NCBI RefSeq assembly: GCF_023375815.1
Contig: NZ_CP067412.1
Location: 6,448,001 to 6,512,000 of the forward strand
Source of the DNA: Pseudomonas sp. HS6
GTDB taxonomy: Bacteria > Pseudomonadota > Gammaproteobacteria > Pseudomonadales > Pseudomonadaceae
Direction of reading: 5' to 3'
DNA: 64,000 bases
Part shown: positions 1-64,000 of the stretch, piece by piece
How positions within the stretch are numbered: position 1 is the stretch's first letter
Layout of the letters: each line of letters begins with the position of its first letter
The notes under the pieces: model-generated
Told to the model about the DNA's origin: nothing
The model's database searches: none
What the model saw: only the letters and a program-made list of their open reading frames with translations
Program-made: the position numbers and the translations under genes

Positions 1-1
1 C

Positions 2-1006
2 AACGCGATCAACCTGGCCAACGTCAAAGTCTTCGGTGAAGCAGAGTTCTGGTTCGCGATCATCAAGGTCGTGGCGATTGTCGGCATGATTGCCCTGGGC
101 AGCTATCTGCTGGTCAGCGGCCATGGCGGCCCGCAGGCGTCGGTCAGCAACCTGTGGTCCCACGGCGGCTTCTTCCCGAACGGCGTCAGCGGTCTGGTGA
201 TGGCCATGGCGATCATCATGTTCTCCTTCGGCGGTCTGGAAATGCTCGGTTTCACCGCAGCCGAAGCCGACAAGCCGAAAACCGTGATCCCGAAAGCGAT
301 CAACCAGGTGATCTACCGGATCCTGATTTTCTACATCGGCGCACTGGTGATCCTTCTGTCGCTGACCCCATGGGACAGCCTGCTGGAAACCCTCAACGCG
401 TCGGGCGATTCCTACAGCGGTAGCCCGTTCGTACAGGTGTTCTCGATGCTAGGCAGCAGCACTGCCGCGCACATCCTCAACTTCGTGGTGTTGACCGCTG
501 CGTTGTCGGTGTACAACAGCGGCACCTACTGCAACAGCCGCATGTTGTTGGGCATGGCTGAGCAGGGCGATGCGCCGAAAGGTCTGGCGAAGATCGACAA
601 GCGCGGCGTGCCGGTGCGTTCGATCCTGGCCTCGGCGGCGGTCACGCTGGTGGCCGTGCTGCTCAACTACCTGATCCCGCAACACGCGCTGGAACTGCTG
701 ATGTCGCTGGTGGTTGCAACGCTGGTGATCAACTGGGCGATGATCAGCTTCTCGCACTTTAAGTTCCGCCAGCACATGAACAAGACTAACCAGAAGCCGC
801 TGTTCAAGGCGCTGTGGTACCCGTACGGCAACTACATCTGCCTGGCGTTCGTGGCGTTCATTCTGGGCGTGATGCTGCTGATCCCGGGCATCCAGATCTC
901 GGTGTACGCGATTCCGGTGTGGGTCGTGTTCATGTGGGTCTGCTACGTGATCAAGAACAAGCGTGGTGCGCAGCAGGCTTTGTCTGCGGCAGGCGCTTCC
1001 AAGTAA
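2..1006 (+). CDS. aroP: Aromatic amino acid permease AroP, 3' part
   Basis: This is the C-terminal 334 residues of an inner-membrane proton symporter of the APC superfamily (AAT family); the 5' end lies outside the window. The open frame runs from base 2. Several hydrophobic membrane segments are visible. The stretches FSFGGLE, TAAEAD, QVIYRILIFYIG, LTAALSVYNS, YCNSRML and DKRGVPV are what I recall of AroP from E. coli, so import of Phe, Tyr and Trp is the likely role. This fits the phenylalanine-catabolism operon 2.4 kb downstream. The family is certain. The exact substrate is inferred, because PheP and other AAT permeases share most of these motifs. Confidence 0.85.
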   Translation, partial: NAINLANVKVFGEAEFWFAIIKVVAIVGMIALGSYLLVSGHGGPQASVSNLWSHGGFFPNGVSGLVMAMAIIMFSFGGLEMLGFTAAEADKPKTVIPKAINQVIYRILIFYIGALVILLSLTPWDSLLETLNASGDSYSGSPFVQVFSMLGSSTAAHILNFVVLTAALSVYNSGTYCNSRMLLGMAEQGDAPKGLAKIDKRGVPVRSILASAAVTLVAVLLNYLIPQHALELLMSLVVATLVINWAMISFSHFKFRQHMNKTNQKPLFKALWYPYGNYICLAFVAFILGVMLLIPGIQISVYAIPVWVVFMWVCYVIKNKRGAQQALSAAGASK

Positions 1007-1023
1007 GCGACGCTGCAGAAACA

Positions 1024-1053
1024 ACAAACCCGGCCAAGTGCCGGGTTTTTTGT
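1024..1053 (+). terminator. Rho-independent terminator after aroP
   Basis: A short GC-rich hairpin (CCCGGC / GCCGGG) is followed by a run of T. It starts about 20 bases after the permease stop codon and would separate aroP from arfB. Confidence 0.85.
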
Positions 1054-1096
1054 TCTTTCGCGGTATCCTGCATGCTCTGAATACGGACGCTTTTCC

Positions 1097-1510
1097 ATGC
1101 TGGTGATTTCCAACAACGTGCATCTGCCGGATGCCGAGATCGAACTGACGTACATCCGCGCCCAGGGCGCCGGTGGGCAGAACGTCAACAAGGTCTCCAG
1201 CGCCGTGCACCTGCGCTTCGACATTCCGGCCTCGTCCTTGCCCGAGTTCTACAAGGAGCGGCTGCTGGCGCTGCGCGACAGTCGCATCACCAGTGACGGT
1301 GTGCTGATCATCAAGGCCCAGCAATACCGTACGCAGGAGCAGAATCGCGCCGATGCACTGGAGCGTCTGACCGAGCTGATCCTCAGCGCCACCAAGATCG
1401 AGAAGAAACGCCGGCCGACCAAGCCGACGCTGGGCTCGAAGAAGCGTCGGCTGGAATCGAAGACCAAGCGTGGCAGCATCAAGGCGGGCCGCGGCAAGGT
1501 GGATTTCTAG
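1097..1510 (+). CDS. arfB: Alternative ribosome-rescue factor ArfB (YaeJ)
   Basis: A peptidyl-tRNA hydrolase of 137 residues that frees ribosomes stalled on mRNAs lacking a stop codon. It enters the empty A site and hydrolyses the peptidyl-tRNA. The catalytic GGQ lies at residues 27-29 ([11 protein letters not shown]), as in class I release factors. The C-terminus is rich in Lys and Arg ([23 protein letters not shown]), the tail that in this family threads into the mRNA channel. The codon-recognition domain of RF1/RF2 is absent and the length is normal for ArfB. Its stop overlaps by four bases the stop of the convergent transporter gene. Confidence 0.95.
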
Positions 1511-2706
1511 TCTTCGCGGTACTTCGAGGTGTGGCGGTACAGATAGACGCTCAACGCCAGGCCGCTCAGCGCGGCGATCGCGGCGAACAGAAAGATCGAA
1601 GCAAAACCGAAGCCCGCCGCAATCGCCCCGGCCAGCGGGCCAGTGATCCCCAGCGACAAATCGATAAACAACGAATAGGCGCCGACCGCCGCTCCACGGC
1701 TGGAGGCTGGTACCAGGTTCACCGCTTCAACGCCCAACGCCGGGAACACCAGCGAGAAGCCGAAACCACTCAGCGCCGCGCCCGCCAATGCCCAGTGCGC
1801 GTCCGGCGCCAGCCACAGCAACAGCAGGCCCAGTGTTTCCACCGACAGGCAGGCAATCGCCACGCGAAAGCCGCCGAGACGGTTGATCAGGTTGCCGAAC
1901 AGCAGTCGCGCGCCGATGAAGCTGGCACCGAACAGGCTCAGGCACAGCACCGCGTTATCCCAATGCTGGGTGGCGTAATACAGGGTGATGAAGGTGGCGA
2001 TGGTGCCGAAACCGATCGAGCCCAGCGCCAGTCCGCAGCCGTGGGGAAAGACGCGCCCCAGCACGTGTATGAACGGCAAGCGCTCGCCAGCGACGATCGG
2101 CGCGGCGGTTTTCGGCCAGGCCAGCAGCAGGCCCAGCGCTGCAAGCAACAGAATGCTCACGCCCATGCTCCAGAGGCCGAAACGGCTGACCAGCCACACG
2201 CCAAGCGGCGCGCCGATCGCCAGCGCGCCGTAACTGGCGATGCCGTTCCATGAGATGACTTTGGCCGTATTGGCCGCGCCGACGCGGCCAATGCCCCAAC
2301 CAATCGATCCTGAGCCGACGAGACTTTCCGCGCTGCCGAGCACCAGACGGCCGACGAACAGGCTGATCAGGCTGAGCATCGGCAGGTTGGGTGTCCACGC
2401 CGAAATCAGCATGAACACACCGCTCAAGCCGCAGCCGGCCAGACCAATCATCACCGCACGTTTGCTGCCCTGGTTATCGATGATCTTGCCGGCATACGGA
2501 CGGCTGAGCAGGGTGGCGAGGTATTGCACGCTGATCACCAGGCCGGCGATGACCGCGCCGAAGCCCAGGTCGCTATGCACATAGCCAGGCAGCACCGCCA
2601 GCGGAATGCCGATATTCAGGTAGCCGATGAAGGTGAACAGGACGATGGAAACGACTTGCAGCGTGACCGCCAGGGGGCGCCGAGATTCTGGCATAGAGAG
2701 CGACAT
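1507..2706 (-). CDS. MFS transporter, YhhS/YfcJ-like
   Basis: A major facilitator of 399 residues with about twelve predicted membrane helices. It resembles the YhhS/YfcJ group of putative drug or sugar efflux permeases. The loop between helices 2 and 3 carries [17 protein letters not shown], the MFS motif A region. An [15 protein letters not shown] stretch, typical of this subgroup, follows. The substrate cannot be told from sequence. It is convergent with arfB. The alternative start at codon 5 (MPES) is possible; the first ATG is used here. Confidence 0.85.
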
Positions 2707-2789
2707 GGGGAACGATCCACGGGAAGAGCAGAATAGATAGGCTGCTCATGATACCGGCGTGGACGAATCTGCGGCGGGGAAAAGTAAAA

Positions 2790-2972
2790 CTATTTGGCCG
2801 GGGCGACCAGTTGCGTGGTGACCAGTGCAGCGAGGGCGTTTTCTTCGCTACCGAAACGGGCGAGCAGGGCGGCTTGTTTCTCGGGCGAGAGGCGGCTCCA
2901 GATCTCGATCATCTTCTCGGTGGCGCCGATGAGGATCTCAGCCTGTTGTTCGTTGAAGGATTCGTCAGTCAT
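2790..2972 (-). CDS. Small conserved hypothetical protein, 60 aa
   Basis: A 60-residue acidic helical protein beginning MTDESFNEQQ with the segment ATEKMIEIWSRLSPEKQAALLARFG. The frame is open 17 codons further upstream, but that extension is Pro/Cys-rich and looks non-coding, so the internal ATG is chosen. No catalytic or membrane motif is seen. I do not know a function. It lies on the same strand as another very small gene at 3047-3178. Confidence 0.6.
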   Translation of the reverse strand: MTDESFNEQQAEILIGATEKMIEIWSRLSPEKQAALLARFGSEENALAALVTTQLVAPAK

Positions 2973-3046
2973 GGCGGGCTCGGGTTTCAGGCAGTGTGGA
3001 AAGCGCATGTTAGCGCTTTCCACACGGTCTGTACGGCGGGTCTTAC

Positions 3047-3178
3047 TTACTCTTTGCTGTCGGCCGGACGGCTTTCGGCGGCTTCTTTCGGCTCGGGCTG
3101 TTGGGCACCGGCTTGTTGCGTGGTCGTCTGCTCAGGTACGTGCAGGCTTGGGAAGGGGAGATTGGGAATCTCGTGCAT
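3047..3178 (-). CDS. Small Pro/Gln/Glu-rich protein, 43 aa
   Basis: A short reading frame below usual length cut-offs. It begins MHEIPNLPFPSLHVPEQTTT and ends with an acidic tail PKEAAESRPADSKE. A strong ribosome site (GAGGAG, about seven bases before ATG) precedes it. The composition is hydrophilic, probably disordered, with no membrane segment or known motif. It is a likely real gene because of the ribosome site and its ordered composition, but its role is unknown. Confidence 0.55.
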   Translation of the reverse strand: MHEIPNLPFPSLHVPEQTTTQQAGAQQPEPKEAAESRPADSKE

Positions 3179-3344
3179 GGTTGCGCTCCTCGCTAAGTCT
3201 GTTGATAGATCTGGTAGATCCGCGCTTTCAGAAAGCCAGCGAAGGATACAGCAGTAAAAATGACAAACAGATTTTTAATTCCGCTTGTTGCGACGGGCGG
3301 GATTGTCTAGACAAGTGCGACAGGGTGCCGCAGGGCAAATGCGG

Positions 3345-3369
3345 GAGCGGCGGTGTGTCCGCCGCCCCT
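3345..3369 (-). terminator. GC-rich hairpin after phhC
   Basis: A seven-base GC stem (GCGGCGG / CCGCCGC) with loop TGTGT lies just beyond the phhC stop codon. No clear U-run follows, so it may be a weak terminator or a 3'-end stabiliser. Confidence 0.4.
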
Positions 3370-3378
3370 GACATTTGT

Positions 3379-4572
3379 TTATTTGCAGACGCTAGCGATC
3401 GCTTCAGCCAGCAGATCCAGGCGTGTCGCATCGATCCCGGCGACGTTGGCCCGGCCCGAGCTGACCATGTACACGCTGTGATGCTCACGCAGGTTTTTCA
3501 CTTGTTCCGGCGACAGGCCGGTGTAGGAGAACATCCCGCGTTGCACGCCAATGTGTGCAAAGCGCTCGCGTAGGCCGTGCGGTTCCAGTGCTTCGACCAA
3601 ACCGCTGCGCAGCTGGGCGATGCGCAGGCGCATGGCTTCCACTTCGTCGGCCCAGCGGCGTTTCAGCTCCGGGTCGGCGAGGATCGTGGCGACCACCGCC
3701 GCGCCGTGATCCGGTGGCGTCGACCACAGGTTGCGGGCGATGTGGGCCAGTTGGCTGCGGATGTCGATGAGCTTGTCAGCGGTTTTCGCGCAGACGATCA
3801 GCGCACCGGTGCGGTCGCGGTACAAGCCGAAGTTCTTCGAGCAGGAACTGGTGATCAGCAGCTCAGGCAACTCGGCGGCGAACAGCCGGGTTGACCATGC
3901 ATCCTGCTCCAGGCCGTCGCCGAAGCCCTGGTAGGCGAAGTCGATCAGCGGCAGCAGATTGCGGCTGCGCACCACGTCCAGCACCCGGTGCCAGTCATCG
4001 TGGCTCAGGTCGAAACCGGTCGGGTTGTGGCAGCACGCGTGCAGCAGCACCACATCACCTTTCGGCACTTCGTTGAGTACAGCGAGCATGGCGTCGACGT
4101 CGAGGCGGTTGTCGCTGCCGACGTACGGGTAATGACTGATCTTGACCCCGGCTGCCGCGAAAATCGTTTCGTGGATCGGCCAGGTCGGGTTGCTCAGCCA
4201 CACGCCTTTGCCCGGCAGGCACTGCGCGATAAAGTCCGCCGCCAGACGCAGGGCGCCCGTGCCGCCCGGGGTCTGGGTGGCGCCGGCACGCTGCTGGGCG
4301 ATCAGCGCCGAATCGGCACCAAGCACCAGCTCATTGATGACCTTGCCGAACAACGGATTGCCGTGGCCGCCGATGTAGGTCTTGGTGTCCTGGCTCTCGA
4401 CCAGACGCGCCTCGGCGATTTTCACTGCTTCGGGAATCGGCGTCAGGCCCTGGGCATCCTTGTAGACGCCCACGCCGAGGTCGAACTTGCGCGGGTTGGA
4501 ATCCTGCGCGTAGGCCTCCATCAGGCCGAGAATCGGGTCGCCGGGCACCCGGCCGATGGCGTCGAAGTGCAT
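3379..4572 (-). CDS. phhC: Aromatic amino acid aminotransferase PhhC
   Basis: A fold-type I PLP aminotransferase (397 residues, aspartate/tyrosine aminotransferase family). In the phh operon it transaminates tyrosine to 4-hydroxyphenylpyruvate for the homogentisate pathway. Visible family motifs are the N-terminal LGVGVYKD, the CCHNPTGFDLS loop, the DFAYQGFGDGLE segment, the PLP-lysine loop SSCSKNFGLYRDR and, near the C-terminus, the substrate-carboxylate Arg region VSSGRANVAGI. Its ATG shares one base with the phhB stop (TAATG), so translation is probably coupled. Confidence 0.93.
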   Translation of the reverse strand: MHFDAIGRVPGDPILGLMEAYAQDSNPRKFDLGVGVYKDAQGLTPIPEAVKIAEARLVESQDTKTYIGGHGNPLFGKVINELVLGADSALIAQQRAGATQTPGGTGALRLAADFIAQCLPGKGVWLSNPTWPIHETIFAAAGVKISHYPYVGSDNRLDVDAMLAVLNEVPKGDVVLLHACCHNPTGFDLSHDDWHRVLDVVRSRNLLPLIDFAYQGFGDGLEQDAWSTRLFAAELPELLITSSCSKNFGLYRDRTGALIVCAKTADKLIDIRSQLAHIARNLWSTPPDHGAAVVATILADPELKRRWADEVEAMRLRIAQLRSGLVEALEPHGLRERFAHIGVQRGMFSYTGLSPEQVKNLREHHSVYMVSSGRANVAGIDATRLDLLAEAIASVCK

Positions 4573-4928
4573 TACTTGCGTCCTTCTGCGGTCTTGGCCA
4601 CTTCGTCAGTGCGCGCGGCCATGATGAAGTCGTTGCGGTGCAGGCCTTTGATCGAGTGGCTCCACCAGGTCACGGTGACTTTGCCCCACTCGGTCAGCAG
4701 GCCCGGGTGGTGACCTTCGGCCTCGGAGATCTCGCCGACGGCGTTGGTGAAGGCCAGGGCGTGCTTGAAATTCTTGAACAGGAAGACTTTTTCCAGCTGC
4801 ATGATGCTGTCACGCACTTCGATGTTCCAGTCAGGGATCTGCTTGATCAGGATCGGCAGTTCTTCATCGCTGACTTGTGGGGCATCGGCACGGCACGCTT
4901 CGCAATGGGCTTGGTTCAAAGTGGACAT
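4572..4928 (-). CDS. phhB: Pterin-4a-carbinolamine dehydratase PhhB
   Basis: A 118-residue enzyme that dehydrates 4a-hydroxytetrahydrobiopterin, recycling the cofactor oxidised by PhhA. The family signature is seen as [32 protein letters not shown], which contains the catalytic His pair and the WWSH segment. The frame stays open 21 codons upstream, but the internal ATG before [11 protein letters not shown] has an AGGAA ribosome site and gives the usual length, so it is chosen. It is the middle gene of phhABC. The 117-base gap from phhA contains a small hairpin (CTGACA / TGTCAG). Confidence 0.93.
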
Positions 4929-5045
4929 GGTTTGATTCCTGAGATCGGATGTCTTTTTTATAAGAGCTGTTACGGTCGTCAATGTCTTCACGCTAAACCA
5001 AAGCCGCGACGACTGACAGACTCACTTGTCAGTAAAAGCTACGGT

Positions 5046-5837
5046 TCACGCGGCTTTTGGTTTCGGCGGAAATTTTGGCGCATGCAGACCCAGCAGCATG
5101 CCTTGCTTGACCATGCCCATGATGTCTTCGTGGGCGAGGTCGAACAGACGCTTGAGGTTCGGCAGGACAAAGTACAGCGGTTGCAGGATGTCGATGCGAT
5201 ACGGCGTGCGCATCGCTTCCAGCGGATCGAAGGCCTGATGTTCAGGTTCGTCCGACAGCGAGTAAACGGTTTCTTTTGGTGAGGACAGAATGCCGCCGCC
5301 GTAGATGCGTTTGCCCTGCGGGGTGTCGACCAGGCCGAACTCGATGGTCATCCAGTACAGACGCGCCAGATAAACGCGTTCTTCCTTGGTCGCTTGCAGG
5401 CCGAGCTTACCGTAGGTGTGGGTGAATTCGGCGAACCACGGGTTGGTCAGCAGCGGGCAGTGACCAAAGATCTCGTGGAAAATATCCGGCTCTTGCAGGT
5501 AGTCCAGTTCTTCACGGGTGCGAATGAACGTGGCCACCGGAAACTGCTTGCTGGCGAGCAATTCGAAAAAGGTCTGGAACGGAATCAGCGCCGGGACGCG
5601 GGCGACCTGCCAACCGGTGGTCTCGCCGAGCACCTTGTTGATCTCGCCCAGTTGCGGGATGCGGTCGTGGGGCAGACCGAGTTTTTCGATACCGTCCAGG
5701 TATTCCTGGCACGCCCGACCCTCGATCACTTTCAACTGGCGGGTGATCAGCGTGTTCCACACCGCGTGTTCTTCGGCGGGGTAGTCGATAAAACCTTGCG
5801 CATCGGGCTCGCGGGCCACGTATTGCGTCTGCTTCAT
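5046..5837 (-). CDS. phhA: Phenylalanine 4-monooxygenase PhhA
   Basis: A cytosolic non-haem iron, pterin-dependent hydroxylase (263 residues) that converts L-Phe to L-Tyr. The facial triad is present: H121 and H126 in HEIFGHCPLL and E166 in WMTIEFGLV, matching the positions known for the P. aeruginosa enzyme. The bacterial form lacks the regulatory ACT domain of animal enzymes, as here. A GGAGAG ribosome site precedes the ATG. It is the first gene of phhABC and is divergent from its activator gene phhR. Confidence 0.97.
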   Translation of the reverse strand: MKQTQYVAREPDAQGFIDYPAEEHAVWNTLITRQLKVIEGRACQEYLDGIEKLGLPHDRIPQLGEINKVLGETTGWQVARVPALIPFQTFFELLASKQFPVATFIRTREELDYLQEPDIFHEIFGHCPLLTNPWFAEFTHTYGKLGLQATKEERVYLARLYWMTIEFGLVDTPQGKRIYGGGILSSPKETVYSLSDEPEHQAFDPLEAMRTPYRIDILQPLYFVLPNLKRLFDLAHEDIMGMVKQGMLLGLHAPKFPPKPKAA

Positions 5838-6105
5838 ACTGCTCTCCTGCGAGGGGAATTCGTTCTTGTTATGTCCTGCTATGGACTGAGAAATACCCCA
5901 GAGCGTGCCGTGTTGCAGCAGGTTGATGACCGGTCGAGTAGGAAAAGTCTCTTTAAATCGTAAAATTATCGTTACGCTTTGTGCGATAAGTCGTGATTAC
6001 GGTGATTGGCGGGTTTGAAATGACCGGTGTCTGTCACATAATCTTGACGACTATCTTGCGGGCGGCAGAGAAAAATCCGCCCCTTTACCTGTTTCGGGCC
6101 TTTAT
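5838..6105. promoter_or_regulatory. phhA/phhR divergent control region
   Basis: A 268-base gap between the operon and its regulator. Its main feature is the inverted repeat at 5959-5976, described separately. The region is AT-rich around 5940-5990. I see no convincing sigma54 element, which agrees with PhhR acting on sigma70 promoters. Confidence 0.6.
5959..5976. promoter_or_regulatory. TyrR/PhhR-type operator
   Basis: CGTAAA-N6-GTTACG is an imperfect 18-base palindrome. It fits the TyrR box TGTAAA-N6-TTTACA with three mismatches in the twelve defined positions. It lies about 120 bases upstream of phhA and 130 upstream of phhR, where an activator site is expected. The binding itself is inferred. 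Confidence 0.65.
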
Positions 6106-7665
6106 ATGCGTATCAAAGTCCACTGCCAGAACCGCATCGGCATCCTGCGCGACATCCTCAATCTGCTGGTGGAGTACGGGATCAACGTCGCCCGCGGCGA
6201 GGTCGGCGGTGAGCACGGCAACGCGATCTATCTGCATTGCCCGAACCTGATCAATCTGCAGTTCCAGGCGTTGCGGCCCAAATTCGAAGCCATCGCCGGG
6301 GTGTTCGGCGTCAAGCGGGTAGGGCTGATGCCTAGCGAGCGCCGGCACATGGAGCTGAATGCGTTGCTCGGTGCGCTGGAGTTTCCGGTGCTGTCGATCG
6401 ACATGGGCGGCTCGATTGTTGCCGCCAACCGAGCGGCGGCGCAGTTGCTCGGGGTGCGGGTGGACGAAGTGCCGGGGATTCCGCTGTCGCGTTACGCCGA
6501 AGATTTCGACTTGCCGGAACTGGTGCGCGCCAACAAGTCGCGAATCAACGGCATGCGGGTCAAGGTCAAGGGCGACATCTTTCTCGCCGACATCGCCCCG
6601 CTGCAATCGGAGCACGATGACAGCGAAGCCATGGCCGGTGCCGTGCTGACGCTGCACCGGGCGGATCGGGTCGGTGAGCGAATCTATAACGTGCGCAAGC
6701 AGGAATTGCGTGGCTTCGACAGCATCTTCCAAAGCTCAAAAGTCATGGCGGCAGTGGTGCGTGAAGCCCGGCGCATGGCGCCGCTCGATGCGCCTCTTCT
6801 GATTGAAGGCGAAACCGGCACCGGTAAAGAGTTGCTGGCTCGGGCCTGTCACCTGGCGAGCCCCCGTGGTCAGTCACCATTGATGGCGCTCAACTGCGCG
6901 GGGCTGCCGGAGTCGATGGCCGAGACCGAGTTGTTCGGCTACGGCCCCGGTGCCTTTGAGGGTGCACGGGCCGAAGGCAAGCTCGGGCTGCTGGAGCTGA
7001 CGGCGGGGGGCACGCTGTTCCTCGATGGCGTCGGTGAAATGAGCCCGCGCTTGCAGGTGAAATTGCTGCGCTTCCTGCAGGACGGTTGCTTCCGTCGTGT
7101 GGGCAGTGATGAAGAGGTTTACCTGGATGTGCGCGTGATCTGTGCCACCCAGGTCGACCTGTCCGAGTTGTGCGCCCGTGGCGAGTTTCGCCAGGACTTG
7201 TACCATCGCTTAAACGTGCTTTCGTTGCACATTCCGCCACTGCGCGAATGCCTCGACGGTTTGACACCGCTGGTGGAGCACTTCCTCGATCAGGCCAGTC
7301 GGCAGATCGGTTGTCCGTTGCCGAAACTGGCGCCGGCGGCGATGGATCGGCTCAGTCATTACCATTGGCCGGGCAACGTGCGACAACTGGAGAACGTGCT
7401 GTTCCAGGCGGTTTCGCTGTGTGATGGCGGGACGGTTAAGGCCGAGCATATTCGTCTGCCAGACTATGGCGTGCGTCAGCCGCTTGGCGATTTCTCGCTG
7501 GAGGGCGGGCTCGACGAGATTGTCGGGCGCTTCGAGAAAGCGGTGCTTGAGAGCCTGTATTCCGAGCACCCGAGCAGCCGGCAACTGGGCAAGCGGCTGG
7601 GCGTCTCGCACACCACGATTGCCAACAAATTGCGTGAGTACGAAGTCGGCAAGAGCGAGTCTTAG
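6106..7665 (+). CDS. phhR: TyrR-family regulator PhhR
   Basis: A 519-residue activator of aromatic amino acid catabolism. An N-terminal ACT domain (1-75, VHCQNRIGILRDILNLL) is followed by a PAS domain (about 80-180) and an AAA+ domain (about 205-430) with Walker A GETGTGKE and the GTLFLDGVGEM region. A Fis-type HTH ends the protein (LGKRLGVSHTTIANKLREY). The loop that holds GAFTGA in true sigma54 activators reads GAFEGA here. This is typical of TyrR proteins, which work with sigma70. It is divergent from phhA. Confidence 0.95.
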   Translation: MRIKVHCQNRIGILRDILNLLVEYGINVARGEVGGEHGNAIYLHCPNLINLQFQALRPKFEAIAGVFGVKRVGLMPSERRHMELNALLGALEFPVLSIDMGGSIVAANRAAAQLLGVRVDEVPGIPLSRYAEDFDLPELVRANKSRINGMRVKVKGDIFLADIAPLQSEHDDSEAMAGAVLTLHRADRVGERIYNVRKQELRGFDSIFQSSKVMAAVVREARRMAPLDAPLLIEGETGTGKELLARACHLASPRGQSPLMALNCAGLPESMAETELFGYGPGAFEGARAEGKLGLLELTAGGTLFLDGVGEMSPRLQVKLLRFLQDGCFRRVGSDEEVYLDVRVICATQVDLSELCARGEFRQDLYHRLNVLSLHIPPLRECLDGLTPLVEHFLDQASRQIGCPLPKLAPAAMDRLSHYHWPGNVRQLENVLFQAVSLCDGGTVKAEHIRLPDYGVRQPLGDFSLEGGLDEIVGRFEKAVLESLYSEHPSSRQLGKRLGVSHTTIANKLREYEVGKSES

Positions 7666-7688
7666 CCGGTATTGCATCGCTTCTGATG

Positions 7689-7771
7689 GCCTCATCGCGA
7701 GCAGGCTCGCTCCCACAGTAAAGCTTCATTTGACGGCTGACCTTGTGGGAGCGAGCTTGCTCGCGAAGGCG
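7689..7771. repeat. REP doublet (REPIN)
   Basis: Two copies of a REP sequence face each other. The left arm is the complement of GTGGGAGCGAGCCTGCTCGC and the right arm reads GTGGGAGCGAGCTTGCTCGC. They are separated by about 35 bases, so the whole can form a cruciform. This family is abundant between genes in P. fluorescens and is mobilised by RAYT transposases encoded elsewhere. Confidence 0.9.
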
Positions 7772-7912
7772 ACCCTACAGACAGCGACGAGGTAATGCCT
7801 TGCCACATGGCGGCATTCCACCGCCGGTTTTTCGACTTCGATACATTTCCCCCAACCCTGCCAAACCCCTCAAGTCCTTTGTTTATCGGGTCCTCGACCG
7901 CCAGAAAAAAGT

Positions 7913-7928
7913 TGGTCTGCAAATTGCT
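7913..7928 (+). promoter_or_regulatory. Sigma54 (RpoN) promoter for flgF operon
   Basis: TTGGTCTGCAAATTGC has GG at 7914-7915 and GC at 7926-7927 with exactly ten bases between, the diagnostic -24/-12 spacing. It lies 57 bases before the flgF start. Flagellar operons of this class in Pseudomonas depend on RpoN with FleQ/FleR. Confidence 0.75.
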
Positions 7929-7984
7929 TGTGGCTCAGCAGTACAGCGGTGGGCGGCAAACGTCCGGCATGCAGAGGAAAGAGT

Positions 7985-8725
7985 GTGGACAAGTACCTTT
8001 ATGTGGCAATGACCGGCGCCAGCCAGAACGCACTGGCGCAAAAGGCTCATGCCAACAACCTGGCGAACATCTCCACCAATGGTTTTCAGCGCGACCTGGA
8101 GCAGGCGCGTTCGATGCCGGTGTTCGGTGACAGCTTTCCGGCGCGTGCGTTTGCCATGAGCGAACGGCCCGCCACCGACTTCACCGCAGGCTCCTTGGTG
8201 GAGACCGGTCGCGACCTCGATGTCGCCGTGACCGGCAACGGTTTCATTGCCGTGCAGAACCCCAACGGCGGCGAAAGCTACGTGCGCACCGGCAGCCTCA
8301 ATATCGACGCCCTGGGCGTGCTGCGTGCCGGCAACGGCATGCCGGTCATGGGCAATGGCGGGCCGATTGCCGTACCGCCGCAGCAGCAGGTGGAAGTCGG
8401 TGAAGACGGCACCATCAGTATTCGTGCGATGGGCGAAGGCCCGCGCGTCATGGCCGAAGTCGACCGGATCAAGCTGGTCAATCCGGACATCAAGAACATG
8501 AACAAGGGCCTGGACGGTTCGATCTACACCAAGGACGGCCAGCCTGCGCCGGCCGATGCCAACGTCAAACTGGTGTCGGGTTTCCTGGAGTCGAGCAACG
8601 TCAATGCCGTGGAAGAGATGACCTCGGTGCTGGCCCTGGCCAAGCAGTTCGAGTTGCACGTCAAGATGATGAATACCGCCAAAGACGACGACCAGGCCAT
8701 GGCTCGGGTCTTGCAGATCAGCTAA
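7985..8725 (+). CDS. flgF: Flagellar proximal rod protein FlgF
   Basis: A 246-residue rod subunit exported by the flagellar type III apparatus. The start is GTG (VDKYLYVAMTGASQNALAQ), preceded by AGAGGAAAG. The longer upstream frame is not protein-like. The N-terminal rod signature (ASQNALAQKAHANNLANIST) and the C-terminal coiled-coil SSNVNAVEEMTSVLALAKQFE, shared by rod and hook proteins, are present. It is the first gene of the flgFGHIJKL operon, controlled by the sigma54 promoter just upstream. Confidence 0.97.
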   Translation: MDKYLYVAMTGASQNALAQKAHANNLANISTNGFQRDLEQARSMPVFGDSFPARAFAMSERPATDFTAGSLVETGRDLDVAVTGNGFIAVQNPNGGESYVRTGSLNIDALGVLRAGNGMPVMGNGGPIAVPPQQQVEVGEDGTISIRAMGEGPRVMAEVDRIKLVNPDIKNMNKGLDGSIYTKDGQPAPADANVKLVSGFLESSNVNAVEEMTSVLALAKQFELHVKMMNTAKDDDQAMARVLQIS

Positions 8726-8770
8726 TTATCAGAACGTCGCGCCGTAAAACAGGCGCACGAGGAGAATCGA

Positions 8771-9556
8771 ATGCTTCCGGCTCTATGGGTTGCCAAAACA
8801 GGTCTGTCCGCCCAGGACACCAACCTGACCACCATTTCCAACAACCTGGCGAACGTGTCGACCACGGGTTTCAAACGTGACCGCGCCGAGTTTCAGGACC
8901 TGCTGTATCAGATCAAGCGTCAGCCAGGCGCCCAGTCGACCCAGGACAGCGAGCTGCCGTCGGGTCTGCAAGTGGGTACCGGTGTGCGCATCGTCGGCAC
9001 CCAGAAGAACTTCACCGCCGGTAGCCTGCAAACCACCGAGCAGCCGCTGGACATGGCCCTCGACGGCCGTGGTTTCTTCCAGATCCTGCAACCGGACGGC
9101 ACCACGTCTTACACCCGTGACGGTACTTTCCACCTCGACTCCAATGGCCAGATCGTCAACGCCAGCGGCTTCGCTCTGGAACCGGCCATTGTCATTCCGA
9201 ACAATGCCCAGACCTTCACTGTCGGCCGTGACGGCACCGTGTCGATCACCGTGGCCGGCAATGCTGCCTCGCAAGTGATCGGCAACCTGCAAACCGCCGA
9301 CTTCATCAACCCGGCCGGTCTGCAAGCCGTGGGCAACAACCTGTTCCTGGAAACCGCCGCTTCCGGCGCGCCGCAAATCGGCACTCCGGGCCTGAACGGT
9401 TTCGGCACCACCCTGCAGAACACTCTGGAAACCTCCAACGTCAGCACCGTGGAAGAGATGGTCAACATGATCACCACTCAGCGCGCTTACGAGATGAACT
9501 CCAAGGTGATCTCCACCGCCGACCAGATGCTCTCGTTCGTAACGCAGAATCTGTAA
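8771..9556 (+). CDS. flgG: Flagellar distal rod protein FlgG
   Basis: A 261-residue protein that forms the distal rod crossing the periplasm. The N-terminal ALWVAKTGLSAQDTNLTTIS and NNLANVSTTGFKRDRAEFQDL and the C-terminal SNVSTVEEMVNMITTQRAYE segments are nearly invariant in the family. A GAGGAGAA ribosome site precedes the ATG. It follows flgF by 45 bases in the same operon. Confidence 0.98.
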   Translation: MLPALWVAKTGLSAQDTNLTTISNNLANVSTTGFKRDRAEFQDLLYQIKRQPGAQSTQDSELPSGLQVGTGVRIVGTQKNFTAGSLQTTEQPLDMALDGRGFFQILQPDGTTSYTRDGTFHLDSNGQIVNASGFALEPAIVIPNNAQTFTVGRDGTVSITVAGNAASQVIGNLQTADFINPAGLQAVGNNLFLETAASGAPQIGTPGLNGFGTTLQNTLETSNVSTVEEMVNMITTQRAYEMNSKVISTADQMLSFVTQNL

Positions 9557-9609
9557 TCAAGTCTATGAGGCGGCCATGAGGCCGCCTGCAACACCGTGAG
9601 GTAAGGGTC

Positions 9610-10305
9610 ATGAAACGCTTCGTATCTGTTCTGGCATTGGGTGGGGTGGTCTCGCTCGCGGGCTGCGTCGCTCCGACGCCCAAGCCCAATGACCCTTACT
9701 ACGCCCCGGTGTTGCCGCGGACGCCGTTGCCGTCGGCCGCCAACAACGGCTCGATCTATCAGGCCGGTTTCGAGCAGAACCTGTACAGCGACCGCAAGGC
9801 GTTCCGGGTCGGTGACATTATCACCATCACCCTGAACGAGAAGACTCAGGCCAGCAAGAACGCCAACTCGCAAGTGGCCAAGAACAGCAAGACCGGCATC
9901 GGCCTGACTTCGCTTTTCGGCGGCAGTGGCACCACCAACAACCCGTTGGGCGGTAACGATCTGAGCCTGGACGTCGGCTACAGCGGCGACCGCGCGACCA
10001 AGGGTGACAGCAAGGCGGCCCAGGGCAACACCCTGACCGGCTCGATCACCGTGACCGTCGCCGACGTGTTGCCCAACGGCATCATCGCCGTGCGCGGCGA
10101 GAAGTGGATGACCCTCAACACCGGTGATGAACTGGTGCGGATCGCCGGCCTCGTACGCGCCGATGACATCGCCACCGACAACACCGTGTCGTCGACCCGG
10201 GTCGCCGATGCGCGCATCACCTACTCGGGCACCGGTTCGTTCGCCGATGCGAGTCAGCCAGGCTGGTTCGACCGTTTCTTCCTCAGCCCGCTGTTCCCTT
10301 TCTAG
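9610..10305 (+). CDS. flgH: Flagellar L-ring lipoprotein FlgH
   Basis: A 231-residue outer-membrane lipoprotein that forms the L-ring bushing. The signal peptide [15 protein letters not shown] ends with the lipobox LAGC, so Cys19 becomes the lipidated N-terminus. Conserved features include [15 protein letters not shown] and the C-terminal AEARI-like block [12 protein letters not shown] followed by QPGWFDRFF. It abuts flgI with no spacer between the flgH stop codon and the first possible flgI start. Confidence 0.97.
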
Positions 10306-11421
10306 GTGGCTAAGTTGAATTTCAGAAGCCTCATGGTGGCCGCGTTTTTGTTGTCGGCGGCCTTCAATGCACAAGCCGAAAGGTTGAAGGACATCGCCAG
10401 CATCTCTGGCGTACGTTCCAACCAGTTGATCGGGTATGGCCTGGTGGTTGGGCTTAACGGCACCGGCGACCAGACGACGCAAACCCCGTTCACCCTGCAG
10501 ACCTTCAATAACATGCTCTCGCAGTTCGGTATCAAGGTGCCGCCGGGATCGGGCAACGTGCAGTTGAAAAACGTTGCGGCCGTGTCGATCAGTGCCGATC
10601 TGCCGGCGTTCGCCAAACCGGGTCAGCAGGTCGACATCACCGTTTCGTCCATCGGTAACTCCAAGAGCCTGCGCGGCGGCACCCTGTTGCTGACCCCGCT
10701 CAAGGGTATCGACGGCAACGTCTACGCCATCGCTCAGGGCAACCTGGTGGTCGGCGGTTTCGACGCCGAAGGTCGTGACGGTTCGAAGATCACCGTCAAC
10801 GTTCCGTCGGCCGGTCGCATCCCGGGCGGTGCGTCGGTGGAGCGTTCGGTGCCGAGCGGTTTCAACCAGGGCAACAGCCTGACGCTGAACCTCAACCGTT
10901 CCGACTTCACCACCGCCAAGCGCATCGTCGACAAGATCAACGACATGCTCGGCCCTGGCGTCGCCCAGGCCATCGACGGCGGTTCGATCCGCGTCACCGC
11001 GCCGCTCGATCCGAGCCAGCGTGTCGACTACCTGTCGATCCTGGAAAACCTCGAAGTCGACCCGGGTCAGGCGGTGGCGAAAGTCATCATCAACTCGCGT
11101 ACCGGCACCATCGTCATCGGCCAGAACGTGAAGGTTTCGCCGGCCGCCGTGACCCACGGCAGCCTGACCGTGACCATTACCGAAGACCCGATCGTCAGCC
11201 AGCCGGGCCCGCTGTCCAATGGTCAGACGGCCGTTGTGCCGCGCTCGCGCGTGAATGCTCAGCAGGAAGCCAAACCGATGTTCAAGTTCGGCCCGGGCAC
11301 CACCCTCGACGAAATCGTCCGTGCGGTGAACCAGGTCGGCGCAGCACCGGGTGACCTGATGGCCATTCTCGAAGCACTGAAACAGGCTGGCGCATTGCAA
11401 GCCGACCTGATCGTGATCTGA
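10306..11421 (+). CDS. flgI: Flagellar P-ring protein FlgI
   Basis: A periplasmic protein that assembles the P-ring round the rod. A Sec signal peptide ([16 protein letters not shown]) is followed by [21 protein letters not shown], invariant in the family. The start is uncertain. GTG at 10306 directly follows the flgH stop but has no ribosome site. TTG at 10315 (MNFRSLM) has AGGTGG five bases upstream, and that site overlaps the GTG. The TTG start would give 368 residues. The mature protein is the same either way. Confidence 0.95.
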
Positions 11422-11432
11422 GGACGGCACTC

Positions 11433-12725
11433 ATGGATATGCGCAAAAGCGGTCTCGTCAGCAGCAGCGATTCGGGTTCGTACTCCGACCTCAATCGTCT
11501 GAATCAGCTCAAGGTCGGCGACAAGAACAGCGATGGGAACATGCGCAAGGTGGCGCAGGAATTCGAATCGCTGTTCCTTGGTGAAATGCTCAAGTCGATG
11601 CGTTCGGCCACTGAAGCGCTGGGCCAGGACAATCCGCTCAACACGCCGGCAGCCAAGCAGTATCAGGAAATGTACGACCAGCAACTGGCGGTTTCCCTGT
11701 CCCGTGAGGGCGGTGGTATCGGGCTGGCCGACGTGCTGATGAAGCAGATGTCGAAGAACAAGCCGATGGCGCCGGGCGAGGCTGCGGCCGCGTCCGCCGC
11801 CAAGCAGCAAGAGGCTCTGGCCAAGGCTGCTGCAGTGCCCACGCCAATTGCCGCCGGCACCGTGGCCACCAACGGCCCGCTGTCGCGCCTCAATGGCGAA
11901 CGTCCGTTGTGGGCTTCGCGTTCGGTGCATGCGCCGAATACCCAGCTGGCCCATCGCAATGACATGGAAATGATCAACCAGCGTCGTCTGGCGCTGCCGC
12001 CGAAACTGGCTGACCGCTTGCTTGCAGGCCTGGTGCCTTCGGCCACGCCGACGGCCGCCACTCAATTGCCACAACGTGCCACGACTACCGCTGCCACCGG
12101 TTCCGGCCCGCTGTACAACGGCGACTGGCTGGCCCGTGCCGAGGCCGATAAAGCCTCTGGCGGACAGATGCAGATTTACGGTCGCGCCATGGCACAGATT
12201 CCGCTGGCGCCGGCAAAGAAGGCGTTCAGCAACGCCGACGAATTCGTCAACACCATGCTGCCGATGGCCAAAGAGGCGGCGGCGCGCATTGGCGTCGATC
12301 CGCGTTATCTGGTGGCTCAGGCCGCACTGGAAACCGGTTATGGCAAATCGGTCATGCGCGCCCAGGACGGCACCAGCAGCCACAACCTGTTCGGCATCAA
12401 GGCCAGCAGCAACTGGCAGGGCGATTCGGCCCGGGCGATCACCAGCGAGTTCCGCAACGGGCAGATGGTCAAGGAGACGGCCGAGTTCCGTTCCTACGCC
12501 TCGTACAAGGACAGCTTCCACGATCTGGTGACTTTGCTGCAGAGCAATAATCGCTATCAAGATGTGCTGAAGTCGGCCGATAACCCAGAACAGTTTGTAC
12601 GCGAGTTGCAAAAGGCCGGTTACGCAACCGACCCGAACTACGCAAGCAAGATTTCGCAGATTGCCAGGCAGATGAACGTAAATCAGAACTACGCTGCGGC
12701 CGGCGTTTCAACAACGCCTTTATAA
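11433..12725 (+). CDS. flgJ: Rod-cap and peptidoglycan hydrolase FlgJ
   Basis: A 430-residue two-domain protein. The N-terminal part (about 1-120, with FESLFLGEMLKSMRSA) is the rod-assembly cap. An Ala/Pro-rich linker follows. The C-terminal glucosaminidase domain (about 265-420) opens the cell wall for the growing rod; it shows AQAALETGYGKSVMRAQ with the catalytic Glu, and HNLFGIKAS. The architecture is as in other gammaproteobacteria. It sits between the ring gene flgI and the filament-junction gene flgK. Confidence 0.97.
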   Translation: MDMRKSGLVSSSDSGSYSDLNRLNQLKVGDKNSDGNMRKVAQEFESLFLGEMLKSMRSATEALGQDNPLNTPAAKQYQEMYDQQLAVSLSREGGGIGLADVLMKQMSKNKPMAPGEAAAASAAKQQEALAKAAAVPTPIAAGTVATNGPLSRLNGERPLWASRSVHAPNTQLAHRNDMEMINQRRLALPPKLADRLLAGLVPSATPTAATQLPQRATTTAATGSGPLYNGDWLARAEADKASGGQMQIYGRAMAQIPLAPAKKAFSNADEFVNTMLPMAKEAAARIGVDPRYLVAQAALETGYGKSVMRAQDGTSSHNLFGIKASSNWQGDSARAITSEFRNGQMVKETAEFRSYASYKDSFHDLVTLLQSNNRYQDVLKSADNPEQFVRELQKAGYATDPNYASKISQIARQMNVNQNYAAAGVSTTPL

Positions 12726-12746
12726 ACACAAGGTAAGGTTTGAATC

Positions 12747-14792
12747 ATGAGTTTGCTCAATATCGGGATGTCGGGGTTGGCCGCGAGTTCGTCCTCTCTG
12801 GCTGTGACAGGTAACAACATTGCCAACGTCGACACCGCCGGTTATTCACGCCAGCAAACCGTGCAGGGCACCAAGTCCTCGCAGCAGTTCGGCAACGTCT
12901 TCATCGGCACGGGCACGACCCTGGCCGACGTGCGCCGGGTGTACAACTCTTACCTCGAAACACAGCTGCACACCGCCACGTCGCTCAACAGCGAAGCGGC
13001 CGCGTACGGTGCTCAGGCGACCGCGCTGGACGCCTCGCTGTCCGACACCAACACGGGCCTGACCGGTGTGCTGCAGAAATTCTTCACCTCGATGCAGGGT
13101 GTGGCGACCTCGGCGACCGACGACACCTCCCGTCAGTCGGTGCTGACCGGTGCGCAGGCGCTGACCAGCCGTTTCAACGCCCTGGCCAAACAGCTGAACG
13201 ATCAGAACACCACGATCAACGGCAACCTGTCGGACATGACGTCCCAGGTGAACAAGCTGGCCACCTCGATTGCCAATCTGAACCAGAAGATCGGCGAGGT
13301 TTCCACCAGCGGCGGCCAGCCGAACGATCTGCTCGACAGTCGTAACGAAGCCGTGCGCCAGCTCTCTGAATTGACCGGGGCACAAGTCGTCGAGCGTGGC
13401 ACCAGCTTCGACGTCTATCTCGGAACCGGCCAGCCGCTGGTTGTCGGCAACACCACCAACACCCTGAGCACCGTGCCGAGCAAGGATGACCCGACTCGTA
13501 TGGGCATCCAGATGGACCGGGGTTCAAGCACCATCGACATCACCTCGGTGATGAGCGGTGGCGAAATCGGTGGTCTGCTGACGTATCGCAATGAAGTGCT
13601 CAACCCATCGCTCAACGAGTTGGGTCGTGTCGCGCTGGTCATCGCCGACCAGATGAATCGCCAGCAAGCCCAGGGCATCGACAAGAACGGTGACTTCGGC
13701 GCGGCCATTTTCAACGACATCAACAGTGCTGCACTGATCAGCCAGCGCAGCATTGCTTCTGCAAGCAACAGTGCAGGTTCGGGCAACCTGAATGTCACCA
13801 TCAAGGACACTGGCAAGCTGACCACCAGCGATTACCAGGTGACCTTCACCAGCGCCACCAACTATTCGGTCAAGCGCTCCGACGGCACCGACTTGGGTTC
13901 GTTCAGCACCACGACCACGCCACCGCCAGTGATCGACGGCTTTACCCTGGCCCTCAACGGCGGCGCGATGAACGCCGGTGACACCTTCAAGGTGACCCCG
14001 ACCCGTGACGCGGCCACGAACATTCAGACCGTGCTCACCGATCCGAAGAAAATCGCGGCGGCAGCACCGTTGACCGGCGTGGCCAGTGCCAATAACTCCG
14101 GCACCTACACCCAACCGACGCTGGTCGACACTCTCGACATCACCAACCCGGCCTCCCAGGCCGAGTTGCAGAACGCGCTCAAGTATTCGACGCCGGTCAA
14201 GCTGGTCATGGGTGCTGTCACCAGTGGCAGCCAGTCGTACAACATGGTCGACGCCAAGGGCTTCACCATCGGCACCGGCACCATCGTGCCGGGGCAGGCC
14301 AACACCCTGAACCTCAAGATCGGCATGGTCGATTCCACCGGTGCTCCGGTGATGGATACCTCGGTCACGCCGAACGTGCAGAAAACCTTCACCGTGCAGA
14401 CCACCGTGGGCGCAACGCCGAAACCAGGCGAAACCTTCACGATCAACCTGACCGGCGCGGCCTCTGCGGACAACCGCAACGCGCAGGCGCTGGTTGGCTT
14501 GCAGACCAAACAGACCGTGGATACCGGCACGGCGAGCAAGGGCATCAGCTTGACTGACGCCTATAACAAGCTGGTGACCAATGTCGGTACCAAGGCTGCT
14601 CAGAGCAAGTCCGACAGCGCAGCTACTACGGTGATTCTGGATCAGGCGCAAGGCGCGCGCGATTCGCTGTCCCAGGTCAACCTGGACGAAGAAACCGGTA
14701 ACCTGGTCAAGTATCAGCAGTACTACACCGCCTCTTCGCAAATCATCAAGGCTGCGCAGGAAACCTTCGCAACGCTGATCAACAGTCTTTAA
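12747..14792 (+). CDS. flgK: Hook-associated protein 1 FlgK
   Basis: A 681-residue protein that forms the first hook-filament junction. The conserved N-terminus reads MSLLNIGMSGLAASSSSLAV and TGNNIANVDTAGYSRQQ. The C-terminal helix contains LDEETGNLVKYQQYY, the family signature for the inner core. The central part (about 330-580) is an expanded variable surface region, as usual in Pseudomonas. An AAGGTAAGG ribosome site precedes the ATG. Confidence 0.97.
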   Translation: MSLLNIGMSGLAASSSSLAVTGNNIANVDTAGYSRQQTVQGTKSSQQFGNVFIGTGTTLADVRRVYNSYLETQLHTATSLNSEAAAYGAQATALDASLSDTNTGLTGVLQKFFTSMQGVATSATDDTSRQSVLTGAQALTSRFNALAKQLNDQNTTINGNLSDMTSQVNKLATSIANLNQKIGEVSTSGGQPNDLLDSRNEAVRQLSELTGAQVVERGTSFDVYLGTGQPLVVGNTTNTLSTVPSKDDPTRMGIQMDRGSSTIDITSVMSGGEIGGLLTYRNEVLNPSLNELGRVALVIADQMNRQQAQGIDKNGDFGAAIFNDINSAALISQRSIASASNSAGSGNLNVTIKDTGKLTTSDYQVTFTSATNYSVKRSDGTDLGSFSTTTTPPPVIDGFTLALNGGAMNAGDTFKVTPTRDAATNIQTVLTDPKKIAAAAPLTGVASANNSGTYTQPTLVDTLDITNPASQAELQNALKYSTPVKLVMGAVTSGSQSYNMVDAKGFTIGTGTIVPGQANTLNLKIGMVDSTGAPVMDTSVTPNVQKTFTVQTTVGATPKPGETFTINLTGAASADNRNAQALVGLQTKQTVDTGTASKGISLTDAYNKLVTNVGTKAAQSKSDSAATTVILDQAQGARDSLSQVNLDEETGNLVKYQQYYTASSQIIKAAQETFATLINSL

Positions 14793-14805
14793 GGAGCCGT
14801 AATTC

Positions 14806-16374
14806 ATGCGCATTTCCACCGCCCAGTATTACGCGACACAAGCTGCTCAATATCAGCGCAACTACAGCAAGGCTGTTGCCACCGCGAATGAGGCGAGCAG
14901 CCTGCAGCGCATCAACACCGCCGCCGACGATCCGATCGGTGCTGGTCGTCTGCTCAAGTTGGGTCAGCAGGCCTCGATGCTCGAGCAGTATCAGGGCAAC
15001 ATCGATACCACCAAGAGTGCGCTGACCGTGCAGGAGTCCACACTGAGCTCCATCACCACGGCCTTGCAGCGTGCCAAGGAAATCGGTCTGGCTGCCAACA
15101 ACGGTATCGCCACTGACGCAGACCGCAAGGCCTACGCCGACGAGTTGAGCCAGATCCAGCAGCAGGTGCTGGGCCTGATGAACTCCAAGGACGCCAACGG
15201 CAACTACCTGTTTTCCGGTTCCAAGACCGATACCGCGCCTTACTCGCAAAATACCGACGGTACTTACACCTACAATGGTGACCAGACCCAGATCAATCTG
15301 GGCATTGGCGACGGCCTTTCGGTGGCCACCAACACCACCGGTTGGGATGCATTCCAGCAGACCATCAACACCAGCCGCACCCAGACCACCATGACCGCTC
15401 CGGCTGTCGATGACGGACGTGTGGTGCTGTCCAGCGGTACGGTCGGCAACAGTGCCACCTATGACGCCAAGTTCGCGAGCGGTCAGCCGTACACGGTCAG
15501 CTTCGTTAGCAGCACCCAGATGAAAATCACCGATGCCCTGGGCAACGACGTGACGACTGAAGCCAGCCAGAACGGTGTGATCAGCAATAGCAACGGTGCC
15601 AACCAGGCCGTCAGCTTCCGTGGCGTTGATCTGAAGGTGAACCTCAACCTCAAGTCCGGCGACAACGCGGATGCGGTGATTGCCGGTCACAGCTTCCAGC
15701 TGTCGGTTACACCTGACTCGTTCACTACGGCGCGCAGCCCGGGCAACCCGTCGACCGCGGTCATCACCGGTTCGAACGTGACCAACCAGGCCGCCTACAA
15801 CGGCGCCTTCCCGTCCGGCGGCGGCGCGGTCCTGAAGTTCACCAGCGCTACTGCGTTCGACCTCTACGCAGCGCCTGTAAACGCCGACAGCAAGCCGGTG
15901 TCGTCGGGCACGGTGGTTGGCGGTAACGCCACGGCGGCCGGTGTAACCTTCGCTCTCGGCGGCACGCCTGCGGCCGGTGACCAGTTCTCGATCCAGTCCA
16001 GCAATCATCAGACCCAGAACGTACTCGACACCCTGGGCCAGATGGTCACGGCGCTGAACGGGAAGATCGATGGTGATCCGGTGGCCAAGCAAAAATTCCA
16101 GGGTGCCATGGAGTCGGCACTGGGCAACATCGACAGCGCCTCCAACCAGATTGGCGCGGCGGTGACTTCGATCGGTGCTCGCGGACAGTCGCTGGATGAC
16201 CAGACCACCACGAACCAGAGCCTGGTCCAGGCCAACACCATGACCCAGGGTTCAATCCGTGATTCGGATCCGGCGGAAGTGATGACGCGCCTGACCTTGC
16301 AGCAGACCATGCTGCAGGCTTCGCAACTGGCGTTCAGCAAGATCAGCCAGTTGGGCCTGTTCAACAAGATCTGA
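14806..16374 (+). CDS. flgL: Hook-associated protein 3 FlgL
   Basis: A 522-residue protein that forms the second hook-filament junction. The N-terminus MRISTAQYYATQAAQYQRNY and RINTAADDPIGAGRLLKL segments match flagellin-like D0/D1 helices. The C-terminus has RDSDPAEVMTRLTLQQTMLQ. It is much longer than the enterobacterial protein (about 317 residues) because of a central insertion (about 170-400), normal in this genus. It follows flgK by 13 bases with an AAGGAG ribosome site and ends the flg operon. Confidence 0.96.
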   Translation: MRISTAQYYATQAAQYQRNYSKAVATANEASSLQRINTAADDPIGAGRLLKLGQQASMLEQYQGNIDTTKSALTVQESTLSSITTALQRAKEIGLAANNGIATDADRKAYADELSQIQQQVLGLMNSKDANGNYLFSGSKTDTAPYSQNTDGTYTYNGDQTQINLGIGDGLSVATNTTGWDAFQQTINTSRTQTTMTAPAVDDGRVVLSSGTVGNSATYDAKFASGQPYTVSFVSSTQMKITDALGNDVTTEASQNGVISNSNGANQAVSFRGVDLKVNLNLKSGDNADAVIAGHSFQLSVTPDSFTTARSPGNPSTAVITGSNVTNQAAYNGAFPSGGGAVLKFTSATAFDLYAAPVNADSKPVSSGTVVGGNATAAGVTFALGGTPAAGDQFSIQSSNHQTQNVLDTLGQMVTALNGKIDGDPVAKQKFQGAMESALGNIDSASNQIGAAVTSIGARGQSLDDQTTTNQSLVQANTMTQGSIRDSDPAEVMTRLTLQQTMLQASQLAFSKISQLGLFNKI

Positions 16375-16490
16375 TGTGGGCCGGGCGCGCAAGCGCCTGG
16401 TTGTCTTGATCGTTTTGTATCTATTGTCTTCTTTTGCGGTTTCGAAGGGCTCGCAGTTCCGGGCGGGTTCCCGCCGCTTGCGAGTCCGCC

Positions 16491-19400
16491 GTGAATTCAC
16501 TTCCCCTTGTCAGCCTTGTCATTCCCGCCTTCAATCCACGCTTTTTCGAGCGGGCATTGCGCAGCGCCGTCAGTCAGGGTTATGGCAATCTCGAAATCAT
16601 CGTGTGCGATGACAGCCGTGGTCATGAAATCGAGGCCATCGTCGGGCAGATGATCGAGCAGAGTGGGGGCGCCGTACGTTACGTGCGTAATCCGCATACC
16701 TTGGGCATGGTCGGCAATCTGCAAGCCTGCCTGGATCAGGCACAGGGCGAATTCATCAAGTTTTTGTGTGATGACGATCAGTTGTTCACCAGCTGTATCG
16801 AGCACCAGGCCGATGTGCTGGCCCAGCGTGACGAGGTCAACCTGGTGCTGGCCCAGCGTCTGTTCTGGGACGCCGATGACATGGTGTTGCCTTCGCGGCT
16901 GGAAAATACGCCACTGTCGCCAACCAGTGGTCTGTTCAAGGGTGTTGACCTGCTGGCGCTCTTCGAAACATTTCCGTCAAACATCCTCGGTGGTTTCAGC
17001 AGCGCCTTGTTCCGTCGCGCCGATATGGTCGAATTGCTGCCGGCCTTGACCCAGCCGGGCCACTGCTTTGTGGCGAGCCTCGACTTTGCACTGTTCGTGT
17101 GTTTGCTGCGTCGCGGCAATGCGGTTGTCTCCAACCATGTCTTGAGTGTCGAGCGCCTGTATCCGGATCGTCTGAGCGGCCAGCAAGCCATGAAGGATGC
17201 TCTGGGCGTCGAGCAGCAATGGCTGCTGCAAATGCTCAAGTCGCGCAGTGGCGAGTCGGCACCTGCAAAGGGGTGGGTGCGTCATGTGCCGATGCACAAG
17301 GCGGACGAATCACCGCGGGTCTGGGAAGAGCTGCCGCTGAGCCGAACGCTCGGCACCAAACAGAGTGCACAGATATGGCAGGTCGGCAGTAAAAGCCAGA
17401 GTTTTTCCGAGCTCTATTCGCAATGGCTGGAGTGCCGTGCGCTCAGCGACGTCCAGCGCAGATTGCTGCCGGACACGTTGACCGGCTGGCCGTCCACTCC
17501 GCGAATCGTGCCAGTCGTGATCGATGAGCAGGGCAGTCCTGCGCTTCTGGAGCGCACGCTGGAAAGTCTCGCTGCGCAGGACTACCCGCCCGAGCTGACA
17601 CTGGTGCTTTCCAGTGATTGCTCGGAACCGGCACTGGCTGGGCGAGTGTTCCATTTGCCGTTGCAGGACGATTACCTGCAACAGATCAATCAGCTATTGC
17701 CGCAGCTGGAAGGCGCCGACTGGTTCTATCTGCTGCGCGCCGGTGATCGTCTGGTGGTCCCTGCATTGCTGATGATGGCCGAGCGCATCGCCTTCAACAG
17801 TGCCTTGCGCATTCTGTACAGCGATGAGGGCGGTTTGCGAGCAGGTGAGTCGGTGGGTCCGGCATTCAAGCCTGACTTCAACCTGGACCTGATGCGCACC
17901 TTTCCCTATGTCGGCCGCGCTCTGGCGTTCCAGCGCGAGACCTTTCTGGCACTCGGCGGTTTCGATTCGACGTTCAACGAGCTGGCGCCGCACGACATGC
18001 TGTGGCGGATGGTTGAAGATCAGGGCACTCAGGTGGTCGGGCATCTGGCCGAGATTGCCATCGAGTCGGGATTCGACCTGACCCAGTGGTTGTCTCTGCC
18101 TGCCGTGACGCAAAACAACTCTCGATTGCTGTCGACGCACCTTGATCGCCTGGGGATTTCCCACGACATCCGTCGCGGTAGCGTCGAACTGCTCAATCGA
18201 GTCGATTATCGGCATGCGAATCGGCCGTTGGTCTCGATCATCATTTCGACTCGCGACCACGTTGCGGCGTTGCAACGCTGTGTCGAGAGCCTGCTGGAAA
18301 AAACCGCGTACGGCGATTACGAGCTGTTGCTGGTCGACAATGGCAGCCAGACCACCGAGGCCCGTGTCTGGCTGGACGGTATGGCGCAACTGGGCAGCGA
18401 GCGGGTGCGGGTGCTGACGTACGCGCAGCAGGGTAACCTCGCCGCATTACGCAACTTTGCCGTCGGCCAGGCAAGGGGCGAATATGTGGTGCTACTCAAC
18501 CCTTACACGATCATTACGCAGGGTGACTGGCTCGACGAGTTGCTCAATCACGCCCAGCGCCCGGAAGTCGGCATCGTCGGCGCCAAGCTCTTCAACCCCG
18601 ATGGCTATGTTTTGCATGCGGGTCTGGTGCTCGGTTTGCAGGGGGCAGCCGGCCTGCCGTTTTATGGTCAGGCCATGCAGTCCCCCGGGTACATGTTCCG
18701 CTTGCAGGCTGTTCAGGATCTGAGTGCCGTGGGTGCCGACTGCCTGGTGGTGCGCAAATCGGTATTCGATGCGGTTGCTGGCATGGATGAGCAGAGCCTG
18801 CCGCGTACGCTGCATGAAGTGGACCTGGCGCTGCGCGTAGCCCGGCAGGGTTATCTTGTGGTGTGGACGCCTTATGCGGTGTTGGCGCTGGGCGCGCAGC
18901 CGGTTGAGGCGGTCAACGATGAAGAAGGGGTCTCGCATGACCAACAGGAAGAAACGTTCTTCAAGCGTTGGCTGCCGGACATTGCCCGTGACCCTGCTTA
19001 TAACCCCAATCTTTCGTTTCACAAGCACACTGGCTCAAGCTTCACGCTTGAGCCGGGCCTGCGTACGGGTTGGAGTCCTTTCAGAAATAGCACCTTGCCG
19101 AAGATTCTCGGGTTGCCGATCAACGCATCCGCCATCGGTCACTATCGCGTCACTCAACCGCTGATCGAGCTCGAAGCGGCAGGCCGGGTGCAGGGGCATA
19201 TTCGCTACAGCGTGAACCTGCCGCCGATTGTTGAAATCGAGCGTCTGGCGCCGGATGTGATCATTCTGCAAGGGCGTTATACCGAAGCACCGGTCAATGA
19301 AATGCCGGTGCTACGCAACTACTTCAATGCGCGGCGCATTTACGAACTGGATGACTACGTCATCGATGTTCCGCATCGCAACGCGCATATCCGCAACATG

Positions 19401-20093
19401 CCGGACAAGTATGAAATGGAGCGCGTCGTGCGCCGTGCGATCGGTATGTGCGACCGTGTTGTGGTCTCGACTCAGCCGTTGGCCAACGCGTTGTCGGACA
19501 TGCATCACGACATCCGCGTCGTGCCGAACATGTTGGCGAAAGAATTCTGGAGCAACCTGCGCAGCCAGCGCCGGACCTCGAAAAAACCGCGCGTCGGCTG
19601 GGGCGGCGGCACCAGTCACCATGGTGATCTGGCGGTGATCGCCGATGTCGTGCGCGAACTGGCGAATGAAGTCGATTGGGTGTTTTTCGGCATGTGCCCG
19701 GATGATCTGCGTCCTTACATGCACGAGTTCCATGGTGTGATTCCCCTCGATGCGTACCCGGCGAAACTGGCCAGCCTCAATCTGGACCTGGCCCTGGCGC
19801 CGCTGGAATTCCACATCTTCAACGACTGCAAGAGCAACCTGCGTCTTCTGGAATACGGTGCTTGCGGTTACCCGGTGATTTGCACCGACACCGAGGCCTA
19901 TCGCGGCTACCTGCCGTGCACCCGGATCAAGACCAACACCACGGACGAATGGCTGCAGGCAATCCGCATGCACCTGGCCGATCCGGATGCGAGCTACCGA
20001 ATGGGTGACGAGTTGCGTGAGGTCGTACTGCGTGACTATGTACTGCGTGGCGATAACCTGCGTTACTGGGAGTATGGCTGGCTGGCGGATTGA
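16491..20093 (+). CDS. Multidomain flagellin-type glycosyltransferase
   Basis: A 1200-residue cytoplasmic protein. The GTG start (VNSLPLVSLVIPAFN) begins directly at the first catalytic fold. Domain 1 (5-250) is a GT2 with FLCDDDQ, a likely metal site. Domain 2 (335-525) is a degenerate GT2. Domain 3 (575-805) is a GT2 whose metal site reads LLNPYT instead of DxD. Domain 4 (about 860-1195) is a GT-B fold with VGWGGGTSHHGD and SNLRLLEYGACGYPVI. Position after flgL and architecture match FgtA/Fgt1 of other pseudomonads, which O-glycosylate flagellin. In those genomes fliC normally follows closely; here it does not. Confidence 0.85.
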   Translation: MNSLPLVSLVIPAFNPRFFERALRSAVSQGYGNLEIIVCDDSRGHEIEAIVGQMIEQSGGAVRYVRNPHTLGMVGNLQACLDQAQGEFIKFLCDDDQLFTSCIEHQADVLAQRDEVNLVLAQRLFWDADDMVLPSRLENTPLSPTSGLFKGVDLLALFETFPSNILGGFSSALFRRADMVELLPALTQPGHCFVASLDFALFVCLLRRGNAVVSNHVLSVERLYPDRLSGQQAMKDALGVEQQWLLQMLKSRSGESAPAKGWVRHVPMHKADESPRVWEELPLSRTLGTKQSAQIWQVGSKSQSFSELYSQWLECRALSDVQRRLLPDTLTGWPSTPRIVPVVIDEQGSPALLERTLESLAAQDYPPELTLVLSSDCSEPALAGRVFHLPLQDDYLQQINQLLPQLEGADWFYLLRAGDRLVVPALLMMAERIAFNSALRILYSDEGGLRAGESVGPAFKPDFNLDLMRTFPYVGRALAFQRETFLALGGFDSTFNELAPHDMLWRMVEDQGTQVVGHLAEIAIESGFDLTQWLSLPAVTQNNSRLLSTHLDRLGISHDIRRGSVELLNRVDYRHANRPLVSIIISTRDHVAALQRCVESLLEKTAYGDYELLLVDNGSQTTEARVWLDGMAQLGSERVRVLTYAQQGNLAALRNFAVGQARGEYVVLLNPYTIITQGDWLDELLNHAQRPEVGIVGAKLFNPDGYVLHAGLVLGLQGAAGLPFYGQAMQSPGYMFRLQAVQDLSAVGADCLVVRKSVFDAVAGMDEQSLPRTLHEVDLALRVARQGYLVVWTPYAVLALGAQPVEAVNDEEGVSHDQQEETFFKRWLPDIARDPAYNPNLSFHKHTGSSFTLEPGLRTGWSPFRNSTLPKILGLPINASAIGHYRVTQPLIELEAAGRVQGHIRYSVNLPPIVEIERLAPDVIILQGRYTEAPVNEMPVLRNYFNARRIYELDDYVIDVPHRNAHIRNMPDKYEMERVVRRAIGMCDRVVVSTQPLANALSDMHHDIRVVPNMLAKEFWSNLRSQRRTSKKPRVGWGGGTSHHGDLAVIADVVRELANEVDWVFFGMCPDDLRPYMHEFHGVIPLDAYPAKLASLNLDLALAPLEFHIFNDCKSNLRLLEYGACGYPVICTDTEAYRGYLPCTRIKTNTTDEWLQAIRMHLADPDASYRMGDELREVVLRDYVLRGDNLRYWEYGWLAD

Positions 20094-20114
20094 TCGATTC
20101 GCGCAGGCCTTCAT

Positions 20115-20152
20115 AAAAAACAGGCGACTTTGCAGTCGCCTGTTTTTTTTTG
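20115..20152 (+). terminator. Terminator after the glycosyltransferase gene
   Basis: ACAGGCGACT and AGTCGCCTGT form a perfect stem around a short TTTGC loop, followed by nine T. It is one of the strongest terminators in the window and isolates the giant gene from the flg operon. Confidence 0.95.
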
Positions 20153-20322
20153 CCTTTGAAATTCGTAACTGCATCAATCTTGATACATTTTTTTTGCCGG
20201 CCGCTTAAGCCGTGACGGGTTTGTGTCGATATCAACACAATCGTTGATCTGCAGTGATCGCTGCGATGTCGTTTGATCGCCCGCGACGAGTACCTATTTC
20301 ACAACAAGGCAAGGAAGATGTA

Positions 20323-23300
20323 ATGGCAGTTATAAATGGGACAAACGGCGCGGATACGCTGATCGGTACAAGCGGGGATGATGAGATCAATGGCCTGGCC
20401 GGCAATGATCTGATCATGGGTGGAGCTGGTGCGGACAAGATCGACGGCGGCGCAGGTATTGATACTGTGGACTATTCGGCGTCTGCCGCAGGCATCAACA
20501 TCGATATTCGTTACACCGTGCCGGGGCGTCCGGGCATTGGTGGCGACTCGGAAGGCGATACCCTGTTCAACATCGAGAAGGTCATTGGTACCGCCTTCAA
20601 CGATACGTTCAGCATCGATACCATCGGGGCGACCTTCGAAGGTGGCGCGGGCGATGATGTGTACATCCTCAACACCGGCAACGCGACGGTCATCGAACAG
20701 GCGGGCGGCGGCAATGACGAAGTGCGCACCAACTATGGCGTGCTGGGCCTGAGTGCCAACGTCGAGCGCCTGACTTACACCGGTACCGGCGCATTCGTCG
20801 GTTACGGCAACGCCAGCGACAACGTCATCACCGGCGGCATCGGCAACGACACCCTGTTCGGCGGCGCTGGCGCCGATCAGTTTATCGGCGGTGCCGGTTT
20901 CGACGTCGCGGGCTACACCGATAGCACTGTCGGCGTGACCATCAACCTGAAAACAGGTGTGCACAGTGGTATTGCCGCTGGTGACACCTACACCGACATC
21001 GAAGGCATCCTGGGTTCGAACTACAACGATACCTTCGTCGCCGACAGCCGGGCGATTGCCTTCGATGGCGGTGTGGGGAACATGGACACCGTGGACTACT
21101 CGACCTCGGCTGCCGGGATCAACGTCGACATCCGCTACAACACGCCAGGCCGGGCAGGCATCGGTGGTGACTCGGAAGGCGATACCCTGATCAACATCGA
21201 AAAGGTCATCGGTTCTGCGTTCAACGACACCTTCAGCATTGACACCCTGACCGCGACTTTCGAGGGCGGTGCGGGCGATGATGTTTACATCATCAACGGT
21301 GCTGGCGGCACAGTCATCGAACAGGTAGGCGGCGGTAATGACGAAGTGCGCACCAACTACGGTGTGCAGGGCCTGAATGCCAACGTCGAGCGCCTGACCT
21401 ATACCGGTAACGGCGCATTCGTCGGTTACGGCAACGCCAGCGACAACGTCATCACCGGCGGCATCGGCAACGACACCCTGTTCGGTGGCGCTGGTGCTGA
21501 CCAGTTTATCGGCGGTGCCGGTTTCGACGTTGCGGGCTACACCGACAGCACCGTTGGCGTCACCGTCAACCTGAAAACCGGCGTGCACAGCGGTATCGCC
21601 ACCGGTGACACCTTCACCGGCATCGAAGGCATCCTGGGTTCGAACTACAACGATACCTTCGTCGCCGACAGCCGGGCGATTGCCTTCGATGGCGGCGTGG
21701 GCAACCTGGACACCGTGGACTACTCGACCTCGGCTGCCGGGATCAACGTCGACATCCGCTACAACGCGCCAGGCCGTGCAGGCATCGGTGGCGACTCGGA
21801 AGGCGATACCCTGTTCAACATCGAGAAAGTGATTGGTTCGGCCTTCAACGATACGTTCAGCATCGATACCATCTCGGCGACCTTCGAAGGCGGCGCGGGT
21901 GATGATGTGTACATCCTCAACACCGGCAGCGCGACGGTCATCGAACAGGTAGGCGGCGGCAATGACGAGGTGCGCACCAACTATGGCCAAATCAGCCTGA
22001 ACGCCAACGTCGAGCGCCTGACCTACACCGGCACCGGCGCATTCATCGGTTACGGCAATGCCAGCGACAACATCATCACCGGCGGCATCGGCAACGACAC
22101 CCTGTTTGGTGGCGACGGTGCCGACCAGTTCTTTGGCGGTGCGGGTACTAGCGTTCCGGCTCCAGCCGATGACGTCTACAAGGATGCCGGCAAAGTCGAG
22201 GCAACCATTTCGACCGCCACCGGTGGCAACTTCGAGAACCTGGTGCCGAGCACTGTTCCGGCCGTAACTCAGGTCACCGATACCATCGACACCACCACGG
22301 TGAAACTCACCGCGACCGAGTCGGCGGCTGAAGGTGGCACCGTCACTTACACCGCGACTGTGGGCGCGCCTGTGACTGGCTCGCCAGTGACCGTGACCCT
22401 GTCGAACGGTCAGTCCATCACCATCGAAGTCGGCAAAACCACCGGCACCGTGACCACCACCGCGCCAAACGATGCGCTGACCGGCCACGCGCCGTTGACC
22501 AACGCGATCACCGGCGTGACAGGTGGCAATTACGAGAACCTCGTAGCCGACAAGACTCCGGTTTCGACCACCGTGACCGACACCGTCGACACCACCAACC
22601 TGACCCTCAGCGCCACCAATTCGGTCGCCGAGGGTGGTTCGATCATCTACACCGCGACCTTGACCAACGCGGCTGGCTCGCCAGTTACCGTGACCTTGTC
22701 GAACGGCGCAGTGATCACCATCGAAGCGGGTAAAACCACTGGCACCGTGACCGTTGCGGCTCCGGCGGACGACGTCTACAAAGACGCCGGCAAAGTCGAG
22801 GCAACCATTTCGACGGCCACTGGCGGCAACTTCGAGAACCTGGTGCCAAGCACCGTTCCGGCTGTGACCCAGGTTACCGACACCATCGACACAACGACCG
22901 TGAAGCTGACCGCTTCCGAGACCGCGGCCGAGGGTGGCACCGTCACTTACACCGCGACCGTGGGCGCCCCAGTGACCGGTTCGCCAGTCACTGTGACCCT
23001 GTCCAACGGTCAGTCGATCACTATCGAAGTGGGTAAAACCACCGGCACCGTGACCACCACAGCGCCGAACGATGCACTGACCGGCCACGCGCCGCTGACC
23101 AACGCGATCACCGGCGTGACGGGCGGCAACTACGAAAACCTCGTTGCCGACAAAACGCCGGTCAGCACCACAGTGACTGACACCGTCGACACCACCAACC
23201 TGTCCCTGAGCGCCACCAATTCGGTCGCTGAGGGCGGTTCGATCACCTACACCGCGACCCTGACCAACGCGGCGGGCACTCCGGTGACCGTGACTCTGTC

Positions 23301-26300
23301 GAACGGCGCCGTGATCACCATCGAAGCCGGTAAAACCACTGGCACCGTGACCGTTCCTGCGCCGGCCGATGACGTCTACAAAGACGCCGGCACCGTTCAG
23401 GCAACCATCAGCAACGCAACCGGCGGCAACTTCGAAAACCTGGTGACCAGCAACACACCAGCCGTGACCAGCGTCACCGATACCATCGACACCACCACGG
23501 TCAAACTGACCGCGACCGAATCCGCTGCTGAAGGTGGCACCGTCACCTACACCGCGACTGTTGGCGCGCCGGTCACCGGTTCGCCTGTGACCGTGACCCT
23601 GTCAAACGGTCAGTCGATCACCATCGAAGTCGGCAAAACCACCGGCACCGTCACCACCACCGCACCGAACGATGCACTGACCGGCCACGCGCCGCTGACC
23701 AACGCGATCACTGGCGTGACCGGCGGCAATTACGAAAACCTCGTAGCTGACAAAACCCCGGTCAGCACTACCGTGACCGACACCGTCGACACCACTAATC
23801 TGACCCTGAGCGCTACGGGCTCCGTGGCCGAGGGCGGCTCGATTGTTTACACCGCGACCTTGACCAACCCCGCCGGTACTCCGGTCACCGTGACCCTGTC
23901 AAACGGCGCGGTGATCACCATCGAAGCCGGCAAGACCTCTGGCACCGTAAGCGTTCCTGCGCCTGCTGACGACGTCTACAAGGACGCGGGCAAAGTCGAA
24001 GCGACCATTTCGACCGCCACCGGTGGCAACTTCGAGAACCTGGTGCCAAGCACCGTTCCGGCTGTGACCCAGGTTACCGACACCATCGACACAACGACCG
24101 TGAAGCTGACCGCTTCCGAAACCGCTGCCGAGGGTGGTACCGTCACTTACACCGCGACGGTTGGGGCGCCAGTAACCGGTTCACCAGTCACTGTGACCCT
24201 GTCCAACGGTCAGTCGATCACCATCGAGGTGGGCAAAACCACCGGCACCGTGACCACCACCGCGCCAAACGATGCACTGACCGGCCACGCGCCGTTGACC
24301 AACGCGATCACCGGCGTGACGGGCGGCAACTACGAAAACCTCGTTGCCGACAAAACGCCGGTCAGCACCACAGTGACTGACACCGTCGACACCACCAACC
24401 TGACGCTGAGCGCAACCGGCTCCGTGGCCGAAGGCGGTTCGATCATCTACACCGCAACCCTGACCAACGCCGCCGGCTCACCAGTCACCGTGACCTTGTC
24501 GAACGGCGCTGTCATCACCATCGAAGCCGGTAAAACCACCGGCAACGTGACCGTTGCAGCGCCAGCCGATGACGTCTACAAAGACGCCGGCAACGTGCAG
24601 GCCACGATCAAGACCGCTACCGGCGGCAACTTCGAAAACCTGGTGACCAGCAACACACCAGCGGTGACCAACGTCACGGACACCATCGACACCACAAACG
24701 TCAAACTAACCGCCACCACTAGCGTGGCTGAAGGCGGCACGGTCACTTACACCGCCACTGTGGGCGCCCCGGTGACTGGCTCGCCAGTGACTGTGACCCT
24801 GTCGAACGGCCAGTCGATCACTATCGAAGTCGGCAAAACCACCGGCACCGTCACCACCACCGCGCCGAACGATGCGCTCAACGGCCATGCGCCGCTGACC
24901 AACGCGATCACCAACGTGTCCGGGGGCAACTACGAAAATCTGGTGGCCGACAAAACGCCGGTCAACACCACCGTGACCGATACTGTCGACACCACTAACC
25001 TGACGCTTAGCGCCACCAATTCGGTCGCCGAGGGCGGTTCGATTATCTACACCGCCACATTGACCAACGCTGCGGGCACCCCGGTGACCGTGACCTTGAG
25101 CAACGGCGCCGTGATCACCATCGACGCCGGTAAAACCACCGGCACCGTGACCGTTCCTGCGCCAGCCGACGACGTCTACAAGGACGCCGGCACCGTTCAG
25201 GCAACGATCAGCAACGCGACTGGCGGCAACTTTGAAAACCTGGTGACCAGCAACACACCAGCGGTGACCAACGTCACTGACACCATCGACACCACGAACG
25301 TGAAACTAACCGCCACCACCAGCGTGGCTGAAGGCGGCACGGTCACTTACACCGCGACCGTGGGCGCCCCGGTGACTGGCTCGCCGGTCACCGTGACCCT
25401 GTCGAACGGCCAGTCGATCACCATCGAAGTCGGCAAAACCACCGGCACCGTCACCACCACCGCGCCGAACGATGCGCTCAACGGCCATGCGCCGCTGACC
25501 AACGCGATCACCAACGTGTCCGGGGGCAACTACGAAAACCTGGTGGCCGACAAAACGCCGGTCAACACCACCGTGACCGATACTGTCGACACCACTAACC
25601 TGACGCTTAGCGCCACCAATTCGGTCGCCGAGGGTGGTTCGATCGTTTACACCGCAACGCTGACCAACGCTGCGGGCACTCCGGTGACTGTGACCTTGAG
25701 CAACGGCGCCGTGATCACCATCGAAGCCGGTAAAACCACTGGCACTGTGACCGTCGCGGCCCCGGCTGACGACGTTTACAAGGATGCGGGCACCGTTCAG
25801 GCAACGATCAGCAACGCGACTGGCGGCAACTTTGAAAACCTGGTGACCAGCAACACACCAGCGGTGACCAACGTCACTGACACCATCGACACCACGAACG
25901 TGAAACTGACCGCCACCACCAGCGTGGCTGAAGGCGGCACTGTCACTTACACCGCGACCGTGGGCGCCCCGGTGACTGGCTCGCCGGTCACCGTGACGCT
26001 GTCGAACGGCCAGTCGATCACTATCGAAGTGGGTAAAACCACCGGCACCGTGTCCACCACCGCACCGAACGACGTGTTGACCGGCCACGCGCCGCTGACC
26101 AACGCGATCACCAACGTGACCGGTGGCAACTACGAGAATCTGGTCGCCGACAAAACCCCGGTTTCGACCACGGTCACCGACACCATCGACACCACCAACC
26201 TGTCGCTCACTGCGACCGGCACCGTGGCTGAAGGTGGCCAGATCACCTACACCGCAACCCTGACCAACGCCGCCGGCACTCCGGTGACCGTGACGTTGAG

Positions 26301-29300
26301 CAATGGCGCCGTGATCACCATCGACGCCGGCAAAACCACGGGCACCGTGACCGTCGCCGCGCCAGCCGATGACGTCTACAAAGACGCCGGCAACGTGCAG
26401 GCCACGATCAAGTCCGCTACCGGTGGCAACTTCGAAAACCTGGTGACCAACACCACGCCAGCGGTGACCAGTGTCACCGATACCATCGACACCACCACCG
26501 TGAAGCTGACCGCGACTACGACGGCAGCAGAGGGTGGCACCGTCACCTACACCGCCACCGTGGGTGCTCCGGTAACCGGCTCGCCAGTGACCGTGACCCT
26601 GTCCAACGGCCAGTCGATCACCATCGAAGTCGGCAAGACCACCGGCACCGTGACCACCACCGCGCCGAACGACGTGCTGAATGGTCATGCGCCACTGACC
26701 AACGCGATCACCGGCGTGACCGGCGGCAACTACGAGAATCTGGTGGCCGACAAGACCCCGGTTTCGACCACGGTCACCGACACCGTCGACACCACCAACC
26801 TGTCCCTGAGCGCCACCAACTCGGTCGCCGAGGGCGGTTCGATCACCTACACCGCGACCCTGACCAACGCGGCGGGCACTCCGGTGACCGTGACTCTGTC
26901 GAACGGCGCCGTGATCACCATCGAAGCCGGCAAAACCACTGGCACCGTGACCGTTCCTGCGCCAGCCGATGACGTCTACAAAGACGCCGGCAACGTGCAG
27001 GCCACGATTACCAATGCCACGGGCGGCAACTTCGAGAACCTGGTGACCAGCACCACGCCAGCGGTGACCAGTGTCACCGACACCATCGACACGACGACCG
27101 TGAAGCTGACCGCGACCGCAACTGCGGCCGAGGGTGGCAACGTTGTCTACACCGCCACCGTCGGCGCGCCTGTAACGGGTTCGCCAGTCACCGTGACCCT
27201 GTCCAACGGCCAGTCGATCACCATCGAAGTCGGCAAGACCACCGGCACCGTGACCACCACCGCGCCTAATGACGCGTTGACCGGCCACGCACCACTGACC
27301 AACGCGATCACCAATGTTTCCGGCGGCAACTACGAGAACCTCGTGGCTGACAAGACACCGGTTTCGACCACCGTCACCGACACCATCGACACCACCAACC
27401 TGTCGCTCACCGCGACCGGCACCGTGGCCGAAGGCGGCTCGATCATCTACACCGCAACACTGACCAATGCCGCTGGCTCGCCAGTGACCGTGACCCTGAG
27501 CAACGGCGCCGTGATCACCATCGATGCCGGTAAAACCACTGGCACTGTGACCGTCGCCGCGCCAGCCGATGACGTCTACAAGGACGCCGGCAACGTGCAG
27601 GCCTCGATCACCAACGCCACCGGCGGCAACTTCGAGAACCTGGTGACCAGCACCACGCCAGCGGTGACCAGTGTCACCGATACCATCGACACCACCACCG
27701 TGAAATTGACCGCGACCACAACGGCGGCCGAAGGTGGCAACGTTGTCTACACTGCGACTGTCGGCGCACCAGTGACCGGCTCGCCAGTGACCGTGACCCT
27801 GTCCAACGGTCAGTCGATCACGATCGACATCGGCAAGACCACCGGCACCGTGACCACCACCGCGCCGAACGACGCGTTGACCGGCCATGCACCGCTGACC
27901 AACTCGATCACCAACGTTTCCGGCGGCAACTACGAAAACCTCGTGGCCGACAAAACGCCAGTTTCGACTACGGTCACCGACACCATCGACACCACCAACC
28001 TGTCGCTCTCCGCGACCGGCACCGTGGCCGAGGGTGGTTCGATCACCTACACCGCGACCCTCACCAACGCCGCTGGCTCGCCAGTGACCGTGACCCTGAG
28101 CAACGGTTCTGTGATCACCATCGAAGCGGGCAAGACCACCGGCACCGTGACCGTTCCTGCGCCAGCCGATGACGTCTACAAGGACGCCGGCAACGTGCAG
28201 GCCTCGATCACCAACGCCACCGGCGGCAACTTCGAGAACCTGGTGACCAGCAACACACCAGCGGTGACCAGCGTCACCGATACCATCGACACCACCACCG
28301 TCAGCATCACCGGCAGCACCTCGGTGACCGAAGGCCAGACCGCCAGCTACACCGTCAGCCTGACGCACCCGGCGCAAACCGATGTGACCCTGAAAATCGT
28401 CTACAGCGGTACCGCCGCCGACGGTTCGGACTTCACCGGCGTGTACACCGTGAAGATCCCGGCCGGTGCAAGCACCGCGACCTTCAACGTTGCGACCATC
28501 GACGACAAGATCACTGAAGGCACCGAAAACTTCGTGGTCAAGATCGACTCGGCCACCGGCGGCAACTTCGAGAACCTCGCCGTCAGCAGCACCAATGGCA
28601 GCGTCAGCACCTCGATCATCGACAACGATGCGCCACCGGTCATCGACCTCGACGCCAACAACTCCAGCGGCGCCACCGGGGCCGACTACAAGGTGACCTT
28701 CACCGAGAACACCCCGGGCGCGGGTGTGTCGATTGCCGACACCGATATCAAGATCACCGACCCGGACAGCACCATGCTGACTGGCGCCACCATCGTGCTG
28801 ACCAACCGTCAGGACGGCGATGCGCTCAATCTGGGCAACAGCGTCAACGGCATCACCATCAATGCCAACAGCACCAATGGCACCATCACGCTGACCCTGT
28901 CCGGTAATGCGACGCTCGCCGACTACATGCAGGCGATCAAGAACATCAGTTTCACCAACAGCAGTGAAGATCCGAGCACCGTGCCGCGGATCATCACCGT
29001 GACCGTCACCGATGGCGGCAACTACTCCAACGTCGCCACCACCACCGTCAACGTAGTGGCCGTCAACGACGCGCCGGTCGCCGCACCGGTCAACGTCACC
29101 GGCACCGAAGACACCCCGCTGATCCTCGGCTGGTCGACCTTCGGCGTGACCGACGTGGACAGTCCGGCCTCAAGCCTGGGCGTGAAAATCACCCAGCTGC
29201 CGGGCGAAGGCAAACTGCAGTATCTGGACGGTTCGACCTGGAAAGACGTCGCCAACAACCAGACTTTCAGCAAAGCTGACATCGACGCCGGCAAGCTGCG

Positions 29301-32004
29301 CTTCCTGCCGGATGCCAACGAATCGGGTGTGAACGGTTACGGCGGCACCGGTCTGGGCAACAACCAGGCTGACTACGCACAAATCAAGTTCCAGCCAACC
29401 GACGGCCAGTTGCTGGGCAACACCGGCACCATCAAGATCGACATCACACCAGTGGCGGATGCACCGACCCTGTCGGTTGCCGACAACAGCGTGAAGTCCA
29501 CCGGGTTGATCAAAGAAGTCTGGACCGGCCTGTCGGGCCTGGGCACCGACGGCAGTGGCGCGAACTCGACCACGCTGAAAAACGTGATCGACGGCGCCGG
29601 CACGCCGAACTCCAGCGGCACCGTGACCAACGTGCAGTCCGACGGCAGCGTGACCGCCGGCACCGCATCGAAGACTTCGGGCCTGATCTATCTGGAAGCC
29701 GGCAAGACCTACACCTTCACCGGTACTGGCGATGACAGCCTGCTGGTGACCATCGGCGGCAAGAGCGTGGCATCCACGACGTGGGGCGCGGGCGGCAACC
29801 TCAACGGTTCGTTCACTCCGACCACCAGCGGCTACTACACCCTGGACATCTACCACCACAACCAGAGCGGTCCGGGCAGCTACGACGTCAACCTGTCGGT
29901 CAACGGCAGCACGCCGATCGACCTGAGCAGCGCCGGCGTGCCGATCTACACCGGCGTGACCGACCTGGTGAACGCAGGCGTGACAGTGTCCGACCTGCAC
30001 GGTACCAACGGCGAAGGCTATTACGACGGCTACAAACTCAACACCGGCGCCGAAGGCACCACCGTGAAACTGTCGTCGATCAGCACCGCGCTGACCGACA
30101 CCGACGGTTCGGAAACCCTGAGCATCAAGATCAGCGGCGCACCGGTCGGTTCGGTCCTCAGCGACGGCGCAGGCCACAGCTTCACCGTGACCGCCACCAG
30201 CGGCGACGCCAATGTCACCGGCTGGAATCTCGGCACCCTGACCGTGACCCCGCCGACCTACTACAACGGCCAGTTCAACCTGACCGTGACCTCGACCTCC
30301 ACCGAGGCCGTGGGCGGCTCGGCCAGCACCACCGCGACCATACCGGTCAGCGTGGTGCCGGCGGTCTACAACTCGATTGTTGCCACCTCGGCCGACGACA
30401 CCGTCACCGGCACCGACGGCAACGACATCATCGTCGCCGACATCGGCGGCCTGACCGTGGTGCCGGGCACCAACTACAACATCGCGTTCATGGTCGACAG
30501 CTCCGGCAGCATGAGCACCTCGTCGATCAATGCCGCGAAGGACTCGCTGACGTCGGTGTTCAACACCCTCAAGCAGAGCATGGGCAACAACTCGGGTACG
30601 GTGAACATCTTCCTGGTGGACTTCGATACCCAGGTCAACAAGTCAGTGGCGGTGAACCTCAACGACCCGAACGCGCTGACCAAGCTCAAAGCCGTGCTCG
30701 ACTCGATGACCTCCGGCGGCGGCACCAACTACGAAGACGTGTTCAAAGCCACGGCCAACTTCTTCCAGAGCACGGACGCGGTGGCCAACACCGGGGCGAA
30801 GAACCTCACGTACTTCATCACCGACGGCCAGCCGACCTACTACCAGAGCGGCGAACAGACCAACCCGACGCTGTACGGCAACGTGAAGCTCGATGACGTG
30901 GTGAAGACCAGCAACTACAAGCTGGGTGACAGCTTCAGCACCTACATCGACAGCACTCACTACCTGACCATCAGCACGGCGGGCGCTGTCGTGTTGCAGA
31001 CGCTTAAAAACGGCAGCTGGAACTGGAGCAACGTAGGCACCATCCACGCCCAGGGCGACGGCACCTACGAGCTGTCGAGCCTGGCAGGTACCGGCAACAG
31101 CACCAACTCGGCCACCACCGACAATGCCAACAGTGCCTTTGCGCTGCTGGGCAACCTGTCCAACGTCGAAGCCATCGGTATCAACAGCGGCGTCAGCCTC
31201 AACGACCTGAAGCCGTACGACACCGATCACAACCCGCAGACCAACATCGATCCGAAGGATCTGGCCAACTCGATCATCGGCCACACCGAAGCGACGATGC
31301 CGGGCAATGACACGGTCAGCGGTGGCGACGGCAACGACATCCTGTTCGGCGATCTGGTGAGCTTCAACGGCATTGCCGGCGAGGGTTACCAGGCGATGCA
31401 GGCATTCGTCGCGCAGCAGACCGGCGTCGATGTCAGCAAAGTCACCACCAGCAACGTGCACCAGTTCATCACCGAGCACTATCAGTTGTTCGATGTGTCC
31501 GGTGCCCATGACGGCAACGACACGCTGCTGGGTGGCGCGGGCAATGACATCCTCTTCGGCTCGGGCGGCAACGACTTGCTCGATGGCGGCAAAGGCAATG
31601 ACATCCTGCTCGGCGGCACCGGCAACGACACGCTGATCGGTGGCCAGGGCAACGACATCCTGATCGGTGGTTCCGGTGCCGACACCTTCGTCTGGAAAGC
31701 AGGCGACACCGGCAACGACGTGATCAAGGACTTCAAGGCCAGCGAAGGTGACCGCATCGACCTGCGCGATCTGTTGCAGGGCGAGACCGGCAGCACCATC
31801 GATAACTTCCTGAAGATCTCCACGGTCGACGGCGTGTCGTCGCTGCAAGTCAGCTCGGCGGGCAAGTTCAACTCCGCCGATGCAGCCGCAGCGACACCGG
31901 ACGTGACGATCAAACTGGAAGGCAACAACTGGTCCACTGCCAACATTCACAACCTGATTGCCGGCAGCGATCCGACCATCAAGGTCGACCACAACAACAG
32001 CTGA
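20323..32004 (+). CDS. Giant RTX/LapA-like repeat adhesin (possible chimera)
   Basis: A protein of about 3893 residues; ATG at 20323 has AAGGAAG five bases upstream. Order: RTX nonapeptides (5-47); a 208-residue RTX-type unit repeated from residues 47, 255 and 463, the third cut short near 610; LapA-like Ig-type units of exactly 200 residues (about 612-2660); a Calx-beta-like domain (2660-2770); cadherin-like repeats (2770-3055); a PA14-like domain (3060-3205); a von Willebrand A domain (3386-3630) with DSSGS, GGGT and ITDG forming a MIDAS; RTX repeats (3660-3787); and a type I secretion tail. There is no Sec signal and no N-terminal LapA retention module. No T1SS genes lie in the window. The downstream lapD-lapG pair suggests the C-terminal two-thirds is LapA. 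The N-terminal fusion may be an assembly artefact. Confidence 0.8.
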   Translation: MAVINGTNGADTLIGTSGDDEINGLAGNDLIMGGAGADKIDGGAGIDTVDYSASAAGINIDIRYTVPGRPGIGGDSEGDTLFNIEKVIGTAFNDTFSIDTIGATFEGGAGDDVYILNTGNATVIEQAGGGNDEVRTNYGVLGLSANVERLTYTGTGAFVGYGNASDNVITGGIGNDTLFGGAGADQFIGGAGFDVAGYTDSTVGVTINLKTGVHSGIAAGDTYTDIEGILGSNYNDTFVADSRAIAFDGGVGNMDTVDYSTSAAGINVDIRYNTPGRAGIGGDSEGDTLINIEKVIGSAFNDTFSIDTLTATFEGGAGDDVYIINGAGGTVIEQVGGGNDEVRTNYGVQGLNANVERLTYTGNGAFVGYGNASDNVITGGIGNDTLFGGAGADQFIGGAGFDVAGYTDSTVGVTVNLKTGVHSGIATGDTFTGIEGILGSNYNDTFVADSRAIAFDGGVGNLDTVDYSTSAAGINVDIRYNAPGRAGIGGDSEGDTLFNIEKVIGSAFNDTFSIDTISATFEGGAGDDVYILNTGSATVIEQVGGGNDEVRTNYGQISLNANVERLTYTGTGAFIGYGNASDNIITGGIGNDTLFGGDGADQFFGGAGTSVPAPADDVYKDAGKVEATISTATGGNFENLVPSTVPAVTQVTDTIDTTTVKLTATESAAEGGTVTYTATVGAPVTGSPVTVTLSNGQSITIEVGKTTGTVTTTAPNDALTGHAPLTNAITGVTGGNYENLVADKTPVSTTVTDTVDTTNLTLSATNSVAEGGSIIYTATLTNAAGSPVTVTLSNGAVITIEAGKTTGTVTVAAPADDVYKDAGKVEATISTATGGNFENLVPSTVPAVTQVTDTIDTTTVKLTASETAAEGGTVTYTATVGAPVTGSPVTVTLSNGQSITIEVGKTTGTVTTTAPNDALTGHAPLTNAITGVTGGNYENLVADKTPVSTTVTDTVDTTNLSLSATNSVAEGGSITYTATLTNAAGTPVTVTLSNGAVITIEAGKTTGTVTVPAPADDVYKDAGTVQATISNATGGNFENLVTSNTPAVTSVTDTIDTTTVKLTATESAAEGGTVTYTATVGAPVTGSPVTVTLSNGQSITIEVGKTTGTVTTTAPNDALTGHAPLTNAITGVTGGNYENLVADKTPVSTTVTDTVDTTNLTLSATGSVAEGGSIVYTATLTNPAGTPVTVTLSNGAVITIEAGKTSGTVSVPAPADDVYKDAGKVEATISTATGGNFENLVPSTVPAVTQVTDTIDTTTVKLTASETAAEGGTVTYTATVGAPVTGSPVTVTLSNGQSITIEVGKTTGTVTTTAPNDALTGHAPLTNAITGVTGGNYENLVADKTPVSTTVTDTVDTTNLTLSATGSVAEGGSIIYTATLTNAAGSPVTVTLSNGAVITIEAGKTTGNVTVAAPADDVYKDAGNVQATIKTATGGNFENLVTSNTPAVTNVTDTIDTTNVKLTATTSVAEGGTVTYTATVGAPVTGSPVTVTLSNGQSITIEVGKTTGTVTTTAPNDALNGHAPLTNAITNVSGGNYENLVADKTPVNTTVTDTVDTTNLTLSATNSVAEGGSIIYTATLTNAAGTPVTVTLSNGAVITIDAGKTTGTVTVPAPADDVYKDAGTVQATISNATGGNFENLVTSNTPAVTNVTDTIDTTNVKLTATTSVAEGGTVTYTATVGAPVTGSPVTVTLSNGQSITIEVGKTTGTVTTTAPNDALNGHAPLTNAITNVSGGNYENLVADKTPVNTTVTDTVDTTNLTLSATNSVAEGGSIVYTATLTNAAGTPVTVTLSNGAVITIEAGKTTGTVTVAAPADDVYKDAGTVQATISNATGGNFENLVTSNTPAVTNVTDTIDTTNVKLTATTSVAEGGTVTYTATVGAPVTGSPVTVTLSNGQSITIEVGKTTGTVSTTAPNDVLTGHAPLTNAITNVTGGNYENLVADKTPVSTTVTDTIDTTNLSLTATGTVAEGGQITYTATLTNAAGTPVTVTLSNGAVITIDAGKTTGTVTVAAPADDVYKDAGNVQATIKSATGGNFENLVTNTTPAVTSVTDTIDTTTVKLTATTTAAEGGTVTYTATVGAPVTGSPVTVTLSNGQSITIEVGKTTGTVTTTAPNDVLNGHAPLTNAITGVTGGNYENLVADKTPVSTTVTDTVDTTNLSLSATNSVAEGGSITYTATLTNAAGTPVTVTLSNGAVITIEAGKTTGTVTVPAPADDVYKDAGNVQATITNATGGNFENLVTSTTPAVTSVTDTIDTTTVKLTATATAAEGGNVVYTATVGAPVTGSPVTVTLSNGQSITIEVGKTTGTVTTTAPNDALTGHAPLTNAITNVSGGNYENLVADKTPVSTTVTDTIDTTNLSLTATGTVAEGGSIIYTATLTNAAGSPVTVTLSNGAVITIDAGKTTGTVTVAAPADDVYKDAGNVQASITNATGGNFENLVTSTTPAVTSVTDTIDTTTVKLTATTTAAEGGNVVYTATVGAPVTGSPVTVTLSNGQSITIDIGKTTGTVTTTAPNDALTGHAPLTNSITNVSGGNYENLVADKTPVSTTVTDTIDTTNLSLSATGTVAEGGSITYTATLTNAAGSPVTVTLSNGSVITIEAGKTTGTVTVPAPADDVYKDAGNVQASITNATGGNFENLVTSNTPAVTSVTDTIDTTTVSITGSTSVTEGQTASYTVSLTHPAQTDVTLKIVYSGTAADGSDFTGVYTVKIPAGASTATFNVATIDDKITEGTENFVVKIDSATGGNFENLAVSSTNGSVSTSIIDNDAPPVIDLDANNSSGATGADYKVTFTENTPGAGVSIADTDIKITDPDSTMLTGATIVLTNRQDGDALNLGNSVNGITINANSTNGTITLTLSGNATLADYMQAIKNISFTNSSEDPSTVPRIITVTVTDGGNYSNVATTTVNVVAVNDAPVAAPVNVTGTEDTPLILGWSTFGVTDVDSPASSLGVKITQLPGEGKLQYLDGSTWKDVANNQTFSKADIDAGKLRFLPDANESGVNGYGGTGLGNNQADYAQIKFQPTDGQLLGNTGTIKIDITPVADAPTLSVADNSVKSTGLIKEVWTGLSGLGTDGSGANSTTLKNVIDGAGTPNSSGTVTNVQSDGSVTAGTASKTSGLIYLEAGKTYTFTGTGDDSLLVTIGGKSVASTTWGAGGNLNGSFTPTTSGYYTLDIYHHNQSGPGSYDVNLSVNGSTPIDLSSAGVPIYTGVTDLVNAGVTVSDLHGTNGEGYYDGYKLNTGAEGTTVKLSSISTALTDTDGSETLSIKISGAPVGSVLSDGAGHSFTVTATSGDANVTGWNLGTLTVTPPTYYNGQFNLTVTSTSTEAVGGSASTTATIPVSVVPAVYNSIVATSADDTVTGTDGNDIIVADIGGLTVVPGTNYNIAFMVDSSGSMSTSSINAAKDSLTSVFNTLKQSMGNNSGTVNIFLVDFDTQVNKSVAVNLNDPNALTKLKAVLDSMTSGGGTNYEDVFKATANFFQSTDAVANTGAKNLTYFITDGQPTYYQSGEQTNPTLYGNVKLDDVVKTSNYKLGDSFSTYIDSTHYLTISTAGAVVLQTLKNGSWNWSNVGTIHAQGDGTYELSSLAGTGNSTNSATTDNANSAFALLGNLSNVEAIGINSGVSLNDLKPYDTDHNPQTNIDPKDLANSIIGHTEATMPGNDTVSGGDGNDILFGDLVSFNGIAGEGYQAMQAFVAQQTGVDVSKVTTSNVHQFITEHYQLFDVSGAHDGNDTLLGGAGNDILFGSGGNDLLDGGKGNDILLGGTGNDTLIGGQGNDILIGGSGADTFVWKAGDTGNDVIKDFKASEGDRIDLRDLLQGETGSTIDNFLKISTVDGVSSLQVSSAGKFNSADAAAATPDVTIKLEGNNWSTANIHNLIAGSDPTIKVDHNNS
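20461..22150 (+). repeat. Tandem 624-bp RTX-type repeat (2.7 copies)
   Basis: Copies begin at 20461, 21085 and 21709, each at the Asp-Thr-Val-Asp-Tyr codons, giving an exact 624-base (208-residue) period. Each unit holds SAAGI(N)xDIRY, EGDTLxNIEKVIG, GGAGDDVYI and GGIGNDTLFGG. The third copy stops after about 440 bases and runs straight into a different repeat family. Confidence 0.93.
22150..28300 (+). repeat. Tandem 600-bp LapA-like Ig repeats (10 full units plus part)
   Basis: The landmark codons for DVYKDAG fall at 22171, 22771, 23371, 23971, 24571, 25171, 25771, 26371, 26971, 27571 and 28171, an unbroken 600-base period without a single indel. Each unit encodes two related Ig-like domains of about 100 residues (GQSITIEVGKTTGTV and GAVITIEAGKTTGTV halves). 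These resemble the repeats of the P. fluorescens LapA adhesin. The final copy ends at 28300, where a Calx-beta-like domain starts. Confidence 0.95.
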
Positions 32005-32016
32005 TGCGTGAACAAA

Positions 32017-32041
32017 ACGGCCGCCCCAATGGGGCGGCCGT
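32017..32041 (+). terminator. Hairpin terminator after the giant gene
   Basis: ACGGCCGCCCC and GGGGCGGCCGT form a perfect eleven-base stem with loop AAT, 13 bases after the stop codon. The U-run is poor (CACGTTT), so it may terminate weakly or protect the 3' end. Confidence 0.7.
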
Positions 32042-32152
32042 CACGTTTGCGCCCATCACCCCGGTGACGATTTCGTCGGCGCACCGCATACTCGCGCGCA
32101 GTTGGCTATGCTGCTGACAGCATGACGCGGGTTCATTTCTGAGGGATGCTCA

Positions 32153-32491
32153 ATGTTTTACGTGCAACGCGATGCGCAGGGTCAGTTGGTTCGCGTGGAA
32201 GCTGCCGCCTGGGCCGAGGCCACGGAAACGCTGCCGGCCGATCACCATGAAATCCAGGCCTGGTTTGCCAACGCTGCCGTGGAAAACAGCCTCAAACAGC
32301 TCAAGCAGAGCGACTTCGAGATGATTCGGGTACTCGACGACCTGATTCAGGTGCTGACCAGCAAAGGTGTGATCCGCGTCACCGACCTGCCGCCGGCGGC
32401 CCAGGCGAAGTTGATGGACCGTACACAGGCTCGGGAAGCGTTGGGTGGGTTGAGTCAGTTGATTGATGATGAAGAGACTGGGTTGATTTGA
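32153..32491 (+). CDS. Conserved small Pseudomonas protein, 112 aa
   Basis: A soluble acidic protein beginning MFYVQRDAQGQLVRVEAA. It has a helical middle (NSLKQLKQSDFEMIRVLDDL) and a C-terminal acidic tail ending DDEETGLI. Proteins of this type are common in Pseudomonas and often carry the misleading label 'tryptophan synthase subunit beta', but the length and sequence do not support that enzyme. GAGGGATG precedes the ATG. It lies between the adhesin gene and lapD; whether it belongs to the Lap system is unknown. Confidence 0.85.
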   Translation: MFYVQRDAQGQLVRVEAAAWAEATETLPADHHEIQAWFANAAVENSLKQLKQSDFEMIRVLDDLIQVLTSKGVIRVTDLPPAAQAKLMDRTQAREALGGLSQLIDDEETGLI

Positions 32492-32517
32492 TCTGCCTGT
32501 AAGTACAGATCAAAAGC

Positions 32518-32750
32518 CTGCCCTCACCCCAGCCCTCTCCCGGAGGGAGAGGGAGCCGACCGAGGTGTCTGGCGCTATACATCGACCTGAAAAATCGAGT
32601 CGATTATGGATTCATACGCTGACGTCAGTGAATCTTCGATTACGGATTCGGCAGAGGTCTTTCACGTCGGCGGGGCTGTGGAGCATCCCTGGGTCGCTCC
32701 CCTCTCCCTCCGGGCGGTCCGACGTTTCGGGAGGGTTAGGGTGAGGGCAG
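32518..32750. repeat. Inverted-end intergenic repeat element
   Basis: The left end reads CTGCCCTCACCCCAGCCCTC and the right end is its near-perfect complement (GAGGGTTAGGGTGAGGGCAG). Each arm also has an inner palindrome of CTCTCCC and GGGAGAG type. The roughly 233-base unit has no reading frame of note. It resembles the CCCTCACCC-class dispersed palindromic repeats of Pseudomonas and sits exactly between the convergent 112-aa gene and lapD. Confidence 0.75.
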
Positions 32751-32763
32751 CGATTTCAATGAC

Positions 32764-34710
32764 TCACCGCCAAGGTGCAGGCTCACCGAAGAGCTGCCCC
32801 TGAACCCCATACAACCCCATCTCGCGAATCACCGACAACTCCCCTTCCGTCTCGACCCGTTCGGCAATCAACGGCAGATCGATGCTGTGCGCCGCACGCT
32901 GGATCGCCTCGATGAACAGGCGCTTGTCACTCTCCTGATCGATCGACCGAATGTAGCTGCCATCGATCTTCAAGTACGCCAGCCCAAGCCGCGCCAGGTT
33001 GCCGATCATGCTGAAGCGCCCGCCGAAGCGCTGCAGGCTCAGGGAGAAACCGAGTTCGCGCAGACGCCGGGTCAACTGTTCCAGCACCGCTTGCTCCGGC
33101 AGTTGCTCCTCGCCGATTTCCAGGGTCAGGCGCGAGCCCAGGTTGGAATGCGCCCGCAGAATCTCGAACACTTTGTTCAGCGCCTGCGGGTCGGCCAGGG
33201 TCGCAGAAGACAGGTTCAGCGCCAGAGACTCTTCATGGCCGGCCATTTGTTCCAGCACCCGCTCGAGCATCAAACGGTCCAGCCGTGCGGTCCAGCCAAA
33301 GCGCTCCAGCCACGGCAAGAAGCGTCCGGCGGGAATGGTCTGGCCCTGCTCGTCGAGCAAGCGTGACAACACTTTGTAGTGCAGCACCAGTTGCGTGTCC
33401 TGCGCCGCCACCACCGGTTGGAAGAACAGCTCAAAACGCCGCTGATTCAGGGCCTGATCAAGCAAACGATGCCAGGCATGGTGATCGTCACCGACGTCCG
33501 CCACCAGACTCTGGTCGAGGCACGCCCAGTTCTGCTCGCCCTGACCTTCGGCCTGGGCCAGTGCCTGATCGCCGAGGCTGAGCACCGCCTGCGGTGAATC
33601 GCCATGGGCGAACGGCGCCAGGCCGATGGATGCCACGGCGGCCACGTCGGTGGCGCCTGTCGCATGCAGGCTGCCCAGAGCACTGTCGAGGCTCTGCGCC
33701 AATTGCAGCGCTTCTTCGCGCGTCAGTCCCGGCGCCAGCACGGCGAATTCACCGCCACGGATCCGCGTCACCAGGTTCTGGGTTTCCGGGTATTTGGCGC
33801 ACTCGCGTGACAGCTGCTCGCCGACCGCTTTCAACAACTCATCGGTACGCTGACCGCCGAGGCGCTGGTTCAGCCCAGCCAGATCCTTGACCCGCAACAG
33901 CAGCAGATAACCGGAACTGGCCTGCTCCGGGTTGCTCACCCGGGCGTTCAGTTGCATCTCGAAATAGCGTCGGTTGGCGAGTCCGGTGAGGTTGTCCTGA
34001 TAGGACTCGGTGCGCAGTTTTTCGCTACGTTCGGCCTGTTCCTGGAACAGCGCCTTGAGCTTCTCGACCATCTGGTTCATGGCCAGCACTACGCGACGCA
34101 GTTCCGGCGTGCGCGGCAGGTCCGGCAGGCTGAGGAACTCGCGACGGGCGATGGCATGGGATTGCTTGACCATGTAATCCAGCGGCTTCAATTGCCGGCG
34201 CAGCAACAGCGCGCCCAATACCGCACTCACCGCGCCGCAGACCAGCAGCCAACCAAGACTGCCCAAGGCGCTCTGCCAGAGTTTGGCCAACGCGAACATC
34301 GGGTGGCTGACCACCTCGACCCGTGCTGCCTGCTCCCAGCCACGGCTGACCAGTGCATCGCCACCGGCCGGCTCCAGGCCGATCAGTTTGACGAACCAGT
34401 CCGGTACATTGGTGACCGCCGGAATGCCATTGCGCTCGACGATGGTCTGGTCGGTTTTCAGATCGACCACGCGGATGCTCGAGTAATAACCGCTGTCGAA
34501 AATCGAACTGACCAGCAGCTCGACCATCGCCGGGTCGTCAATATTCGGCGTCAGCGACAGCGCCAGTGCCGTGGCCGCATCCTGGGCGTGGGAGCGCAAC
34601 TGGTTGACGTACTGGGTGCGCGAGCTCTCCAGACTGACCATGAAGCTACCGGTGAAGGCGACCACCAGGAACAGACAGATAGCGATCAACAGCTGTTTGA
34701 ACAAGGACAT
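32764..34710 (-). CDS. lapD: c-di-GMP receptor LapD
   Basis: A 648-residue inner-membrane receptor that, when bound to cytoplasmic c-di-GMP, holds the periplasmic protease LapG and so keeps LapA on the surface. Layout: TM1 (5-25), periplasmic output domain (26-150), TM2 (151-171), HAMP (172-225), degenerate GGDEF (235-395, site reads RGGEF at 318-322) and degenerate EAL (about 415-648, with KVL at 446-448 in place of EAL). Trp125 in SRGWEQ matches the tryptophan known to contact LapG. Loss of both catalytic motifs is the LapD hallmark. It starts 14 bases after lapG ends, in the same operon. Confidence 0.95.
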   Translation of the reverse strand: MSLFKQLLIAICLFLVVAFTGSFMVSLESSRTQYVNQLRSHAQDAATALALSLTPNIDDPAMVELLVSSIFDSGYYSSIRVVDLKTDQTIVERNGIPAVTNVPDWFVKLIGLEPAGGDALVSRGWEQAARVEVVSHPMFALAKLWQSALGSLGWLLVCGAVSAVLGALLLRRQLKPLDYMVKQSHAIARREFLSLPDLPRTPELRRVVLAMNQMVEKLKALFQEQAERSEKLRTESYQDNLTGLANRRYFEMQLNARVSNPEQASSGYLLLLRVKDLAGLNQRLGGQRTDELLKAVGEQLSRECAKYPETQNLVTRIRGGEFAVLAPGLTREEALQLAQSLDSALGSLHATGATDVAAVASIGLAPFAHGDSPQAVLSLGDQALAQAEGQGEQNWACLDQSLVADVGDDHHAWHRLLDQALNQRRFELFFQPVVAAQDTQLVLHYKVLSRLLDEQGQTIPAGRFLPWLERFGWTARLDRLMLERVLEQMAGHEESLALNLSSATLADPQALNKVFEILRAHSNLGSRLTLEIGEEQLPEQAVLEQLTRRLRELGFSLSLQRFGGRFSMIGNLARLGLAYLKIDGSYIRSIDQESDKRLFIEAIQRAAHSIDLPLIAERVETEGELSVIREMGLYGVQGQLFGEPAPWR

Positions 34711-34724
34711 CTGAGCGCGTGCTC

Positions 34725-35417
34725 CTAGTTAGTCGTCTCGACCGGGAATCCTTCGGCCTGCATTTTCTTCAACACATCCTGCCAGCGTGACAGACGTTTG
34801 GTGTCGCCAACCTTCTTGTTGCCCTTCGCTCCCGGCAGGTACAGACCTTCGGCATTGAAAGAGTAGACCGGCAGCAAATCGGTTCGCTCGGACGCCGGCT
34901 TGATCGGGTCGATCAGGCTGTCGAGCACCAGTGGCATGGCGTCGGGGCTGGAATAGTAAGTCAGGACCATGTGGGCGCGGTTCTGGCGCAAGGCCTTGAC
35001 GTAGGTGATGCGCAATTTGTCACTGGCGACACCGAGGTGGCGCAGGCTGAAATACTTGGCGATCGCATAGTCTTCGCAGTCGCCGGCGCCTTTCCACAAG
35101 GCTTCGATGGGGGTTTCCCAATAATCGACCTCACCCCACAGGTCGATGTCTTCGACGTAGCGCATCTGTTTGTTGAAAAACAGGTTCACCACTTTGAGCT
35201 TTTCCATTTCGCTGACCTGCTTCTGCGTGGCCAGCAGATTCTGCCAGGCATCGATCCGTTGCTGTCCGGCGCCCAGAGGGCCGTACAACGCCGTAGCCTT
35301 GCGACTGATCGCGGAAAAATCCCAATCGGCATGCAGGCCGCCCAGCATGGCGCCGGCCAGCAGCAGCGCGCAGGCAAGCCAGCGCACAATCCGAGGGATC
35401 GCGAAACGTACCGCCAA
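34725..35417 (-). CDS. lapG: Periplasmic LapA-cleaving protease LapG
   Basis: A calcium-dependent cysteine protease of the transglutaminase-like BTLCP family, about 230 residues. A signal sequence (WLACALLLAGAMLGGLHA) precedes the mature DWDFSAIS. The catalytic triad is visible as C114 (GAGDCEDYA), H149 (NRAHMVLTYY) and D166 (PLVLDSL). The frame begins with TTG at 35417. No ATG or GTG lies upstream before a stop. GTG at codon 12 is the alternative and would keep the signal peptide. LapG cuts LapA-type adhesins after di-Ala motifs when c-di-GMP falls. Confidence 0.94.
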   Translation of the reverse strand: MAVRFAIPRIVRWLACALLLAGAMLGGLHADWDFSAISRKATALYGPLGAGQQRIDAWQNLLATQKQVSEMEKLKVVNLFFNKQMRYVEDIDLWGEVDYWETPIEALWKGAGDCEDYAIAKYFSLRHLGVASDKLRITYVKALRQNRAHMVLTYYSSPDAMPLVLDSLIDPIKPASERTDLLPVYSFNAEGLYLPGAKGNKKVGDTKRLSRWQDVLKKMQAEGFPVETTN

Positions 35418-35613
35418 TGCAAGGCATCCAGGGCAGGGAAGAAAGGCGTTTGATGGTGAAGGTTAGCCCAGCAAAAAACAATGGCACCCTGAGATCATCG
35501 CTGGCGCGCTAAACTTCAGATGTGACAGTGTTCCTCTACACGGTTTGACAACCTGTAGAGCAATCACTAGTGTCCTTTGGATCCAAATTCCGCAGTCAAC
35601 AGGGTGTGCAGTT

Positions 35614-36324
35614 GTGACCCAGAAGCCCAAGCCACTCCACAGCATCAAAGTCGAAGGCCCTATTCCCGCGCACTTGGCGCGTTCGGTCATCGAGGAAACC
35701 CTGCGCTCGGCGATCCTCGACGGTCGCCTGCCGTGCGGTACCGCCGTACGCCAGCAAGACCTGGCGGATCTGTTCGGTGTCAGCCGCATGCCGGTGCGCG
35801 AAGCCCTGCGTCAGCTGGAAGCTCAGGGCCTGCTGAGTGTGACTGCCCACAAGGGTGCCGTGGTAGCGCCGCTGATCCAGGGTGACGCGACCGAAACCTA
35901 TGAGCTGCGCATCCTGCTGGAGTCCGAAGCACTGCGCCAGTCGATCCCGCTCCTGACCCCGGCCGATCACGATCGCGCCGCCGGCTACATCGAAGAGCTG
36001 GAAACCGAGCACGACTACACCGAAATCGGCCGGCTCAACCGCCTGTTCCACATGGCGCTTTACAGCAAATCACCGAACGGCCGACTGCTGCGACTGGTCG
36101 AGGACGGTTTGAATGAAGAAGAACGCTTCCTGCGTTTCAACCTCGAGGCCATGGGCCTGGGCAAGCTGTCCCAGGACGATCACCGGGCGCTGCTGCAGGC
36201 CGTTAAAGAACGTGACACCCAACACGCGGTGACGCTTCTGGAGCAGCACCTCAACCGTGGCGTCGAGGTGATTACTCGTTATCTGGCCAGCTCTGCCGCC
36301 AAAGGCCGGCAAGCGGCACGCTGA
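35614..36324 (+). CDS. GntR-family regulator, FCD (FadR/VanR) type
   Basis: A 236-residue transcription factor with an N-terminal winged helix (about 20-85; RQQDLADLFGVSRMPVREALRQLE) and a C-terminal all-helical FCD ligand domain. The FCD metal/ligand residues are visible in YELRILLESEALR, LNRLFHMALYSKSPN and the LEQHLNRG helix. GTG is chosen as start because AGGGTG precedes it and the upstream frame is not protein-like. The ligand is unknown. It lies upstream of the mgo genes in the same direction but 750 bases away, so a regulatory link is only possible. Confidence 0.88.
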   Translation: MTQKPKPLHSIKVEGPIPAHLARSVIEETLRSAILDGRLPCGTAVRQQDLADLFGVSRMPVREALRQLEAQGLLSVTAHKGAVVAPLIQGDATETYELRILLESEALRQSIPLLTPADHDRAAGYIEELETEHDYTEIGRLNRLFHMALYSKSPNGRLLRLVEDGLNEEERFLRFNLEAMGLGKLSQDDHRALLQAVKERDTQHAVTLLEQHLNRGVEVITRYLASSAAKGRQAAR

Positions 36325-37077
36325 ATACTCCCGCCCGGGTGAGCCCTTGCTCACCCGGCGAATAACCCGCTTACAAATCCCCACGCCGGTCACGCTCAAT
36401 TGCCGTGGCACTTCGGCGCCTGCGCTCTAACCTCCCCCCTGCTTTGGACAGCCCGGAATTTGCACCGCAAGGAAGTCATTTTCGACGATAGCCGCGGAGC
36501 CGATTTACGCGCACCCTTGAATCGCCAACCCAAATAGAACGGGGACGCGCCGCCCCGGCAGCAGTCCTCGCACCAGGAACCTACGGAAGGAGCCTTGTCA
36601 CGGGAAAAGGAAGACACGCCGCCGTATCAGGCCAACTTCATCCCCTCAGATCATTTCAACTACTTCATTAGAAAGTTGCTTCGAGTGAGGCATTCACTCT
36701 TGTTATTCAATTTTGGCCTTTAAACGCCGAAAGGAGCAACTACGCCCCAATAAAACTCAACTTAAAAGTTTTATAAGCCTCGCTCGTACTTGAAAAACGG
36801 CAAACTTAAATTAATTAAAAATATACTTGTTAAGTTGTTTTGCGATGTATTAGTTTTTCTACGCCGGGTTTTGTACTGAACCGACAGACCGGCGAGACCC
36901 AGTAATATGGCCCAGTTCGCAGCCGCCTTCAGCGGTATGCCGTTGTACGTGGGCTTTCAATGAAACTTTAACTTTCATCGAAACGAATGAGGCTACCGCT
37001 CGCCTGGAAACTATATCCAACGTTGTTAGCCATTGATTGAGAAGTCCCTATACCCCTATAAGCCAGAGGCTCGCATC
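36325..37077. other. Long leader region before mgoB
   Basis: A 753-base stretch without a supported gene. A perfect nine-base hairpin (CCGGGTGAG / CTCACCCGG, 36335-36358) follows the GntR stop codon and may end that transcript. From about 36,650 to 36,880 the DNA is clearly AT-rich compared with its surroundings (TTAAATTAATTAAAAATATA), as expected for a promoter or a foreign-DNA silencer target. GGA-containing motifs (GGAAGGAG near 36,586; AAAGGAGC near 36,730) could be RsmA sites, since mgo expression is Gac-controlled in P. syringae. None is proven. Confidence 0.5.
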
Positions 37078-37851
37078 ATGCCAACTAAAGAACAACTCGC
37101 CCAAAAGAAAGCCGAACTCAGCGTTCACCCGATTTTCTCCGAAATCGATTCGCTGTCGGTGTTGCGACGCTTCATGGAGTCCCACGTATTTGCCGTGTGG
37201 GACTTCATGTCGCTGACCAAACGCCTGCAACAGGAACTGACCTGTACCCGCCTGCCGTGGCTGCCGCCGCGCGATCCACACGCCGCGCGGCTGATCAATG
37301 AAATCGTGCTCGGCGAAGAGTCGGACGATCGGCTGTCACACGGGCATTACAGTCACTTCGAGTTGTACCTGGATGCGATGCGCGAAGTCGGTGCGAGCAC
37401 CTCGGCGGTGGAGCGTTTCGTCGCGCTGCAACAGGAAGGCGTGAGCTATGACGTCGCATTGCAAAGCGTCGACGTCGACCCGGCCGCCGCACAGTTCGTC
37501 CGCGACACCTTGCACACTGCGCTGCATGCGCCAGGGCACAGCGTCGCCGCCGCTTTCCTGCATGGCCGCGAGAGTGTGATCCCGACCATGTTTCAGCGCA
37601 TGCTCGATGCCTGGGGCATCGGTGTCGAACAGGCGCCGACCTTCCGTTACTACCTGGAGCGACACATTGAAGTCGACTCCGAAGATCACGGCCCGGCCGC
37701 CGAGCAATTGCTGGAACGCCTGGTCGATGGCGATCCGCAGCGTGAAGCCGAGGTCTACGCCAGCGCCGTCGCCGCCGTGGAAAGCCGCATCGCCCTGTGG
37801 GACGGTCTGCGCCTGAGCATGCGTGAGCCGTTGGCGGAGGTGGCCGAATGA
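37078..37851 (+). CDS. mgoB: Haem-oxygenase-like enzyme MgoB (DUF3050)
   Basis: A 257-residue protein of the DUF3050 haem-oxygenase-like metalloprotein group (PvfA in the pvf naming). The segment [18 protein letters not shown] and the LGEESDD and [12 protein letters not shown] blocks supply acidic and His residues suited to a non-haem di-iron centre. ATG at 37078 has AGAGG upstream; an earlier TTG frame exists but lacks a ribosome site. In the mgo/pvf pathway it acts with the N-oxygenase and the peptide synthetase to make leudiazen-type diazeniumdiolates or pyrazine N-oxides. Its stop overlaps the mgoC start (ATGA). Confidence 0.85.
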
Positions 37852-38777
37852 ACGCCGCCGACTACCAATCCTTCGCCGACGCCTGGGAAAGCCGCGCCAC
37901 CATCCGCACCCGACCGCGCCGCGTGCTGGAGGACGACGCACGGCTGATCTACCCGCTCAGTCGCCAACCGCTGGTGCTCAGTGAAACCTTCCTGCGCGAA
38001 TGCCCGGAACAACGGGATTTCGCGCTGGTGCAGACGCTGTACAAATTTATCAACGACGTGGTGATTTTCGAGACTGAGATCGTCGACAAGACCGCCCGCA
38101 GCATCGCCAAGAACCGCTTCGCCGTGGCCTTCCCGTTCGCCTGTCGCTACGACGCCATGACCGTCGTCGTGGACGAGGATTACCACGCGCTCGTGGCGAT
38201 GGATTTCATGCAGCAGACCGTGGCCATGACCGGCATCGAGCCCATCGAGTTGCCGAATGAAATCGAACTGAGCCGGGCGATTCCTGCCGCCGTCGAATTG
38301 GCTCCGGAACATCTGCGCAGCGCCGTGGAGCTGATCTGCGTGGCCATCGCCGAGAACACCGTGACTGGCGATGTCGCGGCGTTTGCCCGGGACGACACAG
38401 TCAAGCCGTCGATCAAGGGCCTGATGGCCGACCACTTGCTCGACGAGGGCCGGCACTCGAGTTTCTGGGCGCGGATGGTGCGCATCTACTGGCACACCGC
38501 GAGCGACGCGGATCGCGAATGCATCGCGCAGATCCTGCCGGTGTTCATCGGCCACTACCTGACCAACGACATCCAGAAAGCCTTCGACCTGCGCCTGATC
38601 GATGCCTTGCCGGTCAACGAGGCAACCCGCCACGCGCTGAAGGACGAGATGGCCGGGCTGGCCTTCCCGATCAATCGCCACCACCCGCTGGTGGGCAACA
38701 TCGTGCGGTTTTTCCACAACAGCTCACTGCTCGACACACCGTGCGTACAGCACGCCCTGCGCGACTACCTGGTTTGA
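37848..38777 (+). CDS. mgoC: AurF-like di-iron N-oxygenase MgoC
   Basis: A 309-residue p-aminobenzoate N-oxygenase (AurF) family protein (PvfB). Metal-binding motifs are visible as [22 protein letters not shown] and DEGRHSSFW, giving the Glu/His set for a di-iron site. Family knowledge says it oxidises an amino nitrogen; in mgo/pvf the substrate is the amino-acid-derived unit handled by MgoA. It overlaps mgoB by four bases and mgoA follows after 13 bases, so the four genes form one operon. Confidence 0.9.
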
Positions 38778-38790
38778 CAAGGAGGCTGAC

Positions 38791-41700
38791 ATGAGACGTC
38801 TCGACATTTTGCTGATGGGCCGCAGCCAGGCCTTGACCGACCTGGCGCAGGAGCTCGAACAACACGGTCATTCATTGCTGACAGAGGCTGCTCCGTCGAT
38901 GGATCTGGTGATCGACGACGGCAGTCTTGCGCCGCAGCGTTACGGCGCGACACCGCACATGATCTTGCGTCTGGGCATCAGCCCGACGGGCGTCGGCGGG
39001 CTGCCGGTGCTCGATCTGCTGTGCCTCTGCAACTCGACACTGCTGAGTCGCGTGCCCATCGCCGATGAACCCTCCGGCAACGGTCAAGCCTTGCGCCAGC
39101 GAACACTCGCGCAGGTGGTGGATGAAGTGGCGCTGCTGGTCAGCCGTTTCTCTCGCGATGCGGAGTATTTCCAGCATGCAGAGACCGCCCGTGCGCCGGA
39201 CTTCGAGCAGGTGGAAAATCTGCTGTTTCTCGATCATCTGGCCTACGTCCATCGCTTCAATGCCACGGCTAATCCGCTGTTGCTGCAACAGGCACAGATC
39301 CCGGTGATAGAGCGGCTGCAACAGAGCCTGATCAAGCATGCCGGACGCCCGGCGCTGCACCTCGCCGAGCAGTCGATCAGCTATCGGCAGTTGCATGATC
39401 ACAGTCGGGCGATCCAGCAAAGGTTACTGGCGATGCTGGAGACACAACCGCAACCTTGGGTGGTGGGGATTTGCCTGCCGAAATGCGACGCGCTGTTTGC
39501 CTCGATCCTGGCAATTCTCGGCAGTGGCGCGGTGTACCTGCCGCTGGAACCGAGCCATCCGCTTCAGCGCCAGCAATACATTCTGGAAAACGCAGGGGCG
39601 GTGTTGCTGCTGCATGACGGCGAACATCCACTGAGCGATTCGATGCCGGGGCTGGACGTCAGTCGCATGAACGCTGCTGACGCAGATCTTTCGCAACCGC
39701 TGATGCGCCAGCGACCGTCGCTCGACTCTCCGTGCATGGCGCTCTACACCTCCGGCACCACCGGGCATCCGAAAGGTGTGCTGCTCAGTCAGGCTAACCT
39801 TGCGCACTTCACCGCGTGGTACGCCGATTACGTGCAGTTGCACGCCGAGAGTCGGGTGTTGCAGTTCTCGTCGCTGAGTTTTGACTCGTCGCTGATCGAC
39901 ATTTTCCCGACCCTGCTCGAAGGCGCGGAACTGGTAGTGCCCGACGACAACCAGCGGCGCGATCCGCTGCAATTGGTGGCGCTGATCCGCCGCCGGCAAC
40001 TGACCCACGCGTTCCTGCCACCGGCGCTGTTGAGCATCCTGCCGTTGGAGCAACTTCAAAGCGTCGGGCAAATCATGACCGGCGGCGATGTGTGCGAGCC
40101 GTTCGTGATCGAGCAACTGACGCGCCATGGCAAGCTGCACAACCTTTACGGCCCTACCGAAGCCACGGTGTTGATCACTGCGCGGCAATTGCAGCCGGGC
40201 GACAGCAACCGCAGCCTCGGCGGGCCGATTGCCAACAGTCAGGTGCTGATCCTCGATGACGACCTGCAACCGGTGGCGGAGCAAACGGTGGGCGAACTGT
40301 TCATCGTCGGCCCGGGCGTATGCCTGGGTTACCTGAACAATCCGCAGCAGACCGCCGAACGCTATCTGAACCTGGAGTTGCCGGACGGCCAGCGTCTGCG
40401 CGCCTACCGCAGCGGCGACATGGCCAAGTGGGGCGAAGACGGCATCGAGCTGTGCGGGCGTCGCGATAATCAGGTGAAGATCCGGGGTTTCCGGGTCGAG
40501 CCGGAAGAGATCGAGCGGTGCCTGCGCGAGAGCCAGTTGTATCGGCAGATCGCCGTGGTGATCGACAGTCAGCGGCGGATTCTGGCGTTCCTCGCCCAGC
40601 CGCAATCAGACGCCGCGCGCGAGTTTTTGAGAGCTCACGCGCAACAGTTCCTGCCCGACTACATGCAACCGGTGGCGTGGACGGAACTGCCGAACATGCC
40701 GTTCGCCGCCAACGGCAAAGTCGACCGCAAGGCCTTGCTGGAATTGCCGGTGAGCGTGCAAGACAGCGGCCCCAAATGCCTGCCGGCCAACGCCGATGAA
40801 GCGCTGCTGCTGGAGATCTGGGGCGAGTTGCTGGAGCTGCCGACCAGCGACATTTCCACCGACGAAAGCTTCTTCAATCTCGGCGGTCACTCGATTCTGC
40901 TGTCGCGCATGCTCCTGCGACTGCGGGAGGAGTTCGGCCGCAGCATTTCGATCAACCGCTTCATCGAACTGCCAACCATCATCAAGCTCGCCACGCTGGT
41001 TCGCGGCACCGATGACAGCGCGGTGCTCAGCGCCCAGGCAATGGCCGACGCCGAGCGACCGCTGGACATCGAGCCGTTACCGATCAGCCGCATGGGCGAT
41101 GTGCACAAGGTGATCGTCACCGGCGCCAACAGTTTTGTCGGCGTGCACATCGTCGAGGCGTTGCTGGGTTGGGGCGCCAGCGAGGTGGCGTGCCTGGTGC
41201 GCGATGGCGGCGGGCAAACGGCGGCGCAGCGCTTTGCCCAATCGTTGCGAGAGAACCGGCTGGAGCATCTGGACCTGAGTCGGGTGCGAGTCTATTCGGC
41301 GGACATCACCCAGCCGCAACTGGGCCTGGCCGATGACGATTTCGAGCGACTGGATCGCGAGTTCGGCGCGCTGGTGCACAACGCCGCCAACGTCAATCAC
41401 GTCCTCGACTACGAGTCGCTGGCGGCGGACAACGTCGAGCCGATTTTCGAACTGCTGCGGCTGTGCGAAGGGCGCAGCAAAAAGGTGTTCAATTTCGTCT
41501 CGACGCTGTCGGCCTCCAGCACCGTCGACGACGCAGGCCGGGTGCTGGAATTGCCCGCCGCACCGACGCCGCCGATCTACATCCGCAACGGCTACAACCT
41601 GTCGAAATGGGTTGGCGAACGCATCCTCGAACGGGCCCGGGAACGTCGAGTACGGGTCAATCTGTATCGGCCCGGCAACATCAGTTTCAACAGCCTCAGC

Positions 41701-42180
41701 GGCGTCTGCCAGCCGCACAAGAACCGTTTGATGCTGATGCTCAAGGGCTCGATCCAGCTCGGCCAGGTCCCGGCCTTCGCGCTGAATTTCGACCTGATGC
41801 CGGTGGATTTCCTCGCCCGTTTCATCGCCTTCCACGCCAGCCGTTATTCGCCCGAACGGGCGGTGTTCAACCTGCATAACCCGGAGCCCTTGAGCTGGGA
41901 TGCCTACGTCGCGTCGTTTCGCGAAACCGGCAGCGAATTTTCGCTGGTTAGCGTCGCCGACTGGCAGCAGCAACTGGGCCGGGTCGATGCCGACAACGCG
42001 CTGTTCGGCGTGCTCGGTTTCTACCTCAACGGCTTCGAGGAAGACATCGGCGACATCTCCCTGATCGGCCACTCCAACGCCCAGGCCGGTGTGCAGCAGA
42101 TGGGCGCGCACTATCCGGAAAAATCCCCGGCGCTACTGCGTCGCGGCTGCGACTACCTGAAAGAAATCAACTTCATCTGA
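38791..42180 (+). CDS. mgoA: Nonribosomal peptide synthetase MgoA (A-PCP-reductase)
   Basis: A single-module synthetase of 1129 residues with a perfect AAGGAGG ribosome site. An N-terminal region (1-160) of unclear fold precedes the adenylation domain (about 170-650; LYTSGTTGHPKGV, NLYGPTEATV, DNQVKIRGFRVEPEEIE, NGKVDRKALL). The carrier domain has LGGHSI with the phosphopantetheine Ser at 701. The thioester reductase (about 770-1129) has VTGANSFVG and the catalytic YNLSK. The product is released as an aldehyde or alcohol. Size and architecture match MgoA/PvfC of P. syringae and P. entomophila, which activate leucine or valine. The amino acid used here is not read from sequence. Confidence 0.92.
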   Translation: MRRLDILLMGRSQALTDLAQELEQHGHSLLTEAAPSMDLVIDDGSLAPQRYGATPHMILRLGISPTGVGGLPVLDLLCLCNSTLLSRVPIADEPSGNGQALRQRTLAQVVDEVALLVSRFSRDAEYFQHAETARAPDFEQVENLLFLDHLAYVHRFNATANPLLLQQAQIPVIERLQQSLIKHAGRPALHLAEQSISYRQLHDHSRAIQQRLLAMLETQPQPWVVGICLPKCDALFASILAILGSGAVYLPLEPSHPLQRQQYILENAGAVLLLHDGEHPLSDSMPGLDVSRMNAADADLSQPLMRQRPSLDSPCMALYTSGTTGHPKGVLLSQANLAHFTAWYADYVQLHAESRVLQFSSLSFDSSLIDIFPTLLEGAELVVPDDNQRRDPLQLVALIRRRQLTHAFLPPALLSILPLEQLQSVGQIMTGGDVCEPFVIEQLTRHGKLHNLYGPTEATVLITARQLQPGDSNRSLGGPIANSQVLILDDDLQPVAEQTVGELFIVGPGVCLGYLNNPQQTAERYLNLELPDGQRLRAYRSGDMAKWGEDGIELCGRRDNQVKIRGFRVEPEEIERCLRESQLYRQIAVVIDSQRRILAFLAQPQSDAAREFLRAHAQQFLPDYMQPVAWTELPNMPFAANGKVDRKALLELPVSVQDSGPKCLPANADEALLLEIWGELLELPTSDISTDESFFNLGGHSILLSRMLLRLREEFGRSISINRFIELPTIIKLATLVRGTDDSAVLSAQAMADAERPLDIEPLPISRMGDVHKVIVTGANSFVGVHIVEALLGWGASEVACLVRDGGGQTAAQRFAQSLRENRLEHLDLSRVRVYSADITQPQLGLADDDFERLDREFGALVHNAANVNHVLDYESLAADNVEPIFELLRLCEGRSKKVFNFVSTLSASSTVDDAGRVLELPAAPTPPIYIRNGYNLSKWVGERILERARERRVRVNLYRPGNISFNSLSGVCQPHKNRLMLMLKGSIQLGQVPAFALNFDLMPVDFLARFIAFHASRYSPERAVFNLHNPEPLSWDAYVASFRETGSEFSLVSVADWQQQLGRVDADNALFGVLGFYLNGFEEDIGDISLIGHSNAQAGVQQMGAHYPEKSPALLRRGCDYLKEINFI

Positions 42181-42203
42181 CTCATCAACCAAGGAGCAAC
42201 ACC

Positions 42204-42671
42204 ATGAGCAATCTTCAACCCGACACCCTGATCAAAAACCCTCACGGCTGCCACGTCGTGTCTTCGGTGGAAGTGCCGGTGGATGCCAAACAAGTGTGGG
42301 CGGTGGTCGGCAAATTCGACGGTTTCGACCGTTTCATTCCGGCGTTGTCGCACATCGAGATGACCGGTGAAGGCGTGTCTTCGCTGCGCAAGAAATTCTT
42401 CAAGGATGGCAACGTGGTGGTCGAGCAACTCAACTCCCGGGACGACCAGGCGCTGAGCATGACCTGGACCACGATCTATAACACCCTGGGCGTGGCCAAC
42501 CTTTGGGCGGCGATGAATGTGGAATCGCTGGGCGCGGGCAAGTCGCGGGCAACCTGGACGATCATCGCCGAGCCGGCCAGCGGCGGCCCCGAGGCGCTGC
42601 CGGGGTTCAAGGATTTCGTGCAGGGGTTTGCCGATGATGCGATGGGCAATGTGCTGAAGCTGTTTGTGTAA
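42204..42671 (+). CDS. mgoD: SRPBCC-fold protein MgoD
   Basis: A 155-residue START/polyketide-cyclase-like protein (PvfD) with the SRPBCC opening SSVEVPVDAKQVWAVVGKFDGFDRFIP. The fold forms a deep hydrophobic ligand pocket. Its exact step in the mgo pathway is not known to me. An AAGGAG ribosome site lies before ATG, 23 bases after mgoA. It is the last gene of mgoBCAD. Confidence 0.88.
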   Translation: MSNLQPDTLIKNPHGCHVVSSVEVPVDAKQVWAVVGKFDGFDRFIPALSHIEMTGEGVSSLRKKFFKDGNVVVEQLNSRDDQALSMTWTTIYNTLGVANLWAAMNVESLGAGKSRATWTIIAEPASGGPEALPGFKDFVQGFADDAMGNVLKLFV

Positions 42672-42677
42672 GGCATG

Positions 42678-42719
42678 AAAAAGCCCGCTGCGGATCACTC
42701 CGCAGCGGGCTGTTTTTTG
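42678..42719. terminator. Bidirectional terminator, mgoD and chemoreceptor
   Basis: AAAAAGCCCGCTGCGGA and TCCGCAGCGGGC form a twelve-base GC stem flanked by A-run and T-run. It serves the mgo operon on one strand and the convergent chemoreceptor gene on the other. Confidence 0.95.
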
Positions 42720-42730
42720 ACCGCAAGCGA

Positions 42731-44611
42731 TCAGATCTTGAAGCTGTCGACCAGTTGTTTCAAACGGTTGGCCTGCTGCGACAACGCATCGCAATCCTTC
42801 AGCGTTTCATTGAGGTTGGCCACGCTTTGCTGGTTCAGCAGGTTGATCTGGTTGACGTCGACGTTGAGGGTTTCCACCACCGCAGTCTGCTCTTCGGTAG
42901 CGGCTGCCACCGACTGGTTCATGCCGTCGATTTCGCCGATACGCTGGGTCACGCTGACCAGACGCAGACCGGCCTGGTTCGCCACTTCAACGCTCTCTTC
43001 GCTGGACGCCTGACTGGCGTTCATGGTGGTCACCGCTTCGCGGGAGCCGACCTGCAGCGAGGTGATCATCTTGTGGATCTCTTCCGCCGATTCCTGGGTG
43101 CGGTGAGCGAGGTTGCGCACCTCGTCCGCCACCACCGCAAAACCGCGTCCGGCTTCACCGGCACGGGCCGCCTCGATGGCCGCGTTGAGCGCCAGCAGGT
43201 TCGTCTGCTGGGAGATGCCTTTGATCACGTCGAGAATGTGGCCGATGTTGTCGGTGCTCGCATTCAGGGTTTCGATCTGGGTGCACGACAGGCTGATCTT
43301 CTGCGACAGCTCGGTCATCGCCTGAATCGTCTGCTCGACCACCTGACGACCGTCATCGGCCTGCTCGCTCGCGCCGCTGGCGTGTTGCGAAGCATCGGCG
43401 GCGTTGCGGGCGATTTCCTGGGTGGCGGCGCCCAACTCGTTGATCGCGGCAGCGACGCTATTGGTGCGCGCACTTTGCTCGTCGGAACCGATGATCGAGG
43501 CGTTGGACGATGCCATGACCCGTTGCGATAGGTCGTGTACGTGTCGAGTCGCGGAGGACACTTCGGAAATGGATGCGTGAATCCGCTCGACGAACTGGTT
43601 GAACGAACTGCCCAGCTCGCCGAACTCGTCTTTGCTTTCCACTACCAGACGGCGAGTCAGGTCACCTTCACCCTGAGCGATGTCCTGCATCGCGCGGCCC
43701 ATGGTGATCAGAGGACGCATCAGCACGGTGATCAACAGGCTCAGGAACACCGCAATCGCACCCACTGCGACGAACATTGCGATCAGTGCCGAGGTACGGA
43801 ACTGGCTGAGTGCGGCGTAAGCCTTGTCGCGATCGATCGACAGACCGATGTACCACTCGGCATTCGGCAGACCGCTGACCGGGGTGAACGACAGGATGCG
43901 TTCCTGACCGTTGAGCACCACGTTCTGGTTGCCCTTCTGGATACGCACATCGGCGTTCGGGTAGATGTCCTTGAGGTTCTTCATCACCTGGTCTTTGTCC
44001 GGGCTGACGATCACCTGACCGTCACCGCTGACCAGGAACGCGTGACCCAGGCCACCGAAGTCCACCGAGTTGATGATCTTCACCAGGGTTTCCAGGCTCA
44101 GGTCACCGCCCACTACACCGAGCAGCTCGCCGTTCTTTTTCACCGGCATGGCGATGGTCACTACCAGACCGCCGACAGCGGCCATATATGGCGGGGTCAG
44201 CATGGTCTGGTCAGCGGCCACGGCCTGCTTGTACCAAGGGCGCTGACGCGGGTCGTAGCCATCCGGCATCTTCGCGTCCGGACGCTGGGTGAACACACCG
44301 TTGGCTTGGCCGACGTAGGTGAACTGGAAGTTCGAGGTGAAGGCCGGTTGATCGACCAGCCCCGGGAAATCGGCGTTCTTGCCCTGATGAGCGACGTTCT
44401 GCGCGAGGTTTTCCAGCACCAGGATCCGCCCGCTCATCCAGTTCTGCACACTGCTGGCGGTCAGGTCGCCGGCCTGCTGGACGGAGGACTGTAGGTTCTG
44501 GCGAATGGTGTTTCGCTGCAGATAGTCGTTGTACAAAGTGAACAGCGCGAACGCCAGGACCACGACGCCCGAGGCGGCCAACAGGATTTTATGGCTGAAC
44601 TTGAGATTCAT
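42731..44611 (-). CDS. Methyl-accepting chemotaxis protein, dCache type
   Basis: A 626-residue chemoreceptor: TM1 (about 7-28), double-Cache periplasmic domain (30-275), TM2 (about 280-305), HAMP, and a signalling domain with the invariant hairpin tip ([20 protein letters not shown]). The start MNLKFSHK is chosen because the upstream frame is not protein-like. In the ligand pocket, [11 protein letters not shown] and GGDLSLE match the amino-acid motif of PctA-type receptors, but the PPYMAAVGG segment lacks the Asp usually seen two residues after that Tyr. The ligand may therefore differ from an alpha-amino acid. Confidence 0.92.
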
Positions 44612-44922
44612 TTCATGGGACTTCTTATGCCAAAAGTGGGGATGCGTTCCGGATGCAACATTCCATGTACAGCGCAGGCAGCGTTCTGATGGCCGCTCTA
44701 CTTTGGTGCACGCATGTCTCACCAGTCTGTCGGCACGTTTCGGAGAAAACTTAGCGCTTTGTAGGAAATGGACGGCATTTCTGCCAGATTCCCGCCGAAC
44801 GGCGTGCCAGAGCGTTTACCTGTGATTTTTTGATGTCTGTTTCGTTGCGCCGGTTGCAAATTCTGTAACCCTTGATGACAATGCGACTAATTATCATTTG
44901 TGACGTTCGGGCTGTCGCGTTC
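44612..44922. promoter_or_regulatory. Divergent control region, chemoreceptor/sigma factor
   Basis: A 311-base gap between divergent genes. The part next to the sigma factor gene holds a probable Fur site (44,883-44,901). I see nothing else with a clear function. Confidence 0.5.
44883..44901 (+). promoter_or_regulatory. Probable Fur box
   Basis: GCGACTAATTATCATTTGT agrees at 11 of 19 positions with the Fur consensus GATAATGATAATCATTATC, including an unbroken ATCATT core. It lies 22 bases before the sigma factor start, where iron repression of fecI-type genes usually acts. Confidence 0.6.
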
Positions 44923-45423
44923 ATGTCATCACCTGAGTTTGCAGTACAGGCGCTTTACAGTCGTCATCACGGCTGGCTCAACGGCTGGTTGCGCGCGCGG
45001 CTGGGCAATGCGGCCGATGCGGCGGATCTGGCCCAGGACACTTTCGTTCGCCTGCTGCAACGCACCGAGCGTCTGGAACTCAAGGCACCTCGCGCGTTTC
45101 TGCGCACCATCGCTCGCGGCCTGGTCATCGACCATTGGCGACGCGAGGAAATCGAACGCGCCTACCTGGAAACCATCGCCCACTTGCCCGAAGCCGAGAC
45201 ACCCAGTGCCGAATCCCGCGCACTGGTGATCGAGCTGCTGGAAAGCATTGCCCGCATGCTTGAAGGACTGAAGCCAAAAGTACGTCAGGCGTTTCTGCTG
45301 GCACAGTGCGAAGGTTTGACCCACCAGCAGATTGCCGAACAGATGGGCCTGTCGTTGCGCTCGGTGGAACGCTACGTCGCCGATGCGCTGTATCACTGTT
45401 ACGTGCTGCGGTACGAAAGCTGA
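44923..45423 (+). CDS. foxI: ECF iron-starvation sigma factor, FoxI-like
   Basis: A 166-residue group IV sigma factor. Region 2 is seen as DLAQDTFVRLLQRTE and region 4 as GLTHQQIAEQMGLSLRSVERYVADAL. ATG at 44923 gives the usual length; the frame upstream runs through the Fur site. Its stop overlaps the ATG of the anti-sigma gene (TGATG). The gene order sigma, FecR, STN-receptor, PepSY protein is that of foxIRAB of P. aeruginosa, the basis for the symbol. Other FecI systems share most of this order. Confidence 0.8.
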   Translation: MSSPEFAVQALYSRHHGWLNGWLRARLGNAADAADLAQDTFVRLLQRTERLELKAPRAFLRTIARGLVIDHWRREEIERAYLETIAHLPEAETPSAESRALVIELLESIARMLEGLKPKVRQAFLLAQCEGLTHQQIAEQMGLSLRSVERYVADALYHCYVLRYES

Positions 45424-46436
45424 TGCCGGTGGATAACGTGTCACTCGCCCGTAGCGCCGAGCCACCGCAACAAGTGGTCAAACAGGCGATCCACTGGCTG
45501 CTGCGCCTGCGCAATAACCACGGCAATCCGCGCCTGAACCACCAATGCGAGCAGTGGCGCGCCGAACACCACGATCACGAACTGGCCTGGCAACGGGTGC
45601 AGTCGTTGCAAAGTGAGCTGACCCGAAATCTGCGCGCCGTTCCGGGTGCGCAAGTGGCATTCAACACACTGGAAAACAGTGCGCAGGGCCTGGGTCGCCG
45701 TCAGGCGTTGAAGCTGCTGTCCGGCGCGTTGTTGATGGGCTCCGCCGCGTGGCTGGCCAGAGACACGTCTGCCTGGCAGCAGTGGAGCGCCGATTACGCG
45801 ACCGCCACCGGCGAGCGCCGCGGATTCCAGTTACCCGATGGCACGCGGATCGAACTGAACACAGCCAGCGCCGTGGACCTCGATTACACGGCGCAACAGC
45901 GGCTGATCAAACTGACGCGGGGCGAGATCATCGTGACCTGCGGTGTTGCAGATGAAAGTTCGTCAAATGACAGACCGCTTCGAGTGCAAAGTCGTCATGG
46001 CACCTATGAGCCGTTCAACGCGCGGTTCATCCTGCGTCAGGAAGGCGATTGCACACGTCTGAGCGTCACCAATGGCCGGGTCGCAATTCATTCGCCACGG
46101 GCGAGCGATGGCACTTCCACCGAGGTGCTTGCCGGCCAGAGTTATCTGATCGACCACCAACAGGCGCGTCCCGCTCCGCCGCTGGACATGGATGCCGGCG
46201 CCTGGGTCGACGGGCTTATCGTGACGCGCAACATGCGCCTGGGCGATTTCCTCAATGAGGTTGGCCGCTATCGTCAGGGCTTCCTGAATTGCTCCCCGCA
46301 GGTGGCGGATCTGCGCTTGTCCGGCGTGTTCCGCCTCGATGACACCGACAAATTGCTCGCGATTTTGCCGCAAACCCTGCCGGTGCAATTGCGCTATCGC
46401 ACCCGCTGGTGGGTAACGCTGGAACGAGCAGTCTGA
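45423..46436 (+). CDS. foxR: FecR-type anti-sigma regulator, FoxR-like
   Basis: A 337-residue inner-membrane protein. The N-terminal cytoplasmic part (about 1-85) with AIHWLLRLRNNHGNP and HELAWQRVQSLQ binds the sigma factor. One membrane segment follows (ALKLLSGALLMGSAAWLA). The periplasmic FecR domain (about 120-337; FQLPDGTRIELNTASAVDLDY) would contact the receptor's signalling domain. It overlaps the sigma gene by one base. Confidence 0.85.
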   Translation: MPVDNVSLARSAEPPQQVVKQAIHWLLRLRNNHGNPRLNHQCEQWRAEHHDHELAWQRVQSLQSELTRNLRAVPGAQVAFNTLENSAQGLGRRQALKLLSGALLMGSAAWLARDTSAWQQWSADYATATGERRGFQLPDGTRIELNTASAVDLDYTAQQRLIKLTRGEIIVTCGVADESSSNDRPLRVQSRHGTYEPFNARFILRQEGDCTRLSVTNGRVAIHSPRASDGTSTEVLAGQSYLIDHQQARPAPPLDMDAGAWVDGLIVTRNMRLGDFLNEVGRYRQGFLNCSPQVADLRLSGVFRLDDTDKLLAILPQTLPVQLRYRTRWWVTLERAV

Positions 46437-46522
46437 ATTTTTTTGGCGGGTTTTCGTGGCAAGGCCGGCTTAGTCAGTAAGCACTTCAATTCAGCCTTCG
46501 CGACTTGCAACGGAAACCTACA

Positions 46523-49024
46523 ATGACTGCGCGCGTTACCTGTAAGAACCCTCTGAATTTCACTGCCGAATCGGGCCTTCTGCGTCACGCCGTTCGGGCT
46601 GCGTTGTTCTCCACGGCACTGGGCGTCGGCCTGCTGCCGAACCTGAGTGTTGCGGCGAGCGGCAGTGAGGTCAGCAGCCACCGCTACAACATCGCCGCCG
46701 GGCCATTGGGCGAAGCGCTGAATCAGTTCGCGCGCCAGGCCGGCATCACCTTGTCGATGACCCCGCAACAGACTCAAGGCCGACAATCACCTGCCGTGCA
46801 GGGCGAATATTCGGTAGATCAGGCGTTGAGTCATCTGCTCGGTGGCTCGGGTCTGGAGGCGGTCAGCCAGGACGGCAGCAGCTACGTCTTGCGCTCCGTC
46901 GCAGAAACCGAAGCGCTGGCCCTGCCGACTACCGACATCAAAGGTTTCGCCCTCGGCAACGCGCTGGGCAGCATGGACGGCTACAACGCGACGCACAGCC
47001 AGATAGCCACCAAAACCAGCACCGCGCTGCTGGAAACTTCGCAAAGCGTGTCCGTGGTCACCCGCGAGCAAATGGACGATCAGGGCTCGCAAACCGTTTC
47101 CCAGGCCATGCGCTACACCCCGGGCGTGCTGACCAACCCCTATGGCGCCACGCACCGTTACGATTACGTGGCGATGCGCGGCTTCAACGATGGCTCGGTG
47201 GACAACATCTACCTCGACGGCCTCAAGTCCATGGGCGACAGCGGTACCTACAGCACCATGCAGGTCGATCCTTATTTCCTCGAGCGTGTGGACATTCTCA
47301 AAGGCCCGTCGTCGGTGTTGTACGGCCGCAGCTCGCCGGGAGGGCTGGTGGCGTTGACCAGCAAAAAACCGTTGTACGAGGCTTACCACCAGGTTCAGGC
47401 CACCGTTGGCACTCAGGGCCAGCGCGGTGTCGGTTTTGACTTCAGCGGTCCGGTCGATGACGACAAGCGAATCGCCTATCGTCTGATCAGTTTGACGGAT
47501 CAGTCCGACACGCAATTCGACCACAACAAGGAAAAACGCTTCGCCCTCGCGCCGACGGTCAGCATCGATTTCAACGAAGACACTTCGCTGACCCTGCAGG
47601 CGTATCTGCAGCATGACCCGGATGGCGGCTATCACGGTGGCGTACCGGCCGACGGCACGATTCATCAGCGCAACGGCAACCGCATCTCACCGCACTTCTT
47701 TGAAGGCGAGCCAGGTGTTGATGGCTATTCCCGCGATCAACAGTCGTTCGGTTATCAATTCGAACATCGCTTCAACGACGTCTTCACCGCGCGGCAGAAT
47801 TTCCGTTACCTCGACTCCAAAGTGAACATGGATCAGGTGTACGCCTATGGCTGGACGTCGCCGACCAGCAACGAGCTCAATCGCTACTACACCGGCGGTG
47901 ACGAGCGACTGCACGCGTTCATCGTCGACAACATGCTCCAGGCCGAATTCTTCACCGGCGCGACCAAGCACACGGTGCTGATGGGAGCGGATTACCAGCG
48001 GCGCAAAACGGTGGTCGACTGGACCAGCGGTGGTCTGGCGCCAATCAATGCGTTCAATCCGGAGTACGGCAATTCCGCTATTACGCCGTACGGTGAGACC
48101 AGTTACCTGCGTCGCCTGGAGCAGACCGGGGTTTACCTGCAAGACCTGATTGAAATGGACAAATGGCGCTTCTCCCTTGGTTTGCGTCAGGACTGGGTAG
48201 AGACGTCCGAGGAGAACCGGAATGCCGAGGCGAGCCGTCCGCTCGGCACCGAGATCAGCGACAAACGCACCAAACTGACGGGCCGTGTCGGCGCGCTGTA
48301 CCTGTTCGACAACGGCCTGGCGCCGTACATCAGCTACTCGGAGTCGTTCAATCCCAACTCCTATGCCGACAGCGCCGGCAATCCGCTGGCTCCAACGGAT
48401 GGCACGCAGTGGGAAGCAGGTCTGAAGTACCAGCCACCCGGCACCGACAATCTGTTCACGGCCTCGCTGTTCCGCATCGATCAGGAAAACCTGGCAACCA
48501 AACTCCCGCAGGAAAACTTCTACCGTGCTGTAGGCGCTGTCCGCTCTCAGGGTCTGGAACTGGAGGCGCACATGCAGCTCACCGACAACCTGAAAGTGCT
48601 CGGTAGCTACACCTTCACTGACATCGAGTACTCGAAATCGATGGTCAGCACCCTGAGCACCCCGACCAACGTGATCGAGAACAAAGGCAACTCTCCGACT
48701 CAGGCGCCGCGACACATGGCGTCGTTGTGGGCGGACTACAAGTTCGACAGCGCAGCACTGGATGGCGTGCGAGTGGGCGGCGGTGTGCGTTATGTCGGCT
48801 ATAGCTGGGCGGATGCAGAGAACACTATGAAGGTGCCGTCCTACACGTTGTTCGACGCGTCGATCGGTTATGACCTTGGCAAGGTTGGCTTGAAGGGTGT
48901 CGACGTACGCCTGAATGCCAACAACCTGACCAACGAATCCTACGTGGCCTCCTGCGCCAGTCTGAACTTCTGCTACATGGGCGAGGAGCGCAACGTCGCC
49001 GCCACGGTCAGCTACCAGTTCTAA
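46523..49024 (+). CDS. foxA: TonB-dependent ferrisiderophore receptor, FoxA-like
   Basis: An 833-residue outer-membrane transducer. A signal peptide (about 1-43) is followed by an STN signalling domain (about 50-125; YNIAAGPLGEALNQFARQAG), a plug (about 165-270; SQSVSVVTREQMDDQG, DGLKSMGDSGTY) and a 22-strand barrel ending in the C-terminal Phe (SYQF). A CASLNFC cysteine pair near the end is typical of hydroxamate receptors of the FoxA/FhuA type. The ATG start is used instead of an upstream TTG. Ferrioxamine is the likeliest ligand by gene order; this is inferred. Confidence 0.88.
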   Translation: MTARVTCKNPLNFTAESGLLRHAVRAALFSTALGVGLLPNLSVAASGSEVSSHRYNIAAGPLGEALNQFARQAGITLSMTPQQTQGRQSPAVQGEYSVDQALSHLLGGSGLEAVSQDGSSYVLRSVAETEALALPTTDIKGFALGNALGSMDGYNATHSQIATKTSTALLETSQSVSVVTREQMDDQGSQTVSQAMRYTPGVLTNPYGATHRYDYVAMRGFNDGSVDNIYLDGLKSMGDSGTYSTMQVDPYFLERVDILKGPSSVLYGRSSPGGLVALTSKKPLYEAYHQVQATVGTQGQRGVGFDFSGPVDDDKRIAYRLISLTDQSDTQFDHNKEKRFALAPTVSIDFNEDTSLTLQAYLQHDPDGGYHGGVPADGTIHQRNGNRISPHFFEGEPGVDGYSRDQQSFGYQFEHRFNDVFTARQNFRYLDSKVNMDQVYAYGWTSPTSNELNRYYTGGDERLHAFIVDNMLQAEFFTGATKHTVLMGADYQRRKTVVDWTSGGLAPINAFNPEYGNSAITPYGETSYLRRLEQTGVYLQDLIEMDKWRFSLGLRQDWVETSEENRNAEASRPLGTEISDKRTKLTGRVGALYLFDNGLAPYISYSESFNPNSYADSAGNPLAPTDGTQWEAGLKYQPPGTDNLFTASLFRIDQENLATKLPQENFYRAVGAVRSQGLELEAHMQLTDNLKVLGSYTFTDIEYSKSMVSTLSTPTNVIENKGNSPTQAPRHMASLWADYKFDSAALDGVRVGGGVRYVGYSWADAENTMKVPSYTLFDASIGYDLGKVGLKGVDVRLNANNLTNESYVASCASLNFCYMGEERNVAATVSYQF

Positions 49025-49041
49025 GCCTTTGTCTTGTGCAT

Positions 49042-49080
49042 AAAAAAGCCAGTCCCTGAGATTCAGGGACTGGCTTTGTC
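49042..49080 (+). terminator. Terminator after the receptor gene
   Basis: AAAAAAGCCAGTCCCTGA pairs with TCAGGGACTGGCTTT. It leaves only about 20 bases before the PepSY gene start, which may reduce that gene's expression relative to the receptor. Confidence 0.85.
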
Positions 49081-49100
49081 GTATTCGTGGGGAAAATTTC

Positions 49101-50279
49101 ATGCGTTCTTTTTTGGTTTTACTGCACCGGTATATCGGGTTGGCCACGGCTGTGTTTCTGCTGCTGGCGGGAATCACGGGCAGCATTCTGGCGTTCAACC
49201 ATGAACTGGATGAGTGGCTGAATCCGGAGTTTTACGCGGCTTCGGCCGAGGGGGAGCGTCTACCACCTGGTGAGCTGGTCGATGCGGTGCAATCTGTACA
49301 TCCGAAGTTGCAGGTCTGGTACATGGAGTATCCGAATGAGGCAGGCCACACAGCCTTGCTGGCGGCGGTTCCACGTAATGATCCAGCAACGGGCAAACCT
49401 TTCGATGAGCCTAATCAGGTGTTCTACCTCGACCCGGTCAGTGGTGAGCAAAAAGGCCAGCGCTATTGGGGCGAATGCTGTTTTCAGCGTGAGAACTTCG
49501 TTCCGTTCATTCTCGAGTTCCACTACAACCTGACACTGCCCGGTAACTGGGGTTTGCTGTTGATGGGGTTGGTGGCCATCGCCTGGGTGATTGATTGCTT
49601 CATCGCTCTCTGGCTGACTTTGCCGCGGGGTAAACCCTTCTGGAAGAAGTGGTCGACCGCGTGGAAGATCAAAGGCGGGCATGCTTATCGGCTCAACTTC
49701 GATCTGCATCGTGCGGGGGGGCTGTGGCTGTGGTTGTTATTACTGCCTATAGCCGTCAGCAGTGTGGCCATGAACCTGCCGAGTCAGGCCTTCAAACCAG
49801 TGGTATCGCTGTTTTCTCCGATTGAGCCGAGTGTGTATGAGTCCCGAGGGCGGATGCCTGCCAAAGAGCTGGGGATCACCCGATTGAGTTATCAACAGGT
49901 ATACGAAAGAGCGCAGCAGGAGGGAAAAAGGCTAGGGCTGACTGCTGCGATCGGTGAGTTGTATTACAGCTTTGAGTACAACTTCTACGGTGCAGGGTTT
50001 GGACAGCATGACACCGAGGCCCATGGTAAATCCTGGTTGTTCTTCCACGGTACGGACGGGCGGTTACTGGGGCAGGAGATCGCAGGAGAAGGGACGTTAG
50101 GAGAGCGGTTTTATCGGTTGCAGTTGCCTATACACGGTGGAAGGATCATAGGCTTTACCGGGCAAGTGATGATCGCGGTATTGGGTGTTCTGATTGCGGG
50201 GTTGTCCGGGACAGGCGTCTACATCTGGTGGCGCAAATGGCAGGCTCGTCGAAGCAGCAAGGTCCGCAGAGCGGTTTGA
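49101..50279 (+). CDS. foxB: PepSY-TM iron-siderophore reductase, FoxB-like
   Basis: A 392-residue inner-membrane protein with four membrane segments (about 8-32, 148-172, 205-228, 350-375) of the PepSY-associated TM family. The opening LLHRYIGLATAVFLLLAGITGS and the conserved His residues in the helices fit a haem-bearing ferric reductase. In P. aeruginosa the gene downstream of foxA (foxB) has this architecture and helps release iron from ferrioxamine and ferrichrome. The last bases of the gene's own terminator region are cut by the seam at about 50,336. Confidence 0.8.
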   Translation: MRSFLVLLHRYIGLATAVFLLLAGITGSILAFNHELDEWLNPEFYAASAEGERLPPGELVDAVQSVHPKLQVWYMEYPNEAGHTALLAAVPRNDPATGKPFDEPNQVFYLDPVSGEQKGQRYWGECCFQRENFVPFILEFHYNLTLPGNWGLLLMGLVAIAWVIDCFIALWLTLPRGKPFWKKWSTAWKIKGGHAYRLNFDLHRAGGLWLWLLLLPIAVSSVAMNLPSQAFKPVVSLFSPIEPSVYESRGRMPAKELGITRLSYQQVYERAQQEGKRLGLTAAIGELYYSFEYNFYGAGFGQHDTEAHGKSWLFFHGTDGRLLGQEIAGEGTLGERFYRLQLPIHGGRIIGFTGQVMIAVLGVLIAGLSGTGVYIWWRKWQARRSSKVRRAV

Positions 50280-50310
50280 AAATCGGGCTTTTGCAGGCTC
50301 TGAAACGACA

Positions 50311-50336
50311 AAACCCCTGTCTGCATTAGCAGACAT
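50311..50336 (+). terminator. Half terminator at a sequence seam
   Basis: AAACCCCTGTCTGC-ATTA-GCAGAC starts as a typical hairpin, but the expected continuation AGGGGTTT is missing. Instead, coding sequence of tufB begins. It looks like a terminator cut after the inner part of its right arm. Confidence 0.6.
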
Positions 50337-50771
50337 ACTACCGTCACCACCTGCACCGGTGTTGAAATGTTCCGCAAACTGCTCGACGAAGGTCGTGCTG
50401 GCGAGAACTGCGGCGTTCTGCTGCGCGGCACCAAGCGTGACGACGTTGAGCGTGGTCAGGTTCTGGTTAAGCCAGGTACCGTTAAGCCGCACACCAAGTT
50501 CACCGCAGAAGTTTACGTTCTGAGCAAGGAAGAAGGCGGCCGTCATACTCCGTTCTTCAAAGGCTATCGTCCACAGTTCTACTTCCGTACTACTGACGTG
50601 ACCGGTAACTGCGAGCTGCCAGAAGGCGTTGAAATGGTAATGCCAGGTGACAACATTCAGATGACTGTTACCCTGATCAAAACCATCGCGATGGAAGATG
50701 GTCTGCGTTTCGCTATCCGTGAGGGCGGTCGTACCGTCGGCGCTGGTGTCGTAGCCAAAATCATCGAGTAA
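50337..50771 (+). pseudogene. tufB: 5'-truncated tufB (EF-Tu C-terminal 144 codons)
   Basis: From ACT-ACC-GTC on, the frame reads [19 protein letters not shown] and continues unbroken to the normal EF-Tu C-terminus ([11 protein letters not shown]). It encodes part of domain 2 and all of domain 3. About 253 N-terminal codons, including the whole GTPase domain, are missing, and the preceding codons do not resemble EF-Tu. No ribosome site precedes the first in-frame ATG. tufB-trnW-secE-nusG is the normal Pseudomonas order downstream; the normal upstream tRNA cluster is absent. A complete tufA is expected after fusA, outside the window. Confidence 0.93.
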
Positions 50772-50792
50772 GTAGTTGTAATGTATTTTTCG

Positions 50793-50819
50793 GGCCGGCA
50801 TAATGGTCGGCCTGATTTT
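50793..50819 (+). terminator. Hairpin between tufB and tRNA-Trp
   Basis: GGCCGGC-ATAATG-GTCGGCC forms a stem followed by TGATTTTG. It could end part of the tufB transcripts or act as a processing site ahead of the tRNA. Confidence 0.5.
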
Positions 50820-50824
50820 GTTTT

Positions 50825-50900
50825 AGGTCAGTAGCTCAATTGGCAGAGCGACGGTCTCCAAAACCGTAGGTTGGGGGTTCGATTCCCTCCTGACCTGCCA
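50825..50900 (+). tRNA. trnW: tRNA-Trp (CCA)
   Basis: A 76-base cloverleaf: acceptor AGGTCAG / CTGACCT, D-loop TAGCTCAATTGGCAGAGC, anticodon stem ACGGT / ACCGT with loop CTCCAAA (anticodon CCA), T-loop GTTCGATTC, and a genomically encoded CCA end. Its place between tufB and secE is standard in Pseudomonas. Confidence 0.97.
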
Positions 50901-50945
50901 GATTCACTCGGTGTGTCTGGCTTTCTTTTCACAGGATCTTCATAG

Positions 50946-51314
50946 ATGACTCCTAAGGCTGAAGCTCAAGGCTCTCGCTTCGATCTGCTTAAGTGGCTTG
51001 TAGTGGTCGCTTTGGTGGTTGTTGGCGTTGTAGGCAATCAGTATTACTCTGCTTCGCCGATCCTGTACCGCGTACTCGCATTGCTTGTCATTGCTGCTGT
51101 AGCTGCCTTTGTAGGCCTGCAGACTGCCAAGGGCAAGTCTTTCTTTGTACTGGTTAAGGAAGCTCGCACCGAGATTCGTAAAGTCGTATGGCCAACTCGC
51201 CAAGAAACCACGCAGACCACGTTGATTGTTGTGGCTGTTGTTCTGGTTATGGCGTTGCTGTTGTGGGGGCTTGATTCCCTGCTCGGCTGGCTTGTTTCCT
51301 TGATTGTCGGCTAA
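50946..51314 (+). CDS. secE: Preprotein translocase subunit SecE
   Basis: A 122-residue integral membrane subunit of the SecYEG channel with three predicted helices (about 17-35, 42-60, 92-117). The conserved cytoplasmic SecE signature EARTEIRKVVWPTRQETTQT is at about 72-90. The ATG lies 45 bases after tRNA-Trp. It is followed by nusG after nine bases, the universal secE-nusG pair. Confidence 0.97.
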   Translation: MTPKAEAQGSRFDLLKWLVVVALVVVGVVGNQYYSASPILYRVLALLVIAAVAAFVGLQTAKGKSFFVLVKEARTEIRKVVWPTRQETTQTTLIVVAVVLVMALLLWGLDSLLGWLVSLIVG

Positions 51315-51323
51315 GGGTGTCCC

Positions 51324-51857
51324 GTGGCTAAGCGTTGGTACGTTGTGCATGCTTACTCGGGTTACGAGAAGCATGTAATGCGCTCGCTGATCGAGCGTGT
51401 AAAGCTGGCTGGCATGGAAGATGGCTTCGGCGAAATTCTGGTTCCCACTGAAGAAGTGGTTGAAATGCGTAATGGCCAGAAGCGCAAAAGCGAACGTAAG
51501 TTCTTCCCTGGCTATGTGCTGGTCCAGATGGATATGAACGAGGGTACTTGGCACTTGGTCAAGGATACTCCTCGGGTGATGGGTTTTATCGGCGGTACTG
51601 CTGATAAGCCTGCACCAATCACTGATAAAGAAGCAGAGGCGATCCTGCGTCGCGTTGCTGACGGTAGCGACAAGCCGAAGCCGAAGACGTTGTTCGAGCC
51701 AGGTGAAACCGTTCGTGTCAATGACGGTCCTTTCGCTGACTTTAACGGTGTTGTTGAAGAAGTTAACTACGAAAAGAGCCGGATCCAAGTGGCGGTGCTC
51801 ATTTTCGGTCGCTCTACTCCGGTAGAGTTGGAGTTCAGTCAGGTCGAAAAGGTCTAA
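51324..51857 (+). CDS. nusG: Transcription antitermination factor NusG
   Basis: A 177-residue factor that binds RNA polymerase and couples it to Rho or to the ribosome. The start is GTG ([20 protein letters not shown]). The NGN domain (about 1-115) has [13 protein letters not shown] and the C-terminal KOW domain has [20 protein letters not shown]. Length and motifs are normal. Confidence 0.98.
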
Positions 51858-51872
51858 CTGGACAAGCATCCC

Positions 51873-51904
51873 AACCCCGCAGCCGTAGGCTGTGGGGTTT
51901 TGTC
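51873..51904 (+). terminator. Terminator after nusG
   Basis: AACCCCGCAGCC and GGCTGTGGGGTTTT form a stem with loop GTA and end in a T-run, separating secE-nusG from the ribosomal protein genes. Confidence 0.85.
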
Positions 51905-51974
51905 GTCACTGGGATAAACGCGCAAGTAACCGGGGAGCCTTTCGAGGCGATCGAACCCGTAATTGGAGTGCCTC

Positions 51975-52406
51975 ATGGCCAAGAAGATTACCGCTTACAT
52001 CAAGCTGCAAGTGAAGGCCGCTCAGGCTAACCCAAGTCCACCTGTTGGTCCTGCTCTGGGTCAGCACGGCGTGAACATCATGGAATTCTGCAAAGCTTTC
52101 AACGCCCGTACCCAGGGTCTGGAAGCTGGTCTGCCGACTCCAGTGATCATCACTGTCTACAGCGACCGTAGCTTCACTTTCGAAACCAAATCCACCCCTG
52201 CTTCGGTTCTGCTGAAGAAAGCGGCCGGTCTGACCAGCGGTTCCGCTCGTCCGAACACCGTTAAGGTTGGCACTGTTACCCGTGCTCAGCTGGAAGAGAT
52301 CGCGAAAACCAAAAACGCGGATCTGACTGCAGCTGATATGGATGCAGCCGTGCGTACTATCGCCGGTTCTGCTCGTAGCATGGGCCTTAACGTGGAGGGT
52401 GTGTAA
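51975..52406 (+). CDS. rplK: 50S ribosomal protein L11
   Basis: A 143-residue protein of the GTPase-associated centre. The start [20 protein letters not shown] with the [20 protein letters not shown] loop is diagnostic. ATG at 51975 is chosen, with TTGGAG upstream, over an ATG four codons earlier. Its stop overlaps the rplA start (TAATG). Confidence 0.98.
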
Positions 52407-53101
52407 TGGCTAAGCTGACCAAGCGTCAAAAGGCTATCGCCGGCAAAATCGAAGCAGGCAAGGCCTACAACTTTGTAGACGCCGCCGCACTGCTGGCCGA
52501 GCTGTCGACTGTCAAGTTCAGCGAGTCGTTTGACGTTGCTGTAAACCTGGGCGTAGACCCGCGTAAATCCGACCAGGTTGTTCGTAGCGCTACTGTGCTG
52601 CCACACGGCACTGGCAAGACCGTTCGCGTTGCTGTGTTCACCCAGGGTCCAGCTGCTGAGGCCGCTCTGGCTGCCGGCGCTGACCGTGTAGGTATGGACG
52701 ACCTGGCTGCCGAAATGAAAGGCGGCGACCTGAACTATGACGTAGTGATTGCATCCCCGGATGCAATGCGCGTTGTAGGTCAACTGGGTCAGATCCTCGG
52801 TCCACGTGGCCTGATGCCTAACCCTAAAGTCGGCACCGTAACTCCAGACGTAGCCACCGCGGTTAAAAACGCCAAGGCTGGTCAGGTTCGTTACCGCACC
52901 GACAAAAATGGCATCATCCACACTTCCGTTGGCAAGATCGGCTTCGATGCCGTCAAGCTGAAGGAAAACGTTGAAGCACTGATCGCTGATCTGAAGCGTA
53001 TCAAGCCAGCTTCCTCGAAAGGTATCTACGTCAAGCGCGTTACCCTGAGCACCACTATGGGCCCAGGTCTGGTTATCGACCAGAGCTCGCTGGACGCGTA
53101 A
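52406..53101 (+). CDS. rplA: 50S ribosomal protein L1
   Basis: A 231-residue L1-stalk protein that also represses its own operon in E. coli. [39 protein letters not shown] and the C-terminal [14 protein letters not shown] are family hallmarks. Translation is coupled to rplK by a one-base overlap. Confidence 0.98.
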
Positions 53102-53107
53102 GACAAA

Positions 53108-53131
53108 ATTGGCACGAGTTATCGTGCCAAT
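53108..53131 (+). other. Hairpin between rplA and the L10 leader
   Basis: ATTGGCACGA-GTTA-TCGTGCCAAT is a perfect ten-base stem. It lacks a T-run, so it is more likely a processing or stability element than a terminator. Confidence 0.6.
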
Positions 53132-53139
53132 CGAAAGAT

Positions 53140-53226
53140 TGGGGTCCCTGCCTGGCGGGGGCTATCCAAGACCGTAGGCGACGCAAGTCTTAAACCTCAA
53201 GCCTACGCAGATGGTGCTCCCGGTTC
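53140..53226 (+). ncRNA. Ribosomal protein L10 leader
   Basis: Upstream of rplJ lies CCGTAGGCGACGCAAGTCTT, then CCTCAAGCCTACGCAGATGG, a pairing (GTAGGC / GCCTAC) with an internal bulge. This is the L10-leader architecture by which L10-L7/L12 complex represses translation of rplJL in proteobacteria. The match is by eye. Confidence 0.75.
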
Positions 53227-53298
53227 CTTACCGAATCAGACACCAAAACGACATTCGGTTCCGATCGAATGAAACGGTAACAAGCAGGAGTTAAACCC

Positions 53299-53799
53299 GT
53301 GGCAATTAATCTCGAAGACAAGAAGGCCATCGTCGCTGAAGTCAACGAGGCTGCCAAAGTCGCTCTGTCCGCTGTCGTGGTTGATGCCCGTGGCGTAACA
53401 GTAGGCGCAATGACCGGACTCCGTAAAGAGGCTCGTGAAGCTGGCGTTTACGTACGTGTTGTACGTAACACCCTGCTCAAGCGCGCTGTTGCTGGTACTT
53501 CGTACGAAGTGCTCAACGACGCGTTCACCGGCCCGACCCTGATCGCATTCTCGAACGAACATCCGGGCGCTGCTGCTCGTATTTTCAAAGAGTTTTCGAA
53601 GGGTCAGGACAAGTTCGAGATCAAGGCAGCTGCGTTCGAGGGCAAGTTCCTCGCAGCTAATCAGATCGACGTTCTGGCAACTCTGCCGACCCGTGACGAA
53701 GCAATTTCTCAGCTGATGAGCGTGATTCAAGGCGCTACCAGCAAATTGGCTCGTACTCTGGCGGCAATTCGCGACCAGAAAGAAGCTGCTGCAGCCTAA
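53299..53799 (+). CDS. rplJ: 50S ribosomal protein L10
   Basis: A 166-residue base of the ribosomal stalk. The start is GTG ([19 protein letters not shown]), preceded by CAGGAG. The middle [12 protein letters not shown] and the C-terminal helix [14 protein letters not shown], which binds L7/L12 dimers, are clear. It lies downstream of the L10 leader and upstream of rplL. Confidence 0.98.
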
Positions 53800-53873
53800 G
53801 GCTCGTCAGCTTCTCGCGTTTTTTGTTTATTTCGATGGTCGCGTAGGCCGTCCCCCAATTCAGGAATTGAGTC

Positions 53874-54239
53874 ATGTCTCTGACTAACGAACAAATCATC
53901 GAAGCAATCGGCCAGAAATCCGTAGTGGAAATCGTTGAGCTGATCAAAGCGATGGAAGAAACCTTCGGTGTTACCGCTGCTGCTGCTTCGGCTGGTCCAG
54001 CTGCTGCTGCCGCTGTTGTTGAAGAGCAAACCGAGTTCAACGTTGTTCTGCTGGAAGCTGGCGAGAAGAAGGTTAACGTGATCAAGGCAGTTCGTGAACT
54101 GACCGGTCTGGGCCTGAAAGAAGCCAAAGAGAAAGTAGACGGCGCTCCTCAGGTTGTAGCTGAAGGCGTTTCGAAAGAAGCTGCTGAAGACGCCAAGAAG
54201 AAGCTGGAAGAAGCAGGCGCTAAAGTCGAGCTGAAATAA
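53874..54239 (+). CDS. rplL: 50S ribosomal protein L7/L12
   Basis: A 121-residue stalk protein. An N-terminal dimerisation domain (1-35), an Ala-rich hinge ([15 protein letters not shown]) and a C-terminal factor-binding domain ([16 protein letters not shown]) are all present. It is acidic, as expected. Confidence 0.98.
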
Positions 54240-54285
54240 GTATCGACTTTGCTCCTCCAGCCCGAGCGTCAAGCGAAAGGCTGAT

Positions 54286-54315
54286 GGCTGGTGGCTCTTG
54301 CCACCGGCCTTTTTC
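54286..54315 (+). terminator. Attenuator between rplL and rpoB
   Basis: GGCTGGTGGC-TCTT-GCCACCGGCC followed by TTTTT forms a strong intrinsic terminator. In other bacteria a partial terminator at this place lowers rpoBC transcription relative to rplJL; the same role is inferred here. Confidence 0.85.
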
Positions 54316-54459
54316 CGTTATTGGCAGCCGACTGGGTCGGTGCCGATAACGAGCTGTAACCACCCGATGCGGTGGCGCAAACCATGGGGTTTGCACGATT
54401 TTCTGGCTGCTCCCGTCGGGAGGGGCCAAACAAGCAGGTGACCAAGCTGGGGAACGCTG

Positions 54460-58533
<4,074 letters not shown>

Positions 58534-58596
58534 CACGTGACGCGATCGAGAGCGGGGCAGGATTGCCCGCTCTCTGCTCCGCCAGGAGGAAAGGCC

Positions 58597-62796
<4,200 letters not shown>

Positions 62797-62815
62797 GTTC
62801 TGCGGAAAATGAGCT

Positions 62816-62888
62816 AAGGCCCTGATCGAACCGCTCATCGAATCGAGACAATTTGTCGAGGTTCGACGAGCGGGGAGGTCGGGGCCTT
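62816..62888 (+). other. Long imperfect hairpin between rpoC and rpsL
   Basis: The left arm (62816-62851) and right arm (62853-62888) pair over some 36 positions, with about 30 Watson-Crick or G-U pairs. Mismatches fall near the middle and close to the tip; ends are AAGGCC / GGCCTT. No T-run follows, so an RNase III-type processing site or partial stop of rpoBC transcripts is more likely than a simple terminator. Confidence 0.7.
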
Positions 62889-62891
62889 GCC

Positions 62892-62920
62892 TTGACTGGG
62901 GACAAGATCCTCTTTAGACT
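62892..62920 (+). promoter_or_regulatory. Sigma70 promoter for rpsL operon
   Basis: TTGACT, a 17-base spacer and TAGACT form a near-consensus -35/-10 pair, about 90 bases before the rpsL start. It would give the rpsL-rpsG-fusA-tufA genes their own promoter. Confidence 0.75.
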
Positions 62921-63011
62921 CTTGATCCCCTAAATTTGGCGGGAATTCGTTCCTGCCATTTTGCTTTTCTTGCAAGACAATAGCGTCGCAAGACAACAGT
63001 GGAGCTAGTAG

Positions 63012-63383
63012 ATGGCAACTATCAACCAGCTGGTACGTCAGCCGCGTAAGCGTATCGTCGAGAAATCCGACGTGCCTGCGCTGCAGAACTGCCCGCAACG
63101 TCGTGGCGTGTGCACCCGTGTGTACACCACTACGCCGAAAAAACCTAACTCGGCACTGCGTAAAGTATGCCGTGTGCGTCTGACCAACGGTTTCGAGGTT
63201 TCCTCGTACATCGGTGGTGAAGGCCACAACCTGCAAGAGCACAGCGTGGTACTGATCCGCGGCGGTCGTGTAAAAGACTTGCCAGGTGTTCGTTACCACA
63301 CCGTTCGCGGCTCCTTGGATACTTCCGGCGTTAAAGGCCGTAACCAGGGTCGTTCGAAGTACGGTACCAAGCGTCCGAAGTAA
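63012..63383 (+). CDS. rpsL: 30S ribosomal protein S12
   Basis: A 123-residue decoding-centre protein ([14 protein letters not shown]). The streptomycin-relevant lysines in [18 protein letters not shown] and [17 protein letters not shown] are wild type. GTGGAG precedes the ATG. Confidence 0.99.
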
Positions 63384-63491
63384 TCGGCCGTTTTGAAGAT
63401 TTTCATTTTATTGAGTCGATAAGAGTAAGGTCGGGCGCGCATCCTCTGGATCTGTCCCGAGCTAACCTGAAGACCGTTTGAGGGCTTATCA

Positions 63492-63965
63492 ATGCCAAGA
63501 CGTCGCGTAGCAGCAAAGCGTGAGATTCTGGACGATCCGAAATACGGAAGCCAAATCCTCGCCAAATTCATGAACCACGTTATGGAAAGCGGCAAGAAAG
63601 CCGTTGCCGAGCGTATCGTTTATGGTGCCCTGGAAACCGTTGCGACCCGTAAGGCTGGCGCCGATCCCCTGGAACTCTTCGAAAAAGCACTCGACGCCAT
63701 CGCTCCGCTGGTCGAAGTGAAGTCGCGCCGCGTTGGTGGTGCTACTTACCAGGTTCCGGTCGAAGTTCGTCCGTCCCGTCGTAACGCTCTGGCAATGCGC
63801 TGGTTGGTAGACTTCGCCCGTAAGCGTGGCGAGAAGTCTATGGCTCTGCGCTTGGCTGGCGAGCTGCTGGATGCTGCTGAAGGTAAAGGTGCTGCTGTTA
63901 AGAAGCGTGAAGACGTGCACCGTATGGCCGAAGCCAACAAAGCTTTCTCGCACTACCGCTTCTAA
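63492..63965 (+). CDS. rpsG: 30S ribosomal protein S7
   Basis: A 157-residue primary binding protein of the 16S rRNA 3' domain ([50 protein letters not shown]). It lies between rpsL and fusA in the standard str operon order, 108 bases after rpsL. Confidence 0.99.
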
Positions 63966-63995
63966 TTTTAGCTTCACTAATTTTGCGAGGGCTTT

Positions 63996-64000
63996 ATGGC
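63996..64000 (+). CDS. fusA: Start of fusA (elongation factor G), 5 bases only
   Basis: The window ends with ATGGC after a GCGAGGG ribosome site, 30 bases past the rpsG stop. The place in the str operon and the site indicate fusA. Nothing of the protein can be checked. Confidence 0.6.

Follow-up and report, generated by a model that had tools for sequence, protein, structure and literature searches.

The truncated tufB of the single-contig Pseudomonas sp. HS6 record lies at a seam that is very probably an assembly artefact

The sequence under study belongs to Pseudomonas sp. HS6, whose record NZ_CP067412.1 is one contig of 6,547,752 bases. The window, that is, the whole stretch of 64,000 bases analysed, corresponds to bases 6,448,001-6,512,000 of this record. 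At window positions 50,336/50,337, sequence flanking a PepSY_TM gene, with the left part of a hairpin, abuts EF-Tu codon sequence. Read directly, the bases at this seam are ...aaaacccctgtctgcattagcagac on the left side and atactaccgtcacc... on the right side. The window contains no gap letters (N), and the sequence reads straight across the point. The features are as follows.

about 22147-22159, no strand: second seam, inside repeat-rich adhesin sequence (comparison with the DTU12.3 chromosome)
22159..50336, no strand: left-hand contig of the main seam, which is about 28.2 kb long and stops at an rRNA operon (collinear, in reverse, with about 392-364 kb of Pseudomonas sp. DTU12.3)
49101..50279, plus strand: PepSY_TM gene, the last of the left contig (Pfam PF03929, E 7e-55; ORF of 392 aa)
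50309..50335, no strand: cut hairpin, consisting of the left arm and inner stem of a terminator that separates PepSY from the rRNA operon (whole in relatives, followed there by 5S rRNA)
50336..50337, no strand: main seam, very probably an artificial join of two contigs (direct reading and tuf comparisons)
50337..50771, plus strand: 3' piece of tufB, from about EF-Tu residue 251-254 to the end (profile, tuf comparisons, Pfam)
50337..64000, no strand: right-hand contig, 15.85 kb in all, which runs past the window and ends 49 bases inside tufA (collinear with the inter-tuf stretch of DTU12.3, L125 2501-18354)
50825..50900, plus strand: tRNA-Trp, the normal downstream neighbour of tufB (ARAGORN)

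To the left of about 50,336, the PF03929 match and the direct reading agreed with the initial annotation, which had recognised the 3' flank of a PepSY gene and the left part of a hairpin. Of 121 PepSY relatives, we compared the best 80, the nearest being Pseudomonas pharyngis BML-PP036 (96% identical). In 60 of these 80 (L020-L080 without L079), PepSY is followed by 5S rRNA or by a contig end at the hairpin; a 5S rRNA word lies 67-234 bases past PepSY in 51 loci, and a contig ends 63-97 bases past it in the other nine. An Rfam scan of six loci (L031, L039, L055, L056, L065 and L068) found 5S and then 23S on the minus strand in every case. Another neighbour follows PepSY in 20 of the best 80 relatives, a point that was counted against an artefact. 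These 20 (L079 and L081-L099), which are mostly Stutzerimonas and 68-72% identical, had no 5S word in the flank examined. Furthermore, a contig ended at most 1,000 bases past PepSY in 53 of the best 80 relatives, indicating that other assemblies also break there. Window positions 44872-50279 hold an ordinary iron-uptake-like set, comprising a TonB-dependent receptor (Pfam), the PepSY_TM gene and two ORFs that resemble, by eye, an ECF sigma factor and its regulator.

The folding energy of the hairpin was -10.5 kcal/mol in the window, compared with -25.8 and -25.4 kcal/mol for the whole hairpin in the two relatives folded; its right half is indeed missing, as had been annotated. Given the 5S and 23S genes after PepSY and the whole hairpin in relatives, the half-hairpin is what remains of a terminator that separates PepSY from a convergent rRNA operon. 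The earlier description as a cut PepSY terminator was therefore correct as to the cut, but the hairpin is not simply that of PepSY.

On the right side, the tuf match begins at 50,337 in independent comparisons with the other copy in the record and with a relative. The tufB remnant stays in frame up to its stop codon (50,769-50,771; 134 aa counted from the first ATG), and Pfam assigned it domain 3 of EF-Tu together with the end of domain 2. Its start at about residue 251-254 fits the initial reading of in-frame EF-Tu codons from about residue 254 onward. Downstream of tRNA-Trp, secE, nusG and genes for ribosomal proteins were recognised by eye from their translations. Ordinary Pseudomonas RNA elements, all above gathering scores, were found within this ribosomal and RNA-polymerase gene cluster at window positions 53110-53298 (P27), 54245-54310 (P26) and 62877-63012 (rpsL leader).

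We searched the whole record with an EF-Tu model. No match reached the cut-off, and no complete tuf was found in 6.55 Mb; in 14 control genomes, the same model matched in 14 and was above the cut-off in seven. Two complete relatives each carry two full-length tuf copies about 16.6 kb apart, as found with this model. In HS6, the two 3' tuf pieces align from profile positions 247 and 251 of 394. When the 1,191-base tuf of a relative was compared with the whole record, exactly eight places matched, jointly covering bases 1-1191 without a gap. In coordinates of that tuf, numbered from the stop end, the pieces are as follows.

1-433 and 1-432: two 3' pieces, one in the window and the other beside the S10 operon, 1.39 Mb away
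431-561: single piece, one copy
559-1019 and 568-1014: two middle pieces, joined tail to tail
1016-1143: single piece, one copy
1144-1191 and 1142-1190: two 5' ends, one after fusA and the other after the Tyr-Gly-Thr tRNA cluster

The pieces are scattered over the record, and their copy pattern along the gene is 2-1-2-1-2 (3' ends, single, middles, single, 5' ends). This pattern is expected if near-identical genes are assembled from too-short reads, because stretches on which the copies agree come out once and stretches in which they differ come out twice. The tuf parts missing at the seam were found elsewhere in the record in just this way, with one copy of the shared stretches and two of the divergent ones. 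In addition, the second copy, tufA, is cut at the same point as tufB. Between the two 3' pieces there are 11 differences in 435 positions, none of them in the first 89 bases, indicating that the break lies somewhat inside a shared stretch. The offset between the breaks and the first base at which the copies differ was counted against an artefact. Both single-copy pieces make up the last two scraps of the record, and they stand side by side in an order found in no tuf gene. The unrelated sequence after the other cut tuf copy (L003 8103-8479) contains small ORFs without assigned function and a match to C4 antisense RNA (Rfam RF01695, 73 bits).

The tRNA-Tyr/Gly/Thr cluster is absent at the seam and present at about 6,523.8-6,524.1 kb, 25.5 kb past it. 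The cluster is thus not lost from the record, in line with the earlier prediction that it would lie elsewhere. A missing 5' piece of tufB had also been suggested as worth looking for, and a tuf 5' end was found after this same cluster.

Other multi-copy genes are collapsed too. A 23S match was obtained at one place in the record versus six in the complete DTU12.3. A probe spanning 5S to the terminator matched one scrap near the end of the record, and comparison with relatives showed that this scrap starts with the far side of the hairpin. The tRNA-Ile/tRNA-Ala spacer is another scrap within the last 10 kb. We dropped the absence of 16S as evidence; the family search was negative here, yet it matched only 9 of 14 control genomes. 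Both sides of the seam at 50,336/50,337 border on such multi-copy sequence: the left side stops at the edge of an rRNA operon, and the right side begins inside the duplicated tuf.

Further joins were observed at about 22,150, after fusA, around the 23S and in the last 10 kb. At the seam near 22,150, collinearity with DTU12.3 is to about 1,946-2,006 kb on the left side and to about 392-364 kb, reversed, on the right side. An ORF of 3,916 aa (window 20254-32004) is a chimera over this point, in which RTX-type repeats (about 2,003-2,006 kb of DTU12.3) are by chance in frame with LapA adhesin repeats (about 392 kb, reverse). To the left of the window, 15.5 kb (G000:C1:6405889-6421372) had no match in the compared DTU12.3 stretch, which has about 2.6 kb there; this is either a strain-specific insert or another join. 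The final 10.75 kb of the record (L101 1-10752) is a patchwork of repeat scraps with mostly chimeric ORFs, containing LapA/RTX adhesin pieces, tuf pieces, one 5S and one Ile/Ala tRNA spacer.

The sizes of the delimited blocks fall broadly along the record. Outside about 6,524-6,541 kb, and with uncertain BLAST ends, these blocks measure, in record order, about 69.3, 28.2, 15.85, 4.09, 3.22 and 2.75 kb, and those of the tail 447, 461, about 275, 142, 131 and 128 bases. The 69.3 kb block is bounded on the left by the loss of collinearity inside repeats and includes the 15.5 kb without a DTU12.3 match, and the 4.09 kb block is merely what remains between its neighbours. The decrease is broad and not strict: 447 precedes 461, and a scrap of about 129 bases, which sits between the 5S scrap and the last two scraps, precedes 131. 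These shrinking sizes suggest that contigs were likely concatenated by length without gap letters. We also considered the overlaps between scraps as the signature of a particular assembler and rejected this, since the BLAST ends overlap by only a few bases and no assembler can be named from them.

We searched for the junction in 119 genomes of the genus, the HS6 record included. Among the matches listed, a match across the seam was present only in the record itself and in none of the other 118 genomes. Of the latter, 106 gave some match and 12 none, and the best score of any of them did not exceed that of a 64-base one-sided match. A junction common to at least one relative would support a real rearrangement, without being required for it; none was seen among the matches listed, and a recent private event would give the same outcome.

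Taken together, we are close to certain, as judged from the sequence comparisons, that the seam is an assembly artefact in which collapsed contigs were concatenated into one record. The genome would carry tuf in two near-identical copies and the rRNA operon in several, and its assembly, presumably from short reads, would have yielded contigs that stop at these repeats. The contigs, sorted roughly from large to small, would then have been pasted end to end without gap letters. One such junction would be 50,336/50,337, where the end of one contig at the rRNA operon edge meets the start of another within tufB. To judge by the order in relatives, PepSY would in the cell be followed by the rRNA operon, and the Tyr-Gly-Thr tRNA cluster would lie in front of an unbroken tufB; both tuf genes are probably whole in the living strain. 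The seam is present in the sequence and very probably absent from the cell, and it is very unlikely that a mutation broke the EF-Tu gene.

The initial annotation had offered two explanations, a real event or a misjoin. According to the former, a deletion or translocation joined the rRNA-operon flank to the interior of tufB, a loss that would be tolerable if tufA were intact, with the cell living on tufA. The lack of gap letters where the sequence crosses the point is in keeping with such an event, and tuf genes and rRNA operons are known recombination sites. However, the rRNA flank and the tuf interior share no sequence that could bring them together, the supposedly lost pieces occur once or twice elsewhere as collapse predicts, similar joins exist elsewhere in the record, and the junction was found in no other genome among the matches listed. 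Moreover, the cut in tufA at the same point and the failure to find any complete tuf in the record, although EF-Tu is essential, leave a real loss of tufB unsupported. We regard this event as extremely improbable. A genuine strain-specific rearrangement between the rRNA flank and tufB that is masked by the collapse pattern of an otherwise badly assembled record is likewise extremely improbable.

A misjoin of two contigs at the duplicated tuf genes, the second explanation, gained strong support as to the misjoin itself; the part that placed the left contig at tuf did not hold, since an rRNA operon marks the end of that contig. The record is a single contig rated 100% complete with 0.26% contamination, which was counted against an artefact. 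The collinearity of most of the window with relatives, away from the two seams, is in keeping with just one misjoin, such as a wrong bridge at tuf, in a genome that is finished elsewhere. This version is nevertheless contradicted by the tail of scraps and by the second seam near 22,150. It also has against it the further joins that follow fusA, flank the 23S, follow the tufB 5' end at the tRNA cluster and run through the last 10 kb, as well as the single matches for 23S and 5S, and there is hardly any chance that it is correct. With the concatenation of collapsed contigs as the preferred explanation, the seam holds no novel biology.

This locus gives a warning that an apparently complete one-contig genome, rated 100% complete, can contain artificial joins that lack gap letters. 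Near such joins, the gene order, gene losses, chimeric genes and repeat copy numbers read from the record are untrustworthy. Window findings at about 22,150, or those resting on gene order over 50,336, should be treated as artefacts.

Our look through titles and the beginnings of abstracts gave no paper on point about concatenated 'complete' genomes, which is a statement about that search and not about what is in print. In Salmonella, recombination between tufA and tufB takes the form of gene conversion or inversion, and complete or hybrid tuf genes remain. The duplicated tuf is likewise involved in HS6, but its record yielded no complete tuf and has an rRNA flank as the partner. Draft Pseudomonas assemblies (L020-L080) break after the same PepSY gene as the HS6 record does, but they leave the contigs apart, whereas the HS6 record pastes them together. 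In 454 de novo assemblies of E. coli K-12 strains, passages of one report describe 62 common contig breaks, among them seven at rRNA clusters and four at repeated genes, namely tufA/B and gadA/B (PMC3045373). The HS6 seam resembles these assemblies, as far as those passages go, in that rRNA and tuf repeats are concerned, and here the two kinds meet at one point. The E. coli K-12 contigs are described there as joined with 100 Ns against a reference (PMC3045373); by comparison with that description, the HS6 record has no N at the join, and its order is not chromosomal.
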